Virus record (IMG/VR): IMGVR_UViG_3300025322_000026
Coordinates: 1-54,461 of that record
Strand: one strand, 5' to 3'
DNA from: a virus
DNA: 54,461 nucleotides
Positions 1 through 54,461 of the stretch are shown one piece after another; position 1 is the first letter of the stretch; each line of letters begins with the position of its first letter. The position numbers were made by a program, and so were the translations under genes. The notes beneath the pieces were generated by a model that was not told where the DNA came from, did no database searches, and saw only the letters and a program-made list of their open reading frames with translations.

Positions 1-42
1 ATCCAATATTCAACGGCTGAATCTATTCCCGCTCAGCGGGAA
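1..42 (+). repeat. 42-bp two-dyad element, copy 1
   Basis: This copy aligns without gaps to two other 42-bp copies, at 50938-50979 (plus) and 54231-54272 (minus). It has two short dyads: TTCA-N5-TGAA (positions 9-21) and TTCCCGC-tca-GCGGGAA (26-42). The stems are conserved while the loop of the first dyad varies, as expected for a structured RNA element or a protein-binding site. It ends 18 bp before the Dam-type methylase start, just ahead of its AGAGAGG ribosome site. Candidate roles are operator, 5' UTR hairpin or short terminator. The sequence alone does not decide between them. Confidence 0.6.
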
Positions 43-60
43 TGAAGAGAGAGGTCATAG

Positions 61-462
61 ATGCCATACGAAGGTGCAAGTGATGGGAGGCATTATTGGT
101 TGACCCCCCCCGAATTGCTGGCCGAACTTGACACAGAATTCGGATTCGATTTCGCCCCTTGCCCATATCCAAGGCCAGAAGATTTCGATGGCCTTGAAGC
201 AGACTGGGGGAAATCAAACTATGTAAATCCCCCGTTCAAAGGGCCGACGGCTTGGGTCCGTAAAGCCATAGCTGAACACAAGAAGGGTAAGACAGTAGTA
301 TTCGTATTCCCGCTTGATAAGTGGATCCACTATCTCATCAAGGCCGGTGCCGAAATTCGCACGCTTGGGGACGTCCGTTGGCATTCGACTGAAGATGGAC
401 AAGCAGGAAAAGGAACTGGACGGTGGATCGCCGCATTTATCCTTCGGGGAGACAAACCATGA
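61..462 (+). CDS. Phage Dam-type DNA N6-adenine methyltransferase
   Basis: This 133-aa protein resembles the phage DNA N-6-adenine-methyltransferase (Dam) family. Near the N-terminus it has W-L-T-P-P-E-L-L followed by an F-G-F-D-F-A-P-C-P stretch, then the catalytic N-P-P-F motif at residues 56-59 and a V-F-V-F-P-L-D strand. It should transfer a methyl group from S-adenosylmethionine to adenine in DNA, probably protecting phage DNA or marking it for regulation. The start has an AGAGAGG ribosome site 6-7 bp upstream. It is the first gene of the only multi-gene plus-strand run, and its stop overlaps the next start as ATGA. The protein is at the short end for the family but looks complete. Confidence 0.85.
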   Translation: MPYEGASDGRHYWLTPPELLAELDTEFGFDFAPCPYPRPEDFDGLEADWGKSNYVNPPFKGPTAWVRKAIAEHKKGKTVVFVFPLDKWIHYLIKAGAEIRTLGDVRWHSTEDGQAGKGTGRWIAAFILRGDKP

Positions 463-551
463 ACCACGAACGGATCATCATGATCTGGATTCTAGTTCTA
501 ATGACTTTCGCGATTCTCACCATCTATGCACTCGCGGTCCCATACCCATGA
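459..551 (+). CDS. 30-aa single-span membrane peptide
   Basis: A 30-codon frame begins MNHERIIMIW and continues as a nearly unbroken hydrophobic helix ending in A-V-P-Y-P. Its ATG overlaps the methylase stop (ATGA at 459-462), and its own stop overlaps the next ATG (548-551). This argues for translational coupling and so for a real gene despite its size. A single transmembrane segment fills almost the whole peptide. The function is not recognisable. Small phage membrane peptides of this kind may be lysis or superinfection-exclusion factors, but nothing here shows that. Confidence 0.5.
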   Translation: MNHERIIMIWILVLMTFAILTIYALAVPYP

Positions 552-643
552 GGCTGATCAATGTCGGCTCTGTGTGGCTCATCCAAGTAGTACTCCTGTC
601 CTGCATCGTCGCATTCATCGTTCTGGTGATCATCCACTGTTAG
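548..643 (+). CDS. 31-aa single-span membrane peptide
   Basis: This is the third member of an ATGA-linked chain starting at the Dam-type methylase. It encodes 31 residues, starting MRLINVGSVW and then a hydrophobic run rich in V, L and I, ending H-C. One transmembrane helix is expected. No function can be assigned. Together with the preceding 30-aa peptide it may form a two-component membrane pair. The hairpin about 75 bp downstream (719-744) probably ends this transcript. Confidence 0.5.
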   Translation: MRLINVGSVWLIQVVLLSCIVAFIVLVIIHC

Positions 644-718
644 CCAGCCCGGGCGGGGCATCGGGCTGAGATTCTATGCGGGATCGGAATGGCGGAACGC
701 GGCCCCGCCCGTAATGCA

Positions 719-744
719 AAGGACCTCTCGTGAGAGAGGTCCTT
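719..744. terminator. Bidirectional hairpin terminator between convergent operons
   Basis: A perfect 9-bp stem (721-729 with 734-742) with a GTGA loop is flanked by AA on the left and TT on the right. It lies downstream of the plus-strand methylase cluster (ending 643) and of the minus-strand late operon (last stop at 787), which is where a shared terminator would sit. The T-tract is short, so it may be a weak intrinsic terminator. Confidence 0.65.
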
Positions 745-786
745 CGTCTAAGGAGGGGAACACCATGTCCGCCGGGATGCGGGGGA

Positions 787-1173
787 TCAGCCTCTTGCCT
801 TTTTCGCTGCGCGTTCTGCGAGAGCATTCCGCGTGGCGAAGCCAGCGTTCTCAAAGAGAGCCTTCAGGACCTTTGCATAGAAGCCCTCAACGATCACCCA
901 GGCAGCCGCCAGGAACGCTACAGCCTCAGCCAGGAATGTGATCCAGGGAGCGATACATCCTGCCAGGCCCGAACAGGCCGGGGCGGCAGGGAATGGGATC
1001 CCGGCGAGTCCACCTGAGACGATGACGAAGCCCGCAGAGAGAACGAGTGCGATGACTTCTTTCGTGAATGGGCTGGGTTCGGCACCGCCGTTGTCGCGGA
1101 TGACTTTGAACAGTTGGATCAAGAGGGGAATCACAACGAGGAAGAGAAGGGTATCCCAAGGTTCACCTAGCAT
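787..1173 (-). CDS. Three-span membrane protein, holin candidate
   Basis: This 128-aa protein has about three hydrophobic segments: L-L-F-L-V-V-I-P-L-L near residue 10, I-A-L-V-L-S-A-G-F-V-I near 45, and a long helix near 80-100. It ends in a basic tail with A-A-K-K-A-R-G. Size, topology and its place at the end of the lysis block suggest a holin, which would time release of the M23 and GH25 enzymes. The start is supported by a GGAGAG site 7-9 bp upstream. No specific holin family is recognised. It is the last gene before the convergent hairpin at 719-744. Confidence 0.5.
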   Translation of the reverse strand: MLGEPWDTLLFLVVIPLLIQLFKVIRDNGGAEPSPFTKEVIALVLSAGFVIVSGGLAGIPFPAAPACSGLAGCIAPWITFLAEAVAFLAAAWVIVEGFYAKVLKALFENAGFATRNALAERAAKKARG

Positions 1174-1232
1174 AATTGCACTCTCCTATCGGGTGTTTGA
1201 CTTTCTCGGATACAGGATAGCACATTTCGTCC

Positions 1233-1901
1233 CTAATCGAAAAGCCCTCCTTCCTTGCTCGGCATTGGCGTTGGCGTTGGCTGACCCTCCAGATTGAGCA
1301 GAGAAAGCCACCAGGCTGAATAGGGAACGGGTTTTCCGGTGTCGGCCCATGCCAGCGTCCAGGGCGGCTGTTTGGAGACCTCAACGCCTTCGATGAGCCA
1401 CTTGAGGACTAGACAGTCATGGCTACAGGGTGAAGCGACCATGCCCCAGCGTTGAGCAGTTGGGAAGTCGACTTCGACCACTTCTTTTCGGAATAGCGCG
1501 ATCGGGAATATGTCTCCCCGAGCGGCGCAGTCCACGACCAAATAGGGACCTTCCCAGGTTGCTTCGGGCCGACGCATCCAGATCTCAGTCCCAATGTCTC
1601 CACATCCCATGAGAGCTACACCGCCAAGGTATCCCTCGAGACTCATACCTCGGACCTCTGCGGTCGCTTCCATAACCCAGGGCATGTAGAAAACAGCCCG
1701 ACCGATCGACCAGAACGGTGCGGGACGCATCCAGCTCTCTTTGTCGGGATAGCCCGGAACCCATCCATCGAGTGCCCAATATCCATTGATGACTGAATCG
1801 TCGCTGCATTCACGCGAGAGCCATTCGGCCTGGCAGTCCGTTTGCAAACGCGGCTGAGAGAAAGTCAGCGATAGCGCGAGCATGATGGCCGAACCCATCA
1901 C
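1233..1901 (-). CDS. Secreted double-psi beta-barrel-like protein
   Basis: The 222-aa product starts with a short hydrophobic leader (residues 1-16), consistent with export. In the middle, G-V-A-L-M-G-C-G-D, G-P-Y-L-V-V-D-C-A-A-R-G-D and V-V-E-V-D-F-P-T-A-Q-R-W-G-M recall the strand and D-R-G pattern of double-psi beta-barrel proteins such as RlpA and expansin-like folds, which bind or cleave peptidoglycan. The tail is a T-P-T-P-M-P linker, as in the neighbouring secreted proteins. The start is GTG at 1901 (overlapping the upstream stop as GTGA) or ATG at 1898. A cell-wall role fits the lysis neighbourhood, but fold assignment by eye is uncertain. Confidence 0.4.
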   Translation of the reverse strand: MMGSAIMLALSLTFSQPRLQTDCQAEWLSRECSDDSVINGYWALDGWVPGYPDKESWMRPAPFWSIGRAVFYMPWVMEATAEVRGMSLEGYLGGVALMGCGDIGTEIWMRRPEATWEGPYLVVDCAARGDIFPIALFRKEVVEVDFPTAQRWGMVASPCSHDCLVLKWLIEGVEVSKQPPWTLAWADTGKPVPYSAWWLSLLNLEGQPTPTPMPSKEGGLFD

Positions 1902-2677
1902 TTCGGTTTCTTCCGAGTAGCTATGCTGTACCCTGACACGCCAAGGCCAGTAGCCAGAATGCCAGCCAGTAACTTGATGATCGCGTCTAGCCGGTCGTTG
2001 AGTGCCTGAACGTTCTCAGCAAACGAATCCATTCCGGTGATCTCGGGCGGCTCGATACTGAAGACTACGGGATCCTGCTGAATAGGAGACTGACAAGCAC
2101 AACAGCAACATCCGCAGGATCCGAATTCCGATGTATCACCACCTCCGCCGATGCCATCAATGGACGTGACCGTTTGGGTCGGCGTCGAGGTCACGATGAA
2201 GATCCTCGGGGTCTGTGTCGGTTCAGGTGTATCTTCGTCATCGTCATCGGGAGGCTTCTTCGTCTTGGTGGGCGTCTCGGTATCAGGAACCGAAGTCTCC
2301 GTGATAGTCGCGCTAGGGATGACAGTTCCTGTTTCCGTTGGTTGAGATGTGTCCGTTAGAACAGGCGTCGCCGTCATGGTACTCGTGGGGGGTACTGGAG
2401 TATCTGACGGTTGCGGTGTGTCAGTCGGGATTCGTGTCTCTGTGGGAGACTTGGTCTTGGTTGGTGTCTTGCTTGAATAAGGCTTCTCGGTCTCCGTCGG
2501 TGTCTTGGATTTCTCCTGATGCTTTTCGGTAGCCGTGGGCGTTTTGGTCTTATCCCACTCTAGAGGTGCGGCCCCGGTCGTATTCGCCGCGAAGAAAAAC
2601 ATCATGAAGAGAATGACTGCTGCCGCTATAACTGCGAGAACGATTCGTGCGCCTCGGACATTTTTGTCGTCAGGCAT
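1898..2677 (-). CDS. Membrane-anchored Thr/Pro-rich protein with Cys cluster
   Basis: This 259-aa protein has four visible parts: an N-terminal transmembrane anchor (about 10-35), a long low-complexity T/P/E/K linker (about 40-165), a dense cysteine motif C-G-C-C-C-C-A-C, and a short conserved-looking tail with a C-terminal hydrophobic helix and basic end (T-R-K-K-P-K). Two membrane spans flanking a stiff linker recall a spanin-like or surface-stalk design, but no family is recognised. A GGAGG site precedes the ATG, and the LCP gene ends 10 bp upstream. Linkers of this Thr/Pro type are common in exported Chloroflexota proteins. Confidence 0.55.
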   Translation of the reverse strand: MPDDKNVRGARIVLAVIAAAVILFMMFFFAANTTGAAPLEWDKTKTPTATEKHQEKSKTPTETEKPYSSKTPTKTKSPTETRIPTDTPQPSDTPVPPTSTMTATPVLTDTSQPTETGTVIPSATITETSVPDTETPTKTKKPPDDDDEDTPEPTQTPRIFIVTSTPTQTVTSIDGIGGGGDTSEFGSCGCCCCACQSPIQQDPVVFSIEPPEITGMDSFAENVQALNDRLDAIIKLLAGILATGLGVSGYSIATRKKPK

Positions 2678-2686
2678 GAGAGCCTC

Positions 2687-3694
2687 CTATGGGCAGTTTG
2701 CGCCCGCGGTCACTTGGCAGTTCGCCCAGACTTTCAGATCGACCAATGGAACCAGAACTGAAGCCCCTGTGGCAGTCTTGCCGTATTTGAGATGGCGTCC
2801 GATTTCCATGGATTCCATTCTTAGAGGCACATTCCCATTCTGGAATTCATCGGCCAATGGAAGGAAATCCATGGCTTCACTGAGTTGAAGATCTGTCTTG
2901 ACTAGTGAGAATAGATCAGGCCATATCGTCGGACTGGCGATGATCGTCGGCAGCCAGTCGTTACGCATCGCCAATAGGACATCCTGAGCCCGGCGCGTCC
3001 GTGCCACATCATCCGATTGAGTCCTCGCCCGGATGTAGCACAGGAGTTGCGCGCCGGTCATATGATACTCCACCCCAGCTTTCCAGTTGGAGTCATAGCC
3101 ACCTTTGCTTCCCGCGCCGAGCAGACCTTTGTAGTTTCCGCACCAGTCGAAGTAGGTTTCCTTCGGGACCACGGTCAGTCCGCCAAGAAGGTCCGCCACT
3201 CGAATCAGACCATCGAAGTCGATACCATAAACGCCGGCATTCACGAACAGGCCGAAGTTCTGTTTCACCGCCTCGCGGACTCCATCGAAGCCTCCCCGCA
3301 GGTAGGCGACATTGATCCGATCCTTCTTCCAGCTTCCGTCGACCAAGACATCGACTAGGGTATCGCGCGGAATACTCAGGACAATAGCCTCTTCGATTTC
3401 CTGAGAGGCACCGGGCATGATCCGCAGACTGACGATGATGAAAGTATCCGTTCTGAGCCCGATCCCCTCCCGATCCCGATCCATGCCGACCAGTACCGCG
3501 GTGACATACTGGGGTAGAGCCTGCGTCGGTACGGGGATAGCAGTCGGTTCAGCCGTTTCCGATGGCTTCACCGTAGGCAGTTGAGCAGCCGCCGCGCGCA
3601 AGACCGCTGTGGGCGATGGTTCTGGCGTAGGACCGCTCGGATAGCATCCAGTCAACAGAGACGCGATGAAAAGGACGATAGCGATTCGTCTCAT
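2687..3694 (-). CDS. LytR-CpsA-Psr (LCP) family lipoprotein
   Basis: The 335-aa protein has a lipoprotein signal (L-L-T-G-C, Cys17), a P/T-rich linker to about residue 60, then an LCP phosphotransferase domain. Family landmarks in order are V-G-M-D-R-D-R, L-R-T-D-T-F-I-I-V, S-I-P-R-D-T, D-R-I-N-V-A-Y, I-D-F-D-G-L-I-R-V-A-D-L-L-G-G, and Y-I-R-A-R-T-Q-S-D-D-V-A-R-T-R-R-A-Q. These include the conserved Arg and Asp residues that bind the polyprenyl-phosphate substrate. LCP enzymes attach glycopolymers such as wall teichoic acid or capsule to peptidoglycan or protein. One in a phage lysis block is unusual. A GAGGAG site and a candidate promoter lie upstream. Confidence 0.85.
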   Translation of the reverse strand: MRRIAIVLFIASLLTGCYPSGPTPEPSPTAVLRAAAAQLPTVKPSETAEPTAIPVPTQALPQYVTAVLVGMDRDREGIGLRTDTFIIVSLRIMPGASQEIEEAIVLSIPRDTLVDVLVDGSWKKDRINVAYLRGGFDGVREAVKQNFGLFVNAGVYGIDFDGLIRVADLLGGLTVVPKETYFDWCGNYKGLLGAGSKGGYDSNWKAGVEYHMTGAQLLCYIRARTQSDDVARTRRAQDVLLAMRNDWLPTIIASPTIWPDLFSLVKTDLQLSEAMDFLPLADEFQNGNVPLRMESMEIGRHLKYGKTATGASVLVPLVDLKVWANCQVTAGANCP

Positions 3695-3748
3695 GGAATC
3701 TCCTCAGTTCTGTCTTCGGAGGGAATGGGCGTGGATGACCACGCTCAC

Positions 3749-3777
3749 AGGGTAGCCTTAGCGGAGGAATCTGTCAA
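3749..3777 (-). promoter_or_regulatory. Candidate sigma70-type promoter for the LCP gene
   Basis: On the minus strand TTGACA (3772-3777) is followed after 17 bp by TACCCT (3749-3754). The -35 box is perfect and the -10 keeps the three strongest positions. It lies in the 119-bp gap upstream of the LCP gene, one of the few real gaps in the late operon. Confidence 0.4.
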
Positions 3778-3813
3778 ATCTGAGCCTGCGTAGGAGTTCA
3801 TAGTACGCTGGTC

Positions 3814-4230
3814 CTATTTTCTTTTCGATGCCCTGATTGAGTTGATCGCGTCAAGGATAGACTTAGTTCTTTCTGCTGCCGTAGTCTCGTGATTCAAGAA
3901 GATGGAGACCAATCCACGAATCTGTTCTGTCACCTCCCTCATTTGTTCCATCCCTTGAGACATCGCCGCTCCCCTTTGTTCGGCTTGGAGTTTGAACATC
4001 TCAGACCAATGTCCATCCCGAGTTCCGATCGATTCCAGGAAAGAAGTCTGTTGTGTTTGGAGAAAATCACGCCATTCCTTATCCCGCTCTTGACGTTCTA
4101 GTGTGAAGGCCTCTTCCCGTTTCTGACGTTCCTCCCCGTTACTCTTGCTAACCTTAATTGAATAGTAGATAAAACCCCCAACAGCTCCTAGGTTTGCTAC
4201 TAAGCTGGCCAGCGTAAGTTCATCGGGCAT
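3814..4230 (-). CDS. Membrane-anchored coiled-coil protein
   Basis: The 138-aa protein has one N-terminal transmembrane segment (L-A-S-L-V-A-N-L-G-A-V-G-G-F-I-Y-Y, about 7-23). A long charged helical region rich in E, R and Q follows and is likely a coiled coil, and the end is basic. Such one-span coiled-coil proteins next to endolysins are often annotated as holin-like or BhlA-like, but no signature confirms it. Its ribosome site GGAGG overlaps the stop of the M23 gene and uses the same GGAGGCGCG block as that gene's preferred start. Confidence 0.5.
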   Translation of the reverse strand: MPDELTLASLVANLGAVGGFIYYSIKVSKSNGEERQKREEAFTLERQERDKEWRDFLQTQQTSFLESIGTRDGHWSEMFKLQAEQRGAAMSQGMEQMREVTEQIRGLVSIFLNHETTAAERTKSILDAINSIRASKRK

Positions 4231-4239
4231 TCGCGCCTC

Positions 4240-5004
4240 CTAGAGTGGGCTGAGTTTATAGGTCGCCCAGAAGAAGCCGTTCGTTCCAAAGTAGTTGATC
4301 TCCCACCAGTCGCCCCATTCCGTCTTGTGGCTGATCGCCGTGATGATCTGGCCGGCGGGGATCCAACGGATCAAGGCTCCGTCTAGTTTCGGTTCAGCTC
4401 GAAAGTTTCCACCGACGTCGGTATGCCACTTGTTCCCGGGGAAGATGTCCGAGAAATACGGTGTCGGATCGATGATGTCATCCTTCTCCATCCAACTTGC
4501 GCCACGCGCGTCTTCTCCATCCAGCTTGAGGGTCACATGCAGATGAGCACCTGAGCTGTTCCCGGTGTTATCAGCAAGGCCAATGTCCTGTCCTGCCTCA
4601 ACTATGTCGCCTTCCTTGACCAGCGTTTTCTCGAAATGCGCGTAGATATGGCTGAAGATACCATCCCCTGCTTCGGTCTTGATTCGAACATGAATCCCAT
4701 AGGCACCGCTGTTGGCGTTGTTCTCGACCCGGTAGACAGTCCCCTTCGCGCCCGCGCGGACTTTGCTTCCATTCGCTGCCCGAAGATCAATCCCCTCGTG
4801 GCCCTTGAGACCGAAAGGCATGTAAGCCTGGGGATTCCGCCCATAGAGCTGTGTGATCTTCACTGGCAAATCGGCTGGATAAGCTAGATGGAATGTTCCT
4901 TCAGGTGGCTGTTCAGGTGGAATATCTGGAGGAGTTTCGACTTCTTCGGCATTCGCTGTGATCCATTCGAAGAGCTTCGTTGCATCTACAACCTTGCGTG
5001 CCAT
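4240..5004 (-). CDS. M23 metallopeptidase endolysin with C-terminal SH3-like domain
   Basis: This is a zinc endopeptidase that would cut peptidoglycan cross-links. The LytM/M23 motifs are present: H-E-G-I-D (His69, Asp73), Y-A-H-F (His123) and H-L-H (His154, His156). A P/E-rich linker lies at about 25-37. The C-terminal part, from about residue 185, has W-E-I-N-Y-F-G-T-N-G-F-F-W pattern consistent with an SH3-like wall-binding domain. The frame is open to an ATG at 5088, but I prefer the start at 5004 (254 aa), because a GGAGG site sits 6 bp before it and the same block precedes the next gene. The upstream starts have no comparable site. Confidence 0.85.
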   Translation of the reverse strand: MARKVVDATKLFEWITANAEEVETPPDIPPEQPPEGTFHLAYPADLPVKITQLYGRNPQAYMPFGLKGHEGIDLRAANGSKVRAGAKGTVYRVENNANSGAYGIHVRIKTEAGDGIFSHIYAHFEKTLVKEGDIVEAGQDIGLADNTGNSSGAHLHVTLKLDGEDARGASWMEKDDIIDPTPYFSDIFPGNKWHTDVGGNFRAEPKLDGALIRWIPAGQIITAISHKTEWGDWWEINYFGTNGFFWATYKLSPL

Positions 5005-5093
5005 CGCGCGCCTCCAGAGGTCTTGTCTTCCAGCTATCCAGTAGTCTCGATCAATCTTGCCTGGCATAATTTTCGTTCCATAGTACAATTAAA

Positions 5094-5122
5094 GTCGTCA
5101 GGACAATAGGGATCCTGACGAC
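5094..5122. terminator. 10-bp-stem hairpin between lysin and HNH gene
   Basis: A perfect 10-bp inverted repeat (5094-5103 and 5113-5122) has a 9-nt loop. On the minus strand it is followed by TTTAATT, on the plus strand by CCTT. It lies in the divergent gap between the M23 gene and the first HNH gene. It could stop minus-strand transcription arriving from the HNH antisense region, or mark the boundary of the inserted HNH gene. Confidence 0.5.
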
Positions 5123-5151
5123 CTTCTATCAACACCGGAATGGAGGTTCCG

Positions 5152-5598
5152 ATGCTCCCACAGTCTACCACAAAACGTTTCTGGTCCCTCGTTGATAAAT
5201 CTCCGAATGAAAAAAGATGTTGGATCTGGAAAGGCTATACCAATGTCAATGGCTATGGTGGATTCGGTCATTCTAGCAAATTGTTCCGAGCGCATCGGAT
5301 CGCGTGGGAACTCGTGAACGGCCCTATTCCCCAGGGCGTCCATGTTCTCCATCATTGCGACAATCCACCCTGTGTCAATCCAGACCATCTGTTTCTTGGA
5401 ACCCAAGCCGACAACAATCGTGATATGAGTAGAAAGCTCAGAAATGCAGCTAGAAAGCTGTCGCCATGTGAAGTTCTGGAGATCAGAGATCGATACAAAC
5501 CTGGAGAGATCCGCTTGGTTGATCTCGCAGAAGAATATAATGTGACATTTGGATTAATCGCAAAAATTATCCATCGTGTTATCTGGAAACACATCTAG
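5152..5598 (+). CDS. HNH homing-type endonuclease 1
   Basis: The 148-aa protein has an HNH_3-type core: F-R-A-H-R-I-A-W, then H-V-L-H-H-C-D-N-P-P-C-V-N-P-D-H-L-F-L-G-T, with the metal-binding His and Asn and paired Cys. The C-terminal third (L-S-P-C-E-V through I-I-H-R-V-I-W-K-H-I) looks like a helix-turn-helix DNA-binding tail, and its layout matches the tail of HNH 2. The start at 5152 has GGAGG 5 bp upstream. The gene is antisense to the late operon and its stop overlaps the GH25 stop (5595-5598). It fits a free-standing mobile endonuclease gene. Confidence 0.85.
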   Translation: MLPQSTTKRFWSLVDKSPNEKRCWIWKGYTNVNGYGGFGHSSKLFRAHRIAWELVNGPIPQGVHVLHHCDNPPCVNPDHLFLGTQADNNRDMSRKLRNAARKLSPCEVLEIRDRYKPGEIRLVDLAEEYNVTFGLIAKIIHRVIWKHI

Positions 5599-6143
5599 GT
5601 TAGTCCTACCCACGCAACATTCCAACTCGAAGTTTGTTGCCAGCATATGATCTCGGGACTATATCCCTTGAGTGGAGTAGGCCCAGTATCATTATAACCA
5701 ACTAGCCAATGTGGCTTAGCCTGTATCCATGCTGGGACAGATATTCCATTCAGAAACCATGCACCAGAATAGATCATCATTTCTCTTCCATCGAATTGTT
5801 CAATCGCCGTGACCATGGCATACAATTGATTCCAGTCTACAGGATTCTTCTCCAGGTCTAGCGCAGGCATAAGTTCGCCACGATCATTTGCCGGCATTGA
5901 ATCGCAATAGGTTCTGGACTGATTGATGCCTGTCACACCTGGTTGATAAACCATGTATCCTAGCCGTAGTATTTTTTCTGTCTTTGCCTCAGACCATAGA
6001 ACCTCGAAATCTGGATCTGGCCATATACCTTGACCAACCCGAATCGCCGCGAACTCGACATGAGCCTCGCGCGCGCCCACGAAGTCCACTCCTTCTTGTG
6101 GAAATCCGCAGTCAATCCCGAGGGGATAATCAGCAGAGACCAT
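5595..6143 (-). CDS. GH25-like muramidase (lysozyme)
   Basis: The product resembles GH25 lysozymes, which hydrolyse the MurNAc-GlcNAc bond. The family pattern is visible: L-G-I-D-C-G-F-P-Q-E-G-V-D-F (Asp11), A-A-I-R-V-G-Q-G, Y-Q-P-G near 67, and the acidic D-L-E motif (Asp96, Glu98) after M-P-A-L, followed by M-I-Y-S-G-A-W-F and a W-L-V-G-Y strand. I place the start at 6143 (182 aa), inside the end of the fibre gene. The frame stays open to 6209, but that extension looks like out-of-frame fibre sequence. With the M23 enzyme it makes a two-activity lysis set. Confidence 0.8.
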   Translation of the reverse strand: MVSADYPLGIDCGFPQEGVDFVGAREAHVEFAAIRVGQGIWPDPDFEVLWSEAKTEKILRLGYMVYQPGVTGINQSRTYCDSMPANDRGELMPALDLEKNPVDWNQLYAMVTAIEQFDGREMMIYSGAWFLNGISVPAWIQAKPHWLVGYNDTGPTPLKGYSPEIICWQQTSSWNVAWVGLT

Positions 6144-6780
6144 AGAGGGAGAACCGAGATCCAGCGTAGAATCCGCCGCCGCCGCCGGGAATGTAGTCGT
6201 AGACATCAATCTGAGTTAAAGAATCCATATCGTTCCATACACCCCATTCATGCTCGACCATCCACAAACTTGGTGCTTCGCCTTCACCGAACACTCTGAT
6301 CGGCATATGGCTTAACATAGTCTTGTTCTTATCGGAGGAGGCATAGTCTCCGAAGAAAATGTATCCGACCCCAAATTCTCCCTCCATCGTTCCGCCAGCG
6401 CGTATCGATGTATTCGGTTCTCCCCCATAACCCCGAGCGAAATAGCTGGCTTGGTAGGCTGGCGATCCTGAATCGGCAAGCCCATGCCGTGCTCCACCCC
6501 AGTCATAGTTGGCACCGCTATCACCATTGAAGCGGAGATAAACTGGCACTCCATCGCTTTGGAAATTTAGGACGAGCATGAGATGGCGATAGGTCTGGGG
6601 AATGGCCGCGAAGGTAACAGGACTTGTGACCGCGTCGAGAAGGATGTCCTCAATGAGGGTAAAGCATCCAAAACCAACCGTCGAGAACTCTAGGGTCTCA
6701 AGCCTCTTAACGCGGGTTTCGTGATCCGCGATCCTTCGAGCAAGATCGCCCATGGCCTGCTCAATTGAAGGCACGTTCAA
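6130..6780 (-). CDS. Tail fibre-like structural protein
   Basis: The 216-aa protein starts with a heptad-like helix (I-A-D-H-E-T-R-V-K-R-L-E-T-L-E), typical of trimeric fibre stalks. A beta-rich domain with R-F-N-G-D-S-G-A-N-Y and many Gly and aromatic residues follows. It ends I-D-V-Y-D-Y-I-P-G-G-G-G-G-F-Y-A-G-S-R-F-S-L-Y-G, an ending pattern I associate with phage tip or fibre proteins. It overlaps the hub-like gene upstream by 20 bp and the GH25 start by 14 bp. Receptor contact is the likely role, but the family is not identified. Confidence 0.6.
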   Translation of the reverse strand: MNVPSIEQAMGDLARRIADHETRVKRLETLEFSTVGFGCFTLIEDILLDAVTSPVTFAAIPQTYRHLMLVLNFQSDGVPVYLRFNGDSGANYDWGGARHGLADSGSPAYQASYFARGYGGEPNTSIRAGGTMEGEFGVGYIFFGDYASSDKNKTMLSHMPIRVFGEGEAPSLWMVEHEWGVWNDMDSLTQIDVYDYIPGGGGGFYAGSRFSLYGLC

Positions 6781-7885
6781 TCTCCAGTCCGGCAGATAGG
6801 TTTTCTGTCTGATCCCTATTTACCGAGACATGAATGGATCGCACGACCCCATCGAAGTCTTTCCCTCGGTAAAGCGCCGATACCTTGTCGCCATAGTTCC
6901 AGTCGACCCCGAATCGGCTCCGGGGCGTATCCAATAACTCGCCTCGAAAGATCAACTTCGGCCGACTGTTCTGCATATGCTGAAAGGTTCGGCTCGCCAC
7001 ACCAAGAGTGGTGGTTTCCTCCCGGGCATCCTGAAAATCCTCACGACGATTCCAGATCGATCGGGCCATGCGATGCAGATCGTTTTCGGTATCAATGACC
7101 CGATCCAGTCCCTCGCCTTGACCACCACCCCAGACATAGTTCCATTCATCAACATAGTCTTCCCGAAGATAAGGATTCGCCAATGTCCCAGCTTCTTGGC
7201 TAAACACAATCGGTTGTAGTCCGCCCGAAAGAGTCCGATCAAGACCGACGACATCCGTGAATGTGCGGAACACAAATCGAGCATCCCCGACAGGGACGAG
7301 ATCAAAATAGAGCGGCGTCCCAAGATGTCGGCTTGTCTCGGCAATTTCTTGAAGGACTGGAAGCATTTTGCGCCACGCGAAGTTTCGGATGAGAACAGGA
7401 CATTGAGCCGCGTCTGGATCGACGAAGAAATGATCGGCGAGGTATCTACGAGGCCGTCCTTCAGCGTCATTGCCTGCCAACGCGCCTTCATTTTCTCGGA
7501 CAATGGCCTTTATCATGTCGTCCGCTTCTTGATTCTTGCTGGATTCACCCTCGGCATAACGGTAAGCAATAGGTCTTCGGTTGAGAAGTTCAATGGGATC
7601 TGGTCCGCCAATCGCGAGCATCTCCTGTCCATTGTCCTCGAACCATTCCCAGTAACGGAGAAACCCAACCATGAGAAGTTGTTCTGTTCCACCTTCTGGC
7701 TGGCGGTAAAACTCGAAAAGCTGGTCGACATTGAGATAGTCTTTCGACAGGTCAGGTCGGGTGATGATCGTGAACCAGCCCGCATCATTCAGGATACGGG
7801 CATACTCAAATCGAACGTAGTCATCGAGAAACGCGAGGGGCTGTCCATCGTGGGTAAGGATTCGGATGCGATGTGAGGCCGTCAA
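6761..7885 (-). CDS. Tail hub/baseplate protein, ReqiPepy6 Gp37-like
   Basis: The 374-aa protein resembles the siphovirus ReqiPepy6 Gp37-like family of tail tip proteins. Its N-terminus runs I-R-I-L-T-H-D-G-Q-P-L-A-F-L-D-D-Y then Y-A-R-I-L-N-D-A-G-W-F. The middle has a G-P-D-P-I-E-L-L-N-R-R motif and the C-terminus G-D-K-V-S-A-L-Y-R-G with V-N-R-D-Q-T-E-N-L-S. Its position just after Dit fits a tail-associated hub that connects tube and fibres. It overlaps Dit by 4 bp. Confidence 0.7.
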   Translation of the reverse strand: MTASHRIRILTHDGQPLAFLDDYVRFEYARILNDAGWFTIITRPDLSKDYLNVDQLFEFYRQPEGGTEQLLMVGFLRYWEWFEDNGQEMLAIGGPDPIELLNRRPIAYRYAEGESSKNQEADDMIKAIVRENEGALAGNDAEGRPRRYLADHFFVDPDAAQCPVLIRNFAWRKMLPVLQEIAETSRHLGTPLYFDLVPVGDARFVFRTFTDVVGLDRTLSGGLQPIVFSQEAGTLANPYLREDYVDEWNYVWGGGQGEGLDRVIDTENDLHRMARSIWNRREDFQDAREETTTLGVASRTFQHMQNSRPKLIFRGELLDTPRSRFGVDWNYGDKVSALYRGKDFDGVVRSIHVSVNRDQTENLSAGLEIERAFN

Positions 7886-10374
7886 TCGTCAAAGCTCCAG
7901 TGGCGAGGTTGCCAACGCAGACTGATTTCGGTATCGCCCGTTGTTCCAGTGGCATAGAAGGCAAGTGTATTGCTACCAGGCAGCACTTCAAACTCATCCG
8001 AGTCGGGCAGGATTCCCCGAATGACGTTGCCCTGGAAATCCGATAGTGCCTGCTGGAAGCCTTGACGAAGATCTACAACAACATGCTCACCACCCTGGAT
8101 CTCCAGGTTGAACCGAATGATCTGTCCCGTACTCTGATTTTCCAGCCATCGAAGATGGGCGGGTCCCAGAACATCCAGGAATGGACCAGCCTTTGCTTCT
8201 CCCTGATTGATCGCTGTTTGAATCGCTGATGCACTCGCGGATCCTGTGAAGTCCCCGCCCACCCAGATGTCATTACCATTGTAGATTGCCGAATAGACAT
8301 CCGGTGCCCCAGGCATCAGCAAATCAAGATGGCCGAAACGAGTCCCATTCCATGTTGCTATTCCAGCGGCCAATGGGCTATCGGTAGCGCTTGCAAAGTC
8401 ACCGCCAAAGAGAATCTGTCCCTTGCGGGACGTATCGACCCATCGGACAATTCCGCCACCAGGAAAACCGTCCCCCTCTCGGCCCAACGGGAACCAATCT
8501 TGGCGACCATAGACCGCGGCATTCTCTACGGCTCCATAGCCTATATCGGCCAGCGCATTGCCACCGCAGTATAGTTTCCCATCCCGGGCGAATTCGATAT
8601 GAACAACCTCCTGATCTGCGCCTTCTTCGCCAAGGAGTTCGTAGATAGTTCCAGTCCATCGTGCAACCCGTTTGAGGGAATTGGCAGCCCCGCCCGTCTC
8701 CTGCGTGAAGTTGCCGCAGATGTAGATAGTCTCTCCATCTAGGTCTACCCGGACGCCATTAACCACGGCATCCAATCCTGGCCCTCCACCAAGGGCCGTA
8801 AATCCCGGGAAAGCTGGATCCCAACTCGCGAACCGATTGAGATCGGTCAGCGTATTTGCGGTTTGGAGAAAAGAACCACCAATAAATAGAACTCCAAAAC
8901 GATCAAATGCCAGACCCATTACCGCGTTGTCAAGTCCCTCAGCCCCGCCGCCTGTTACCATCGTATTCCAAGTCGCACCATCCCAATGGGCGATGTTATT
9001 GAAAGGGTTACCGCCTATATCATCAAAATCGCCTCCCACATAGACATCTCCATTGGGAGAGAATGCGATAGCATTAACCCACCCATCATCAATACCAACA
9101 TCGATAGGTGTTACGGTCAACCCATCAGGACTAACCCGACAGATTCGATTACAGTCCGTGTCACCATCGAACTCAGTGAATTCTCCTCCAATCCAAATGT
9201 CGCCGGTTTGAGGATTGACCGCGATCACTCGGACTACACCATTCGCGCCTACCCCAATGGATTGCCATTGCCCATTGATCTTGGCGACGATGTAGTCAAC
9301 ATCGAAGGTATCCTCAGGATCCAACTCAACGACATCCTGGCTATCAACTGCCCAGAGAGGATCAGGGGCTAGAAGCCGAATCCCGAAGCTATTGCTGAAC
9401 GGGAACCGCAGATCGCCCGAGAACTCGAGACCGGATTCATAGAAGACTGGAAGATCCATCGGCGCTCTGCCATTGGCATAACGGAGAAGCGCGGCCTGAG
9501 TCTCTTGGCTTCGATCAGGTTTCAGGATCGCCTCAAGAGCCTCTCTTGCTTTGTGGAGGTGTCTGAGATTCGCCGGGTTCCCGATACATTCCGCTAGGCT
9601 TTTTACAGCCCAGAAAGTGATCATCATGGATCTCGGGATTGGCCGACTTCGGCTAACGATCCCTCGGTCGAAACTAGCGAATTGCTGAACGCTCAACTCC
9701 ACAGGTGCCATACCGAAACCGCTGACCTCGGTCGGCCAGAGACGATGATTGATCCCCTGGGTAACATCTCTCGCGCGTCCGGCAGGTCGGTATCGAACGC
9801 TGCGGACACTCTCGGAAAGATGCCGAGACCCATCCCAATGGAAGAAGGGTTCTCCGTTGTGGATCGGAAGATCAAGTTCCAGGTCTCCGTCGGCATAGGT
9901 CGTCGGATAACCCTTTGCCTCTACCTGAAAGCCATCACAGTAGAACGTATTGATCTCCCGTTCGGTTGTTTCGATGAAAGTTCTCAGGTCTGTGCATGCG
10001 GCTGAACCAAGCTGCATCGTCAGAGATAGCCGAGTCCATTGGGTTGAGGAGAGATGAACCGGATGGCCCGTACGCGATACGCTGTTCGTATTGTCTAGAA
10101 CACGGAGTCTGACCGTACCCGATCCTCGGATGTAAACGCTTGATGTTCTAGGTTCCGCGGCTGATCCAGGGTTGGTATCCTTCCTCAATCCCTCATAGAG
10201 CGCCGCGCCATTCGTTACTACTTTGGCGGAAGACCTACCGAAGCGTGCTTGCTCAAGACTGCGCGTGACCGTCGAGCCAACCGCGGTGATGCCCGTTGTC
10301 GCTGTCTCGATACTTGGGTTCGTATCTTCATTGCGGGTTGCTTCGGGTTCGAAGAGTTCAATTCTTCCCATCAT
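7882..10374 (-). CDS. Dit-like distal tail protein with CBM-like and propeller-like inserts
   Basis: At 830 aa this is far longer than a simple Dit. Residues about 1-160 look like a carbohydrate-binding-module beta-sandwich (V-Y-I-R-G-S-G-T-V-R-L-R-V, C-D-G-F-Q-V-E). Residues about 190-350 and the last 100 have Dit features: R-S-M-M-I-T-F-W, F-G-I-R-L-L-A-P-D-P-L-W, then G-E-H-V-V-V-D-L-R and a final L-P-G-S-N-T-L-A-F-Y before W-Q-P-R-H-W. Between them lies a run of G-G-D/E-F repeats (I-W-I-G-G-E-F, V-Y-V-G-G-D-F, L-F-I-G-G-S-F, I-Y-I-C-G-N-F, I-L-F-G-G-D-F, I-W-V-G-G-D-F), a beta-propeller-like pattern. Likely roles are tail-tip ring and glycan binding. Confidence 0.7.
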   Translation of the reverse strand: MMGRIELFEPEATRNEDTNPSIETATTGITAVGSTVTRSLEQARFGRSSAKVVTNGAALYEGLRKDTNPGSAAEPRTSSVYIRGSGTVRLRVLDNTNSVSRTGHPVHLSSTQWTRLSLTMQLGSAACTDLRTFIETTEREINTFYCDGFQVEAKGYPTTYADGDLELDLPIHNGEPFFHWDGSRHLSESVRSVRYRPAGRARDVTQGINHRLWPTEVSGFGMAPVELSVQQFASFDRGIVSRSRPIPRSMMITFWAVKSLAECIGNPANLRHLHKAREALEAILKPDRSQETQAALLRYANGRAPMDLPVFYESGLEFSGDLRFPFSNSFGIRLLAPDPLWAVDSQDVVELDPEDTFDVDYIVAKINGQWQSIGVGANGVVRVIAVNPQTGDIWIGGEFTEFDGDTDCNRICRVSPDGLTVTPIDVGIDDGWVNAIAFSPNGDVYVGGDFDDIGGNPFNNIAHWDGATWNTMVTGGGAEGLDNAVMGLAFDRFGVLFIGGSFLQTANTLTDLNRFASWDPAFPGFTALGGGPGLDAVVNGVRVDLDGETIYICGNFTQETGGAANSLKRVARWTGTIYELLGEEGADQEVVHIEFARDGKLYCGGNALADIGYGAVENAAVYGRQDWFPLGREGDGFPGGGIVRWVDTSRKGQILFGGDFASATDSPLAAGIATWNGTRFGHLDLLMPGAPDVYSAIYNGNDIWVGGDFTGSASASAIQTAINQGEAKAGPFLDVLGPAHLRWLENQSTGQIIRFNLEIQGGEHVVVDLRQGFQQALSDFQGNVIRGILPDSDEFEVLPGSNTLAFYATGTTGDTEISLRWQPRHWSFDD

Positions 10375-12899
10375 CCGCCTCCCAAAGCTGCCATAAGGCG
10401 GAAGTCGCCCACAACCCGCTCACTCGGCGCGGCTGAGTTCACGGTGAGGTTCATGTTGTTCGTCGTATTCGTTGTCCTCTGGGCTCCAGAGGCCGCAGGA
10501 GCAGAGACTACGCGAGCGGCAACATTCTGAGTTGCTATGATCGGGAACCTTGCGGCCTGGGCAACTCCCTCTGCAAGCCCGAGCATCATCTGCCTCCCGA
10601 CATCCATGAAGACCTTCGACCTGGAATGGATCCCCAGGAGGTCCTTGACCGAATCTATCGCTCCACTGAGTCCCTCCGAGATCTTGTCGGCAATGCCTCC
10701 GATGAGTTCAGCCACGGTATCGCTTAGAGCATTGAGCGCGTTTGAAACAGAATCCCTCAGATCCTCCCCGAAGAACTTTTTGATATTTTCGACCGCGTTG
10801 CTGATCCTGTCCCGGATTCCGCCGAGGATGATGTCTACCAAGACTTTGATGTTTGTGAAGGCTGTATCCCATGACTTCTGGAATTCATCAAGGTTAATGC
10901 CAACAATGCCCAATGCCGTGTTGAATAGGGCTCCGATAGTCCCGATGACAGCATTATAGAATCCCTGCGCGTCACCGGCCATGAAAGCAGTTGCCGCGGC
11001 GAAGGCCCCGGTGATCACGGCTAAGGCAATCTCCACAATCCCGACGACGAATCGGAACGCGAATGCTATCGTATTCACGACACCAAGAAAACCTTTTTGG
11101 AATGTCTCTGACTGAAGGACTTCTCCGAGTCGGCCGAGCAAATTTCCGAGAAGCACTACGAAATTCTTCAGAAAGATGCCTACATTGTTCAGTACAATCG
11201 CGAAAGTAGGGCCGAAGGTCTGTTTAATGAAGTCGATTACAGGACCGAAGGCATCTATCACTGCGGGTGCATTCGCGGCGATACCATCAAATATCTTGGA
11301 TACTCCATCGGTCAAGGGCTGGAAGAAATCCACGATACCCGTGATCGCGGGGCCGAAGTTCTGCCCGATGAAACTCACAACCGCAGCGATCCCAGGGATC
11401 AACTTGTCCACGAAGAAATCTCGCGCGGCTTCAATGGCGATAGGAACATTCTTGCTGAGGAAATCCACGATCTGCTCGAATACTGGTTGCCCTTCGGTTT
11501 TCCAGAATGAGGCAACTGAAGCAAAGGCGGGCAGAAGAGTCTTCTCAAAGAAATCTGAAGCTGCCTGGAGTGCCTTGGGAAGCTGTTCTTTCAGCGTTGC
11601 CAAGAGACTGTCAAAGATAGGTCTTCCAGTTGTCTCCCAGAAGTGTCGCAAGGTATCCTGGATACCTAGGAAGTTCGTCTTCCAGGCTGCTCCAAGAAGA
11701 CCAATGACTGCGAGGATGATACCGATGGGCGTCCCAAGAGCAGTGATGATACCAGCGATCTTGAGAACGATTGAGAAGATCGCTGCTCCCGCGAGTGCCA
11801 CACCGATGGCCTGGATTGCCCCGATGATAGCGTCTTTGTTCTCACTGATGACATCGCGGACTTTCTTAAAACCTTCGCCAATACCATCTAGAAACGCCGT
11901 AAGTCGATCCTGCAAGTCCTGAGGGAGAATGCCAGTTAAGGCTTCACGGAATTCAATGGAGAATGGTCCTGCATCGGCAAAAGCCCTGACAAGGTTCAGG
12001 ATGAAATCCACGGTCCTCTCAACCGCGGGCCCGACACGATTTCGGAACAACTCAACAAGCAAGGGGAGTGCCTGTTGGATGATCGGCGTGATGCCCGATA
12101 ACAGCCTACCGAATGCCGGGAGAAGGATGAATCCGATGGCCTCGGCCTCTTCGAGGATGTGATTCTTGAGGATCGTGAACTGACCGCTTAGTGTTTGTGC
12201 AGCCCGAGCCGCCGTCCCCCCGATCGATCCTGCCAGCGCCTTCATGAGGAAGTCTTGAGCCTTGGCGATCTGACCCGTCTCGACCAACTTGTCAATCAAT
12301 TCCGTCTGTTCATCGGTAAGGATGATCCCAGCCGCCTTCAGCGCGCGCAGACCTTCGCCTGGCAATTCAAGCGCGCGGCCTAGTTGTGACGCGGCTGATG
12401 CTGCATCAACACCCAGGGCGGCCGCGAGGTCGAGCGTTATCTGAAGCGCAGGCTCAAATGCTTTCCCCCTGATGTTCTTGAACCGTAATAGAACGGCTTC
12501 GGCAGCCTTGACTGCATCATCGCTTCCGCCTGCCAGATCCCGATAAGCAAAAGCAAGTTCGTTGGCTTTCTGTGCTGTGATCCCCGCGGCTCCTCCGGTT
12601 GCCGCAAGAACCGCTTCGAGCCGTGCATTCACTTCTTCAGCCTGGATAGCCTCTCGGATCCCTATTGCGGCCAACCCGCCGAGAGCTGCGGCCGCCGCGC
12701 CAGCTGCACCCACGACAACAGTCCCGAGCACAGATCCGAACTTGATGACTGAGTTCCCTAGGCTGGCAAACTGGCGTGACAGACTCTCACCGCGGGTCCC
12801 CACGCCCGCGATGCCTTTGTCCATCTGCTGCATTCCGCGCAGGAATTCGGGAAGCCCGAACGCGACCGCCCGAATTCCCAGGTCTTCTACAAACGCCAT
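10371..12899 (-). CDS. Tail tape measure protein
   Basis: The 842-aa protein is largely helical with alternating Ala/Gly-rich hydrophobic stretches and charged helices, as in tape measure proteins. The N-terminus has the L-P-E-F-L-R-G-M-Q-Q-M-D-K-G type region, then an A/G-rich membrane-like segment (about 55-80), A-A-S-Q-L-G-R-A-L-E and S-G-Q-F-T-I-L-K-N-H. The final quarter contains G-L-S-G-A-I-D-S-V-K-D-L-L-G-I-H-S-R-S-K-V-F, the I-H-S-P/R-S end motif common in this family. It sets tail length. By the usual 1.5 A per residue rule the tail would be roughly 125 nm. It follows the chaperones and overlaps Dit by 4 bp. Confidence 0.9.
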   Translation of the reverse strand: MAFVEDLGIRAVAFGLPEFLRGMQQMDKGIAGVGTRGESLSRQFASLGNSVIKFGSVLGTVVVGAAGAAAAALGGLAAIGIREAIQAEEVNARLEAVLAATGGAAGITAQKANELAFAYRDLAGGSDDAVKAAEAVLLRFKNIRGKAFEPALQITLDLAAALGVDAASAASQLGRALELPGEGLRALKAAGIILTDEQTELIDKLVETGQIAKAQDFLMKALAGSIGGTAARAAQTLSGQFTILKNHILEEAEAIGFILLPAFGRLLSGITPIIQQALPLLVELFRNRVGPAVERTVDFILNLVRAFADAGPFSIEFREALTGILPQDLQDRLTAFLDGIGEGFKKVRDVISENKDAIIGAIQAIGVALAGAAIFSIVLKIAGIITALGTPIGIILAVIGLLGAAWKTNFLGIQDTLRHFWETTGRPIFDSLLATLKEQLPKALQAASDFFEKTLLPAFASVASFWKTEGQPVFEQIVDFLSKNVPIAIEAARDFFVDKLIPGIAAVVSFIGQNFGPAITGIVDFFQPLTDGVSKIFDGIAANAPAVIDAFGPVIDFIKQTFGPTFAIVLNNVGIFLKNFVVLLGNLLGRLGEVLQSETFQKGFLGVVNTIAFAFRFVVGIVEIALAVITGAFAAATAFMAGDAQGFYNAVIGTIGALFNTALGIVGINLDEFQKSWDTAFTNIKVLVDIILGGIRDRISNAVENIKKFFGEDLRDSVSNALNALSDTVAELIGGIADKISEGLSGAIDSVKDLLGIHSRSKVFMDVGRQMMLGLAEGVAQAARFPIIATQNVAARVVSAPAASGAQRTTNTTNNMNLTVNSAAPSERVVGDFRLMAALGGG

Positions 12900-13181
12900 C
12901 TACTTCTTCCTCTTTGCGTCCCGGTTCGCCTTCTCATTCCGGGCCTGCTCGACATGCAGATCCACCAAGCCGCGCATCCGGTGATGGGCGATGATCGTCG
13001 CCATGAGATGAGCCGAGTAGCCTCCGATGTACCACCGTTCTGCATCAAGTCCATAGTCTTTGACCACGCTCAGCTCCTCAAAGATAGGACTGTAGGTGAT
13101 CCCCGGATCGACCGCGTCCCTGATAGGGAAGTCCTCAATCGGCAGGCCGTGTTTCAGGACCCGGAAAGGATTGGGCGGCAC
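12900..13181 (-). CDS. Tail assembly chaperone, downstream frame
   Basis: This 93-aa frame (GTG at 13181) overlaps the upstream chaperone by 47 bp in the +1 frame and ends directly before the tape measure start. It is rich in charged residues and ends K-A-N-R-D-A-K-R-K-K. Position between major tail protein and tape measure, small size and overlapping frames are the hallmarks of a gpG/gpGT-type chaperone pair, so it may be made only as a fused extension by ribosomal frameshifting. No strong ribosome site precedes the GTG (GGAGG lies 12 bp away), which favours frameshifting or coupling. Confidence 0.55.
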   Translation of the reverse strand: MPPNPFRVLKHGLPIEDFPIRDAVDPGITYSPIFEELSVVKDYGLDAERWYIGGYSAHLMATIIAHHRMRGLVDLHVEQARNEKANRDAKRKK

Positions 13182-13707
13182 GCTTCACCGCCACCTCCGC
13201 TATGCCCATCATTTCTGATAGCCTAGTGAGGTCCTCGGTTCCGAGGGCGACGAACCTCTTGTAGAGGAATTCTCTCTCAAAGGGATCATCTAAGTTGTAC
13301 GCCGACAGATCAATGAGGCCCCTCTTTTCCAGGAACCTCAGTTTCTCCAGCCAGGTATCGTGTTCGGGGATCCCCTCAACCAGATCCACGCCGAACAGGA
13401 CCATAGCATCGATCGCCGCAGTTCCACGGGCTGTGTCAGCTTCCTTTTTCGCCTTGATGTAGGCTGAATCTGCGGGATTCGGTTCGGGCCTCCCTTCAGG
13501 GTGATCAGTCGTCGGTTTATCTGGATTGTTCCAGATCGGAACCTCTGGTTCTGGGACCCGCTGCTGGATCTCAATGATGAGAGAAGTGGCAACCGACTTG
13601 AGCCGGGCTTTGACACCCGTGCTCAGTGTGACGATTCCATTCTCCTCGCCGGAACGCTCGCGCGCGGCCTCAATTGCCGGGCTCGGCCCTACAACTGCTT
13701 TCACCAT
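13135..13707 (-). CDS. Tail assembly chaperone, upstream frame
   Basis: The 190-aa protein is acidic and helical in its C-terminal half (L-E-K-L-R-F-L-E-K-R-G-L-I-D-L, D-P-F-E-R-E-F-L-Y-K-R-F). It sits between the major tail protein candidate and the tape measure, where the gpG-type chaperone belongs. Near its end the frame reads C-A-A-T-C-C-T-T-T-C-C-G, where a +1 slip on TTT-C would move ribosomes into the downstream frame. Identity rests on synteny and overlap rather than on a sequence signature. Confidence 0.6.
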   Translation of the reverse strand: MVKAVVGPSPAIEAARERSGEENGIVTLSTGVKARLKSVATSLIIEIQQRVPEPEVPIWNNPDKPTTDHPEGRPEPNPADSAYIKAKKEADTARGTAAIDAMVLFGVDLVEGIPEHDTWLEKLRFLEKRGLIDLSAYNLDDPFEREFLYKRFVALGTEDLTRLSEMMGIAEVAVKRAAQSFPGPETRPAD

Positions 13708-13730
13708 CTTGACCTCCCAGTCCGAGAGTG

Positions 13731-15230
13731 TTAGTCCTGTTCTACGACGATGAACCCATCCGTTGCATCATCGGCCAATCCGCCACCGATGACCAAGTTC
13801 GCATCGAACTCGCATACTGCCAGCGCCGCGACATGATCATTCGCTGGGAGTACCGCGGTACCTTCTGGCGTCAGATTCCAGGAATAGCCACCGTCAAAGG
13901 ACCGCAGGATCCGCCCTGACGGCGCCGTGGTGCTGTGCGCCAGATAGATGACGGATCGGGTGGCCACCGCGATGTCCCAGACGATACCCGTTCCGCTGCC
14001 TGGGAAGCCCTTCAACGTCCAGGACTTGCCCTGATTGAAGGTGTAGTACAGGCGGCCATTGCTCGTGCCGACCAACCAGTAGTTTTCATCCACCACGCCC
14101 ACGGTAGTCAGGTTCACGCCCACACCAACTGGGCTTGTGGTTGTGGCAGCGAACGAGGCACCATCGCTCGTGAAGACCACACCACCATCGTTCCCAACCG
14201 CGACTGCAAAGTCTTCGCTGATGGCATCCACAGCGTTGAGCTTGACCGGCGTCGCAGCGCCAGCATCCAATACGTCGACACCTCCAGTGGGATCGGGGGT
14301 CGAGTAGATGTATCCACCATCACCGACGATGAAAGCCTTCGACCCAACGCTGTCGATCGCATTCGGTGCCCCGCCGACCGCGAAGCCTGTGGTGACTTCT
14401 GTGAACGCTGGATCGGTCAGACCATCGAATTCCGTTTTGAGCGCGTAGTGGAGCGAACCCGAATCGTTTGAAACAACCACGATGTAGTTCCCGATGCAGG
14501 CAAGCGCGTTGGGATCCTCAGCAGCGCCCAGGGAATCTACATCGTAGACCATCCAGGTGGCGCCTTTATCCAGGCTGAAGACAACATCCGCGGGCGTTCC
14601 AGGAGAACCGCCAGCCGCCTTCGTGACCCCAAATGCCTTGAGGCATCCATCGCTCGGGTCTTCGCAGTCACCGCAGGAAACCGAATCGCAGAAGACCATA
14701 TCGATGACTTCATTGGTCAGGACGTCCGCGGCCTTGGAGGCCGCATTCAGCGGGAGAACCTCATAGAACTGAGCGCCGCTGATCTCGGCCGTCTCATTGA
14801 CTAGGCTCTTTTCATCGGGCTGGAGCGCGCCCAGGTCGTCGGTCGACCAAGTTGGGATCAGCGCGTCTTCGATGATCAAGGCTTTCTTGAACTCATTGAA
14901 GTCCGAGGGATCGGTGCAGCTTCCCATGTGGAGCTGGACATCGTTCGAGCACCCGATCTTCGCCAGCCTCAGAAGTTGGCTCTGGAGGTTGATCGCGTAT
15001 CGGCCGATCAGGGAGGTTGTCGGCCTCTCGGCCTCTCCTCGAACGGTCCCGATGATCTCGAAGCTATCATACTTCCTCGGGTGAGGAGAGTAGATCGAGG
15101 TCACATCCCCGAAGCCCTGCTCGACGCCGGCCATCTTCATGGTCGATTCGTAGCTGGGTTGTCGGTCTGCGCGTGCCCGACCTTCGATCAGGAACACGCG
15201 GGTAAAGCCGGTCTGTAGTGGATCACTCAT
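13731..15230 (-). CDS. Major tail protein candidate with Asp-box beta-propeller
   Basis: This 499-aa protein lies directly upstream of the tail chaperones, the usual place of the major tail protein. Residues about 1-180 should hold the tube domain. From about 200 onward it carries Asp-box-like repeats (F-S-L-D-K-G-A-T-W, F-N-Q-G-K-S-W, S-F-D-G-G-Y-S-W) spaced along G-x-x-G-Y-I-Y-S strands, a BNR/sortilin-like propeller pattern. A Cys-rich turn (V-S-C-G-D-C-E-D) separates the two parts. Such propellers would protrude from the tail tube as many copies and may bind glycans. That tube plus propeller are one polypeptide is what the frame shows. Confidence 0.6.
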   Translation of the reverse strand: MSDPLQTGFTRVFLIEGRARADRQPSYESTMKMAGVEQGFGDVTSIYSPHPRKYDSFEIIGTVRGEAERPTTSLIGRYAINLQSQLLRLAKIGCSNDVQLHMGSCTDPSDFNEFKKALIIEDALIPTWSTDDLGALQPDEKSLVNETAEISGAQFYEVLPLNAASKAADVLTNEVIDMVFCDSVSCGDCEDPSDGCLKAFGVTKAAGGSPGTPADVVFSLDKGATWMVYDVDSLGAAEDPNALACIGNYIVVVSNDSGSLHYALKTEFDGLTDPAFTEVTTGFAVGGAPNAIDSVGSKAFIVGDGGYIYSTPDPTGGVDVLDAGAATPVKLNAVDAISEDFAVAVGNDGGVVFTSDGASFAATTTSPVGVGVNLTTVGVVDENYWLVGTSNGRLYYTFNQGKSWTLKGFPGSGTGIVWDIAVATRSVIYLAHSTTAPSGRILRSFDGGYSWNLTPEGTAVLPANDHVAALAVCEFDANLVIGGGLADDATDGFIVVEQD

Positions 15231-15519
15231 GAGATTCCTCCTGGTCCTCCGACCTGTAGGCTTGGATCAGGTGTCGCTTCACGATTCCTGTCACGACACC
15301 CGTGACAGCGGACTGACCTTTCACAACATCCGCCCAGGTGAAAAGCCCCTGCCTGACGAGTTCATTGTGGATCGCTTTCTTCAACTCGCCACAGTCCAGT
15401 CCGTCGAGGCTCGGAGGCTCAAGCGGGATCCCTTGAGGACCCATATCATCTGGATCGTCGTCTCGGATCATCGCCGCTCGAAAGTAACCGTTCTTGTCTT
15501 GCCAGGAAACCTTTCTCAT
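15223..15519 (-). CDS. Small head-tail region protein
   Basis: A 98-aa protein of unknown family, overlapping its neighbours on both sides (8 bp with the tail protein, ATGA with the upstream gene). It begins with a basic strand M-R-K-V-S-W-Q-D-K-N-G-Y, has an acidic D-D-D-P-D-D loop, and ends in a charged helix. Position between connector and major tail protein suggests a head-tail joining or tail terminator-associated role, but no motif supports this. Confidence 0.45.
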   Translation of the reverse strand: MRKVSWQDKNGYFRAAMIRDDDPDDMGPQGIPLEPPSLDGLDCGELKKAIHNELVRQGLFTWADVVKGQSAVTGVVTGIVKRHLIQAYRSEDQEESHE

Positions 15520-16838
15520 ATCACAGCGACGTGGGCGATACGCGGTGCAAGTTTTGCAAGGCGTTTCCAGACCCGGATCTCCCCCCGTCGCGTTCCGAAT
15601 GGATTCTCAAGATCTCCGGGGGAAGTCACATAGGTATCACCTTCTCGGGGAGTCTGGGCCAGATCAACCCTCAGCCATTCCGTAACTGAACTCACATTGG
15701 AGCATCGGCAGAATGGACGCTCGAGTCGGCAGACCGTTAGCCAGGCGATGGTCTCAGCCCAGAAATGAGACAGCGGATCGCAACTCAGACCCGCAAGATA
15801 GTCCCGGCTCAATTCTCCCGATTGATACCAGAACTTCACCTGATCAGGCATACGGCAAACCGAAAGCGCGTCGGGAAGCCATGCCCCGGTAGCCGCATCA
15901 TAGGTTGCTGGACCTGGGACCAATGTCCCGATCTCCACATCCCGGACATGAGCACATCCATCCTGGGTCGTGAACTCACAGACGGTGCAGCCTGTCCCGC
16001 CACAATTCGGACAGAAGATAGATGCTACATTCCCGAGAGGTTCCCAGTACAGCTCCGCGCTTCTGGCTGTGGGATCGTTATATTCTCGATAGACATCCAC
16101 GCTGAGGACAAAGTTGGTGTCCGTATCCAGATTGATGGCTGCTTTCCCATCGCTCGTGGGGAAGGCCTCCCACAGGTCAGGATCGAGGATCTGCCAGGTC
16201 CAGAGTGTGATGACGACATTCCCGCCCGCGACTGTTACGGTACGCAGAGGCCTAACTTCCCACTCCTCAGCCGCGCCATGTCCGGCGAAATAGACCTTGT
16301 ACTCGCATTCGTCATAGACCGCGGAGGCCAGCGTGATCGTCGCGGTTTCATCGAACCCGTCCCCATCGGCATCAGAGAAAACTAGGGTATCGGCGATATT
16401 GACAGGGATGGTCCTCGTAGCGGTTCCAATGACGGTCGTGGCGCGCTGCCCTTGAGAGATGATGCGTCCCCAATTGGCCTTGACGCTCTTGGGCATACCC
16501 CGGTTGTCCAGACCATCCTCGAAAACGTCTTGTCTATGATGGCGAGGCATCTTATGGACCTCGCCTTCGATCCATTTCGGGCCGGGCCAGTAGCCGATGA
16601 ACTGGGCGATCTCTTCCTCTGACATAGAGATCTCTTCGGCTATGTCTTCTCGGCTCACACGATCCACGGCTTGCCACGCGTGTTGCCAAAAAACGCTATC
16701 GCAGGATGCCCCGCCGGCTGGAAAGACAATCGGTGTCCCAGCAGATCCTACCGCACCGTTAAAGTGAGGTGGTGCGATTCCCATGATCTGAGCGAATCGA
16801 TCCAAACTCAGGATGGTCTTAGTGCTTGCTCTCGCCAC
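15516..16838 (-). CDS. Connector-region structural protein with Cys motifs
   Basis: This 440-aa protein is not assigned to a family. It has an N-terminal helical part with S-R-E-D-I-A-E-E-I-S-M-S-E-E-E-I-A-Q-F-I-G-Y-W-P-G-P, resembling the helical bundle of head-tail adaptors. A beta-rich middle follows, then a C-P-N-C-G-G-T-G-C-T-V-C knuckle at about 280 and further cysteines near the C-terminus (C-R-L-E-R-P-F-C-R-C). GTG at 16838 is the likely start, with a GAGAGGG site upstream. It overlaps the DUF1360-like gene by 20 bp. A head-tail adaptor fused to an extra surface domain is my best reading. Confidence 0.45.
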   Translation of the reverse strand: MARASTKTILSLDRFAQIMGIAPPHFNGAVGSAGTPIVFPAGGASCDSVFWQHAWQAVDRVSREDIAEEISMSEEEIAQFIGYWPGPKWIEGEVHKMPRHHRQDVFEDGLDNRGMPKSVKANWGRIISQGQRATTVIGTATRTIPVNIADTLVFSDADGDGFDETATITLASAVYDECEYKVYFAGHGAAEEWEVRPLRTVTVAGGNVVITLWTWQILDPDLWEAFPTSDGKAAINLDTDTNFVLSVDVYREYNDPTARSAELYWEPLGNVASIFCPNCGGTGCTVCEFTTQDGCAHVRDVEIGTLVPGPATYDAATGAWLPDALSVCRMPDQVKFWYQSGELSRDYLAGLSCDPLSHFWAETIAWLTVCRLERPFCRCSNVSSVTEWLRVDLAQTPREGDTYVTSPGDLENPFGTRRGEIRVWKRLAKLAPRIAHVAVI

Positions 16839-17202
16839 TGACGACCCTCTCGATTATGACCGCTATCGCGCTCAAGGCGAAAGGCGACATGATTAGGATT
16901 GTCCATTTCGAACTCAACCAGTAGACTGCCGTCAACAGAAAGCCCATCCAGACCGACATGCAGAAAACGCAAGTGAAAAGCTCGGATAAGGCGGTCGTGG
17001 CATAAGGCAGAGACTGTTCGTTGTACCGAATTCCGACCATTGTTCTCATCCGGGCAAAGATCTCCCACGGTCCATCCTCATTCACCAGAAGGCTCGATAG
17101 CCTCCATGTTGCCAGCCCGAGGATCAAGAGGTCGATTAATGAAAACGTCGGACTTAGGCTATCCGCCAGTCCGACGGAGACAGGTATCAATTGTCCGATC
17201 AA
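16819..17202 (-). CDS. DUF1360-like membrane protein
   Basis: The 127-aa protein resembles the DUF1360 family: L-A-T-W-R-L-S-S-L-L-V-N-E-D-G-P-W-E-I-F, then L-F-T-C-V-F-C-M-S-V-W with the paired Cys, then two hydrophobic segments. About three membrane spans are expected. Family function is unknown. The start appears to be TTG at 17202, with a GGAGG 13 bp upstream, so the exact start is uncertain. Confidence 0.65.
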   Translation of the reverse strand: MIGQLIPVSVGLADSLSPTFSLIDLLILGLATWRLSSLLVNEDGPWEIFARMRTMVGIRYNEQSLPYATTALSELFTCVFCMSVWMGFLLTAVYWLSSKWTILIMSPFALSAIAVIIERVVSGESKH

Positions 17203-17236
17203 TGATTGCTAGAGGCCTCCTGCCTCTTTCCTTTCC

Positions 17237-17470
17237 CTATGGGACAGGCTCTCCAGATTCTAGCGTGAAAGTTCGGGGATGGTCGGTCCCGAATGGACCA
17301 CCAAAGTTCAATCCCTCTTCATCTCTCACACCGAGAGCCACATGACCATCCACGGTTATGAACAGTGCCCACTTCGGGATAGTCTCATCTTGCTCCCTTT
17401 CGGGATTGATCCATCCCGCCCAGCCGTGGTCCTCTGGGTGCTGATACCGACCGACCTCGATGCGCTCCAT
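17237..17470 (-). CDS. Small soluble protein of unknown function
   Basis: The 77-aa protein has a good GGAGG site 6 bp before its ATG. It is polar with W-A-G-W-I-N-P-E-R, a beta pattern A-L-F-I-T-V-D-G-H-V-A-L-G-V-R-D, and a G-G-P-F-G-T-D-H motif. No family is recognised. It lies among short connector-region genes. Confidence 0.5.
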   Translation of the reverse strand: MERIEVGRYQHPEDHGWAGWINPEREQDETIPKWALFITVDGHVALGVRDEEGLNFGGPFGTDHPRTFTLESGEPVP

Positions 17471-17522
17471 GACGCACCTCCTGAAATGAAGTCGGCCTCC
17501 TGCCGCTAACTTCTTTCGTTAA

Positions 17523-17636
17523 TCAGCCTTTGATGAGGCCAAGAACATAAATCCAGAAGGCTATGGTCAGGATAGCCGCGATTGGCATGAAATATAGGAT
17601 GATCTTGATGATTGTTCTTCCACTGATTCTATTCAT
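17523..17636 (-). CDS. 37-aa membrane peptide
   Basis: A 37-aa frame starts MNRISGRTII and has a single hydrophobic helix, M-P-I-A-A-I-L-T-I-A-F-W-I-Y-V-L-G-L-I. Its ATG overlaps the upstream stop as ATGA (17633-17636), which supports coupled translation. Function is unknown. It leaves only about 50 bp to the next gene. Confidence 0.45.
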   Translation of the reverse strand: MNRISGRTIIKIILYFMPIAAILTIAFWIYVLGLIKG

Positions 17637-17938
17637 GCCTCAGCCTCGGCTATCTGGCTCTCTTTGATGGCATATCCATTCTGGAGAGTAGCTTTGATGT
17701 GAAAATCCCAGAGAACTTGTTCGGATTCCAGTTTCATGTGCATTGGGAATTCAGTCGGGAAAAAATCTTTCAGGCTACCATCCGAATTGGTTCCGCCATC
17801 AAACCTTTCCAAGCGAAAAGCTAGACCCATGAGAACTTCCTTTAGGGCTTTGCGGACCATAATCGCTGGAGGATCACCGCTGAGCGGCGTATAGTCTAGC
17901 GAAAGATGAACGATCTCGTTCCGAATCGGAAGTGTCAT
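17633..17938 (-). CDS. Small protein of unknown function, connector region
   Basis: The 101-aa protein overlaps the giant glycosyltransferase stop by ATGA and the 37-aa peptide start likewise. It looks like an alpha/beta protein (I-V-H-L-S-L-D-Y-T, V-L-W-D-F-H-I-K-A-T-L). No family is recognised. Its position after a protein with a connector-like C-terminus is compatible with a head-tail assembly role. Confidence 0.45.
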   Translation of the reverse strand: MTLPIRNEIVHLSLDYTPLSGDPPAIMVRKALKEVLMGLAFRLERFDGGTNSDGSLKDFFPTEFPMHMKLESEQVLWDFHIKATLQNGYAIKESQIAEAEA

Positions 17939-20900
17939 GCTTCGGCCTCGGCCATCTTCATGATCTGCTTCACCGCACCAATGATCCGTTCGGCTTTCGC
18001 CTCACCGATGCCGCGGTATTCCGTCAATCCTTCGATCCCGAGATTGATCAAATCTTCCGGGCCTTCAATTCCAGCCTCTTTGAGTTGCCTGTGGATGTCC
18101 GCGGTTATGCCCGGAAGTTTCTGGAGATCAAACTTGGCTTTGGCTCGCGGGATTATTCGCTGCACTTCTTGAACCGCCGAACCTTGAACTGCGACTGGGC
18201 GGAAGGGATCCTCAGCGATGGGCTGCGGAGGAGCTGGGGGTGGCAGCTTGGGTGCTGGAGGGACGATGGTCTGCATCTGCTGGAAGTACTGAGGCTGGTT
18301 GGCTACATCCGCTTTGTGGACAAGGAACTGCTCGGCACCTCCCCCTGATCTGTAGCCATATTTGGTCTTCGTGGCTCCCCCGACCACGACATGAGTACCT
18401 CGGTTCGGGTGCATGTACTTGATGAGAACGAAATCGTCATCTGCCATCGATGTGTCCTTTACTGCCGAACCATTGCCGCCAACCATCATCTTGGCTGGAG
18501 GCATCGGAGACCTTGCCTTGGTTCCACCCGCACACCCACATGCCACGACCTCTATCTCCTCATACTTCCGTCGCAGGTATTCTACAACAGTGCTATGTTC
18601 TTGCAAACCTAGTTCTCGGCGGTTTCCCGTATCGAACCTGTAGACGAGCAGTTCTTTTTCCAGATGATGATAGCACTTCCCGGCCCGGGCCATCCGCCAG
18701 TGATAGTCTACATCCTCCCACGTCCTGAGAGACTCATCAAATCCGCCGACCTCCTGGTGCCAAGACCGGGGGATCAGGCAGGTCACGTTCGTCCAGATGT
18801 AGGGGTTGTCTTCGGGCTGGGCCTGGGCCCGGTTGGGATCGTAGTCCGCGGCTTTGTAGCCAATCACGGAATGACCCGTGATCGGATCCCGATAGTAGAG
18901 CTTGCTCCGCAGCTTCGGGTTCAGTTCATCGGGATTGGAGATCGTCGCCTTTCCCACATAGTCACTGTAGACAATCGCCTCTTCCTGCCCCCAGGCGTTG
19001 ACCATTTCCTCGAGTGCCTCGGGGTAGAGCCAGTCATCCGCGTCCAGGAACATCAGGAATGGCGCTCGAGCCTTGGATGCCCCGAGGTTTCTGGAGTGAC
19101 CTGCTCCTAATTTTCCCGCTGACGGGAACCAACGGACATAGGGATAGGCGTCCTTGAGGCTCTGCGGGATCTCCACGCCAGCATCCCAGACCGCGTTGAC
19201 CTCCCACCTTCGGAGTGTCTGAGCCTCAAGGCTATCCAGAGCATCAATGACCTTGGTTTCATGGCCGGGTCCGATCGGGATAACCACTGAGACAATCGGT
19301 TCATCGTATTGTCTCACAGGATGGCTCAGGCGCTCCGGTGTGGCGACTGAGGCGAACGGGTGCTGGCCATCTCTTGTCCAGGGGTGCCAAGCCAGCCAGT
19401 CGGCTTCCTGGTAGTTTCTATCCCCACTCACCCGTCCACTCTGCCAAGAGTAGACAAATAGTGGCGCATCCGTGGCTTTGACTGCGCCCCAACCATAGGC
19501 GCCAGCCCTCAGCCAGAATTCCGCGTCCTCGGCTCCCGCGCCTCCCGATCCTTCATAACGGGATCGATAGCCTCCGAGTCTCTGCCACATCGCCCGCCTG
19601 AATACGCAGGCTGTCGGGATCTGATTCCGCCGGCGTAACTGTTGATCGAAGTCGAAGTCTCCGGGCCATTCGCTGACACCAGACGATCCATCGGGCTTGA
19701 TCCATTGGAGCTTGGTGTAGGCAATCCCGAGTTCTGGATGTCCTTCCAGTGCATTGATGCAAGCACTCAAGAATCTAGGATCGATGGAATCGTCGGCGTC
19801 GAGGCAGGTGATGTATTGGGATCGGACTTCGGCGATCCCGCGGTTCCGGGCGGCAGACACCCCGCCACGCTCCTGTCGGACCAGACGAAGACGGGGGTCG
19901 TGGAAGTCTGCCACCACTCGTTCCAGTTCTTTTCCATCGTCTGAGCCATCGTCAACGACGACCACCGCCTCCAGGAGTTCATAAGACTGTCGTAAGGCAC
20001 TGTCGATTGCCCTCCCTACTTTGTCGCTGTAGTTCCAGCATGGAATGATGATCGCCGCGGTCGCGGGTGGCTCAAACATCGCCTCTTGATAGACTGCATA
20101 GACTTTCTCGCAGGCTTTCTCCCAGGTCCATTCCTTCGCAAGTTCTCGAGCATTCGCGCCCAAAGTCTCTCGATTCTGAATGCAGTATTCCAATCCATCT
20201 GCGAGGTCATCATAGTTCCCGGTCGTTGCCAGATAGCCATTGATCCCATGCTGGATAAGGTCGACATTCCCGCCGTGGGCGAAACCCAACACTGGAACAC
20301 CAGAAGCCAAAGCCTCAAGCGTCCCAATTCCGAATGTCTCTTTAGTTGTTGAGAGATAGACACCAGCCGCCTGAACGATCTTCTTCATCGTGGCGTGAGC
20401 GACAAGGCCGATCTCTTTCACATTCCTTGGTCTGAGCTTTGGGGCGAAGGTTGAGACGAATGTGATGGTCGGGAACATCCGCGCCAGCTTCGCCATCGGT
20501 TCAGGCGAACAAACATCGGCTGCCCGGTTCTTATTCCATAGGATATAGCCCTCGTTGCCTTCGTTGTGCTGCCAGTCATCCCAGGTGATTCCATGAGGGA
20601 TCACTACAGGGTCAACCCGAATGTCCCGCTGGATAGTTTCTGCAACCCACTTGGATGGAACTGTGATCTTGCGCGCGGATCGGATCGACTGAACGACTGA
20701 TTGATTGGCCTTGAATTCCCAACCAGCAGAGTCGTAATCACCGGACCAGTAGAGTCCGTGGAGATGAGAGACGTCCGCATCTGGGGCTATTCCCGCGTGG
20801 CCGATCTTGAGGTCATAGTTCTCGGAACCGGGTTTCACCATCTTGGCTCCGAAGGCAGGGAGATACTTGAAGTAGGCCTCGATAACACGGCGAATGCCCG

Positions 20901-20949
20901 ATTCCTCTTTACCGACCTCCGAAAGATGAGGCACCATCCGAATCTTCAC
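17935..20949 (-). CDS. GT4-GT2-GT2 glycosyltransferase fused to helix-hairpin-helix domain
   Basis: The 1004-aa protein joins several modules. Residues 1-290 form a GT4 (GT-B) domain with E-T-F-G-I-G-T-L-E-A-L-A-S-G-V-P-V-L-G. Residues 295-540 form a GT2 domain with V-D-D-G-S and metal-binding D-A-D-D at about 384. Residues 550-790 form a second GT2 domain with D-A-D-D at about 635 and W-E-D-V-D-Y. A C-G-C-A-G-G turn, a small beta domain (about 840-890), a P-rich linker and a helix-hairpin-helix region (about 945-1000, L-P-G-I-T then Y-R-G-I-G-E-A-K-A) follow. Three sugars could be added in sequence. The last 170 residues look like a separate connector-region protein fused in frame. Start GTG overlaps the upstream stop. 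Confidence 0.85.
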   Translation of the reverse strand: MKIRMVPHLSEVGKEESGIRRVIEAYFKYLPAFGAKMVKPGSENYDLKIGHAGIAPDADVSHLHGLYWSGDYDSAGWEFKANQSVVQSIRSARKITVPSKWVAETIQRDIRVDPVVIPHGITWDDWQHNEGNEGYILWNKNRAADVCSPEPMAKLARMFPTITFVSTFAPKLRPRNVKEIGLVAHATMKKIVQAAGVYLSTTKETFGIGTLEALASGVPVLGFAHGGNVDLIQHGINGYLATTGNYDDLADGLEYCIQNRETLGANARELAKEWTWEKACEKVYAVYQEAMFEPPATAAIIIPCWNYSDKVGRAIDSALRQSYELLEAVVVVDDGSDDGKELERVVADFHDPRLRLVRQERGGVSAARNRGIAEVRSQYITCLDADDSIDPRFLSACINALEGHPELGIAYTKLQWIKPDGSSGVSEWPGDFDFDQQLRRRNQIPTACVFRRAMWQRLGGYRSRYEGSGGAGAEDAEFWLRAGAYGWGAVKATDAPLFVYSWQSGRVSGDRNYQEADWLAWHPWTRDGQHPFASVATPERLSHPVRQYDEPIVSVVIPIGPGHETKVIDALDSLEAQTLRRWEVNAVWDAGVEIPQSLKDAYPYVRWFPSAGKLGAGHSRNLGASKARAPFLMFLDADDWLYPEALEEMVNAWGQEEAIVYSDYVGKATISNPDELNPKLRSKLYYRDPITGHSVIGYKAADYDPNRAQAQPEDNPYIWTNVTCLIPRSWHQEVGGFDESLRTWEDVDYHWRMARAGKCYHHLEKELLVYRFDTGNRRELGLQEHSTVVEYLRRKYEEIEVVACGCAGGTKARSPMPPAKMMVGGNGSAVKDTSMADDDFVLIKYMHPNRGTHVVVGGATKTKYGYRSGGGAEQFLVHKADVANQPQYFQQMQTIVPPAPKLPPPAPPQPIAEDPFRPVAVQGSAVQEVQRIIPRAKAKFDLQKLPGITADIHRQLKEAGIEGPEDLINLGIEGLTEYRGIGEAKAERIIGAVKQIMKMAEAEA

Positions 20950-21149
20950 TTCACCGCCTCTTTGGCTTTCGTGAAACGGTCAACGAAGTCCTTGCCATAG
21001 TCCTCGGCTCTGGACCTCTGCCGAAATTTTCTCTTGAGGGTCTGCCAGCGCGTCATCGTGCCCAATCGACGAATGCCGATCTCGGCTTGGTGCCATTTCT
21101 TGCCAAGGCTGAGGCTCTTGAACTTCCGCGTTCGGTAGACCACTCGCAT
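20946..21149 (-). CDS. Small basic protein
   Basis: A 67-aa, strongly basic protein (R-T-R-K-F-K-S, R-K-F-R-Q-R-S-R) of unknown family. It overlaps the upstream gene by one base (TGATG) and the giant glycosyltransferase start by GTGA, so it belongs to the same coupled run. Nucleic-acid binding is possible from charge alone. Confidence 0.45.
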   Translation of the reverse strand: MRVVYRTRKFKSLSLGKKWHQAEIGIRRLGTMTRWQTLKRKFRQRSRAEDYGKDFVDRFTKAKEAVK

Positions 21150-21424
21150 CAGGGATAGATCCTCTGGATGATCTCACCTGCGATTATCGCACAACTTGGG
21201 GGGCCACTGACCCAGACTTCATAGAGTTTCTCAGGGGCCACACTATGACCTTTCATCATGCCGCGGATCGTCTCTCTTCCCACTCCCAATGCGCTCGCGA
21301 GACCGGATATGGTTTTGTATCTGTCTCGGTATTCCAGGACAATGATCTTCGTGCGTTTTCTGACCTCACCCCAAGGCCAACGCGCCCTATTTCGTTCGGG
21401 ATCGACAGCCCTAAGCGTTGACAT
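21149..21424 (-). CDS. Small helix-turn-helix-like protein
   Basis: The 91-aa protein contains T-I-S-G-L-A-S-A-L-G-V-G-R-E-T-I-R-G-M-M-K-G, a pattern matching a helix-turn-helix. Flanks are basic. The start at 21424 has GAGGG 8 bp upstream; a TTG two codons earlier is possible but less likely. It may be a DNA-binding regulator or another domesticated endonuclease tail, since similar motifs end the HNH proteins. It follows the sulfotransferase with a 14-bp overlap. Confidence 0.5.
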   Translation of the reverse strand: MSTLRAVDPERNRARWPWGEVRKRTKIIVLEYRDRYKTISGLASALGVGRETIRGMMKGHSVAPEKLYEVWVSGPPSCAIIAGEIIQRIYP

Positions 21425-22079
21425 AGCCAAGGTCCCTCATTGTTCCGCCAAAGATCTTGAGGCCCTCTTGAAGGACATCCTTTGGCATTTCTTGCCGCCA
21501 TCGGCCGACCTTGCCATGGCCAAATGCTAGTCTTTGATGATCGGGGCCATAGGGCATATCCTCAGTGATGTTGTTAATTCGCACACTCCAGGACTGCCGC
21601 CACACAGCTTCCCGTACTGCATGAGGATCAAAAGATAGGTCGAGGAAAACCAATATCCGGCCAAGTTCTCTGGCTGTCCTCTGGTGCAGATCCTCATATC
21701 TGATCCGGACACCTATTTCAGAACAGGCTTCAATCGCGCTTGACCAGGATTCCATCCTGATGAGTGCATCAATCCAGGTTGACTTATAGTATTCGCGTAG
21801 ACTCAGAAGGACATCCCGAGGATCTCGAACGATTTGAGCAACCGATTTCCCGATGAAGTTGCCAAGGCCACGGTCTCGATTCGATGGATCAAATAAGCCG
21901 TCAGGATGCCTCAACCGGATTACGAAAGGTCCTGGTCTATCATGGCCCTCATCGGCATTCGATGGAAACTCCTTTCCTGATTCAATGGGACAATTCAGGA
22001 CATGCCCAAGTAACCGGGAAAGCCATGAATTTCCGCTCCTCGGGAACCCGAGTACGAAGATCTCCTGTCGCTCAGTCAT
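21411..22079 (-). CDS. Sulfotransferase (PAPS-dependent)
   Basis: The product has the classic sulfotransferase signatures: F-V-L-G-F-P-R-S-G-N-S-W at residues 8-19 (binds the 5'-phosphosulfate of PAPS), V-R-D-P-R-D-V-L-L-S (3'-phosphate binding), I-R-Y-E-D-L, and near the end G-K-V-G-R-W-R-Q-E-M, the counterpart of the R-K-G-x-x-G-x-W loop. It would transfer sulfate from host-made PAPS to a sugar hydroxyl, judging from neighbours. I prefer the ATG at 22079 (222 aa), which overlaps the FkbM stop by 8 bp. The frame is open to 22130. Sulfotransferases are rare in phages. Confidence 0.85.
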   Translation of the reverse strand: MTERQEIFVLGFPRSGNSWLSRLLGHVLNCPIESGKEFPSNADEGHDRPGPFVIRLRHPDGLFDPSNRDRGLGNFIGKSVAQIVRDPRDVLLSLREYYKSTWIDALIRMESWSSAIEACSEIGVRIRYEDLHQRTARELGRILVFLDLSFDPHAVREAVWRQSWSVRINNITEDMPYGPDHQRLAFGHGKVGRWRQEMPKDVLQEGLKIFGGTMRDLGYVNA

Positions 22080-22728
22080 TGACAACGAAGATGCTATTGG
22101 TTCCGTCTGCGTAGACTTTGGAGTAGCCATGTTTCTGGATCATCTCGGGAAGTCCTTCACCGATCCGGCGCAGTTCTTCTCCAGGATGGTTTTCCATGAG
22201 TTGCCACACCATGACCTTGGGCCTCCAGTATGCTAGGTTGAATCCATTCAGTACCAGCCGTTCACTTCCGTAGGTATTTACACAGAGCAGATCAAAGTCT
22301 GTGGGCCATGCGTAGTATTCGAGGGCCCAATCTAGTGTGACTGTCCGGACATTCACGAATTCGTCGGGCGTCAGGGCCGCGCCGCTTCGGTTCATCACAG
22401 GAGCATGGTGGAGTTCCAGAGTTGAGAAGATGTCCGAAATGTACAGAGGCTGGTTATCGTTCTCCCCGGATACCGCGTAGGGAAGTACGAGGGCATCGTG
22501 GCCGGCGTGATTGCGGACGCACTTCCCAAATGCCTCTGGCAGAGGCTCCAGGAGTAACCCCTTCCATCCGAGTTCCGAGAATTCCCATGTCTTCGACCAG
22601 CGCAGTCCATCATAAGCACCGACATCCACGAAATAGCCATCATCCTTGAAGCCAACATGGTTCTCTAGGATCTCGGGGAGATTCTGAAGCTGACAGTCTG
22701 ACACGACCTTGTAGGATGATGTCATCAT
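22072..22728 (-). CDS. FkbM-family methyltransferase
   Basis: The 218-aa protein matches FkbM-type SAM methyltransferases: Y-F-V-D-V-G-A-Y-D-G (SAM-binding loop), W-K-G-L-L-L-E-P-L-P, then V-R-T-V-T-L-D-W-A-L and D-L-L-C-V-N-T-Y-G-S-E, where the family usually has I-D-x-E-G-x-E. That last motif deviates: N-T-Y-G-S-E replaces D-x-E-G-x-E, so one acidic residue is missing. FkbM enzymes O-methylate sugars and other hydroxyls. Starts overlap the GT10-like stop by ATGA. Confidence 0.8.
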   Translation of the reverse strand: MMTSSYKVVSDCQLQNLPEILENHVGFKDDGYFVDVGAYDGLRWSKTWEFSELGWKGLLLEPLPEAFGKCVRNHAGHDALVLPYAVSGENDNQPLYISDIFSTLELHHAPVMNRSGAALTPDEFVNVRTVTLDWALEYYAWPTDFDLLCVNTYGSERLVLNGFNLAYWRPKVMVWQLMENHPGEELRRIGEGLPEMIQKHGYSKVYADGTNSIFVVND

Positions 22729-23567
22729 GCTATGAATCTATCGCGCAGGACATGCTCATAGATCCAATCGTCCGTGATCTCATAGTCCTCGACCAGTTGG
22801 AGATTGTGGGCGATGCCGGGAAGCATCTCGCCCCACAACTTGGGTGTCAGTCCTCCGACAATCCCAAGGAGTTCATCGACGGTTTCAAACTTGATGATCC
22901 CGCTTGTGTCAAAGAAGTCACCTACATTCGAGCATCCCCACTGGATCGGTATAGTTCCCTGAGAGAAAGCATCCAGGATCGGCTCCCCGAAGTTGTTCTC
23001 TTCGTTGCAGGCCTCAATGACAATCGTGAAGCGATAGTCTGCAAGAACCTGGACTTTCGTTTCCCAGCCATACCGAGTAGGCGTTCCCTTGAAGTCGAAG
23101 AAATCCACCTCGGCACCGGCGATCTCAAGCGCGTCCCCGACTACATGCCGGAATTTGTGTCCCTCAGTCGCCATCTTGACCCCATAGAGCATCGAGAGCA
23201 TCTTGCTCTTGGGCTGGATACCCCACCTATCGCGCGGGACCCACACGCCACAGCAAGGCGCGAAAGTGAATCCCGGCAGGCTGAGGAAAGACTTGTAGTA
23301 GGTGAGGATCGTGTCGAACTTGTCTGAGACGGTTACTGCCCGATGGTAAGTCATCGGATGGAGGCAGTAGGGCTCATGGAGCCAGCCGATCTTGAAGCGC
23401 GAAGTCACGCGGTCAACGATCGGGTTATTGATGTATTCATCTGTGAAGATCGTGATGCCGTCCCAGTTCATCTGCTCTCGGACATATTCAACATTCCGCG
23501 CGGTCTTCCCGAAGACGCTGCATGGACAGTCTCGGAAGTTGTAGTCGAAGAGATTGATCTGGATCAC
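22725..23567 (-). CDS. GT10-like (fucosyltransferase-fold) glycosyltransferase
   Basis: The C-terminal half of this 280-aa protein has the GT10 landmark, Y-R-F-T-I-V-I-E-A-C-N-E-E-N-N-F-G-E-P-I-L-D-A-F, followed by G-T-I-P-I-Q-W-G. It aligns with the F-x-L-x-F-E-N-S ... T-E-K ... P-V-x-x-G region of alpha-1,3-fucosyltransferases. The start is GTG at 23567, overlapping the upstream stop (GTGA). It probably adds fucose or a related deoxysugar from a GDP-sugar. The E in T-E-K is retained but the K is replaced by P, so donor specificity is uncertain. Confidence 0.7.
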   Translation of the reverse strand: MIQINLFDYNFRDCPCSVFGKTARNVEYVREQMNWDGITIFTDEYINNPIVDRVTSRFKIGWLHEPYCLHPMTYHRAVTVSDKFDTILTYYKSFLSLPGFTFAPCCGVWVPRDRWGIQPKSKMLSMLYGVKMATEGHKFRHVVGDALEIAGAEVDFFDFKGTPTRYGWETKVQVLADYRFTIVIEACNEENNFGEPILDAFSQGTIPIQWGCSNVGDFFDTSGIIKFETVDELLGIVGGLTPKLWGEMLPGIAHNLQLVEDYEITDDWIYEHVLRDRFIA

Positions 23568-23866
23568 AGCATGGCCTTCAGCGCTTTTCTATTTGCCTGT
23601 CCAGCAGCATCGAGACCATCGCTTTCGACGACCCGCATATAGGCCTTCGCTCCCATCCATGTCCAAAATCCGATGTTCTCATTTCTGCCATCATGAAGAG
23701 CATCTGGGCATTTCTCTGGTTCTCCCTCGAAGGCCTCAATTGTTCCTCTAGTGGTTTCGTAGATCCTGACATGCCGAGACAGATTTTCGGAATTGAACCC
23801 AGCTCGCTTTAATGCTTCGAGTAGTTCTGCGGTTCGGGCCTGTTACAGATTCATACAGGGCTGCAT
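23564..23866 (-). pseudogene. Small cassette-A gene interrupted by in-frame TAA
   Basis: A strong ribosome site (AAGGAGG, within the end of the preceding gene) stands before ATG 23866. Seven codons later (23843-23845) the frame hits TAA, then continues open for 92 codons to a TGA that overlaps the GT10 start. The downstream stretch looks protein-like: A-E-L-L-E-A-L-K-R-A-G-F, then W-T-W-M-G-A-K-A-Y. No ATG, GTG or TTG occurs between the TAA and Met near the middle. TAA is a normal stop elsewhere here, including the gene just upstream. So this is a broken gene, a sequencing error, or readthrough. Function is unknown. Confidence 0.55.
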
Positions 23867-23867
23867 C

Positions 23868-24701
23868 TTAGACCTCCTTCAAACCGAATAGATAGTACCT
23901 TCCGCCGAGAGAAGGCATCTCCCAGCCAAACCATGAAATCTCGGGCCTCGCATCCTCGAAGTCCTGGAAATATCTCATATTGTCGATCCCGCCGAAACCG
24001 TCTTGATAGGCGATGAGATAGGACCGCACCCGCGCCTCTTCAAAGGTACGACGCTGATATAGCGGGAACTCACTCACCGAAAAGCACGCGATGAGAAGAT
24101 CCGCCTCAAGCTTTGAAGGCATCTCCGTCTGAAGTTCGATGTCCCAGATCCCGATGTTGCTCAGCCAGTATCGTTGTAGAAGCGATACCTCGGGGATGTC
24201 ATGGATCACATAGCGGCCCCGGAATCCAAGCCTCCGAGCAAGGAGGGCCATCGCTCCATAGCCTCCGCCGAACTCGAAGATGCTATCGAGATCGCCAATC
24301 CTGAGTCCTGTGGTGTCTTCCCAGTTCTTGAGGTGATAAGCCTGATGGACAAGGTTACCACTTGATCGGGGATAGAACCACAGCGGGGGTGGATCCCCGA
24401 ACCAGATTTCCTCGACTGCTTCCTGCCATCGCTTGGCGTCCGAGGCTCCTCGGAGAAGATTGAGTTCCCTTCCGATAAAAGGCGCGGTTCCAACGAACAT
24501 CGTGGCTGAGATCGTGGACCAGCGCAAAAACTTCTCTGGATCATCCCGCTGAACATGCCCCGCGAGTTCATACGCGTGTCGCTCCCAGGTGTAATCAGGA
24601 GGAGGACAATCAAACTTGTTGCCGATGGCTTTGAAGGCTTCCCTGAGATCTGTAACCGACATCCTCTTAATGGATTCGGTAGGCGACAAGGCAACTGACA
24701 T
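23868..24701 (-). CDS. SAM-dependent methyltransferase, putative sugar O-methyltransferase type
   Basis: The 277-aa protein has a Rossmann SAM-binding motif I-F-E-F-G-G-G-Y-G-A-M-A-L-L-A near residue 143, then R-Y-V-I-H-D-I-P-E-V and C-F-S-V-S-E-F-P-L. The pattern resembles putative sugar O-methyltransferases. It ends R-Y-Y-L-F-G-L-K-E-V, and its final codons carry the ribosome site of the next gene. An alternative start at 24662 is possible. Substrate is inferred from neighbours: a glycosyltransferase candidate upstream and GT10/FkbM/sulfotransferase downstream. Confidence 0.7.
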   Translation of the reverse strand: MSVALSPTESIKRMSVTDLREAFKAIGNKFDCPPPDYTWERHAYELAGHVQRDDPEKFLRWSTISATMFVGTAPFIGRELNLLRGASDAKRWQEAVEEIWFGDPPPLWFYPRSSGNLVHQAYHLKNWEDTTGLRIGDLDSIFEFGGGYGAMALLARRLGFRGRYVIHDIPEVSLLQRYWLSNIGIWDIELQTEMPSKLEADLLIACFSVSEFPLYQRRTFEEARVRSYLIAYQDGFGGIDNMRYFQDFEDARPEISWFGWEMPSLGGRYYLFGLKEV

Positions 24702-24724
24702 TCATCACCTGGAATAGAATCGCA

Positions 24725-25435
24725 TCAGGCCTTTTCCCTGAGTTCGAACCAACCGGCAGCGGCCATTTCTTCCACGCGCTCAACAGGCATCCCCTCAAGA
24801 TTGAGAACCTGTCCAGGATCTCCACCTTTGAAAGCATTGATGTAGCGCATGGGTATCTGCCGGGTCCCCAATACGCGCATCGTCTCGGGGGGCGATGTCT
24901 GAACCTCAACCTGCCAAGGAGTTAGACCCGGCTGGAGGATCTCAAGCATCCGATCTCGATTCCATATCCCGGCTTGTAAGCTCATTTGGTAGGGTGTTCC
25001 GTGAGGAGTTTCAATGATGTCGTAATGCCCCCATGATTCTACATCAAACATGCCCCCCGCATAGAGCCTATCCGTGGTCAGATCCATCCGAAGGACCTCC
25101 GGGTGCATCCCCATGTAGTCAGCGAGGCTAGAGATTCCCTGGTGGTCGACTGTTCTGGAAATCCAGTAATCGTCAAGAAGTAAGGTAAAAAATGGCCCGA
25201 CCTCGGAGCGCAAAAGTTGGATCAGACCATCCGACCATTGTTCCTTCGGGAGTGCCTTCCAGTCGCTCATAGACACGACGCGGAAGTTCGGCGGAATCTC
25301 AAAGTCAAGCCGCGTGTCTGTGCCAACGATCACGGGCTGGAGTGCGCTCCAATATAGATTGAACAGGAAACTGAAAGGCTTCAGCGCCCAGGAATACGCG
25401 TCGCTCGTCAGAACGACGACGGGTAGATCCATCAT
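24725..25435 (-). CDS. Putative glycosyltransferase-like protein
   Basis: The 236-aa protein begins with a strand M-M-D-L-P-V-V-V-L-T-S-D and contains F-F-T-L-L-L-D-D-Y-W, where two Asp could hold a metal-nucleotide as in GT-A enzymes. The N-terminal P-V-I-V-G-T-D and the overall alpha/beta pattern fit a small glycosyltransferase-like fold. It opens cassette A directly after the capsid gene hairpin, with a GGGGAG ribosome site. Family identity is not certain. Confidence 0.5.
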   Translation of the reverse strand: MMDLPVVVLTSDAYSWALKPFSFLFNLYWSALQPVIVGTDTRLDFEIPPNFRVVSMSDWKALPKEQWSDGLIQLLRSEVGPFFTLLLDDYWISRTVDHQGISSLADYMGMHPEVLRMDLTTDRLYAGGMFDVESWGHYDIIETPHGTPYQMSLQAGIWNRDRMLEILQPGLTPWQVEVQTSPPETMRVLGTRQIPMRYINAFKGGDPGQVLNLEGMPVERVEEMAAAGWFELREKA

Positions 25436-25464
25436 GCCACTCCCCTGTTTCCGAGGGTGGTTAT

Positions 25465-25488
25465 GGGGCGGGGATCACTCCCCGCCCC
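25465..25488 (-). terminator. Strong GC-rich hairpin after the capsid gene
   Basis: A perfect 10-bp stem (25465-25474 with 25479-25488) closes a 4-nt loop, 12 bp downstream of the major capsid stop. There is no T-tract, so it may be a partial terminator or a 3' stabiliser that raises capsid message relative to cassette A. Confidence 0.65.
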
Positions 25489-25500
25489 ACTCAGGTTGAT

Positions 25501-26934
25501 CTAGCGATTACCCCAGACCGCATAGGCACTGGGTTGGCCGCGCAGGCTGACCCCGCCGTCATAGTTGTACGGGCTGTCAGGATCCGGAGACCGCAAATGC
25601 TGGAGCGGGCTGTAGAGGACATGATCGATCCGCCCTGCCAACTGCGGCGTCCGCAGAACGACACGCGGTTCGATCTTGACCATCAGCTCGTAGCACCAAG
25701 CCAGGTTCTTGATGGCCCAGGAGAACAGGCCCCGATCGGTCCAGAACTCTTCCTTGCCGTTGAGCAGAGCGACATCCCGCAAACCAGCGGTGTAGTCGAC
25801 GTGCTCCATGTAGGTGACCGGGAAGTTGCCGGTGATCAGCAAGGGAACCATGTAGATCGAGCTGGCATAGCTCCCCGCGGGCACGTTGGCGTTATTGATG
25901 TTGGTATGCTCGAAGATCCCGGTGTCTGTGACCACGGCATAGCGATTGCCGTTGATGTCGATGTACTTCCCGTTCCGCATCGCATCCCGCTCGGCCACGT
26001 TCTCTCGACCATCGATCGCAACGCTGGAAGTCCCGACCACGGAGGTCGCGCACTTGTTCGTGTTGTACTGGCATGGCCAGCAGGAACTCAACTCGAACCA
26101 CAGTTCCGGGCGCATGGCGATGATCCAGGTCGCCGGGGTGAGGCCCATCGTCTCGGCGTTGAACCGCAGATAGAACTCGAGCATCGATAGGTATTCCACG
26201 ATGCTAGGGGTGACACCGCACACGCTGCCGTAGGCGAAGTCCTTCACATCCGAATCCAGCGCCGGGCAGGCCTGGTTCGTGTCGGCATCCACCTGTCCTG
26301 TGGCGATCTGGTTATCCAGACCTGGGAACTCAGCGTAGCCTCCGCCCGCGTTATTGTTCGCCGGCGATCCCTGCCAGGTCATCACGTTCAGCTTGCGCTC
26401 AAGCCGAACCCCAGCTGAGACCATTTCCGACATCGTATAGATGTTCACGATGTCTGCTTCACTCAGGCCCGCGGGCGTGAGGCCCTCAAGCCCAAGCATC
26501 CGACCCCGGAGTTGAAGATCGGTGTTGATCCCGCCGTGCAGTTGGCGCATCACCTTGTCGAACTCGATGGTGTTGGTCGCCCGGGCAACGCGCCCAAAGG
26601 CCGCGGTGAGGTTGCAGCCCTTGAGGTATCCGCTCGGCGCATTGTCGCACGGGTAGGCGGGCTCATTCCCGACATCATCGGTTATGCCGGTGATGGTTCC
26701 GAACCTCGGCTGCTCGAGGACGCTGGCGAAGCGCGGTAACTTCTCTAGAAGCCCAAACGGCCGGACCTGCGCGGAGATGATGTCGCGCTCGAGGCCCGAG
26801 ACAGAGAATACGCCACCCGCCCCGAACAATGATCCAGGGCCAGTGACGTGTGCCTGCACATCTTTCTTTCCGATCCTATCGGCAGCCAACACGAATGCCT
26901 CAGCTAGCTGCTCTACGACGCTATCCTTTTCCAT
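25501..26934 (-). CDS. Major capsid protein (HK97-fold candidate)
   Basis: The 477-aa protein follows the protease/scaffold gene and is preceded by a strong AGGAGG site. It starts with an acidic helix (residues 1-25). Later it has a P-domain-like helix with Y-L-S-M-L-E-F-Y-L-R-F and T-P-A-T-W-I-I-A-M-R-P-E-L-W, and an R-Y-A-V-V-T-D stretch, typical of large-phage and actinophage-like HK97 capsids. Cys pairs (C-D-N-A, C-W-P-C) could stabilise the shell. Assignment rests on synteny and general pattern. Confidence 0.8.
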   Translation of the reverse strand: MEKDSVVEQLAEAFVLAADRIGKKDVQAHVTGPGSLFGAGGVFSVSGLERDIISAQVRPFGLLEKLPRFASVLEQPRFGTITGITDDVGNEPAYPCDNAPSGYLKGCNLTAAFGRVARATNTIEFDKVMRQLHGGINTDLQLRGRMLGLEGLTPAGLSEADIVNIYTMSEMVSAGVRLERKLNVMTWQGSPANNNAGGGYAEFPGLDNQIATGQVDADTNQACPALDSDVKDFAYGSVCGVTPSIVEYLSMLEFYLRFNAETMGLTPATWIIAMRPELWFELSSCWPCQYNTNKCATSVVGTSSVAIDGRENVAERDAMRNGKYIDINGNRYAVVTDTGIFEHTNINNANVPAGSYASSIYMVPLLITGNFPVTYMEHVDYTAGLRDVALLNGKEEFWTDRGLFSWAIKNLAWCYELMVKIEPRVVLRTPQLAGRIDHVLYSPLQHLRSPDPDSPYNYDGGVSLRGQPSAYAVWGNR

Positions 26935-26969
26935 GTCCTGATTCCTCCTTTTGTTTTCGTAGAGCTGGC

Positions 26970-28991
26970 CTAGTTGGGCAGCTCGGATGGCCCCAGCATC
27001 TTGTCCAAGAAGGGGATGCCGGTCGCGCGCTCAATGGGTGCTTCGGTCTCTTTCGGATGGTCCTTCCCGAGGGTGGTCCGACCATCGATCCGGGTCTCTT
27101 TGCGGCCGATGATCGATTCCGCGCGAGCCTTCAGGGATGCCTTCGGCGTCTCTTCGATGACCTGCTTGATCTTGGTCTCGTCGTCTAGCGCGAGGGCTTC
27201 GATTTTTTCGGTCAGACCCTTCACTGCATCGCGGATCTCGACCAGGACCCCACCGAAGACTTTGAGAGCCTCTTCGGTATCGGATCGGAGTTCCTCAACA
27301 TCGGTCGGCTTCTCTTCCTCTGGAACAACTTCTTCTTCGGGCTTCGTTTCGACTTTTTCCTCGTCCACTTCGGCCTCCTTCGTCTCTGCCTTTGGTTTGT
27401 CCGCCCCGAGCAGATCCTTGACGAAGGCCGTTAGGTCCTTCTTGCCGGGAACGGTCATGTCCTCGCTCTCATAGAGCGCGGTCAACTTCTTGATTGCAGC
27501 TCCTTTCTTCGGACCTTCGTACTTGTTTCCTCGGTAGCCCTCATGGAGAGCCGCCCAGGCAGCACCCATCAGGCCATGGTCCACTTTCCCATTCTTCATC
27601 ACCTGAAGATGCCAAGTCGTCGGCTTCTCTTCGTCCTCGACAACGAGATAGTCGCTGGGCTTCCCGGCTTTCTCGCCATCCGCCAGACCTTTCAGAAGGT
27701 TGAAATCTTCCAAAACAGATGGCGATGCAGTCTCGGAATTCACAACGAGAGTCATATTGACCGTCGGGCCATTCGGTTCTGTAGCCTCGGTCTCGGCCGC
27801 GGCCTTATGACTTACCCCAGCTGCTTCGAGTTCTTTGGTCTTCTCTTCCCCGGTCTTCATGATGAGATCGATCAATCCATCCGCGCCCGTCTCATCCTCG
27901 ATGGCTTTCAGTGCATCGATTTGCTGTTTGTTCACAGACATCACCTCCATCTTGGGATTATGCGGGTTGGCCGCGGCGTTCCCGGGAAGAACCGTGGTTT
28001 TCTGTTTCTCAAACCAGTCGTAGACGCCATCTTTTCGGTCTTCGGCTCGATAAGAGAATTCATGCGATGCACCCCAACCCTCAGGAGAGATGATTTCATG
28101 ACTGTCTGGGTGCGCCTCGAAGAACGCTTTAAATGCCTGGCCAATCTTCGTATCGTCGAAGGTCCCCATCTCGGCCAGGAAGCGACCGCTCATGCCCTGC
28201 CAGCGGATCGTCCCGAACTCAGTTCCGGGGATGTGCCAGAAGTCAAAGGCTCCCTTGGTTTCATCATCAGCATGGCGTTGGACGTAATTCTCAATCGCTT
28301 TTGTGCGGAATGTTTCTTCGTCCCGATCCTCAAACCCGTTGGTCGACCAGACCAGGAGCCAGTCTTTCTTGTCCTTGCCCTTGAACAGCTTGATCCCATG
28401 GGTTCCTTTGATCTCGGGCTTATCGTCATAGGTTGCCCATCCGAGGAAGGCTCCCATGTCATCCATGAGTTTGGAGAAGCGATCCTTGAGGTCCTGGACG
28501 AATCGAAGTTTCGAGGTTCTCAGGCACCGGCCAGCTTTCTCCGCGGCTTCAATCCATTCTCTCCTCTCCGTGACCTCTTTCCATTCATCACGTGGCGAGA
28601 ATTCATAGCCGCCATCAGTCTCGGTGTACGAAGTTCGGTAATATTTGCCCCCCAATTTCACGATGACTTCTTGCATTGATGGCCACGAATCACAGATCCA
28701 GGGCACTGGCGAATAGTTGACCTGTTCTGGTGCAGCGAGCGTCGGAGGTGGTCGAAACAGTTCCTCAAGGGACTGCTGAAGTTGTGATCGAACCTCCCCT
28801 GCCCCTTCTTCACCATCTAGGAGTGCCTTGTCTTGCTTCGCCACTTCGGCCTCCTTCTTGGCCTCCCGCCACTTGGAATAGCAGATGGCGGCTGCTTGCT
28901 TCGGATCCTTCGCAGTACCATCCTCGATGACAAGAGGAACGCATCTGGATATAAAGTCTTTCTGAATTTCTCCCTCTAGTGGCTCTGGCAT
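26970..28991 (-). CDS. Prohead protease-scaffold fusion candidate
   Basis: The 673-aa protein has an N-terminal F-I-S-R-C-V-P-L ... A-A-I-C-Y-S-K-W motif (residues 13-41) that I know from other phage head proteins. A central domain (about 215-350) has W-S-T-N-G-F-E-D-R-D, F-D-F-W-H-I-P-G-T, I-S-P-E-G-W-G-A-S-H-E-F and L-P-G-N-A-A-A-N-P, a layout like capsid maturation proteases with His and Ser. The rest is helical and highly charged, like a scaffold, with an E/K/P-rich stretch near 540-580. It directly precedes the capsid gene. Its own start lacks a clear ribosome site, possibly because HNH 2 is inserted just upstream. Confidence 0.7.
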   Translation of the reverse strand: MPEPLEGEIQKDFISRCVPLVIEDGTAKDPKQAAAICYSKWREAKKEAEVAKQDKALLDGEEGAGEVRSQLQQSLEELFRPPPTLAAPEQVNYSPVPWICDSWPSMQEVIVKLGGKYYRTSYTETDGGYEFSPRDEWKEVTERREWIEAAEKAGRCLRTSKLRFVQDLKDRFSKLMDDMGAFLGWATYDDKPEIKGTHGIKLFKGKDKKDWLLVWSTNGFEDRDEETFRTKAIENYVQRHADDETKGAFDFWHIPGTEFGTIRWQGMSGRFLAEMGTFDDTKIGQAFKAFFEAHPDSHEIISPEGWGASHEFSYRAEDRKDGVYDWFEKQKTTVLPGNAAANPHNPKMEVMSVNKQQIDALKAIEDETGADGLIDLIMKTGEEKTKELEAAGVSHKAAAETEATEPNGPTVNMTLVVNSETASPSVLEDFNLLKGLADGEKAGKPSDYLVVEDEEKPTTWHLQVMKNGKVDHGLMGAAWAALHEGYRGNKYEGPKKGAAIKKLTALYESEDMTVPGKKDLTAFVKDLLGADKPKAETKEAEVDEEKVETKPEEEVVPEEEKPTDVEELRSDTEEALKVFGGVLVEIRDAVKGLTEKIEALALDDETKIKQVIEETPKASLKARAESIIGRKETRIDGRTTLGKDHPKETEAPIERATGIPFLDKMLGPSELPN

Positions 28992-29005
28992 TCGATGTAG
29001 TCCAA

Positions 29006-29014
29006 TGTTATAAT
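29006..29014 (+). promoter_or_regulatory. Extended -10 promoter of HNH 2
   Basis: TGTTATAAT (TGn plus perfect TATAAT at 29009-29014) lies 6 bp before the HNH 2 ATG at 29021. A transcript would begin about at the ATG, so the message may be leaderless. A weak -35-like CTGGCA sits 18 bp upstream. Confidence 0.5.
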
Positions 29015-29020
29015 AGAGAC

Positions 29021-29512
29021 ATGAAAACGATCCTAGGCCACCCAGAGTACAGAATCACGACAGACGGAAGAGTATTCTCCCTGCGCGGTGAGATCGCACA
29101 GATCCGACGTTCTGCCTATGATGGAGGACCACGCTATGCCTCTGTGCATCTCTGCGGAAATGCCAGTGGAAACTACTATGTACATCGCCTCGTCCTTGAA
29201 ACTTACATTGGGCCATGCCCGGGGGGGATGTGTACTAGGCACCTGAATGGGAGATCCCTTGATAATCGTCTTGAAAATCTCAGATGGGGAACGCCCGCCG
29301 AAAATGTAGCGGACCAGATTGCCCACGGCACCTTTTCTGTTCAACGGGGCGAGGCACACGGTGGCTCTAAGCTCAGCGAAAGCGACATTCGTGAGATCCG
29401 AAATCTTGCGGCGAGCCGTAGATATTCCCAGTCGGAGATCGCCAAAAGATTTAATATCAGCCAGCCCTTGGTCAGTCTGATCCATCTTCGGAAACGCTGG
29501 GAACATATTTGA
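29021..29512 (+). CDS. NUMOD4/HNH homing-type endonuclease 2
   Basis: The 163-aa protein starts with a NUMOD4-like region (Y-R-I-T-T-D-G-R-V-F-S-L) and has an HNH_3 core, Y-V-H-R-L-V-L-E, then C-T-R-H-L-N-G-R-S-L-D-N-R-L-E-N-L-R-W-G-T. The tail (L-S-E-S-D-I-R-E-I-R, F-N-I-S-Q-P-L-V-S-L-I) is a helix-turn-helix whose layout matches HNH 1. It lies antisense in the head operon between the protease and two small genes. A hairpin follows 42 bp later. Confidence 0.85.
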   Translation: MKTILGHPEYRITTDGRVFSLRGEIAQIRRSAYDGGPRYASVHLCGNASGNYYVHRLVLETYIGPCPGGMCTRHLNGRSLDNRLENLRWGTPAENVADQIAHGTFSVQRGEAHGGSKLSESDIREIRNLAASRRYSQSEIAKRFNISQPLVSLIHLRKRWEHI

Positions 29513-29553
29513 AGCCCTTCCTGCGGTCAAGTAGATCATCCTCGAAAAGCAAA

Positions 29554-29575
29554 GGCGCGGCTCTCAGGCCGCGCC
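29554..29575. terminator. GC hairpin between HNH 2 and the head operon
   Basis: An 8-bp GC-only stem (29554-29561 with 29568-29575) closes a 6-nt loop. It lies past the HNH 2 stop and past the minus-strand stop at 29623, so it may serve both strands. There is no clear T-tract. Confidence 0.5.
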
Positions 29576-29622
29576 CAGTGCGAACGCGAATGGTTTGTGT
29601 CTGCCGACATTCTACAACAAGT

Positions 29623-29865
29623 CTAGGTTTTCTGCTTTGCCTTTGTCCCGACTGCCCCGAGGGCCTCTAGGGCCTGCTCTGCCATCCGCTTGGGCTCCAT
29701 CGGGTCTCTTCGGGGTTCAGTCCAGGATACCGGGTAGCCATCCTGATCCACCAAGACGGATACCGTTATCATGGCATTCCCATCGTGCCCGCTCTTGGCT
29801 ACGCTCTGGAGCCTGCGGATCACGTTCAGCCATTGGGGCCGAATATCCTCAGGTAGGTAGGGCAT
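29623..29865 (-). CDS. Small head-region protein of unknown function
   Basis: An 80-aa protein starts at ATG 29865, overlapping the upstream stop by one base (TGATG). The frame stays open to 29904, but that extension overlaps the upstream gene. It reads M-P-Y-L-P-E-D-I-R-P then a strand M-I-T-V-S-V-L-V-D, and ends in basic residues. Position near the gp10-like gene suggests a head completion or neck role; no motif supports it. Confidence 0.45.
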   Translation of the reverse strand: MPYLPEDIRPQWLNVIRRLQSVAKSGHDGNAMITVSVLVDQDGYPVSWTEPRRDPMEPKRMAEQALEALGAVGTKAKQKT

Positions 29866-30161
29866 CACAGGCCATAGCTCCCCCGATAGCGTAGGTCGAT
29901 CCATCTGGCCGATTGCTTGGCATATTCCCTGAGTTCATCCAAGTCTAAGGGGAAGGAAAGTCCATGGTCTCCCACTGAACTCCAGCGACGACCATCCCTC
30001 CGAATGGCGATGTCAAAGTTTCCCCACATAACGCCGATCTTGGTTTCCCACGTGAATGTTCCCAGTTGACTAAGGGCCTCAATAAGATACCTCTCGAATT
30101 GTTCCGCCCAGGGCAGTGTATAGGCTTCCCACTGTTCGCGTGCCACTACGGTATCTATCAT
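29865..30161 (-). CDS. Small head-tail region protein
   Basis: The 98-aa protein overlaps the gp10-like gene by 4 bp (ATGA). It has an amphipathic start and a W-G-N-F-D-I-A-I-R-R-D-G-R-R-W strand pair. Genes in this place, after an HK97 gp10-like gene, often encode tail terminator or neck proteins, so that is a weak inference by position. Confidence 0.4.
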   Translation of the reverse strand: MIDTVVAREQWEAYTLPWAEQFERYLIEALSQLGTFTWETKIGVMWGNFDIAIRRDGRRWSSVGDHGLSFPLDLDELREYAKQSARWIDLRYRGSYGL

Positions 30162-30670
30162 CCTCGTTTCGCCATCCTCAGACCCTTCAGATGGGCTTCC
30201 TTCATCGCCCGAAAGAAGGGTACCCGGCGTCTCTTTTGGATCTCCTGAGTGAACTGCCGAGCTTGAGTTCCTGGGTGCATGACTTGTTTCGGTCTCACGA
30301 GCCCTCCCGAACGCCGGCCCGATCGACTACCCAATATCCGCCTCCGGGTCTTCGCCGTGAAACCCGTCTGGAATGCGAGTGCCGAGGCGCGGCGGGCTTT
30401 GATGACATGCGCCCGCGTTCCATGGTCAACGTAGTGGAAGATCTCATCGTCGGTCGTCACCGCGAAGGCCGCGCCGCCACCCTCTCGGACTGGTTCGTTC
30501 CCATATTTGAAGTCTACTCGGAACTTGGGCTTGTGCTTCCAGGTACGTGTCGTCGCGAGATACAATCTCAGAACCTGATCGGACTGTCGGCCGAGTTCTG
30601 CGATCATCGCCTGTTTGTAGAGATCAGGCCTCATCTTGGGAGGATAGATCGCCTTGACTTGGATCGCCAT
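30158..30670 (-). CDS. HK97 gp10-like head-tail completion protein
   Basis: The 170-aa protein shows the gp10-family pattern: F-H-Y-V-D-H-G-T-R-A-H-V-I near residue 85 and V-M-H-P-G-T-Q-A-R-Q-F near 130, with a basic middle. HK97 gp10-like proteins take part in joining head to tail or tail completion. It overlaps the next gene and follows the glycosidase candidate. The R-R-R-x-x-G-S-R-S-G-R-R loop is an unusually basic insertion. Confidence 0.75.
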   Translation of the reverse strand: MAIQVKAIYPPKMRPDLYKQAMIAELGRQSDQVLRLYLATTRTWKHKPKFRVDFKYGNEPVREGGGAAFAVTTDDEIFHYVDHGTRAHVIKARRASALAFQTGFTAKTRRRILGSRSGRRSGGLVRPKQVMHPGTQARQFTQEIQKRRRVPFFRAMKEAHLKGLRMAKRG

Positions 30671-30671
30671 A

Positions 30672-31838
30672 TCAGCGTGGCCATTGTTCCAAGGTGAATT
30701 CCTGAAATGCTATACCTCCTGGACGCAGACTGCCATCATCGTTCATTAAAGCATAGGCTTTCGGGCCATCAATGCTGAACCAAACCGCGTATGGAATCTG
30801 TAAGTCGACCACAGCTCCCATCAGACCAGTTACTGTCTGGGGAAATAGATCCTGTTGACCGATCTCATTCGTGATAACCTGTTTCCCGGTTTTATGACTC
30901 ATGAATTCAACTGCCTCTGAAAAAGCTAAAGTATCTGGGATGTACCAATGGATATTGACGAAATCATTCGGGCCGTCGCGATAGACATCAAGGAGTTGTT
31001 TGCCTTTCACGATCTGGCCTTGGACATTGGCACTATCCAACTGGGCTTGTTCCTCAGGTGTGAAGACTCTTTGCCGAAACGAATCGGCCGCACTAATGTC
31101 TCCTTCTTCAATATAGCTATTCCAAACGAGGAGCGCGACCAGTTTGCTTACCATCCCACCATTGGTACAAGGGACCGCGTAGACGTGAGAGACTTGGCAG
31201 GCAACTTCTAGCTCTTCGGCATATTGAATCGGATCCCCGGAATAGAATGTTGTCGAGTTTTCTTCGTTCTCTACAGCAAGAATCAAGGGGGGATTCTGGC
31301 CAATGACTTCTTCCAATATCTGGCGATAGGTTTCAAGATCTGTTGGCGGATCCGTTGGATTCAGTGGACCCCCATTGGCTCGGATCGTGAGGACGACTAT
31401 GAGGCCAGCGTCCTCAGCCGATCTGCATTCCTCGCATGATCCATCCCATCGATCAAGGAAAACCGAATTAGGTCGGAAATAGATCGCCCCAAGTTCCTGG
31501 ACCATGGTGATACGTTCGCCAATCGACATCCCAGGTGCTTGGAGCATCAAACCGAATGGATTAGCCAAGGTTGCTATCTGCGTGCTAGTAGGCTGAATCG
31601 TTGGAATCAATGTTAGGGTATGTGTTGCAGTAGGGATTAATGTCACGGTCATGGTATTTGTTGGGATTGGGATGGGCGTTCGTGTAACTATAGGGATCGG
31701 GGTAGGAGTGGAACATACTGGCCGATTCGGGAAAAGCCGACACCACCATGGAATAGTTATCTCAGAACTGGCGATGTTCAAAGCCAGGAGAGATCCTAAG
31801 AGCATAACAATGGCTACACTGATCGCGATTTTCTTCAT
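30672..31838 (-). CDS. Secreted or surface-anchored TIM-barrel glycosidase candidate (clan GH-A-like)
   Basis: The 388-aa protein has an N-terminal signal or anchor (M-K-K-I-A-I-S-V-A-I-V-M-L-L-G), a T/P/I-rich linker to about 95, and then an alpha/beta barrel-like domain. Two glutamates stand where GH-A enzymes hold the acid/base and nucleophile: L-I-L-A-V-E-N-E-E-N and V-I-T-N-E-I-G-Q. An F-V-N-I-H-W-Y-I-P strand supports this. It may degrade host surface glycan. A secreted enzyme between head genes is odd, and its linker resembles the Thr/Pro proteins at the left end. A start with GGAGAG 11 bp upstream is plausible. Confidence 0.6.
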   Translation of the reverse strand: MKKIAISVAIVMLLGSLLALNIASSEITIPWWCRLFPNRPVCSTPTPIPIVTRTPIPIPTNTMTVTLIPTATHTLTLIPTIQPTSTQIATLANPFGLMLQAPGMSIGERITMVQELGAIYFRPNSVFLDRWDGSCEECRSAEDAGLIVVLTIRANGGPLNPTDPPTDLETYRQILEEVIGQNPPLILAVENEENSTTFYSGDPIQYAEELEVACQVSHVYAVPCTNGGMVSKLVALLVWNSYIEEGDISAADSFRQRVFTPEEQAQLDSANVQGQIVKGKQLLDVYRDGPNDFVNIHWYIPDTLAFSEAVEFMSHKTGKQVITNEIGQQDLFPQTVTGLMGAVVDLQIPYAVWFSIDGPKAYALMNDDGSLRPGGIAFQEFTLEQWPR

Positions 31839-31853
31839 CTGTAATGGCTCTCC

Positions 31854-32521
31854 TTATCCGCCGATGAGGGAAGGGGGCCGACCTGGAGTAACGGGTTCAT
31901 CAGTCGGTGAGAGTGTACATCCACACCAATATCCTTTGCAAGCTAAATCACGGCTCCGTGGCAGGATTCCGTACCTCGCCCAGGTGCTCGCCCTGTAGAC
32001 GCGGCCATTCATATTTCGGCAATCCGCGCAATGCTCCTTGATGGGATTCCAAGTCCATCGCATCGGGCGGTCTGCACAAGCCATCTGGGCTGCGAGGTTC
32101 TTTATTCTGCCCCATTGATTCGCCCACATGGACGCGCGGATGATGAAGCGGTCAACCTTGGTATCTTCCTCCGCCCGTGCTGCCACAATCTCCTCAGCGA
32201 ATGGCAGTACCCGCTCGATCTCATCGCTCGTTTCCTGGTCGAACCTTTGAAGTTCCTCGGGCGATGAATCCCGCGGGAAGTTACCCCACAGTCCTTCGAT
32301 CCCTCTCGCCAAGCCTGACCAAAGAACCGATTGATCATTGAGATGTGGGAATCTACATAGCCGAAGAGGTCGATCCTATTGAACCATAGTGATCGGATCA
32401 GAGTCTTGAGCCTAGTTTCGTAGTCAGCCTGGGATTTGATCTCGGACGCGTAGCCGACCTTCAGGCCCATGTTCTCCGCAACAGCCAATGCCGCCAGCGC
32501 AATAACCTGAGATCGCTTCAT
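31854..32521 (-). pseudogene. SPP1 gp7-like minor head protein split by a frameshift
   Basis: Two overlapping frames together make one minor head protein. The first (32521 start) reads M-K-R-S-Q-V ... F-G-Q-A-W-R-E-G-S-K-D-C-G and then turns into basic noise. The second (ending 31854) continues with N-F-P-R-D-S-S-P-E-E-L-Q-R-F and ends with the family C-terminus H-C-A-D-C-R-N-M-N-G-R-V-Y ... C-K-G-Y-W-C-G-C. The change of frame falls at a G4 run (C4 at 32284-32287); one extra G would restore D-C-G-G-N-F-P-R-D. It is a deletion, a sequencing error, or programmed -1 slippage. Family role: minor head or portal-associated protein. Confidence 0.7.
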
Positions 32522-35514
32522 CGCTTGTGTACCGTCAATAGTAGCACAAGTTCTTCCTCGTCCTCATCCCAGAGGGTGGTTGTGGTTGAGGCCCTGCGCC
32601 TTCTTCGCCGCCCAGTAATGATGATCGTCGGCGGCAGGGTCGTCGTCGCCGTCAAGGTCGTGACCGTTGTGCCGCTGGTCGTCGTGCTGGTCGTCGTCGA
32701 CGTGGATGAGGTAGTCGTTGAAGTACTGGTAGTCGTGCTAGTCGTGCTCGTCGATGTGGAGCTAGAAGTAGTGGTCGAACTCGAAGTCGTCGAGGTGGAG
32801 GTAGACGAGGAAGTCGTTGTGCTACTGGATGTGCTCGTCGTCGAGGATGTGCTAGTTGCAGTCGTCGTCGTGCTTGTAGACGTACTTGTCGATGTACTTG
32901 TGGAGCTGGTCGAAGTCGAGGTACTGGTAGAGGTAGAACTGGACGTGCTGGTCGATGTCGAGGAACTTGTCGAAGTTGAGGTACTTGTGCTCGTCGAACT
33001 TGTGGAAGTTGACGTTGTGGTCGATGTCGATGTCGTACTCGTCGAAGTGCTTGTGCTGCTAGATGTCGTCGAGGTCGACGTGGAGCTACTGGTCGAACTT
33101 GAAGTGCTACTGCTCGTTGAAGTACTCGTCGATGTCGAGGTTGAGGTTGAACTACTCGATGTGCTTGAAGAGGTTGATGTTGACGTGGAACTGGTAGAGG
33201 TACTTGTCGAAGTTGAAGTTGAACTCGACGTACTGGTTGACGTAGAAGTGGATGTTGATGTGCTGCTTGTGCTCGTCGAAGTTGAAGTAGATGTGCTGGT
33301 CGTCGTTGATGTCGAAGTCGAACTCGTTGTAGAGGTCGTCGAACTGAGGGTCGTTGCTGTGGTCGTGGTTGAAGTTGAGGTTGTCGAGGTGGACGTGGAA
33401 GTTGAAGTGGTTGACGTTGACGTGCTCGTTGACGTTGAGCTGGACGTGCTAGTAGACGTACTGGTGCTTGTCGAAGTAGATGTACTCGTTGAACTTGTCG
33501 AGGTGGATGTTGAACTCGTGCTCGTAGATGTGGACGAGGAGCTAGTAGAGGTTGAGGTGCTCGTAGAACTGCTGGTTGACGTAGAAGTAGAGGTGCTTGT
33601 TGAGGTACTTGTAGAGGTTGATGAACTCGATGTGGTTGTGCTTGTAGAGGTGGTTGTCGATGTGGAACTCGTGCTTGTACTCGTCGACGTAGACGTGCTG
33701 GTGCTCGAAGATGTTGAGGTACTGGTGGAAGTAGAAGTCGATGTACTAGACGAAGTTGTACTCGTAGAGGTTGAGGTCGTAGATGTTGAGGTCGACGTGC
33801 TGCTAGTGGTCGTACTCGTAGAAGTCGTCGTCGAAGTGGTTGTTGTCGTTGAGCTAGTGGATGTTGACGTAGAAGTAGTCGTCGAACTGGAAGACGTGCT
33901 TGAGGAAGTAGACGAACTGGTGCTCGTGGAGGTCGAGGTTGAAGTACTCGTAGAAGTTGAAGTACTTGTTGAGCTAGTAGTCGTGCTCGTACTGGTAGAA
34001 GTGGATGAAGTCGATGTGGTTGTAGAGGTCGACGACGACGTAGTCGTTGATGTAGATGTCGAAGTAGTGCTGGTCGTCGTCGTGGTTGTCCCGGCCGCCG
34101 AGGCCAGAGGCCAGAAGCGGTGATCGTCGAAGAGGAGATAGACATGCCCACCCCGGCGAGGAGGGACGGGCAAAGTCGTTGTTGTCGTGGTCGAAGAAGA
34201 GGTTGTTGAACTCGATGTAGTCGTAGAACTACTGGTACTTGTCGTGCTTGTGGACGTTGAAGTGCTGGAGGAACTCGTACTGGTTGATGTCGATGTAGTT
34301 GTGCTCGACGAACTTGTGCTGGTCGATGTTGAGGTACTGGACGATGTGGATGTTGAGGTTGACGTGGAAGTTGATGTACTGGTTGAACTAGTCGATGTCG
34401 ATGTGCTCGTGGTACTAGAACTCGTTGAGGTTGATGTGCTAGTCGAACTAGAGGATGTACTAGTAGAAGTTGAGGTACTGCTACTCGTGGAAGTCGAAGT
34501 GGAAGTGCTAGTTGATGTCGAAGTGCTACTCGAACTTGTGGAAGTGCTCGTACTGGTTGAGGTACTTGAGGTCGAAGTGGAGGTAGATGTACTCGTAGTC
34601 GTCGTGCTTGTTGAGCTTGATGTACTCGTTGAAGTGGAGCTACTCGTCGAGGTAGAAGTTGAGGTGGACGTTGAAGTACTGCTGCTCGACGTGCTTGTCG
34701 AAGTAGAAGTAGTCGTTGAACTCGTGGATGTTGACGTTGAGGTACTGGTGGAAGTTGTGCTCGTCGAGGTACTGCTAGATGTTGACGTACTGGTCGAGCT
34801 ACTTGTTGATGTCGAGGTACTAGTACTTGTGGAAGTAGAACTGCTGGAGGTTGAAGTCGTAGTGCTGGTAGAAGTCGAACTCGTCGACGTTGATGTCGAA
34901 GTACTGGTGGAGGTTGTGCTTGTGGAAGTGCTTGTAGTGGTACTAGTCGAGGTTGTTGTCGACGTCGTTGTGGTGGTAGTCGTCGCCGGGGCTTCTTGCC
35001 CTAGCCACCACTTCCGCTCATCAAAGAATGTATAGACTTGATTTACCCGTCGTGGCGGATCTACCGCCGTCAACATTGTTGTGGTTGTGGATGAACTCGT
35101 TGTCGAACTTGAAGTACTTGTGCTTGTGCTGCTCGTTGAGGTAGATGTTGAACTTGTGGAAGTCGAACTGGAGCTGCTCGTACTCGTAGATGTGGAAGTA
35201 GAGGTGGAAGTAGAAGTAGACGTACTTGTGCTGCTCGTCGAGGTCGATGTACTCGTGCTAGTTGAGGTTGAGCTAGAACTTGTTGAGGTTGATGTCGAAG
35301 TTGAGGTACTCGTTGATGAAGATGTCGATGTAGACGTGCTGGTACTGGTTGAAGTAGATGAACTTGAAGTAGAGGTTGAAGTAGAGGTTGAAGTCGACGT
35401 TGTGCTGGTAGAAGTCGATGTGGATGTACTGGTCGACGTTGAAGTCGTCGTCGTGGTGGTAGTGGCAGGCTGCTCTTCAGCGGCCGTCAGAAGCGGCTGC
35501 CAAAGCCAGCTCAC
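32518..35514 (-). CDS. Giant Ser/Thr-rich mucin-like protein
   Basis: The 998-aa protein is almost entirely Ser and Thr, in three tracts separated by two short islands. The N-terminus is M-S-W-L-W-Q-P-L-L-T-A-A-E-E-Q-P-A. The islands (nt about 34984-35075 and 34090-34176) share P-P-R-R-x-x-x-V-Y-x-x-F-D-x-x-x-x-W. The C-terminus has T-I-I-I-T-G, an R6 run, a D/E cluster and L-V-L-L-L-T-V-H-K-R. Both AGY and TCN serine codons are mixed throughout, so selection seems to act on the protein. GTG start overlaps the upstream TAG by one base, and its stop overlaps the gp7-like start (ATGA). No signal peptide is evident. A heavily O-glycosylated virion stalk or coat is my inference. Confidence 0.85.
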   Translation of the reverse strand: MSWLWQPLLTAAEEQPATTTTTTTSTSTSTSTSTSTSTTSTSTSTSTSTSSSSTSTSTSTSTSTSSSTSTSTSTSTSTSSSSTSTSTSTSTSTSSTSTSTSTSTSTSTSTSTSSSSSTSTSSTSTSTSSTSTSTSSSTTSSSTTTTMLTAVDPPRRVNQVYTFFDERKWWLGQEAPATTTTTTTSTTTSTSTTTSTSTSTTSTSTSTSTSTSSTSTSTTTSTSSSSTSTSTSTSTSTSSSTSTSTSSSTSTSTTSTSTSTSTSTSSTTTSTSTSTSSSSTSTSTSTSTSTSSSTSTSTSSSTSTTTTSTSTSTSTSSTSTSTSTSTSSSSTSTSTSTSTSTSTSSSTSTSTSTSSSSTSTSTSTSSSTTSTSTSTSSTSTSTSTSTSTSTSSSTSTSTSTSSSSTTTSTSTSTSSSSTSTSTSTTSTSSSTTTSSSTTSSSTTTTTTLPVPPRRGGHVYLLFDDHRFWPLASAAGTTTTTTSTTSTSTSTTTSSSTSTTTSTSSTSTSTSTTTSSTSTSTSTSTSTSTSTSTSSSTSSSTSSSSTTTSTSTSTSSTTTTTSTTTSTSTTTSSTSTSTSTTSTSTSTTSSSTSTSTSTSTSTSSSTSTSTSTSTSTSSTSTTTSTSTTTSSSSTSTSTSTSTSTSTSTSSSTSTSTSTSSSSTSTSTSSTSTSTSSTSTSTSTSTSTSTSTSSSTSTSTSTSTTSTSTSTSTTSTSTTTTATTLSSTTSTTSSTSTSTTTSTSTSTSTSTSSTSTSTSTSTSTSSSTSTSTSTSTSSTSTSTSSSTSSSSTSTSTSTSTSTSSSTSSSTSSSTSTSTTSSSTSTSTSTTSTSTTTSTSTSSTSTSTSTSTSSSTSTSTSSSTSTSTSTSTSSTSTSTSTSTSTTTTATSTSSTTSTSSSTTTSSSTSTSTTSSSTTTSSSTSTSTTSTTTSTSTTTSSTSTTTSTTTSGTTVTTLTATTTLPPTIIITGRRRRRRASTTTTLWDEDEEELVLLLTVHKR

Positions 35515-35861
35515 TATGTTACCTTACGTAATGACCAGCCGATGCTCCGATCCGTGCCGGCGATCTTTATGACGGAGACTTCCCAGCCGTGACCGACCAA
35601 GACCGTTGGCATCGACCATCCCGGCCTTGCCTGCAAGCCTACGAAGCTCCATTGCTCGATGAGCCTCTGGGTCGCGCCCGCGCCGTTGACCTTCTCGTAG
35701 AATCGAACGCGGTATTCATCCCCCGCGACCATGTTGGCGAAGTCGATCCAGCACTGGAGAATACAATCGTCCGTTTGCGGCGTCTGCGATGTGCTATCGG
35801 ACGCCAAGAAGTATTCCGTCGTGCTGATGGTCGCACTGTCGTCCACGAATGTGATCGTCAT
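35514..35861 (-). CDS. Small structural protein, mucin neighbour
   Basis: The 115-aa protein is beta-rich: M-T-I-T-F-V-D-D-S-A-T-I-S-T, I-L-Q-C-W-I-D-F-A-N-M and Y-R-V-R-F-Y-E-K-V-N-G-A-G. I place the start at 35861, overlapping the preceding stop as ATGA; the frame is open to 35915 but that part overlaps the upstream gene. It looks like a virion decoration or fibre piece. The family is not recognised. Confidence 0.5.
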   Translation of the reverse strand: MTITFVDDSATISTTEYFLASDSTSQTPQTDDCILQCWIDFANMVAGDEYRVRFYEKVNGAGATQRLIEQWSFVGLQARPGWSMPTVLVGHGWEVSVIKIAGTDRSIGWSLRKVT

Positions 35862-36703
35862 CCGCCGACTCCAATTGCCGCTCCGTTGTAACCCGTATCC
35901 GGCGCGTTGAGACACCGGCCCCGGATGTAGATATGCTCACCCGCCGGCACCGGGCAATAGAACGCCCAAGGCGAGAGATCCCGCAGTGGCCCGCCTACTG
36001 CCTCCGATGTTGTGCCCATGTGCATCAAGCGGCAAATGATCTGCTTATTGGAGGCGTCGCCATGAGCGATCTCGATATAGGTCTGCTCGGCGGTGATCGT
36101 CGCGTTGTTGATCTGATAGGCAATCTGCCACCACCACAGGTCCTTGACTGTCGCACCCAGATCCACCCATGACCCATCCGCCGCGTTACCCGGTGTGAAG
36201 GATACGCCCAAGCTGTTCGTGATCGTCCCCACGACCTCTGCATACGCGCCGACAAGAACATTGTGCGGGCCGCTCGGCTTGCCGTTGGCTTTCGCCATGA
36301 CGCCGACCGTGCCCGCCGTCGCGTTGGCTCCTTTGATGCGGCAGCCAACGGACGCGCCCGAGGGGATGCAAATCGGTAAGACGAAGTGGTGGCCGCCAAC
36401 ACCATTCAAGCCGCCCGAGGCCCCCATCGGGAAGGCCCCGACAATGGCTGTGAAACTCGTCCCGCCAGCAGGATCGGCCCCAACCTCCATGACCTGCGGC
36501 TTGGCCTGGCCGCCTATATTCCCATCACGAACATCAACCTGTAGGCAGCATGCCTCATTCACCAGGGCCGATAGTAGGGTTGTCCAACTTCCCCAAGCGT
36601 CCGATGTGCCAGGCGTCACCGATGTGCCCGGAGCATTACTCGGGTTAGTTCCCCAGTTATCTACATACCAATTTGTATGCGAGAGTTTTCCCGATAGGCT
36701 CAT
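35858..36703 (-). CDS. Virion decoration-like structural protein
   Basis: The 281-aa protein is beta-rich with many Gly, Ala and Thr. It starts M-S-L-S-G-K-L-S-H-T-N-W-Y and ends I-Y-I-R-G-R-C-L-N-A-P-D-T-G-Y-N-G-A-A-I-G-V-G-G. Its place in a run of fibre and decoration genes and the absence of enzyme motifs suggest a capsid decoration or fibre head. Family is unknown. Confidence 0.5.
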   Translation of the reverse strand: MSLSGKLSHTNWYVDNWGTNPSNAPGTSVTPGTSDAWGSWTTLLSALVNEACCLQVDVRDGNIGGQAKPQVMEVGADPAGGTSFTAIVGAFPMGASGGLNGVGGHHFVLPICIPSGASVGCRIKGANATAGTVGVMAKANGKPSGPHNVLVGAYAEVVGTITNSLGVSFTPGNAADGSWVDLGATVKDLWWWQIAYQINNATITAEQTYIEIAHGDASNKQIICRLMHMGTTSEAVGGPLRDLSPWAFYCPVPAGEHIYIRGRCLNAPDTGYNGAAIGVGG

Positions 36704-36756
36704 AGATTGTTCTCCTAAAACTATTCCAGCGATGATTCAGGGTCGAGTACTTATAG

Positions 36757-38247
36757 TCATATATTACGAGGACCACCCTTCAGGGTCTCAAATGCTCCGA
36801 TGTCGGGATTGGTGCCGCGTCCAAGTGGGATGCCGTCGAAGTCAACCGTCAGCCCAACATCGACACCAGTATCTATGCAGGGCGAATCTGACTGAAGACG
36901 GAAGTCTCCATTGACCGCGTCGATGAGCTTGGGATCCTCCCATTTGCCATTTGTGTCAAAGCCTGTTGCGGCTTTGTAGGCAGCGAAATCACCGACCCCA
37001 TAACTTGATGCTCCGATGTCCACATAGCTTCCGATACTGTTGAACCACAGATTATTATCACAGCTTCCTATCACACCTACATTTGTGATCAGAAGACAAG
37101 ATCCCAATTCGGACGCGATGTTATTCTTTATGATGATATTTACCGCGTCAGCCGTATCCTGAAGAATTCCACTAGAGCCGCTGGCACCAGGGGCCGTTCC
37201 ATAGATCAAGTTGTTGTATAGTTCCGCATTCACTACACCATTGGCGATGTTTATGCCAGTTCCAACTAAGTCGTGCATGACATTGTAGTAAATTGCCACA
37301 CCAGACATAGCAGCCAAATTGCAATAGATCATATTCCCGCCGACGGAGACATCATAGTCGGAGCTTTTATAGCAGTGGTTGTATCGAATGATGGTGTTAG
37401 TCAAGGGTCCATCTATGGCCTGAAAATCTATTTCGGAATGGTAGCTATCGTAGCAGGTATTATATTGAATAATAGTTCCCGTTGTTGGATTGCCACCGGA
37501 GGTCTGAACATAGATTGAATGCGTACCACTATTGTTTATTGTGCAATTCTGAACGACGAAATTTGTCGTGTTCTGTCCAATAATCGAGTGCGATAACTCG
37601 GCATCAAAATAACCATTATGATGGGCAAGGATCCCATCAACAATGGTGGCGGTCGTACCGTTGATAAAAATACCTATACTATTCGCGAAGGCAAACTCCA
37701 GATTTCCTTGAACCTTGACGAAGTCTTTATCATCAATCCTGAAACAGATTAGTCTCTGCCCGGCTTCAACCCAGTCGTACGCGCTGTCTGGATCGCTGGT
37801 TGAATAGCACCACAGATATTGAGAGCCATCATAGTACCAGTCATATTCAGCATTCACATTACCAAGGATGGTTTCCTTGTTTCCGTGATGAACACTAGCG
37901 GATTTCGAGAACCAGACCTGGTCTGGAGATATAGCTCCAATGTCTGATCGCCACTGATTGCCTGTTTGGTCCACCCAGCTTACTGCCAACTTTGATCCGT
38001 ACATCCTAGGGCTATCGCCTGACTCTGGCCCGTATAGAATAGCATTCGCCGAAGATCCGCCGCTAGGCACAATTATCGTTTCCCGATAGATTCCACCTTC
38101 ATCGCAGATGAGAATTGTGTCGCCTGGCGAGAACGTTTCCGCATTGTGGACGGCTACATTCATGCAGGCGGACTGAGAACTTCCGGGGCCGGTTGCGGCA
38201 CCTTTATTGGCCGCAGTCCCATCTGCTCGTAGGTAGTAGGTTGTCAT
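36757..38247 (-). CDS. Right-handed beta-helix protein (pectate lyase-like fold)
   Basis: The 496-aa protein starts with Y-Y-L-R-A-D-G-T-A-A-N-K-G-A-A-T-G and G-D-T-I-L-I-C-D-E-G-G-I-Y, typical of parallel beta-helix proteins. It then has repeating V-Q-N-C-T-I-N-N-S, I-I-R-Y-N-H-C-Y-K-S and I-Y-Y-N-V-M-H-D turns with N ladders, and a late P-x-L-I-D-A-V-N-G-D-F-R-L-Q-S-D-S-P-C-I-D-T-G motif. This fold is used by tailspikes and polysaccharide lyases. It may bind or cut host surface glycan. No catalytic residues can be named. Confidence 0.75.
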   Translation of the reverse strand: MTTYYLRADGTAANKGAATGPGSSQSACMNVAVHNAETFSPGDTILICDEGGIYRETIIVPSGGSSANAILYGPESGDSPRMYGSKLAVSWVDQTGNQWRSDIGAISPDQVWFSKSASVHHGNKETILGNVNAEYDWYYDGSQYLWCYSTSDPDSAYDWVEAGQRLICFRIDDKDFVKVQGNLEFAFANSIGIFINGTTATIVDGILAHHNGYFDAELSHSIIGQNTTNFVVQNCTINNSGTHSIYVQTSGGNPTTGTIIQYNTCYDSYHSEIDFQAIDGPLTNTIIRYNHCYKSSDYDVSVGGNMIYCNLAAMSGVAIYYNVMHDLVGTGINIANGVVNAELYNNLIYGTAPGASGSSGILQDTADAVNIIIKNNIASELGSCLLITNVGVIGSCDNNLWFNSIGSYVDIGASSYGVGDFAAYKAATGFDTNGKWEDPKLIDAVNGDFRLQSDSPCIDTGVDVGLTVDFDGIPLGRGTNPDIGAFETLKGGPRNI

Positions 38248-39077
38248 CCGCTTCCGTCCATTCCGTACTGCTGGACTTCCTGCAATTTTGCTAAAGTGAG
38301 AAGCTCGCTAAAAATAGCGAGTTCACAAATTAGCCCGTCCCAATAGCTCCCCCCAGCGGCCGCTGTGCTCCCGATGGCAAAGCCACCCGCCGTCGAGGCC
38401 GTCTTATCTACGGCGGCAGCGGATGATCCGTATGCGGCGATTTGTACGGATTCCGTTCCTCGATACAGCTGAATAGCATCAGCTGTCTGAGAATAAGTTA
38501 TGGCGACAAAGTACCAAGTAGATGTACTTAACGCGCCACCATAGGGATCAATACCTACATTGGAAAAACGACCCCGAAGATGAGAATCGCTGTTGGTGAA
38601 TAGATTGTGTCCATCGGCGAGGTATTCACCCTTTTCCCAAATCAACCTTTGCCCAAGCGTTGTGGCCCGTATCCAAGCCAATCCCGTAAGTTCCGTTAGG
38701 TCATCTATCTCCAAGGAAACAGCATGTGTGGCAGTTAGCCGTTGGCTACTAGCCGATGCAAAAGATGCCGATTTCGTCGCAGTCGGCGCCGCGTAGGTGC
38801 CGCTTGGAATCGTTGCACTTTGAGTTACGGCATTCACATTAGTGAGAGCGATGTTGCCTTTGTAGTCTTCGCCGAGGTCCGCCCCATTTTCAAACTTGTA
38901 GTAGCACTGGAGCGATGCGCGTAGCAGGAAATTCTCGCCAGGAGAGGGCGGCTTCGCCCCCACCAAGGTCCCCATGCTCGCGGGGTCGACGCGCTCGACC
39001 CCACGTAGATTGATCCTCGGCATGGAGAGCCCTTCTTCGGGTGCCAAGAGACCTGAAGATCGGCGTCGGTATCTCAT
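38244..39077 (-). CDS. LamG-type (concanavalin A-like) structural protein
   Basis: The 277-aa protein has an N-terminal basic lead, M-P-R-I-N-L-R-G-V-E-R-V, then a LamG-like jelly roll: C-Y-Y-K-F-E-N-G, L-T-G-L-A-W-I-R-A-T, W-Y-F-V-A-I-T-Y and a final W-D-G-L-I-C-E-L-A-I-F-S-E-L-L-T-L-A-K-L. Such domains bind carbohydrates in phage fibres. It overlaps neighbours by 4 bp on both sides, placing it in the same coupled block as the beta-helix protein. Confidence 0.75.
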   Translation of the reverse strand: MRYRRRSSGLLAPEEGLSMPRINLRGVERVDPASMGTLVGAKPPSPGENFLLRASLQCYYKFENGADLGEDYKGNIALTNVNAVTQSATIPSGTYAAPTATKSASFASASSQRLTATHAVSLEIDDLTELTGLAWIRATTLGQRLIWEKGEYLADGHNLFTNSDSHLRGRFSNVGIDPYGGALSTSTWYFVAITYSQTADAIQLYRGTESVQIAAYGSSAAAVDKTASTAGGFAIGSTAAAGGSYWDGLICELAIFSELLTLAKLQEVQQYGMDGSG

Positions 39078-40393
39078 ACGGTACTATCCCTGCCTACTGG
39101 CTGGAACCACGAACGGGTCGCACTTGCGATCGTTGCAGTGATCTTCGCTTTGTAGGCCGCACCTGATACAACACGGTCTGTCCCTTCCGTGTAGCGATAG
39201 TGGCCAAGCGCGCCGACCTCTGTCAGATCATCTTCAGCAATGAGAGTAGTTCCATCCGCGTCCTTGATCACCGTGATCTTGGGAACCGTGATGCCGCTGG
39301 TGATCGGTTCACCATTCTTGAAGAAGACCACCGAATAGCGATCATTGCCACTTCCGTCGTCATCAATCAGTTCAACCTTGCACTGGTAGGTATCTAGGCT
39401 CGTTCCGAGTGTTCCATTGTCGATCTGACCTGTCACCTGATCCAATGCTTCGGCGAATAGTTCGAGTGTGTCGGCCGCGGTGGCATCGCCCGAGATTGAG
39501 GTTGCATCCGAGTTCATCTTTCCGCTGACAAGTGCCGCTGGAAGTCTAGTCTGGATGTCATCCAGGTCACTATGGACAGTTGCCGCCGTCAAACCAGTTA
39601 CACTTCCCACACTTCCAGAGAGATTTCCAGTAATATTGGCAGTAAGAGCCGTCGTCACCGCTGTTGCCGCGTTCGTACCCGCGATGAATAATCCTCCAGC
39701 TGCACCTGCAACTGCATCCGGGATACTGTTGATTGTTCCAGTTGGCGTGGCTTTATCAAAGAACTTCTTGAAAGCCGCCGCGATCTGGCCGGCAGTCTCA
39801 GTCAATGTAGTCCCGAGGATCTGGATGAGATTCACACCCAGTTTGATAGTCCCGCCGGCATAACCCGCGCCATCGAACATGGCCTCGGCATTGTCCGCGG
39901 CAGTTGTGTCACCACTGATCGCTGTGGCATCAACAGTCAATTTCGCTGTCCCGCCTACGTAACCAGTACCATCGAAGAAGTCCTCCAGATTCGTTGATGC
40001 AGTTCCACCTTCGATGAAGAGATCATTCAAAGCCGCGCGCCGGAATCCGATGACCGGACCCCGCCAAGGGAGAACTCCCGTGCATACTCCAGTGAACCAC
40101 CCGAAGCCTTCGGTATCATTGTTGATGGACGCGCCGCCCGTGGCGATGATCTCGATGGTGTACATTCCATCGCCTTGGTTAGTCCAGTCATAGTTGCCGC
40201 CAGTCGTAGGAACCACGGCCGTCTGTGTGAATGCCCCAGCTGGAGTGACAAAGTTCCAGACAAGATCCATCCCGGCCTGGTCATAGGTGATACTGACTTC
40301 CCGGCTCACGAAATCCGTTGAATCTATCAACGGGAAGAGATTGACTGGCACTTCAGCCAGATTGACATCCACATCCATCCATAGTTCAGGCAT
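39074..40393 (-). CDS. Repetitive fibre-like structural protein
   Basis: The 439-aa protein starts with D-V-N-L-A-E-V-P-V-N-L-F-P-L-I-D and V-S-I-T-Y-D-Q-A-G-M-D-L-V-W-N-F, a domain I recall from environmental phage proteins. Near-repeats F-D-G-T-G-Y-V-G-G-T-A-K-L and F-D-G-A-G-Y-A-G-G-T-I-K-L follow, with T-A-A-D stretches and an Ala/Thr-rich middle. The C-terminus is an immunoglobulin-like beta domain (V-V-F-F-K-N-G-E-P-I). It begins with an AGGAG site right beside HNH 3. A virion fibre or whisker is likely. Confidence 0.6.
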   Translation of the reverse strand: MPELWMDVDVNLAEVPVNLFPLIDSTDFVSREVSITYDQAGMDLVWNFVTPAGAFTQTAVVPTTGGNYDWTNQGDGMYTIEIIATGGASINNDTEGFGWFTGVCTGVLPWRGPVIGFRRAALNDLFIEGGTASTNLEDFFDGTGYVGGTAKLTVDATAISGDTTAADNAEAMFDGAGYAGGTIKLGVNLIQILGTTLTETAGQIAAAFKKFFDKATPTGTINSIPDAVAGAAGGLFIAGTNAATAVTTALTANITGNLSGSVGSVTGLTAATVHSDLDDIQTRLPAALVSGKMNSDATSISGDATAADTLELFAEALDQVTGQIDNGTLGTSLDTYQCKVELIDDDGSGNDRYSVVFFKNGEPITSGITVPKITVIKDADGTTLIAEDDLTEVGALGHYRYTEGTDRVVSGAAYKAKITATIASATRSWFQPVGRDSTV

Positions 40394-40426
40394 TTTGTGC
40401 TCCTATTCCATTGTTCTTGAAGAGGT

Positions 40427-40432
40427 TATAAT
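40427..40432 (+). promoter_or_regulatory. TATAAT box ahead of HNH 3
   Basis: A perfect TATAAT (40427-40432) lies 16 bp before the HNH 3 ATG and just ahead of its GGAGG site. The gene is antisense to the operon and so needs its own promoter. No good -35 is visible. Confidence 0.35.
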
Positions 40433-40448
40433 ACATTCGGAGGTCCCT

Positions 40449-40967
40449 ATGCTTTGCGAATGTGGATGCGGTCAAGAAGTGCTTCCAGGAAAGGCTACGC
40501 TCTGGCGGATGGCCCATGGACAACAGGGAGCATTCGTCCGAGGCCACCAATCTCGGGGCAATAGGAATGCACGGTGGAAGGGCGGTCGAGTGCAATCCCA
40601 GAATGGATATATCTATATCCTTATGCCAGATCATCCCAATGCACTCAAACGAGGATTTCCTGGCTATGTGGCTGAACATAGATTTGTGATGAGTGAACAT
40701 CTAGGCCGACCTCTCAAAGATGGAGAACTTGTTCACCATATGAACGGCGAAAAGATGGACAACCGTATTGAAAATCTGGTTCTGATCACTAGAACTGATC
40801 ATGCAAGTCTCCATACATCAGGACCGAAGAATGGGAATTGGACCGGCGGACGGCATGCCTTCACCTGTAATACTTGTGGTCGTGAATTTCTTCCTCGGGA
40901 TCGGCGGAATGATTATGGAGTGAACTTCTGTTCCCGACAATGCTACTATCATCGCAATCGTCATTAA
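40449..40967 (+). CDS. HNH homing-type endonuclease 3 with zinc-finger ends
   Basis: The 172-aa protein begins C-E-C-G-C-G, has an HNH_3 core (V-A-E-H-R-F-V-M, then L-V-H-H-M-N-G-E-K-M-D-N-R-I-E-N-L) and ends with a C-N-T-C-G ... C-S-R-Q-C zinc knuckle. GGAGG lies 5 bp before the ATG at 40449. It sits antisense between a fibre gene and the DAH glycosyltransferase, 7 bp from the latter's stop. Its tails differ from HNH 1 and 2, so it was probably acquired separately. Confidence 0.85.
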   Translation: MLCECGCGQEVLPGKATLWRMAHGQQGAFVRGHQSRGNRNARWKGGRVQSQNGYIYILMPDHPNALKRGFPGYVAEHRFVMSEHLGRPLKDGELVHHMNGEKMDNRIENLVLITRTDHASLHTSGPKNGNWTGGRHAFTCNTCGREFLPRDRRNDYGVNFCSRQCYYHRNRH

Positions 40968-40974
40968 GCCATCC

Positions 40975-41952
40975 TCACGTCGGCCATTCGCCAGTCTCAT
41001 GCCCATGAATCTCAGCGTACTCATGCCAAGATTCAAGGACTTCATCCACGGTGTACTTCGCTGTCGTCTGAATATGGTCCCGATCAGCCTGCGCTGCGGC
41101 CACTGCGGAGTCTCTAGTTTCGTTCAATGTCTTCAACCAATCCGCGTGGTTCTTACATTTTTCGTAATAGCCAGCATAGAGCATATCAAGATACTTCTGG
41201 CCACCCAATGAATAGGCGGTGATCATGAAGTTGCGCCACATATCTGTTTGGAACCAATGGTATCCCCGCTTCCGCGCCGCGAGGTGGTAGTATTGCATCT
41301 CAGGGTGCGACTTCACCTGATAGCCATACATCTGCGCCTTGATGTCCGTATAGGGTTCGCCGCCTCCATAGATCCCTAGCGCGGGATGGTAGCCGTCGAT
41401 CTCATCCCAGACATTCTTGTCGATCAGGATGTTAGCGCCCCCATTCATCAAGATGCGGTAGTCAGGCGGCTTCGGCGGGATTCTCGTCCAGCTCCCCCAG
41501 AACATATCCCGCTTCCACCGATAGCCGTACACGGTCCTTCCGGGCTTGTCGAGGAAGTACCGCAACCCGAGGTGCATCACGCCCTCGAAGGACTGCTTGA
41601 ACGCCAACGCGGCCCGATACGCTCCAGGAACCGGCATCGTGTGAGCATCCAGGAACCAGAGATATTTCCCGCTCGCCTGCTGTGCGCCGAAGTTCCGTGA
41701 CTTGTAGATACTCCCCTCGGCCAGATGATGACGATGGTAGTAGCCAGCCCCATGCGGCCATTTCTGGTCAAGCCAGTGATAGACATGCTGATCATCCTCG
41801 CGCTCGGCCTCTTCGCCGTTCGTGACGATGATGTACTCCCGAACGAAGCCTGGATCCGTGCCGCGCGGACCTAGCTCCTCCTCAAGTGCCTGGAGCGTCC
41901 AGACCAGATTGTGCGGTTCACCCCGCTCTGAGATTATGATGCTGACGAACAT
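40975..41952 (-). CDS. GT-A glycosyltransferase with D-A-H motif, GalNAc-transferase-like
   Basis: The 325-aa protein is a GT2/GT27-like enzyme: V-S-I-I-I-S-E-R at the start, Y-K-S-R-N-F-G-A near 83, L-W-F-L-D-A-H at residues 98-104, G-G-A-N-I-L-I-D, and G-G-G-E-P near 196-200. Polypeptide GalNAc-transferases use a D-x-H metal motif and a later G-G-x-E acceptor-loop motif, so the parallel is notable. GT2 enzymes of phages may share it, so polypeptide specificity is not proven. It overlaps the methyltransferase by 19 bp and ends just before HNH 3, about 5.5 kb from the Ser/Thr protein. Confidence 0.75.
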   Translation of the reverse strand: MFVSIIISERGEPHNLVWTLQALEEELGPRGTDPGFVREYIIVTNGEEAEREDDQHVYHWLDQKWPHGAGYYHRHHLAEGSIYKSRNFGAQQASGKYLWFLDAHTMPVPGAYRAALAFKQSFEGVMHLGLRYFLDKPGRTVYGYRWKRDMFWGSWTRIPPKPPDYRILMNGGANILIDKNVWDEIDGYHPALGIYGGGEPYTDIKAQMYGYQVKSHPEMQYYHLAARKRGYHWFQTDMWRNFMITAYSLGGQKYLDMLYAGYYEKCKNHADWLKTLNETRDSAVAAAQADRDHIQTTAKYTVDEVLESWHEYAEIHGHETGEWPT

Positions 41953-42554
41953 AGGGCAATGATCGGTGTCTCTCGGCTATCAAGATCCTCGGTCTCATTC
42001 AGTTGGTAATTCAGAAGTTTCACATCGCCGAAGTATCGCTTCAATATCCCGGGAAATGTCGCTGGCGTCCATTCGTGCTCGTTCAGCCGCTCGTCTTTCT
42101 GGCGATAGCGTATTGCATTGGGCACTGTGATCAATGCTCGATCAGCCAACAAAGCTAAGGCGTTCAGCGCCCTATCCGTGTCATGGATATGCTCGAGAAC
42201 CTCGATCATCACCGCGAAACCGTAGTGCGTAAGCTCACCACCAGCGCCCAGGATGTCACCCTGGAGCCATCGAACATTCGGAAGCGGGAAGCATTTCTGA
42301 GCGAAGCGAACCGCCGCGGGATCGATCTCAATGGCATCAATCCAATCGACCGTGTTGGCATACTGGAGCACCCCGATGCCCGTACCGAAGCCCACTTCAA
42401 GCACTTGCCCAACACCCACAACACCCGCGAGGACATTCGGGAGCCTCTCGTAGATGTCCATCTGTGGCGACAGAAGATAAGGCAACCGGCGCCACACGAC
42501 AGCAGTCGCTCCATTCAGTTCGTCGGTCACGATAGCCTCAGTAGTCTGAGCCAT
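41934..42554 (-). CDS. Class I SAM-dependent methyltransferase
   Basis: The 206-aa protein has V-L-E-V-G-F-G-T-G-I-G-V-L-Q-Y near residue 51, I-E-I-D-P-A-A-V-R-F-A, L-Q-G-D-I-L-G, and V-M-I-E-V-L-E-H-I-H-D, the standard motifs of class I methyltransferases, with E and D binding SAM ribose. It would modify a sugar or nucleotide in cassette B. It overlaps the next upstream gene by 28 bp. Confidence 0.75.
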   Translation of the reverse strand: MAQTTEAIVTDELNGATAVVWRRLPYLLSPQMDIYERLPNVLAGVVGVGQVLEVGFGTGIGVLQYANTVDWIDAIEIDPAAVRFAQKCFPLPNVRWLQGDILGAGGELTHYGFAVMIEVLEHIHDTDRALNALALLADRALITVPNAIRYRQKDERLNEHEWTPATFPGILKRYFGDVKLLNYQLNETEDLDSRETPIIALCSSAS

Positions 42555-43174
42555 TTTCGGCGCGACTTCCCTATCAGCGAATGTTCAGCTCCCCGATGGA
42601 AGATGTAGGGCGTCTTGCTCACGATGAAACGCACTCCCTGTCGTCTCATGTTCCTCGTCCACAGACCACCCCAGTCATAGTAACTCTGGGGGAAATCTCC
42701 CACAAGATCATAGATCCGCCGACGCATGACCCACACGCCCCCAACCCGCTTGGCGATCTTATCTCCCCTGCGCGTGATCCCGAGAACATACTTCCCTTTC
42801 GGATCTGCATCGTGCCTCAACGAGATGACATTCTCGGGATAGTAGTTCACCATCTTGACCGCGGCGGCAAGCCATCTCTTTTGATACCCGAGATCGTCAT
42901 CTAGGAGAACTAGGTTCGGCGACTTCGCTACTGCCACGCCCTGATTGAGACCGGCCGCTTGACCGACATTGTGGCTGTTCGTGATAATCAAATCCGCGCC
43001 GAGCGCCTCGATCAGGTCACGATGGATGCCTCCATTATCGACAACAATGAACTCGTACCAGTTGCGCGGTAATCCCGTTTCTCCGATCTCCGCGAAGCTA
43101 TCTTGACACAGACGATACCGCGCCTCATTCGGACAATAGGTAGCAAGGATGATACTGGCCGCGAGCTTCGCCAC
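42527..43174 (-). CDS. GT2-family glycosyltransferase
   Basis: The 215-aa protein shows the GT-A layout: A-S-I-I-L-A-T-Y at the start, E-F-I-V-V-D-N-G-G, N-V-G-Q-A-A-G-L-N-Q-G, and the metal motif L-L-D-D-D-L-G near 93. V-W-V-M-R-R-R-I-Y follows. It is short for GT2 but has all core parts. It begins 3 bp after the GT-B gene, in the same operon. Confidence 0.8.
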   Translation of the reverse strand: MAKLAASIILATYCPNEARYRLCQDSFAEIGETGLPRNWYEFIVVDNGGIHRDLIEALGADLIITNSHNVGQAAGLNQGVAVAKSPNLVLLDDDLGYQKRWLAAAVKMVNYYPENVISLRHDADPKGKYVLGITRRGDKIAKRVGGVWVMRRRIYDLVGDFPQSYYDWGGLWTRNMRRQGVRFIVSKTPYIFHRGAEHSLIGKSRRKWLRLLRLS

Positions 43175-43177
43175 ACG

Positions 43178-44440
43178 CTATTGTCCCTCAATCGCTGGCC
43201 ACAGGTGGTTTGCCCATACCGCCTCAAGGCTCCGTTCCTTGCGGATCTTCGAATGGTTGGCGAGGATGAAATTGTTCTGCATCAGATAAGCTATCCCGCC
43301 AGCGACTCCATCCATGTATTCGCGCCGATCACTGTACTTCGTTTCCGTCTCTCCGGGCATCCCAGTCTGTGTGTCGATGTTCGAGGAGAACTTATAGAGT
43401 AATGCCCTGCCATCCCATTGGCGGAAGACTGGTAGATCGAAATTGAGTACGAGACCACACCGCTTCCAGGCGGCTTCAGGCACCGTGAGGGGATCGGATT
43501 CAGACCTCGAAGGATGGATGAACACATCCGAGTATTCCATTAGGTCCATCACGGCCTCATGGGGAACGTGGTAGCCATAATCCTTATCAAGCCCCGAGCA
43601 TTCAATCGACGTGAAGAAGAGAGGAACCTTTGGAGGCTTATCTGCGAACGCGATCAATTCCTTCCGGTAGTCTGCTTTATCGCCACCTGTTGAGTGAAAA
43701 TCCACGATGATAAGCCGCGCATCCCAGCCGCGTCCGACCAATTCCCGGAAGATCTCAACCAAGACCTCGGGTTGCTTCCCGCGATCTAGCCTGGCCGGAT
43801 AGACCGCGATGACATCGGCTTTCCACAGATCGCCGACCTCAACCATGCGCCTGGCGACAGGATGGAACAACTCGGTTACATCAATCGGGTTGGGGATCTC
43901 CACGATCTCATCAATCTCGTAACCGAACTGTCCGCCTTTGCGTTTCATCTCTTCCCGGTGCATGGCGACAAGGTGAGACTTCGGAAACTTCCCTGTCAGC
44001 TCCTCCCGGAACCGCCCGGTCTTCGCCGTTGTCCCGAGATCTGTTGAAGAATGGACCCAGTGTAGCCACCGGACATCCGAACTGGCAGTGAATCTTCTGG
44101 CCGCGACATGCTGTTTCCACATATTCTCCTGATAGAGCAGGTCGTGGGTCAGGATGACATCCACGCCATCCAGCCTCGCCCGAAACTGATCTACCAAGGA
44201 ATCGATTTCACCCTCAGACTTAGCCGTCACGTTGACGATGTTGTTCCCGATCTCGCCCGGATCGTATTCCCGGATGTCCGCATCCCGGTAGGCCCCGTTC
44301 CGACTGAACCCGGTACGGACCAATAGCCGAGGCTGATAGCCATTCCTCGCCAGCATCTTGATCTGGTTGTCCACAACCCCACACAGGGAATAGGCAGGAT
44401 CGTGGCTTACAAAGTCGGTAAGGATCGCTACGGTCTTCAT
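43178..44440 (-). CDS. GT4-type (GT-B) glycosyltransferase
   Basis: The 420-aa protein has a Rossmann N-terminal half (V-A-I-L-T-D-F-V-S-H, H-W-V-H-S-S), a P-N-P-I-D-V-T link, and a C-terminal half with A-V-Y-P-A-R-L-D-R-G-K-Q-P-E-V and F-I-H-P-S-R-S-E-S-D-P-L-T-V-P-E-A-A, matching the GT4 E-x7-E region. A GGAGG ribosome site precedes the ATG. It opens cassette B right after the portal gene (in transcription order). Confidence 0.8.
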   Translation of the reverse strand: MKTVAILTDFVSHDPAYSLCGVVDNQIKMLARNGYQPRLLVRTGFSRNGAYRDADIREYDPGEIGNNIVNVTAKSEGEIDSLVDQFRARLDGVDVILTHDLLYQENMWKQHVAARRFTASSDVRWLHWVHSSTDLGTTAKTGRFREELTGKFPKSHLVAMHREEMKRKGGQFGYEIDEIVEIPNPIDVTELFHPVARRMVEVGDLWKADVIAVYPARLDRGKQPEVLVEIFRELVGRGWDARLIIVDFHSTGGDKADYRKELIAFADKPPKVPLFFTSIECSGLDKDYGYHVPHEAVMDLMEYSDVFIHPSRSESDPLTVPEAAWKRCGLVLNFDLPVFRQWDGRALLYKFSSNIDTQTGMPGETETKYSDRREYMDGVAGGIAYLMQNNFILANHSKIRKERSLEAVWANHLWPAIEGQ

Positions 44441-44461
44441 CGCGTCATCCTCCTCAAAGGG

Positions 44462-46666
44462 TTATTTCTTGACCGCGCGCTTCGTTGTGCGCGTCATCAT
44501 TCCAGCGATCTTATTATCTGCGCCTCGTCGGACGTAGCTCTCGGTTTCCTCCACGGTCTCGGGCAATAAGAGATCACCCGTAAGTTCAACGGTCACGGGC
44601 GTCTCAGGCAAATGCACCTGGACATCGGGAGCCTTCGGAGTCACATTAATGATCGGCGCCTGCATCTTCACGAATGCTTGGATCAATCCTTGGATCAAGG
44701 CCGCGATCTGAGGTAGCCCTGGGAAGTCAAACCGAACCTCGGGCGCTGGGACCTGTGGGACCGTCACGTTGACGATAGGCGCTTTCTGCTCCGGCATCGT
44801 GATGTTGACTACGGGCGGCCCCTCCTTGTTCATCGTTTCTACAGCCTCCTTCAGGAGCAGCAACGCTTGATTATCGTTCCTCTCGCGCGCCTGCTTGATC
44901 CCATCCTCAAGCTCCGTTCTGACATCTGCAATCGATCGCTCCAATTTCGCTAGATGCTTCACATCGCCCTCAAATGGATCTTCCTCTCGCCTGAAAGCCC
45001 TATTGATCCATCCGCGAACGCCCGTCTTGATCTGGAGATCCTCAACGGATGGCATCACGGGTTCGCCTGTTTGTTCCTGAGTCGGCGCCTGAAGCTGAGG
45101 CGGGACCGGCGCGGGAACCTTTGGCTTGCTGAAGCCCGCCGCGGTTCCCCCATAGATGGCCTCAAGCCGGTCCAGCGCGGCAAGGGCTCTATCTCCGGTA
45201 TCGCTGACCTCGCCCGAGCCGACCATCCCCATGATCTCCAGCCTACGCCCTCGGATGGCGCTCAGGACCTCGCCCGCATTGTTCGCCTCAAAGTCCAAGA
45301 TGTTCTCAATCCCCAGATCCAAGAGGTCGGCGAACTCTTCGCTGCCGAAGAGAGACAGGACATCGCTCCCGTCCTCAAGCCGACCATCTCCGAGTTCCAT
45401 CCGCTCAAACTGAACACGGGTGATGTCGCCGTCCTGAAGCATATCTTCCCGAATGGTTCGCTCGTCCAACAGCCCAGCATCCGATAGGGCCACCTGATAT
45501 TCGCTCCGTGTCTTGCGGATCTCGGCAACTTGCCGATCCTGCTCATCATCCTGGAAGTCGAACACCAGCTTCAGATGTGGCGGGAGATACTTCGAATTGA
45601 AGAGACGCTCTGTCGCTTGAAGGATCTCGCCAGGTCCCTTGCCCCGCTGCTTGATGTGCGAGATCAGAGCTTCGGCCCGAGTCACTCCGGTCGTCATCGC
45701 GGGCCATAGTTCCCTAGGATCCATCCCAAAGGCCAACGCGATTGCCGCCATGCCGAGGGTTGTTGATTCCTCTTCGTCGAAGCCCTCGGGCATTGAGGAG
45801 AGATCCACTTCTTGGATCCCGGCCTCCGGTATATTAGCCGAACCGACTGCCACAGTCTTAGAATACCTCCGCAGATTTTGGTTGTTCATTGTATCGTCAG
45901 CGGCGAGGAAGGCAGTCCGAATATCCTCTGGATCGAGGCCGCCCTTCGTAATGATCATTTTGCGATGGGGTCGGCTTCCGGCTTTCTCCTGCTTGTAGAC
46001 CATCATGTCGAGGAGATTCTGGGCGACGTTGATACAGCGCGATATGGCACAGAAACCGATAGAGTGCATCTGCGCCGATCCACTGGGCATCTGCGAGGTA
46101 TATAGGACCCGTGTGTAATGGAGTTTGAAAACACCACCGACTGGATCGTGGTAGACCACCGGGAACTCGGGATCTGAGGTACGCCAACAGGCAGCGGAAT
46201 CGAGTTGGGCCACCCCGAATGGTCGGCCGAGGATCGGCCCATCCGGTTCCCCTTCCCCGATGACTTCAGCGAAGGCCCCATTATCTTGCGTTGTGAGGTC
46301 TTCGGTGAACTTCGAGTAGAAGCTATCCCAACCTTCGCCGAACTCCGAGTCCTCCAAAAGCGTCTCGGCGATCTGCTCGGCCTGCTTGACGTGGGATCGG
46401 ACGTTCATGTCTCGAGGTTCGATGTGGAAGGGGATCGTCTTGAGGCGGCTTTCCATAGTGTAAACCGCCCCCGATAGGTGGTCGATCTGCCGCCAGAACC
46501 GGCGGAGCTCACTGTCCCTCTTACGGCTCCACCAGGGAGAAACTATCCCCCCGGCCACGGGCCCGAGGAGCATGAGAAGCGAGAGGCCCGATGAACTATC
46601 GCCTCTTGCACGCGACTGAATAGATGCTTCCCGTGCCGTCTTTAGAACCTCGTTAGAATTGGGCAT
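44462..46666 (-). CDS. Portal protein with long C-terminal extension
   Basis: The 734-aa protein has a portal core: F-W-R-Q-I-D-H-L-S-G-A-V-Y, L-T-T-Q-D-N-G-A-F-A-E-V-I-G, I-S-R-C-I-N-V-A-Q-N-L-L, and L-A-F-G-M-D-P-R-E-L-W with an L-V-F-D-F-Q-D-D-E strand. From about residue 500 an extension of P/Q-rich, coiled-coil and V-N-I-T/V-N-V-T repeats follows. The portal is the dodecameric ring for DNA packaging. It follows the terminase genes. The 127-bp gap between portal and large terminase shows no other gene. Confidence 0.8.
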   Translation of the reverse strand: MPNSNEVLKTAREASIQSRARGDSSSGLSLLMLLGPVAGGIVSPWWSRKRDSELRRFWRQIDHLSGAVYTMESRLKTIPFHIEPRDMNVRSHVKQAEQIAETLLEDSEFGEGWDSFYSKFTEDLTTQDNGAFAEVIGEGEPDGPILGRPFGVAQLDSAACWRTSDPEFPVVYHDPVGGVFKLHYTRVLYTSQMPSGSAQMHSIGFCAISRCINVAQNLLDMMVYKQEKAGSRPHRKMIITKGGLDPEDIRTAFLAADDTMNNQNLRRYSKTVAVGSANIPEAGIQEVDLSSMPEGFDEEESTTLGMAAIALAFGMDPRELWPAMTTGVTRAEALISHIKQRGKGPGEILQATERLFNSKYLPPHLKLVFDFQDDEQDRQVAEIRKTRSEYQVALSDAGLLDERTIREDMLQDGDITRVQFERMELGDGRLEDGSDVLSLFGSEEFADLLDLGIENILDFEANNAGEVLSAIRGRRLEIMGMVGSGEVSDTGDRALAALDRLEAIYGGTAAGFSKPKVPAPVPPQLQAPTQEQTGEPVMPSVEDLQIKTGVRGWINRAFRREEDPFEGDVKHLAKLERSIADVRTELEDGIKQARERNDNQALLLLKEAVETMNKEGPPVVNITMPEQKAPIVNVTVPQVPAPEVRFDFPGLPQIAALIQGLIQAFVKMQAPIINVTPKAPDVQVHLPETPVTVELTGDLLLPETVEETESYVRRGADNKIAGMMTRTTKRAVKK

Positions 46667-46793
46667 CTATAGCATCTCATGGTCCTCGCCTGTGGAGAAA
46701 ATTACCCCACCTTTACGGCGGCAATAGCAGGGTGATACGGAGGTGAACCTATCGCAGCCATTCTACACTCATTTAGCTCTAGCGCAAAAGGGA

Positions 46794-48317
46794 TCAGCCT
46801 AAAGTGACGACTTTGGCCTTGGGAAGGGCGCAAAGAGTCGGGCCAGAGAGGACCATCATCACCGAATCGCCAGCATCCGTACTCCGCCCGATGCGTTTGC
46901 GGATCTCGCTCTTTTGTTCGACCTTGATCTTGGCGTTGCTTCGGGTCTCGTAGTGCGGGGCTGTGAGGTCGCCCGTCAGCTCATCATCCAGAGGAAGTGC
47001 CACATTGTCCCCCGAGTTCGGATCCAGCATCTCTCTTACGATCCACCAGCCAGCCGAGCGTTTGTCGGCAAAGCCATATTCCTTGGAGCTGTCCCGGTAC
47101 TCCGTTCTTTCCGCCGCGTTGAAGGCGATCACGCTCTCGTAGTCCTGCTCGTTGAGCCTGTGGACCACCCCGGCACCGATCCCAATGACATCCGCATAGG
47201 CATCCACTGAGAACCCGGCCGCCCGAGCACCATCAATCAGGCCCTTGACTTTGCCAGCCACCTCCATCGTGGCCGTCTTCGGGTTCAGCCGAGCGACCTT
47301 CTCAAGCCCACGGATCTTGACCCGATCAAATGCCTTGGCGATAACCGTTTTGTCTCCTGTCCCGCCTTGCCCCACGTCCACCCCTAGTCCTGTAGGCTCG
47401 CCTGGGAAGCCCTGTTCTGCCCATTCACGCCAACGGTCATTCGCTGCCTCAACCCAAGACAGCGGGATGATCCCCTCGTCCTCTTCGGAAGCGAACTCGG
47501 CCAGAACGCGGGTCTGGAACAGCGCGCTCCCCTCGCCCCATCCTCGCCGGCGCTCTTCAACCCACTCGGCCGAGACGGCTCCAGCCTTGATTGCATCTTC
47601 GACCTTGATGTGGAATGCATCCCAATTCTCGTATCCCGGCCGGCGCGTCTGGATCTCATAGAACCTCCCCGCTGGCGGACCCGGCGTGGAGATATTCAGT
47701 CCCATCGCATTCCCGCCCGCGAACGCGCCCTCTGTAGTGTCCCAAATATCATCGGGGATCGTTTTGGCTTCGTCATAGACAAAGAGGAGATGGTCGGCAT
47801 GAGCGCCTTCCACAGCCGCCGCGTCATTCGAAGCCAATGCGAATGCCTGGCCAGTTGACAGCTTCAGGGATAGATCAAGCAGTTCGCGACTGTCATCGAA
47901 CGGATCCCGACCAATCACATCCCACCGGATTCTTCTTGCCCACTTGTGAACCTCAGGCCACAGATAGCGGGAGAGTTGCCGCCAGTTCGAGGCGGTAGTC
48001 GGAACCTTCCAGTCGTCTCCATCTCGGGTGAGCGCGAACCAGAGGATCGCCCAGGAAGCCAGCGCGGTCTTGCCCGCATCATGGGTTGCCCGGACAGATT
48101 CTCGTCCTTTGATCAGGAGACGGGTGAGTGCCTCCTCCTGATAAGGATAAGGTCCTTTGCCCTCGTCCCAGACAATGCAGTCCTGAACGAAGCCCGCGGG
48201 GTCATTCCAGTAGGCGCGTTTGAACTCCTGATAGCGGGCACCACGCCATCCGCTACGTCGAGTGGCCTCGTTCCAGGCTTCAACGATCAATTGAGTTGCC
48301 GCTGGTTTACTGAGCAT
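46794..48317 (-). CDS. Terminase large subunit
   Basis: The 507-aa packaging motor has a Walker A-like A-T-H-D-A-G-K-T near residues 77-84, L-L-F-V-Y-D-E-A-K-T as Walker B, and a later nuclease domain with G-V-D-V-G-Q-G-G-T-G-D. It cuts and pumps concatemeric DNA into the prohead. It overlaps the small subunit by 11 bp. The Walker A has D-A before G-K-T instead of the canonical spacing, seen also in other phage terminases. Confidence 0.9.
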   Translation of the reverse strand: MLSKPAATQLIVEAWNEATRRSGWRGARYQEFKRAYWNDPAGFVQDCIVWDEGKGPYPYQEEALTRLLIKGRESVRATHDAGKTALASWAILWFALTRDGDDWKVPTTASNWRQLSRYLWPEVHKWARRIRWDVIGRDPFDDSRELLDLSLKLSTGQAFALASNDAAAVEGAHADHLLFVYDEAKTIPDDIWDTTEGAFAGGNAMGLNISTPGPPAGRFYEIQTRRPGYENWDAFHIKVEDAIKAGAVSAEWVEERRRGWGEGSALFQTRVLAEFASEEDEGIIPLSWVEAANDRWREWAEQGFPGEPTGLGVDVGQGGTGDKTVIAKAFDRVKIRGLEKVARLNPKTATMEVAGKVKGLIDGARAAGFSVDAYADVIGIGAGVVHRLNEQDYESVIAFNAAERTEYRDSSKEYGFADKRSAGWWIVREMLDPNSGDNVALPLDDELTGDLTAPHYETRSNAKIKVEQKSEIRKRIGRSTDAGDSVMMVLSGPTLCALPKAKVVTLG

Positions 48318-48897
48318 CCCCGGATTGTAGTTGGATCATGTACTGAACGAGCTTCTCAAATAGCTCCCCAGGAGACATTGAAACTTCGCCCGACTTCTGG
48401 AGGGTCTCGATCTCTCGTTGCCAGTTGACGATGATCTCTTCCTTGAACAGTCCTTTGGCCTTTCCGAGCAATTCCAGCGCGCGCTGTCCATCATGGAGAT
48501 TCAGGGTCAGCGTTGTGTATTCGTACTGATCACCCTTCTGAGAATACCGGACAGTCGTTGTCGCCTTGATCTTCTTGATCAGGTGCCCTCTGCTTTTGAT
48601 CATCTCTGGATCAAAAGAGATCCTATCCCCGTCTGGACTGATGACGATGAAGTCGCCGATTGAAGCTGAAGCCTGTTCGGCCAGTCTGGCAATGATCTCG
48701 TCTAACGTGAAAGACCGCTTCCGAAACTCCTCATCAATTGCTTCCCTGATCTCAAGTTTTGTTAGGTTCTCGTGACCAATGGCCGCAGCCGTTTTCGATG
48801 AATAGCCAGCTCGGATTGCCGCCTGAGTAGCATTGAAGTCCCTCCCATATTCGAGGATGAAGGCCCGTTGCCTATCCGTCAGTTTCTTTTGTGCCAT
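48307..48897 (-). CDS. Terminase small subunit
   Basis: The 196-aa protein starts K-K-L-T-D-R-Q-R-A-F-I-L-E-Y, N-A-T-Q-A-A-I-R-A-G-Y, the helix-turn-helix start of Terminase_2-type small subunits, followed by an oligomerisation region and a helical tail. It recognises the packaging site. An extended -10 promoter and hairpin leader lie directly upstream. The ribosome site is weak (CGGGT). Confidence 0.85.
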   Translation of the reverse strand: MAQKKLTDRQRAFILEYGRDFNATQAAIRAGYSSKTAAAIGHENLTKLEIREAIDEEFRKRSFTLDEIIARLAEQASASIGDFIVISPDGDRISFDPEMIKSRGHLIKKIKATTTVRYSQKGDQYEYTTLTLNLHDGQRALELLGKAKGLFKEEIIVNWQREIETLQKSGEVSMSPGELFEKLVQYMIQLQSGDAQ

Positions 48898-48923
48898 ACC
48901 CGAATGATAGCACTAAACAACAA

Positions 48924-48953
48924 GGCCCCGAGGCGGGGGAAATCCTCGGGGCC
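48924..48953 (-). promoter_or_regulatory. GC-rich leader hairpin upstream of the terminase genes
   Basis: A perfect 10-bp stem (48924-48933 with 48944-48953) with a 10-nt loop lies between the extended -10 (49001-49009) and the small terminase start (48897). There is no T-tract. It may attenuate or stabilise the late transcript. Confidence 0.5.
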
Positions 48954-49000
48954 GATCCACGGAGGCGGGTAGCGCATGGCCGTCGCTCTCCCGCAACCTC

Positions 49001-49009
49001 ATTATAGCA
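49001..49009 (-). promoter_or_regulatory. Extended -10 promoter for the late operon
   Basis: On the minus strand the sequence TGC-TATAAT is a perfect extended -10. No standard -35 lies 17 bp upstream, as expected for extended -10 promoters. It is just after the end of the small gene at 49019 and 104 bp before the small terminase start. A late operon entry point is likely. Confidence 0.55.
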
Positions 49010-49018
49010 TTGGATCGG

Positions 49019-49237
49019 TCAATCACTTCTATCTTTGCGCCGGAGACTAGCCCGAAGATTACGCCAAGGAATGAGTCCAATGAGCCCATGGCCTTCCCAA
49101 TATACCGAAATCCTTCTATTTTCTTCGTAGTACCAAACATCCGGAGCAATATTGACGGGATGAAGGTTCAGACCATCATCACTGACTGCAACTTTGTTGT
49201 GTCCTTTGACGTGTAGGCCAACTTTGTTGTATGGCAT
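49019..49237 (-). CDS. Small soluble protein of unknown function
   Basis: The 72-aa protein has a GGAGA site before its ATG and reads M-P-Y-N-K-V-G-L-H-V-K-G-H-N-K-V-A-V, then W-Y-Y-E-E-N-R-R-I-S-V-Y. Two 12-bp direct repeats (49189-49200 and 49219-49230) encode the paired N-K-V units. No family is recognised. Confidence 0.5.
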   Translation of the reverse strand: MPYNKVGLHVKGHNKVAVSDDGLNLHPVNIAPDVWYYEENRRISVYWEGHGLIGLIPWRNLRASLRRKDRSD

Positions 49238-49252
49238 TCCATTCTCCGGGTG

Positions 49253-49513
49253 TCAGAATCGGTCACTTAGAACCCAATCCCGAACACGCTCACTCCAGAT
49301 CGCCAAGATCCACAGCGGGATTAGCTTGAGCCGGATGCCGATAGGCACGCCGACAGGAACGACAAGACCCGCGATTAGAGCCCCACAGAACAAATAGAGG
49401 CCGATTAGCCATGGGATCACGTTTATTCCTACTGGGATAGAGACTAAGACAAGCATCCCGAATGGAATAGATATGCAGATAGTGAAACAGATCTTACTCG
49501 GGACCTCGGGCAT
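49253..49513 (-). CDS. Small multi-span membrane protein
   Basis: The 86-aa protein has about two hydrophobic segments (residues 8-40 and 45-75). Its ribosome site GGGAGG is contained in the upstream gene's last codons, with start ATG 49513. Family and role are unknown. Confidence 0.55.
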   Translation of the reverse strand: MPEVPSKICFTICISIPFGMLVLVSIPVGINVIPWLIGLYLFCGALIAGLVVPVGVPIGIRLKLIPLWILAIWSERVRDWVLSDRF

Positions 49514-49515
49514 TT

Positions 49516-49884
49516 CTAGCCTCCCTTGGCCTTGGTATCCAAAAGAAACGCCAGATCAACCTTCGGCCTGAACCATTTGTCCTTGATGAAGTGACCAATG
49601 GCACGGACTTCCCCATTTGAGTGCTCGGCGCGGAGGGGCCTTCCTAGTAGATGTTCCCATTCGTCAACTTCCAGCGTTTCTAGGACGCGCCGAATGAATT
49701 CCGCCCCCCACGCTGTTCCGATTCGTTTCTTTAGAGACTCATCCCACTGGTCCAGCCCATATCCCCCGAAGCCTTGGCCACTTGATCCAAAGTCAAGATT
49801 CAGAAAACAGGTCAAGATACCGTGATCCTCAACGCCCAACATCGTTGATCTTATCTTGGCATTCTCAATGATGAACTCGGACAT
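49516..49884 (-). CDS. Conserved phage protein of unknown function
   Basis: The 122-aa protein reads M-S-E-F-I-I-E-N-A-K-I, then G-Q-G-F-G-G-Y-G-L-D-Q-W, G-T-A-W-G-A-E-F-I-R-R-V-L and I-G-H-F-I-K-D-K-W-F-R-P-K, a pattern I recall from small phage proteins. I place the start at 49884, using the GGGAGG in the previous gene's end, although the frame is open to 50280. It ends K-G-G-stop, which is the next gene's ribosome site. Confidence 0.6.
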   Translation of the reverse strand: MSEFIIENAKIRSTMLGVEDHGILTCFLNLDFGSSGQGFGGYGLDQWDESLKKRIGTAWGAEFIRRVLETLEVDEWEHLLGRPLRAEHSNGEVRAIGHFIKDKWFRPKVDLAFLLDTKAKGG

Positions 49885-49886
49885 CT

Positions 49887-50276
49887 CTAGCCTCCCTTGA
49901 CTTCTCGGATCGAAACACTCGGCTGGCCGATTTTCTGGAAGTTCAATAACTCGGGGTGCGCCAGCGCGTAGCCCTCTAGGCCATCCGTGTTCCAAGTTAT
50001 CCTCGGCTTGGCCCAGATGGCATGGAGCTTCGATCCCTTGACTGAATGCTCCAACCCTAGAATCGCATCCTTGATCTCGGCCTCCAATTCTCCGGTGATC
50101 TCCGCGGACACCGAAAGCGGCCCATCGAACTCCGACTTGATCGCATCTAAGAGTGCTTGCACATCGGGCGGGATTGCCTCGGCCAACCGCAACACCTTCT
50201 CCCGCTCGATCTGCGCCCGATCCTCTCGGTAAACCGCCAACTGGTCTAGCTTCATGATGATCTCGTTTTCGTCCAT
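49887..50276 (-). CDS. Conserved phage/prophage protein of unknown function
   Basis: The 129-aa protein has a charged helix (residues 1-50), then an I-T-W-N-T-D-G-L-E-G-Y-A-L-A-H-P-E-L-L motif and ends S-V-S-I-R-E-V-K-G-G. The end W-N-T-D-G-L-E-G-Y is a pattern I recall from other phage or prophage proteins. Its ribosome site AGGAGG lies in the previous gene's last codons. Confidence 0.55.
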   Translation of the reverse strand: MDENEIIMKLDQLAVYREDRAQIEREKVLRLAEAIPPDVQALLDAIKSEFDGPLSVSAEITGELEAEIKDAILGLEHSVKGSKLHAIWAKPRITWNTDGLEGYALAHPELLNFQKIGQPSVSIREVKGG

Positions 50277-50570
50277 TCAAACCTCCTCAACCATTTCGAT
50301 CTCCCGGTCAATCTCTGGCGTCGATGGCTCAATCAACTTGATGCCTATGATAGCAAGACCCCAGATCAACCAATGTAGGGCAAGCGGTATGAGGGACAAG
50401 AAAGTGATGACTATTCCCGCAAATACGAAAAACCATATCGGACCAGTATCGGGTCCGCCCACGAGTTTCTCCGCGATCACACCTGTCCTGTAGAAAATAT
50501 ATCCACTCACGGCCACGGGGATCAGCACGAGCAACGCAACTCCCAATGATCTCAGAACAAAACGGTTCAT
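50277..50570 (-). CDS. Two-span membrane protein
   Basis: The 97-aa protein starts M-N-R-F-V-L-R-S-L-G-V-A-L-L and has two transmembrane segments (about 8-30 and 45-75) with an acidic tail E-I-E-M-V-E-E-V. I use ATG 50570, with GAGGCGGAG upstream; the frame is open to 50630. It could be a holin-like or early membrane protein. No family is recognised. Confidence 0.55.
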   Translation of the reverse strand: MNRFVLRSLGVALLVLIPVAVSGYIFYRTGVIAEKLVGGPDTGPIWFFVFAGIVITFLSLIPLALHWLIWGLAIIGIKLIEPSTPEIDREIEMVEEV

Positions 50571-50586
50571 GCTCCGCCTCCAATGT

Positions 50587-50934
50587 TCAGTCATCGGGAA
50601 TATTGGGCGCGCCACAGTATTGGCACACAAATCCCATCCGACCTGATTTCCGTTTCTGAGGTCCAGTCTTGAATTGCCACTCTAGTGGGGTCATGAATCC
50701 CCACCAGCGCATGGGATACCTATCTCCCGGATCAATAATGTACCGAAATCTCCCAACGAATAGAACAGTGTCTTCCCCACATTCAGGGCAACTTCCCGGA
50801 TCCGATACTTCTTCTTCTTCTTCCCCATTGCTTACTGCCCAGTCGCAGGAAGCGCATTTTGTGATCTGATGCCATGGGGTCCACAGATCAACGCTTGGTA
50901 TGGTTTCTTTCTGGTCCGTGACTTTGGCCACCAT
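50587..50934 (-). CDS. Zinc-ribbon protein
   Basis: The 115-aa protein has three C-x-x-C pairs: C-A-S-C, C-P-E-C and C-Q-Y-C, separated by acidic (E-E-E-E-E) and W-rich stretches. At least one zinc ribbon is expected. Its GGAGG site overlaps the edge of the second copy of the 42-bp element. Function is unknown; zinc ribbons in early phage genes often bind nucleic acids or host proteins. Confidence 0.6.
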   Translation of the reverse strand: MVAKVTDQKETIPSVDLWTPWHQITKCASCDWAVSNGEEEEEVSDPGSCPECGEDTVLFVGRFRYIIDPGDRYPMRWWGFMTPLEWQFKTGPQKRKSGRMGFVCQYCGAPNIPDD

Positions 50935-50937
50935 TGC

Positions 50938-50979
50938 CTCCAATGTTCAATCGCTGAATGTGTTCCCGCTCAGCAGGAA
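50938..50979 (+). repeat. 42-bp two-dyad element, copy 2
   Basis: Same two-dyad layout as copies 1 and 3, with one change in the second stem (CAGCAGGAA instead of CAGCGGGAA). It fills the gap between the genes ending 50989 and starting 50934. Here it is reversed relative to the downstream gene, which argues that it may act in either orientation, as expected for a protein-binding site. Confidence 0.6.
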
Positions 50980-50988
50980 AGGCTCCAG

Positions 50989-51252
50989 TTACCAGTCCAA
51001 CGCAGGTGCAACAAGTCGAATCTTTCCGCAATCGTCGCACATTTCCTCGATCCGCAATACCTCCCGATGGCTGGTTCCTTTGCCGATCCAGATCTCTGGA
51101 AGCCGGCCGGTTCTTGCCCATCTGTGAATGCCAAGAAAACATCCACGGCCTGAGTTGTAGAGGATCGCCCAGATATACAACAGGACCGGAACCAGAACAA
51201 AAAGAATGAGGCCCCCTAAAACATTCAGGGGATTACCTGTTCCAAGGCACAC
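50989..51252 (-). CDS. Membrane protein with Cys motif
   Basis: The 87-aa protein starts at GTG 51252 (GGAGG 6 bp upstream) with one hydrophobic segment (about 10-35), then G-C-F-L-G-I-H-R-W-A-R-T-G-R-L and C-D-D-C-G-K-I-R. Three cysteines may form a zinc knuckle. Unknown role. Confidence 0.55.
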   Translation of the reverse strand: MCLGTGNPLNVLGGLILFVLVPVLLYIWAILYNSGRGCFLGIHRWARTGRLPEIWIGKGTSHREVLRIEEMCDDCGKIRLVAPALDW

Positions 51253-51281
51253 TTGCTTCCTCCCTTCTCTCTTGATTGCTC

Positions 51282-51605
51282 TCAGCCTTCGAGACTTCTG
51301 TCTTGACCCGCTCCCCCTGAATCGCTGGGAGCGAAACGCAATGCACTCCGATATGGACATGACCAATCGTGTGTTCCTGGCTTGTCTGCCGTGGCCTGAA
51401 CCTCATCGGAATCGGCTCGGTCGCAATCACAGAGCGCAGCCATGAGTAAGCCTCTATCTCGTTCTAACCGTTCGATGTAGTCACATGCCTCATCGAATGT
51501 TCCGCCAAGTCTAGTTACATAGTTACTTCCCGGAAATCCAGCCATCTCCTCGTATTGCCTCTTAGCCTTGGCCGCAATAGCGCGCCAGCGATCAAGATCG
51601 CTCAT
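51282..51605 (-). CDS. Small soluble protein of unknown function
   Basis: The 107-aa protein begins with a helical region R-W-R-A-I-A-A-K-A-K-R-Q-Y-E-E-M, contains F-D-E-A-C-D-Y-I-E-R-L-E-R-D-R and cysteines C-D-C-D, and ends S-L-E-G. It has a ribosome site of type GGAGG and overlaps the upstream stop by 4 bp. No family is recognised. Confidence 0.5.
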   Translation of the reverse strand: MSDLDRWRAIAAKAKRQYEEMAGFPGSNYVTRLGGTFDEACDYIERLERDRGLLMAALCDCDRADSDEVQATADKPGTHDWSCPYRSALRFAPSDSGGAGQDRSLEG

Positions 51606-51856
51606 TTGAACCTCCCTCTCTCTCCCCGGAATAACCGATGCAGCTTTGTAAACGGCTTCAACAGGCTTCGCCGATCTGCATCGCTCAGCACCGCGACCTC
51701 ACCATTGTTGAAACTCCGGTCCAAGTCCTCGACCTTCACCCGCCGATCCGAAAGGTTGTGCTGGTAAACGATCCAATCCGCCGCGTGCATCGGTTGAGGG
51801 TGGCTGTCCATCAGTAAACCGGAATCGACCCGACCGTTCTCTCGAGGTTGGATCAT
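51602..51856 (-). CDS. Small soluble protein of unknown function
   Basis: The 84-aa protein has GGGAGG 6 bp before ATG 51856 and ends in a basic tail R-G-E-R-G-R-F-K. It reads W-I-V-Y-Q-H-N-L-S-D-R-R-V-K-V-E-D-L, likely alpha/beta. It overlaps neighbours by 4 bp on both sides, so it belongs to the early operon. Confidence 0.5.
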   Translation of the reverse strand: MIQPRENGRVDSGLLMDSHPQPMHAADWIVYQHNLSDRRVKVEDLDRSFNNGEVAVLSDADRRSLLKPFTKLHRLFRGERGRFK

Positions 51857-52137
51857 CGAGAACCTCCCAGCCAGCGCCCGATCCGTCTCGCCAACAGAGC
51901 CAGGCTGAGGATGATCGAGGCGAGTAGAACCTGCCTTCCGAATGGAATGTCAACCATCATCGCCGCGACAACGAGGCAGAACAGGATCAGCCCGCCAGCC
52001 AATACGGCGATAGTCTCTTTGACCATGACAATCACCCCGCGACCGAAGGCGAGCAGGATGTCGGCCACGGTCAGCCGCGCCTTCTTCCTGAAGGACCGGC
52101 GTAGACGCGGGATGTCAAGTCTTTCCGTTTGGGTCAT
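51853..52137 (-). CDS. Two-span membrane protein
   Basis: The 94-aa protein has two hydrophobic segments (about 33-58 and 62-84) after a basic N-terminus (R-L-R-R-S-F-R-K-K-A). The start is ATG 52137 with an AAGGGGAG site; the frame extends to 52185 without better support. It overlaps the next gene by ATGA. Confidence 0.55.
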   Translation of the reverse strand: MTQTERLDIPRLRRSFRKKARLTVADILLAFGRGVIVMVKETIAVLAGGLILFCLVVAAMMVDIPFGRQVLLASIILSLALLARRIGRWLGGSR

Positions 52138-52292
52138 CGTCTCCCCTTCAGGGTCAGCCGCCTCCAGATATTGCGGCCCAACCACTTATTCCCGATCCTC
52201 CGCGCCATCCGCGAAGGCTTCCCGCTGGTCAGCGCACCTATGTCATTCGATAGCCGCGCCATCCGATACAACCACCGCGTCAGCCTAGCCAT
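52134..52292 (-). CDS. 52-aa basic protein
   Basis: A 52-aa frame starts M-A-R-L-T-R-W-L-Y-R, has R-L-S-N-D-I-G-A-L and R-R-I-G-N-K-W-L-G-R, and ends L-K-G-R-R. Its stop overlaps the next start (ATGA) and its own start overlaps the upstream stop. Basic and short; a small nucleoid-type or structural adaptor role is possible but unsupported. Confidence 0.45.
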   Translation of the reverse strand: MARLTRWLYRMARLSNDIGALTSGKPSRMARRIGNKWLGRNIWRRLTLKGRR

Positions 52293-52519
52293 CAGCGTAG
52301 CGTAAGCCAATGATGCATTTCCGCTTCAAGCGAACGGAATGCTACCGCGTGCTGAGGATTTGCTTCGCCCAATTCATGAACGAAGATCGCCGCGTCATCA
52401 ATCGCATGGTTATATACGTAGCGGATCTGTTCAAGTTCTGTCATCCCAGCCGAAGAATTCTTGAGCGCTAGGATGATATTGTTCGCTGACTTCTCAAAGT
52501 CAACAGTTGTGGTTTCCAT
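52292..52519 (-). CDS. Small helical protein
   Basis: The 75-aa protein begins M-E-T-T-T-V-D-F-E-K-S and is helical with I-R-Y-V-Y-N-H-A-I-D-D. The start is ATG 52519 with GGAGA upstream; the frame is open to 52600. Function is unknown. Confidence 0.5.
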   Translation of the reverse strand: METTTVDFEKSANNIILALKNSSAGMTELEQIRYVYNHAIDDAAIFVHELGEANPQHAVAFRSLEAEMHHWLTLR

Positions 52520-52609
52520 TCGGTCTCCAGTTCGCACTGGCCTACCATCTAGCCTCCCTGTAGCGCCTGAACGCGAGTCGGGCTGGTCACGAATAGGCAA
52601 GTGCGGTTC

Positions 52610-53857
52610 CTACAGCAATGGTTCCTGTCCGAGTTCCTTCATCCGCGCCGTAACGATCAGCGCGGCTTCCTGCCGAGATTCCTTCCGAGGCACAAACCCT
52701 GAGCCAGGACCTTCGGGCTCCTCCGAATCCAGCCATCGTTCGGTTGCAATGAGCTCTGGCCCGGTCAGATCCTTGCTGCTTGTCGTTCGGCCTTCGGTCA
52801 AGAACCCGATCACCGAATGGGCTTTGTCGTCCTGGTGTTCATCGCCCGGGAAGCATTCTCTCAACTGCCAGGCCATCTTCTGTCGGAGCGTGATCTTCCC
52901 GCGCATCTGTTCAGCCTCGGCTCCCGCGAATTTCACGACCGCGGCCTTCCACTTGTTGCGGACGGTCTCGGGCGGATGCGGGCGGGGCGTTCCCTTGGCT
53001 ACCGTTCCCTCGGGTAACTCACCCTCCATCCCGCCACCGAACAATGCTTCCGCGCCATCCTTCGCGATCTGATGCAGTTCTGCGCCATTCTTGACTTCGG
53101 GTTCGACCAGGAGCCATTCACCCTCGATGATGTAGTCATCGGTGTCACTCGATGCAGCCGCGTCTTCCTGCCCATATTCCTGCGGAGCCCATCGCTTGCG
53201 GAGCGCGGCGATAAATGCACGCTTCTGACATCGCTCCTCATGGGTCATCTTGTTCTGGCTCCTGTCGAGTGTCTTCATTTCTTCAATCGTCAGGATGCCC
53301 AGACCACCATCGCCAGGAGCATCGCCGAGTCTTTCCATGATCTGCGATGGCGATAGCCCGATGTCTTTCAGAGCTACGGCCGCCGATGTCCAGGTTGTCA
53401 TGGACAGATAATCTTCGACCTTGCAGTCAAAGGCCATGGCATCTTTCGGGATGCGCCGTCGCGCGCGCTCGGCCTCATCCTCAATCAATCGGTATCTCGG
53501 CGGGAAGAGATGTGTCCCATCGTTCTTCGCGTTCTTCTTCGCATTCTTGAGCGTCCCATCCCGACCGCGCATGATCGTCAGGATTCGCTTCTCCTTCCCG
53601 TCTTCGCCTCTCCTGATCTGAACCCATGACCACAGCTCCTGCGCTGGCGGGAACGGATCGAGTTTGGTTGCGATCGCCGCCTGAGCCGTCAGCATCGCCT
53701 CGGCTTCATTCAGCGGAACCTTCCGGTTATCTAGAGCCATGATCCTCGATGCGAATGCCCTCACGACCCGGCTTTCGCCAAAGCGAGCCAACGGATGAAC
53801 TTTGTCGGCTTCCTCACGGTAAAGCGCTACTGCTCTCTCATCGTTCATTTCGGCCAT
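52610..53857 (-). CDS. Putative DNA recombination protein (RecT/annealase-like)
   Basis: The 415-aa protein has an N-terminal part with S-R-I-M-A-L-D-N-R-K-V-P-L-N-E-A-E-A-M-L-T-A-Q-A and T-K-L-D-P-F-P-P-A-Q-E-L-W, then I-M-R-G-R-D-G-T, an acidic middle and R-C-Q-K-R-A-F-I-A-A-L-R-K-R-W. The pattern resembles RecT-type annealing proteins (which read L-x-P-F and an R-K-A-F end). Acidic C-terminal region is unlike simple RecT, so it may be another replication or recombination factor. AAGGAG precedes the ATG. Confidence 0.4.
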   Translation of the reverse strand: MAEMNDERAVALYREEADKVHPLARFGESRVVRAFASRIMALDNRKVPLNEAEAMLTAQAAIATKLDPFPPAQELWSWVQIRRGEDGKEKRILTIMRGRDGTLKNAKKNAKNDGTHLFPPRYRLIEDEAERARRRIPKDAMAFDCKVEDYLSMTTWTSAAVALKDIGLSPSQIMERLGDAPGDGGLGILTIEEMKTLDRSQNKMTHEERCQKRAFIAALRKRWAPQEYGQEDAAASSDTDDYIIEGEWLLVEPEVKNGAELHQIAKDGAEALFGGGMEGELPEGTVAKGTPRPHPPETVRNKWKAAVVKFAGAEAEQMRGKITLRQKMAWQLRECFPGDEHQDDKAHSVIGFLTEGRTTSSKDLTGPELIATERWLDSEEPEGPGSGFVPRKESRQEAALIVTARMKELGQEPLL

Positions 53858-53893
53858 GTTAGGTCTCCTTGGTTTCCCGCTCGGCGGTAACGA

Positions 53894-54217
53894 CTATCGA
53901 TCAATCTCTGGAACTTTCCGCAACTCTCGCAGGAAATCCAGAGTGGCATTCAGTTCGGCACGCTCATGCGTTGCATAAACATCGACCACACCAAGCATAA
54001 ACCGTTGATCTTCTTCGTTCAGGGGTGATAGGTCTCCTGAGATCGCCGCCTGAGTTATTCCAATGCACCAATCAAGGTTATGGTCGAAAACGTTGTCATC
54101 ATCCAAGACGATATGGGCTGGGCCATATGCTGCGAATGGCCATTGCCTATTGAATGCCTCAATCTTATCGAATGTCTCCTGTGAGAGCCTTTCATCATCG
54201 ACGCACTGTTGGCACAT
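53894..54217 (-). CDS. Small acidic protein with N-terminal Cys pair
   Basis: The 107-aa protein starts M-C-Q-Q-C-V-D-D-E-R-L. Its start ATG 54217 is preceded by a GAGG site and, 13 bp upstream, by the third 42-bp element. The rest is acidic and helical (D-D-D-N-V-F-D-H-N-L-D-W, L-N-E-E-D-Q-R-F-M). Function is unknown. Confidence 0.55.
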   Translation of the reverse strand: MCQQCVDDERLSQETFDKIEAFNRQWPFAAYGPAHIVLDDDNVFDHNLDWCIGITQAAISGDLSPLNEEDQRFMLGVVDVYATHERAELNATLDFLRELRKVPEIDR

Positions 54218-54230
54218 AACCTTGTCCTCG

Positions 54231-54272
54231 TTCCCGCTGAGCGGGAAAGGATTCAACAACTGAATTTTGGAT
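54231..54272 (-). repeat. 42-bp two-dyad element, copy 3
   Basis: Read on the minus strand this copy aligns base for base with copy 1, with a conserved TTCCCGCTCAGCGGGAA. It sits between the stop of the partial gene (54277) and the start of the gene at 54217, in the same orientation as that gene. Confidence 0.6.
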
Positions 54273-54276
54273 CAGA

Positions 54277-54461
54277 TCATTCTGACCGCGTGAAAATCCC
54301 GTTCTGTCCCCATCGCTCGATCTGATCTGCGATCCTCTGGACCTGCTTCGCCAAGAGAAGAGTCGCCTCGGCCTGGCGGTAATGTGCCAGCGGTTTCGCT
54401 TCCTCGATCTCACCTTCTAGTTCTGCTCTGACTACATGCAAGGCGACATCAATCTCGTTAG
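54277..54461 (-). CDS. Partial helical protein cut by the window edge
   Basis: The final 60 codons of a gene whose 5' part lies beyond the window: N-E-I-D-V-A-L-H-V-V-R-A-E-L-E-G-E-I-E-E-A-K ... I-E-R-W-G-Q-N-G-I-F-T-R-S-E-stop. It is helical and charged. Joining the two window ends as a circle gives no ATG start for this frame before a stop, so the window is probably not a precisely closed circle. Function is unknown. Confidence 0.55.
   Translation of the reverse strand, partial: NEIDVALHVVRAELEGEIEEAKPLAHYRQAEATLLLAKQVQRIADQIERWGQNGIFTRSE

What the first reader, a model, noticed from the sequence alone, without database searches (positions are those of the whole stretch)
32518..35514. Roughly 1000-residue Ser/Thr mucin-like protein inside the structural operon
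The sequence shows a single frame almost wholly of Ser and Thr in three tracts, with mixed AGY and TCN serine codons, so the amino-acid pair rather than a DNA repeat seems to be selected. It is coupled by overlaps to structural genes on both sides. I know of no named phage family like it. A heavily O-glycosylated virion protein is the inference.
Basis: partly seen in the sequence, partly recalled or inferred. Interest (0 to 1): 0.9.

Follow-up and report, generated by a model that had tools for sequence, protein, structure and literature searches.

The report
Mucin-like phage protein with glycosyltransferase cassette
An uncultured phage carries a virion-operon gene that encodes almost nothing but serine and threonine, and comparison with dozens of other phages shows that such serine/threonine tails travel with one particular family of sugar-attaching enzymes, so these phages probably coat themselves with mucin-like sugars.

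Summary
ORF 32518-35514(-) is one intact 998-aa frame, 447 Ser + 442 Thr, overlapping genes on both sides. Its DNA keeps no repeat memory (repeated 15-mers 74, 78+/-21 expected from independent codon draws), yet Ser/Thr alternation is 14 s.d. above chance. Selection therefore acts on the hydroxyl residues.

It is not a lone oddity. N-terminus (MSWLWQPLL) and two upstream neighbours place it in a widespread uncultured-phage family whose members carry other repeat bodies. What sets it apart is an upstream cassette: GT4, GT2, methyltransferase, GT2. Relatives of the GT4 (43178), found by GT sequence alone, carry a Ser/Thr tract within 10 kb in 65/80 loci (56/75 de-duplicated, 54/56 same strand, median 895 bp). 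Controls: random contigs 1/56; 35514-family loci 2/87; relatives of another GT of this phage 0/17.

Best reading: a mucin-like virion protein O-glycosylated in the cytoplasm by its own GTs. Glycosylation is inferred, not shown. The 75 clusters are not independent: 43 share one capsid lineage; outside it 13/32 have tracts (p=3e-6).

The parts
32518..35514 (-). 998-aa Ser/Thr-tract protein (proposed mucin-like virion protein, acceptor)
   Evidence: ORF and composition; codon randomisation and S/T alternation
35464..35514 (-). N-terminal MSWLWQPLLTAAEEQPA, family motif MSWx[FWY]QPL
   Evidence: same start in the gene downstream of the 35514 family in relatives (position counts)
35077..35463 (-). 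S/T tract 1 (residues 18-146)
34984..35076 (-). non-S/T island 1 (residues 147-177)
   Evidence: translation
34174..34983 (-). S/T tract 2 (residues 178-447)
34090..34173 (-). non-S/T island 2 (residues 448-475), similar to island 1
   Evidence: translation
32674..34089 (-). S/T tract 3 (residues 476-947, a few Ala/Leu)
32518..32673 (-). C-terminal tail: Arg-rich, then acidic, then LLL; a few family members end alike (weak: 5/51 against 31/1162 ORFs)
35514..35915 (-). 133-aa conserved partner gene directly upstream; same order in the family
   Evidence: alignment A1 and 80 relatives
35858..36703 (-). 281-aa conserved partner gene; AlphaFold model: two beta-sandwiches (pLDDT 88)
   Evidence: only weak PDB matches
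43178..44440 (-). GT4-type GT-B glycosyltransferase, proposed main enzyme of the system
   Evidence: Pfam PF00534; model pLDDT 95, PDB matches MshA/BshA/TarM; invariant R217, K222, E314, E322 in 57 relatives
42527..43174 (-). GT2 glycosyltransferase
   Evidence: PF00535 above cut-off; homologs next to the GT4 in L285-L287
41934..42554 (-). SAM methyltransferase, possible sugar methylation
   Evidence: PF13649/PF13489
40975..41952 (-). GT2 glycosyltransferase
   Evidence: PF00535 at its cut-off; 47% homolog after the GT4 in L282
21411..22130 (-). sulfotransferase, possible glycan sulfation (link to this system not shown)
   Evidence: PF00685
22072..22728 (-). FkbM methyltransferase (link to this system not shown)
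   Evidence: PF05050

Best explanation
The gene encodes a mucin-like virion protein: an N-terminal family motif, a body of about 890 Ser/Thr acceptor residues, and a charged/hydrophobic tail. In the infected cell's cytoplasm the phage's own soluble GT4 (43178), followed by GT2 enzymes and a sugar methyltransferase, attaches and extends O-linked sugars on the Ser/Thr residues. The decorated, stiffened, hydrated brush becomes part of the particle and probably shields it or tunes adhesion. Shown: the intact tract, selection on S/T rather than DNA, the cassette, and the conserved linkage of this GT family to S/T-tract genes across phages with different structural genes. Inferred: the chemistry, which GT initiates, presence in the virion, and the benefit.
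For: (1) Protein-level constraint: codons randomised, S/T alternation 14 s.d. above chance. In related phages, tract pairs of equal length have third-position identity 0.26-0.33 at shared Thr (saturation about 0.25) while S/T identity is 0.73-0.81 (tracts were defined as S/T-only runs of one length). (2) Linkage: GT4 relatives found by GT sequence alone have an S/T tract within 10 kb in 65/80 loci, 56/75 de-duplicated, 54/56 on the same strand, median 895 bp; controls 1/56, 2/87 and 0/17 (p=3e-19 against random). (3) In the S/T-tract sample the GT4 family is in 5 of the 6 contigs with the longest tracts and in 0/50 random contigs; GT2 10/29 against 0/50. (4) Cassettes hold sugar-nucleotide enzymes, GTs, methyl- and sulfotransferases. 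(5) The enzyme looks active: invariant GT4 residues, confident GT-B fold. (6) Virion context: S/T-tailed genes follow the major capsid gene in 43 clusters; a tract sits in a protein with a Sipho_Gp37 domain (L287). (7) In a relative sharing the window's portal and other genes (L286 = G019) the GT4-GT2-S/T set sits after a tape-measure-sized gene instead, as a movable module would.
Against: No glycan, proteome or enzyme assay. Clusters are not independent: 43/75 belong to one capsid lineage; outside it 13/32 have tracts. The GT query came from S/T-tract phages, which favours finding more of them. A GT clade of eight (L297, L302, L304, L306, L310, L321, L322, L347) has no tract near the GT, though L347's contig has one elsewhere. 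In the window the tract gene lies 7.7 kb and nine genes from the GT4. 35514-family members have non-S/T bodies, so the body can also work otherwise; 10 of 50 of those contigs also have a GT2. GT4 and GT2 enzymes can modify DNA or host polysaccharide.
Confidence: 0.74

Rival explanations
1. Unmodified flexible spacer: the S/T body is only an extended, soluble, protease-tolerant linker or fibre, one of many interchangeable repeat bodies of this family; the GTs act on other targets.
For: Family members in the same position carry Ala/Ser, Gly/Thr/Val and other repeat bodies; many viral contigs have S/T or T-rich linkers without the GT4 family.
Against: A spacer need not exclude Gly/Ala/Pro/Asn over about 890 positions, nor co-occur with one GT family; linkage to the GT4 family is far above controls.
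Confidence: 0.14
2. The GT cassette modifies phage DNA or host surface polysaccharide (exclusion of other phages, serotype conversion), and its proximity to S/T genes is inheritance of a conserved late operon.
For: GT-B phage enzymes can glucosylate DNA (BFVD matches include DNA alpha-glucosyltransferases); 43 of 75 clusters share one capsid lineage.
Against: The link persists outside that lineage (13/32) and with the module at a different genome position (L286); another GT of the same phage has no tract link (0/17).
Confidence: 0.08
3. The S/T residues carry another hydroxyl modification (phosphate, acyl, dehydration) or act directly as an extended beta or ice-binding-like repeat.
For: Only the hydroxyl side chains are conserved; a sulfotransferase and methyltransferases are encoded.
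Against: No Pfam kinase or lanthionine-synthetase hit among the window proteins scanned (not all genes were scanned); GTs are the linked enzymes.
Confidence: 0.03
4. Assembly or gene-calling artefact (low-complexity DNA misassembled; the antisense VEV/VDV ORFs are the real genes).
For: Long antisense ORFs overlap the tract.
Against: Intact 2997-nt frame, overlaps on both sides, codons not repetitive enough to confuse assembly; similar tracts in many independent contigs.
Confidence: 0.01

Closest known systems
Phage-encoded virion glycosylation of mycobacteriophages (Freeman et al. 2023, known here only through citing papers PMC12619734, PMC11256854, PMC10877033)
   Different: There capsid and tail-tube proteins carry the glycans; no S/T-tract protein is mentioned in the passages read. 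The window GT4 has no tblastn match in 50,697 phage records.
Serine-rich repeat glycoproteins with their Gtf clusters (Fap1; PMC5207161)
   Same: Ser-rich acceptor, GTs encoded beside it, stepwise O-glycosylation (GlcNAc first) that can be rebuilt in E. coli.
   Different: A bacterial surface adhesin; the initiator is a two-protein complex Gtf1-Gtf2. No second subunit was identified here.
Eukaryotic mucins and viral mucin-like domains
   Same: Long Ser/Thr-dense tracts as O-glycan scaffolds; composition conserved rather than sequence (general knowledge).
   Different: Almost no Pro, dominant S/T alternation, cytoplasmic phage setting; no homology claimed.
GT4 enzymes MshA, BshA, TarM (3c48, 3mbo, 7qd7)
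   Same: GT-B fold over the full length (Foldseek E down to 1.7e-13; VIA Z 15-18, 10-18% identity, 310-368 residues aligned, rmsd 16-19 as expected if the two domains are rotated) and the conserved R-x4-K and E-x7-E residues.
   Different: Those modify inositol, malate or teichoic acid; the acceptor of the phage GT is untested.

Membership tests
MSWxxQPL family (gene following 35858 and 35514 families) | N-terminus MSW-x-[FWY]-Q/x-P-[LI] | tested here: met
   window MSWLWQPL; MSW, P7 and an aromatic residue 5 in all 29 distinct strict matches, which were selected by that pattern
MSWxxQPL family (gene following 35858 and 35514 families) | position directly after 35858-type and 35514-type genes | tested here: met
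   (55 of 80 loci have an MSW-like start within 400 nt; some by loose pattern)
MSWxxQPL family (gene following 35858 and 35514 families) | repeat body of varied composition | tested here: met
   S/T-only body seen only in the window (2/87 loci have any short tract)
GT4 glycosyltransferase (gene 43178) | GT-B fold | tested here: met
GT4 glycosyltransferase (gene 43178) | donor and catalytic residues R-x4-K and E-x7-E | tested here: met
   R217, K222, E314, E322 invariant in 57 sequences; the meaning of these positions is from general knowledge
Phage virion glycosylation system | phage-encoded GTs | tested here: met
Phage virion glycosylation system | glycan found on a virion protein | not testable with these tools
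   needs mass spectrometry
Serine-rich repeat glycoprotein system | Ser/Thr-rich acceptor encoded beside a GT4-type GT | tested here: met
   window and 56/75 clusters
Serine-rich repeat glycoprotein system | Gtf1-Gtf2 two-subunit initiator | not tested
   no search for the second subunit was made; none seen among the Pfam hits of the genes scanned
Serine-rich repeat glycoprotein system | export by accessory Sec | not tested
   not searched; a virion protein would not need it

The most novel reading that the evidence does not exclude
A widespread, movable 'phage mucin' system: Ser/Thr-only tails grafted onto different virion proteins (capsid-adjacent small proteins, tail proteins, MSW fibres) with a dedicated GT4 enzyme and lineage-specific sugar cassettes, giving many uncultured phages a glycan coat. 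So far as the GT search shows, it is missing from sequenced cultured phages.
Probability: 0.6. Interest if true: 0.92.

Novelty: new variant of a known kind. Interest (0 to 1): 0.82.

Why it matters
Glycosylated phage particles have been described in few cases. Here sequence alone identifies a proposed acceptor (almost pure Ser/Thr), a proposed enzyme and the sugar genes, conserved across many uncultured phages, with no match to the enzyme in the phage records searched. If true, phages carry their own mucins, which bears on particle stability, shielding and adhesion. It also offers a compact, testable cytoplasmic O-glycosylation system with an unusually dense acceptor.

Tried and rejected
DNA-repeat or slippage origin: rejected. 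Close relatives of the phage by DNA: none in 50,697 phage records. The window's 1004-aa GT (17935) as a control: no S/T link (0/17), so GTs in general do not explain it. Host from genome contigs: no relative of the 25501 protein; eight GT4 relatives in MAG contigs of several phyla; host left open. C-terminal motif of the MSW family: only weakly enriched. Fold of 35858: two beta-sandwiches, no informative PDB match (TM 0.41 at most). The first alignment of the GT family was too diverse for a scan, so it was narrowed to A5. Papers: no report of S/T-tract phage virion proteins found in the held library; Freeman 2023 itself is not held. VIA list: GtfA/GtfB of the SRRP system are not among the rows shown; that does not exclude a relation. 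Lanthipeptide-like dehydration was considered; no such enzyme was seen among the proteins scanned.

Full report
What is there. ORF 32518-35514 on the minus strand reads as one 998-aa frame with 447 Ser and 442 Thr. It starts at GTG in TAGTG, overlapping the upstream stop by one base with AAGG ahead of it, and ends in ATGA, overlapping the next gene. Three S/T tracts are separated by two similar islands of 28-31 residues containing PPRR...VY..FD. Codons are used almost evenly. When each codon is drawn independently, the simulated number of repeated 15-mers is 78+/-21 against 74 observed, and the longest repeat is 20 nt in both. The amino-acid order is not random: 641 S/T alternations against 443+/-14. 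Runs of three are about as common as, or commoner than, runs of two, which fits point exchange of S and T on an old (Thr-Ser)n register. The DNA has forgotten its origin while the hydroxyl residues have been kept.

What it belongs to. The two genes upstream (35858, 35514) are conserved in uncultured phages. In 55 of 80 such loci a gene with an MSW-like N-terminus follows within 400 nt (a few of these are short or loose matches). Bodies vary widely: Ala/Ser repeats in L002, Ser/Ile/Gly repeats in L006 and so on. None has an S/T-only body; only 2 of 87 loci have any short S/T run. The window protein is thus a variant of a repeat-bodied family. In relatives by portal such as L011 the inserted block is absent: there the 32102 homolog follows the portal directly.

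The missing context. Upstream in the same operon lie a GT4-type enzyme (43178), a GT2 (42527), a methyltransferase (41934) and another GT2 (40975). Elsewhere the phage has a 1004-aa multi-domain GT, a sulfotransferase and an FkbM methyltransferase.

First association. GT2 genes exceed the Pfam cut-off in 10 of 29 contigs with the stronger tracts and in 0 of 50 contigs drawn by an arbitrary 15-mer; among contigs of 30 kb or more the count is 10/15 against 0/16. In the four phages read in detail, sugar-nucleotide, GT, methyltransferase or sulfotransferase genes lie in or near the same gene runs as the tract gene. Within the 35514 family, 10 of 50 contigs have a GT2 but no S/T body, so GT2 alone is not the marker.

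Second association. Among the loci then held, GT 43178 had homologs only in S/T-tract contigs. In the reverse direction, relatives of this GT found by GT sequence alone carry an S/T tract within 10 kb in 65 of 80 viral loci. After adding eight MAG loci and merging near-copies the count is 56 of 75 clusters, 54 of them on the same strand, median distance 895 bp. Controls are 1/56 random contigs, 2/87 loci of the 35514 family and 0/17 relatives of the window's other GT. These are not independent events: 43 clusters share one capsid lineage, all 43 with tracts; of the other 32, 13 have tracts (p=3e-6 against random). One GT clade of eight lacks tracts nearby. The query came from S/T-tract phages, which biases the sample.

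Architecture elsewhere. In L330 the order is terminase, portal, major head protein (phrog_371, Phage_capsid_4), three small proteins each with a ~50-aa head and an S/T tail, two small genes, the GT4, a UDP-sugar dehydrogenase, GT2, nucleotidyltransferase, GT2. Capsid gene, then S/T gene, then GT recurs in 43 clusters. Tails of 39, 41 or 44 residues recur; third-position identity at shared Thr is 0.26-0.33 while S/T identity is 0.73-0.81. Because tracts were picked as S/T-only runs of one length, the absence of other residues is by construction; the recurrent lengths and the S/T pattern are not. The window's nearest GT relatives (49-61%) put the tract in other proteins: L287 in one with a Sipho_Gp37 domain, L282 in one with a weaker match to the window's Gp37-like protein, L285 in one with similarity to the window's beta-helix protein. 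L286 shares the window's portal and other genes, yet carries GT4, GT2, GT2 and an interrupted S/T protein after a tape-measure-sized gene.

The enzyme. The AlphaFold model has mean pLDDT 95. Foldseek and VIA-align match GT-B enzymes of family GT4 over the whole length. R217, K222, E314 and E322 are invariant in 57 sequences, the pattern expected of an active GT4 (general knowledge). The predicted structure is a compact two-domain enzyme, which suits cytoplasmic action.

Mechanism and limits. The best-supported account is a mucin-like virion protein glycosylated before or during assembly by its own cassette. Linkage, constraint and enzyme integrity are shown; glycan, initiator identity, virion presence and advantage are inferred. 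The nearest experimental precedents are glycosylated mycobacteriophage virions (through PMC12619734, PMC11256854) and the Fap1 system rebuilt in E. coli (PMC5207161). No tblastn match to this GT exists in 50,697 phage records, although 39 of 57 members match the broad PHROG glycosyltransferase family 2170, so the enzyme class is known while this branch and its link to S/T tracts appear new.

Noticed in passing
window 21411-22130 (-) and 22072-22728 (-): Sulfotransferase and FkbM methyltransferase genes side by side; could further modify a virion glycan.
   Followed up: partly
window 17935-20949 (-): 1004-aa protein with GT1, two GT2 and helix-hairpin-helix domains, conserved at 17 loci of uncultured phages, some sharing the portal, without S/T tracts nearby.
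   Followed up: partly
window 30672-31838 (-): Protein with a hydrophobic N-terminus and a TPTPIP-type linker, by eye resembling a secreted glycosidase-like enzyme, sits between head genes.
   Followed up: no
window 2687-3694 (-): LytR-CpsA-Psr domain protein in a phage genome.
   Followed up: no
window 28979-29512 (+): HNH-endonuclease-like ORF (by eye) on the strand opposite to the late operon; homologs in L004 and L017.
   Followed up: no
window 32525-34123, 34187-35035, 35081-35572 (+): Long antisense ORFs of Val/Glu/Asp/Leu are mirror images of the S/T tracts and would mislead gene callers.
   Followed up: yes
window 34984-35076 and 34090-34173 (-): Two similar islands PPRR..VY..FD..W between the tracts; possible small repeated fold, origin unknown.
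   Followed up: no
L330:8248-9150 and relatives: Three tandem small proteins after the capsid gene with a shared ~50-aa head (GDEYYNT...W.RWDG..W) and S/T tails of recurrent length.
   Followed up: partly
L297, L302, L304, L306, L310, L321, L322, L347: A clade of the GT4 family without an S/T tract within 10 kb; acceptor unknown.
   Followed up: partly
L021, L043, L116, L134: S/T linkers in tandem genes of contigs without the GT4 family (L116 not excluded beyond its fragment), probably a different class.
   Followed up: no
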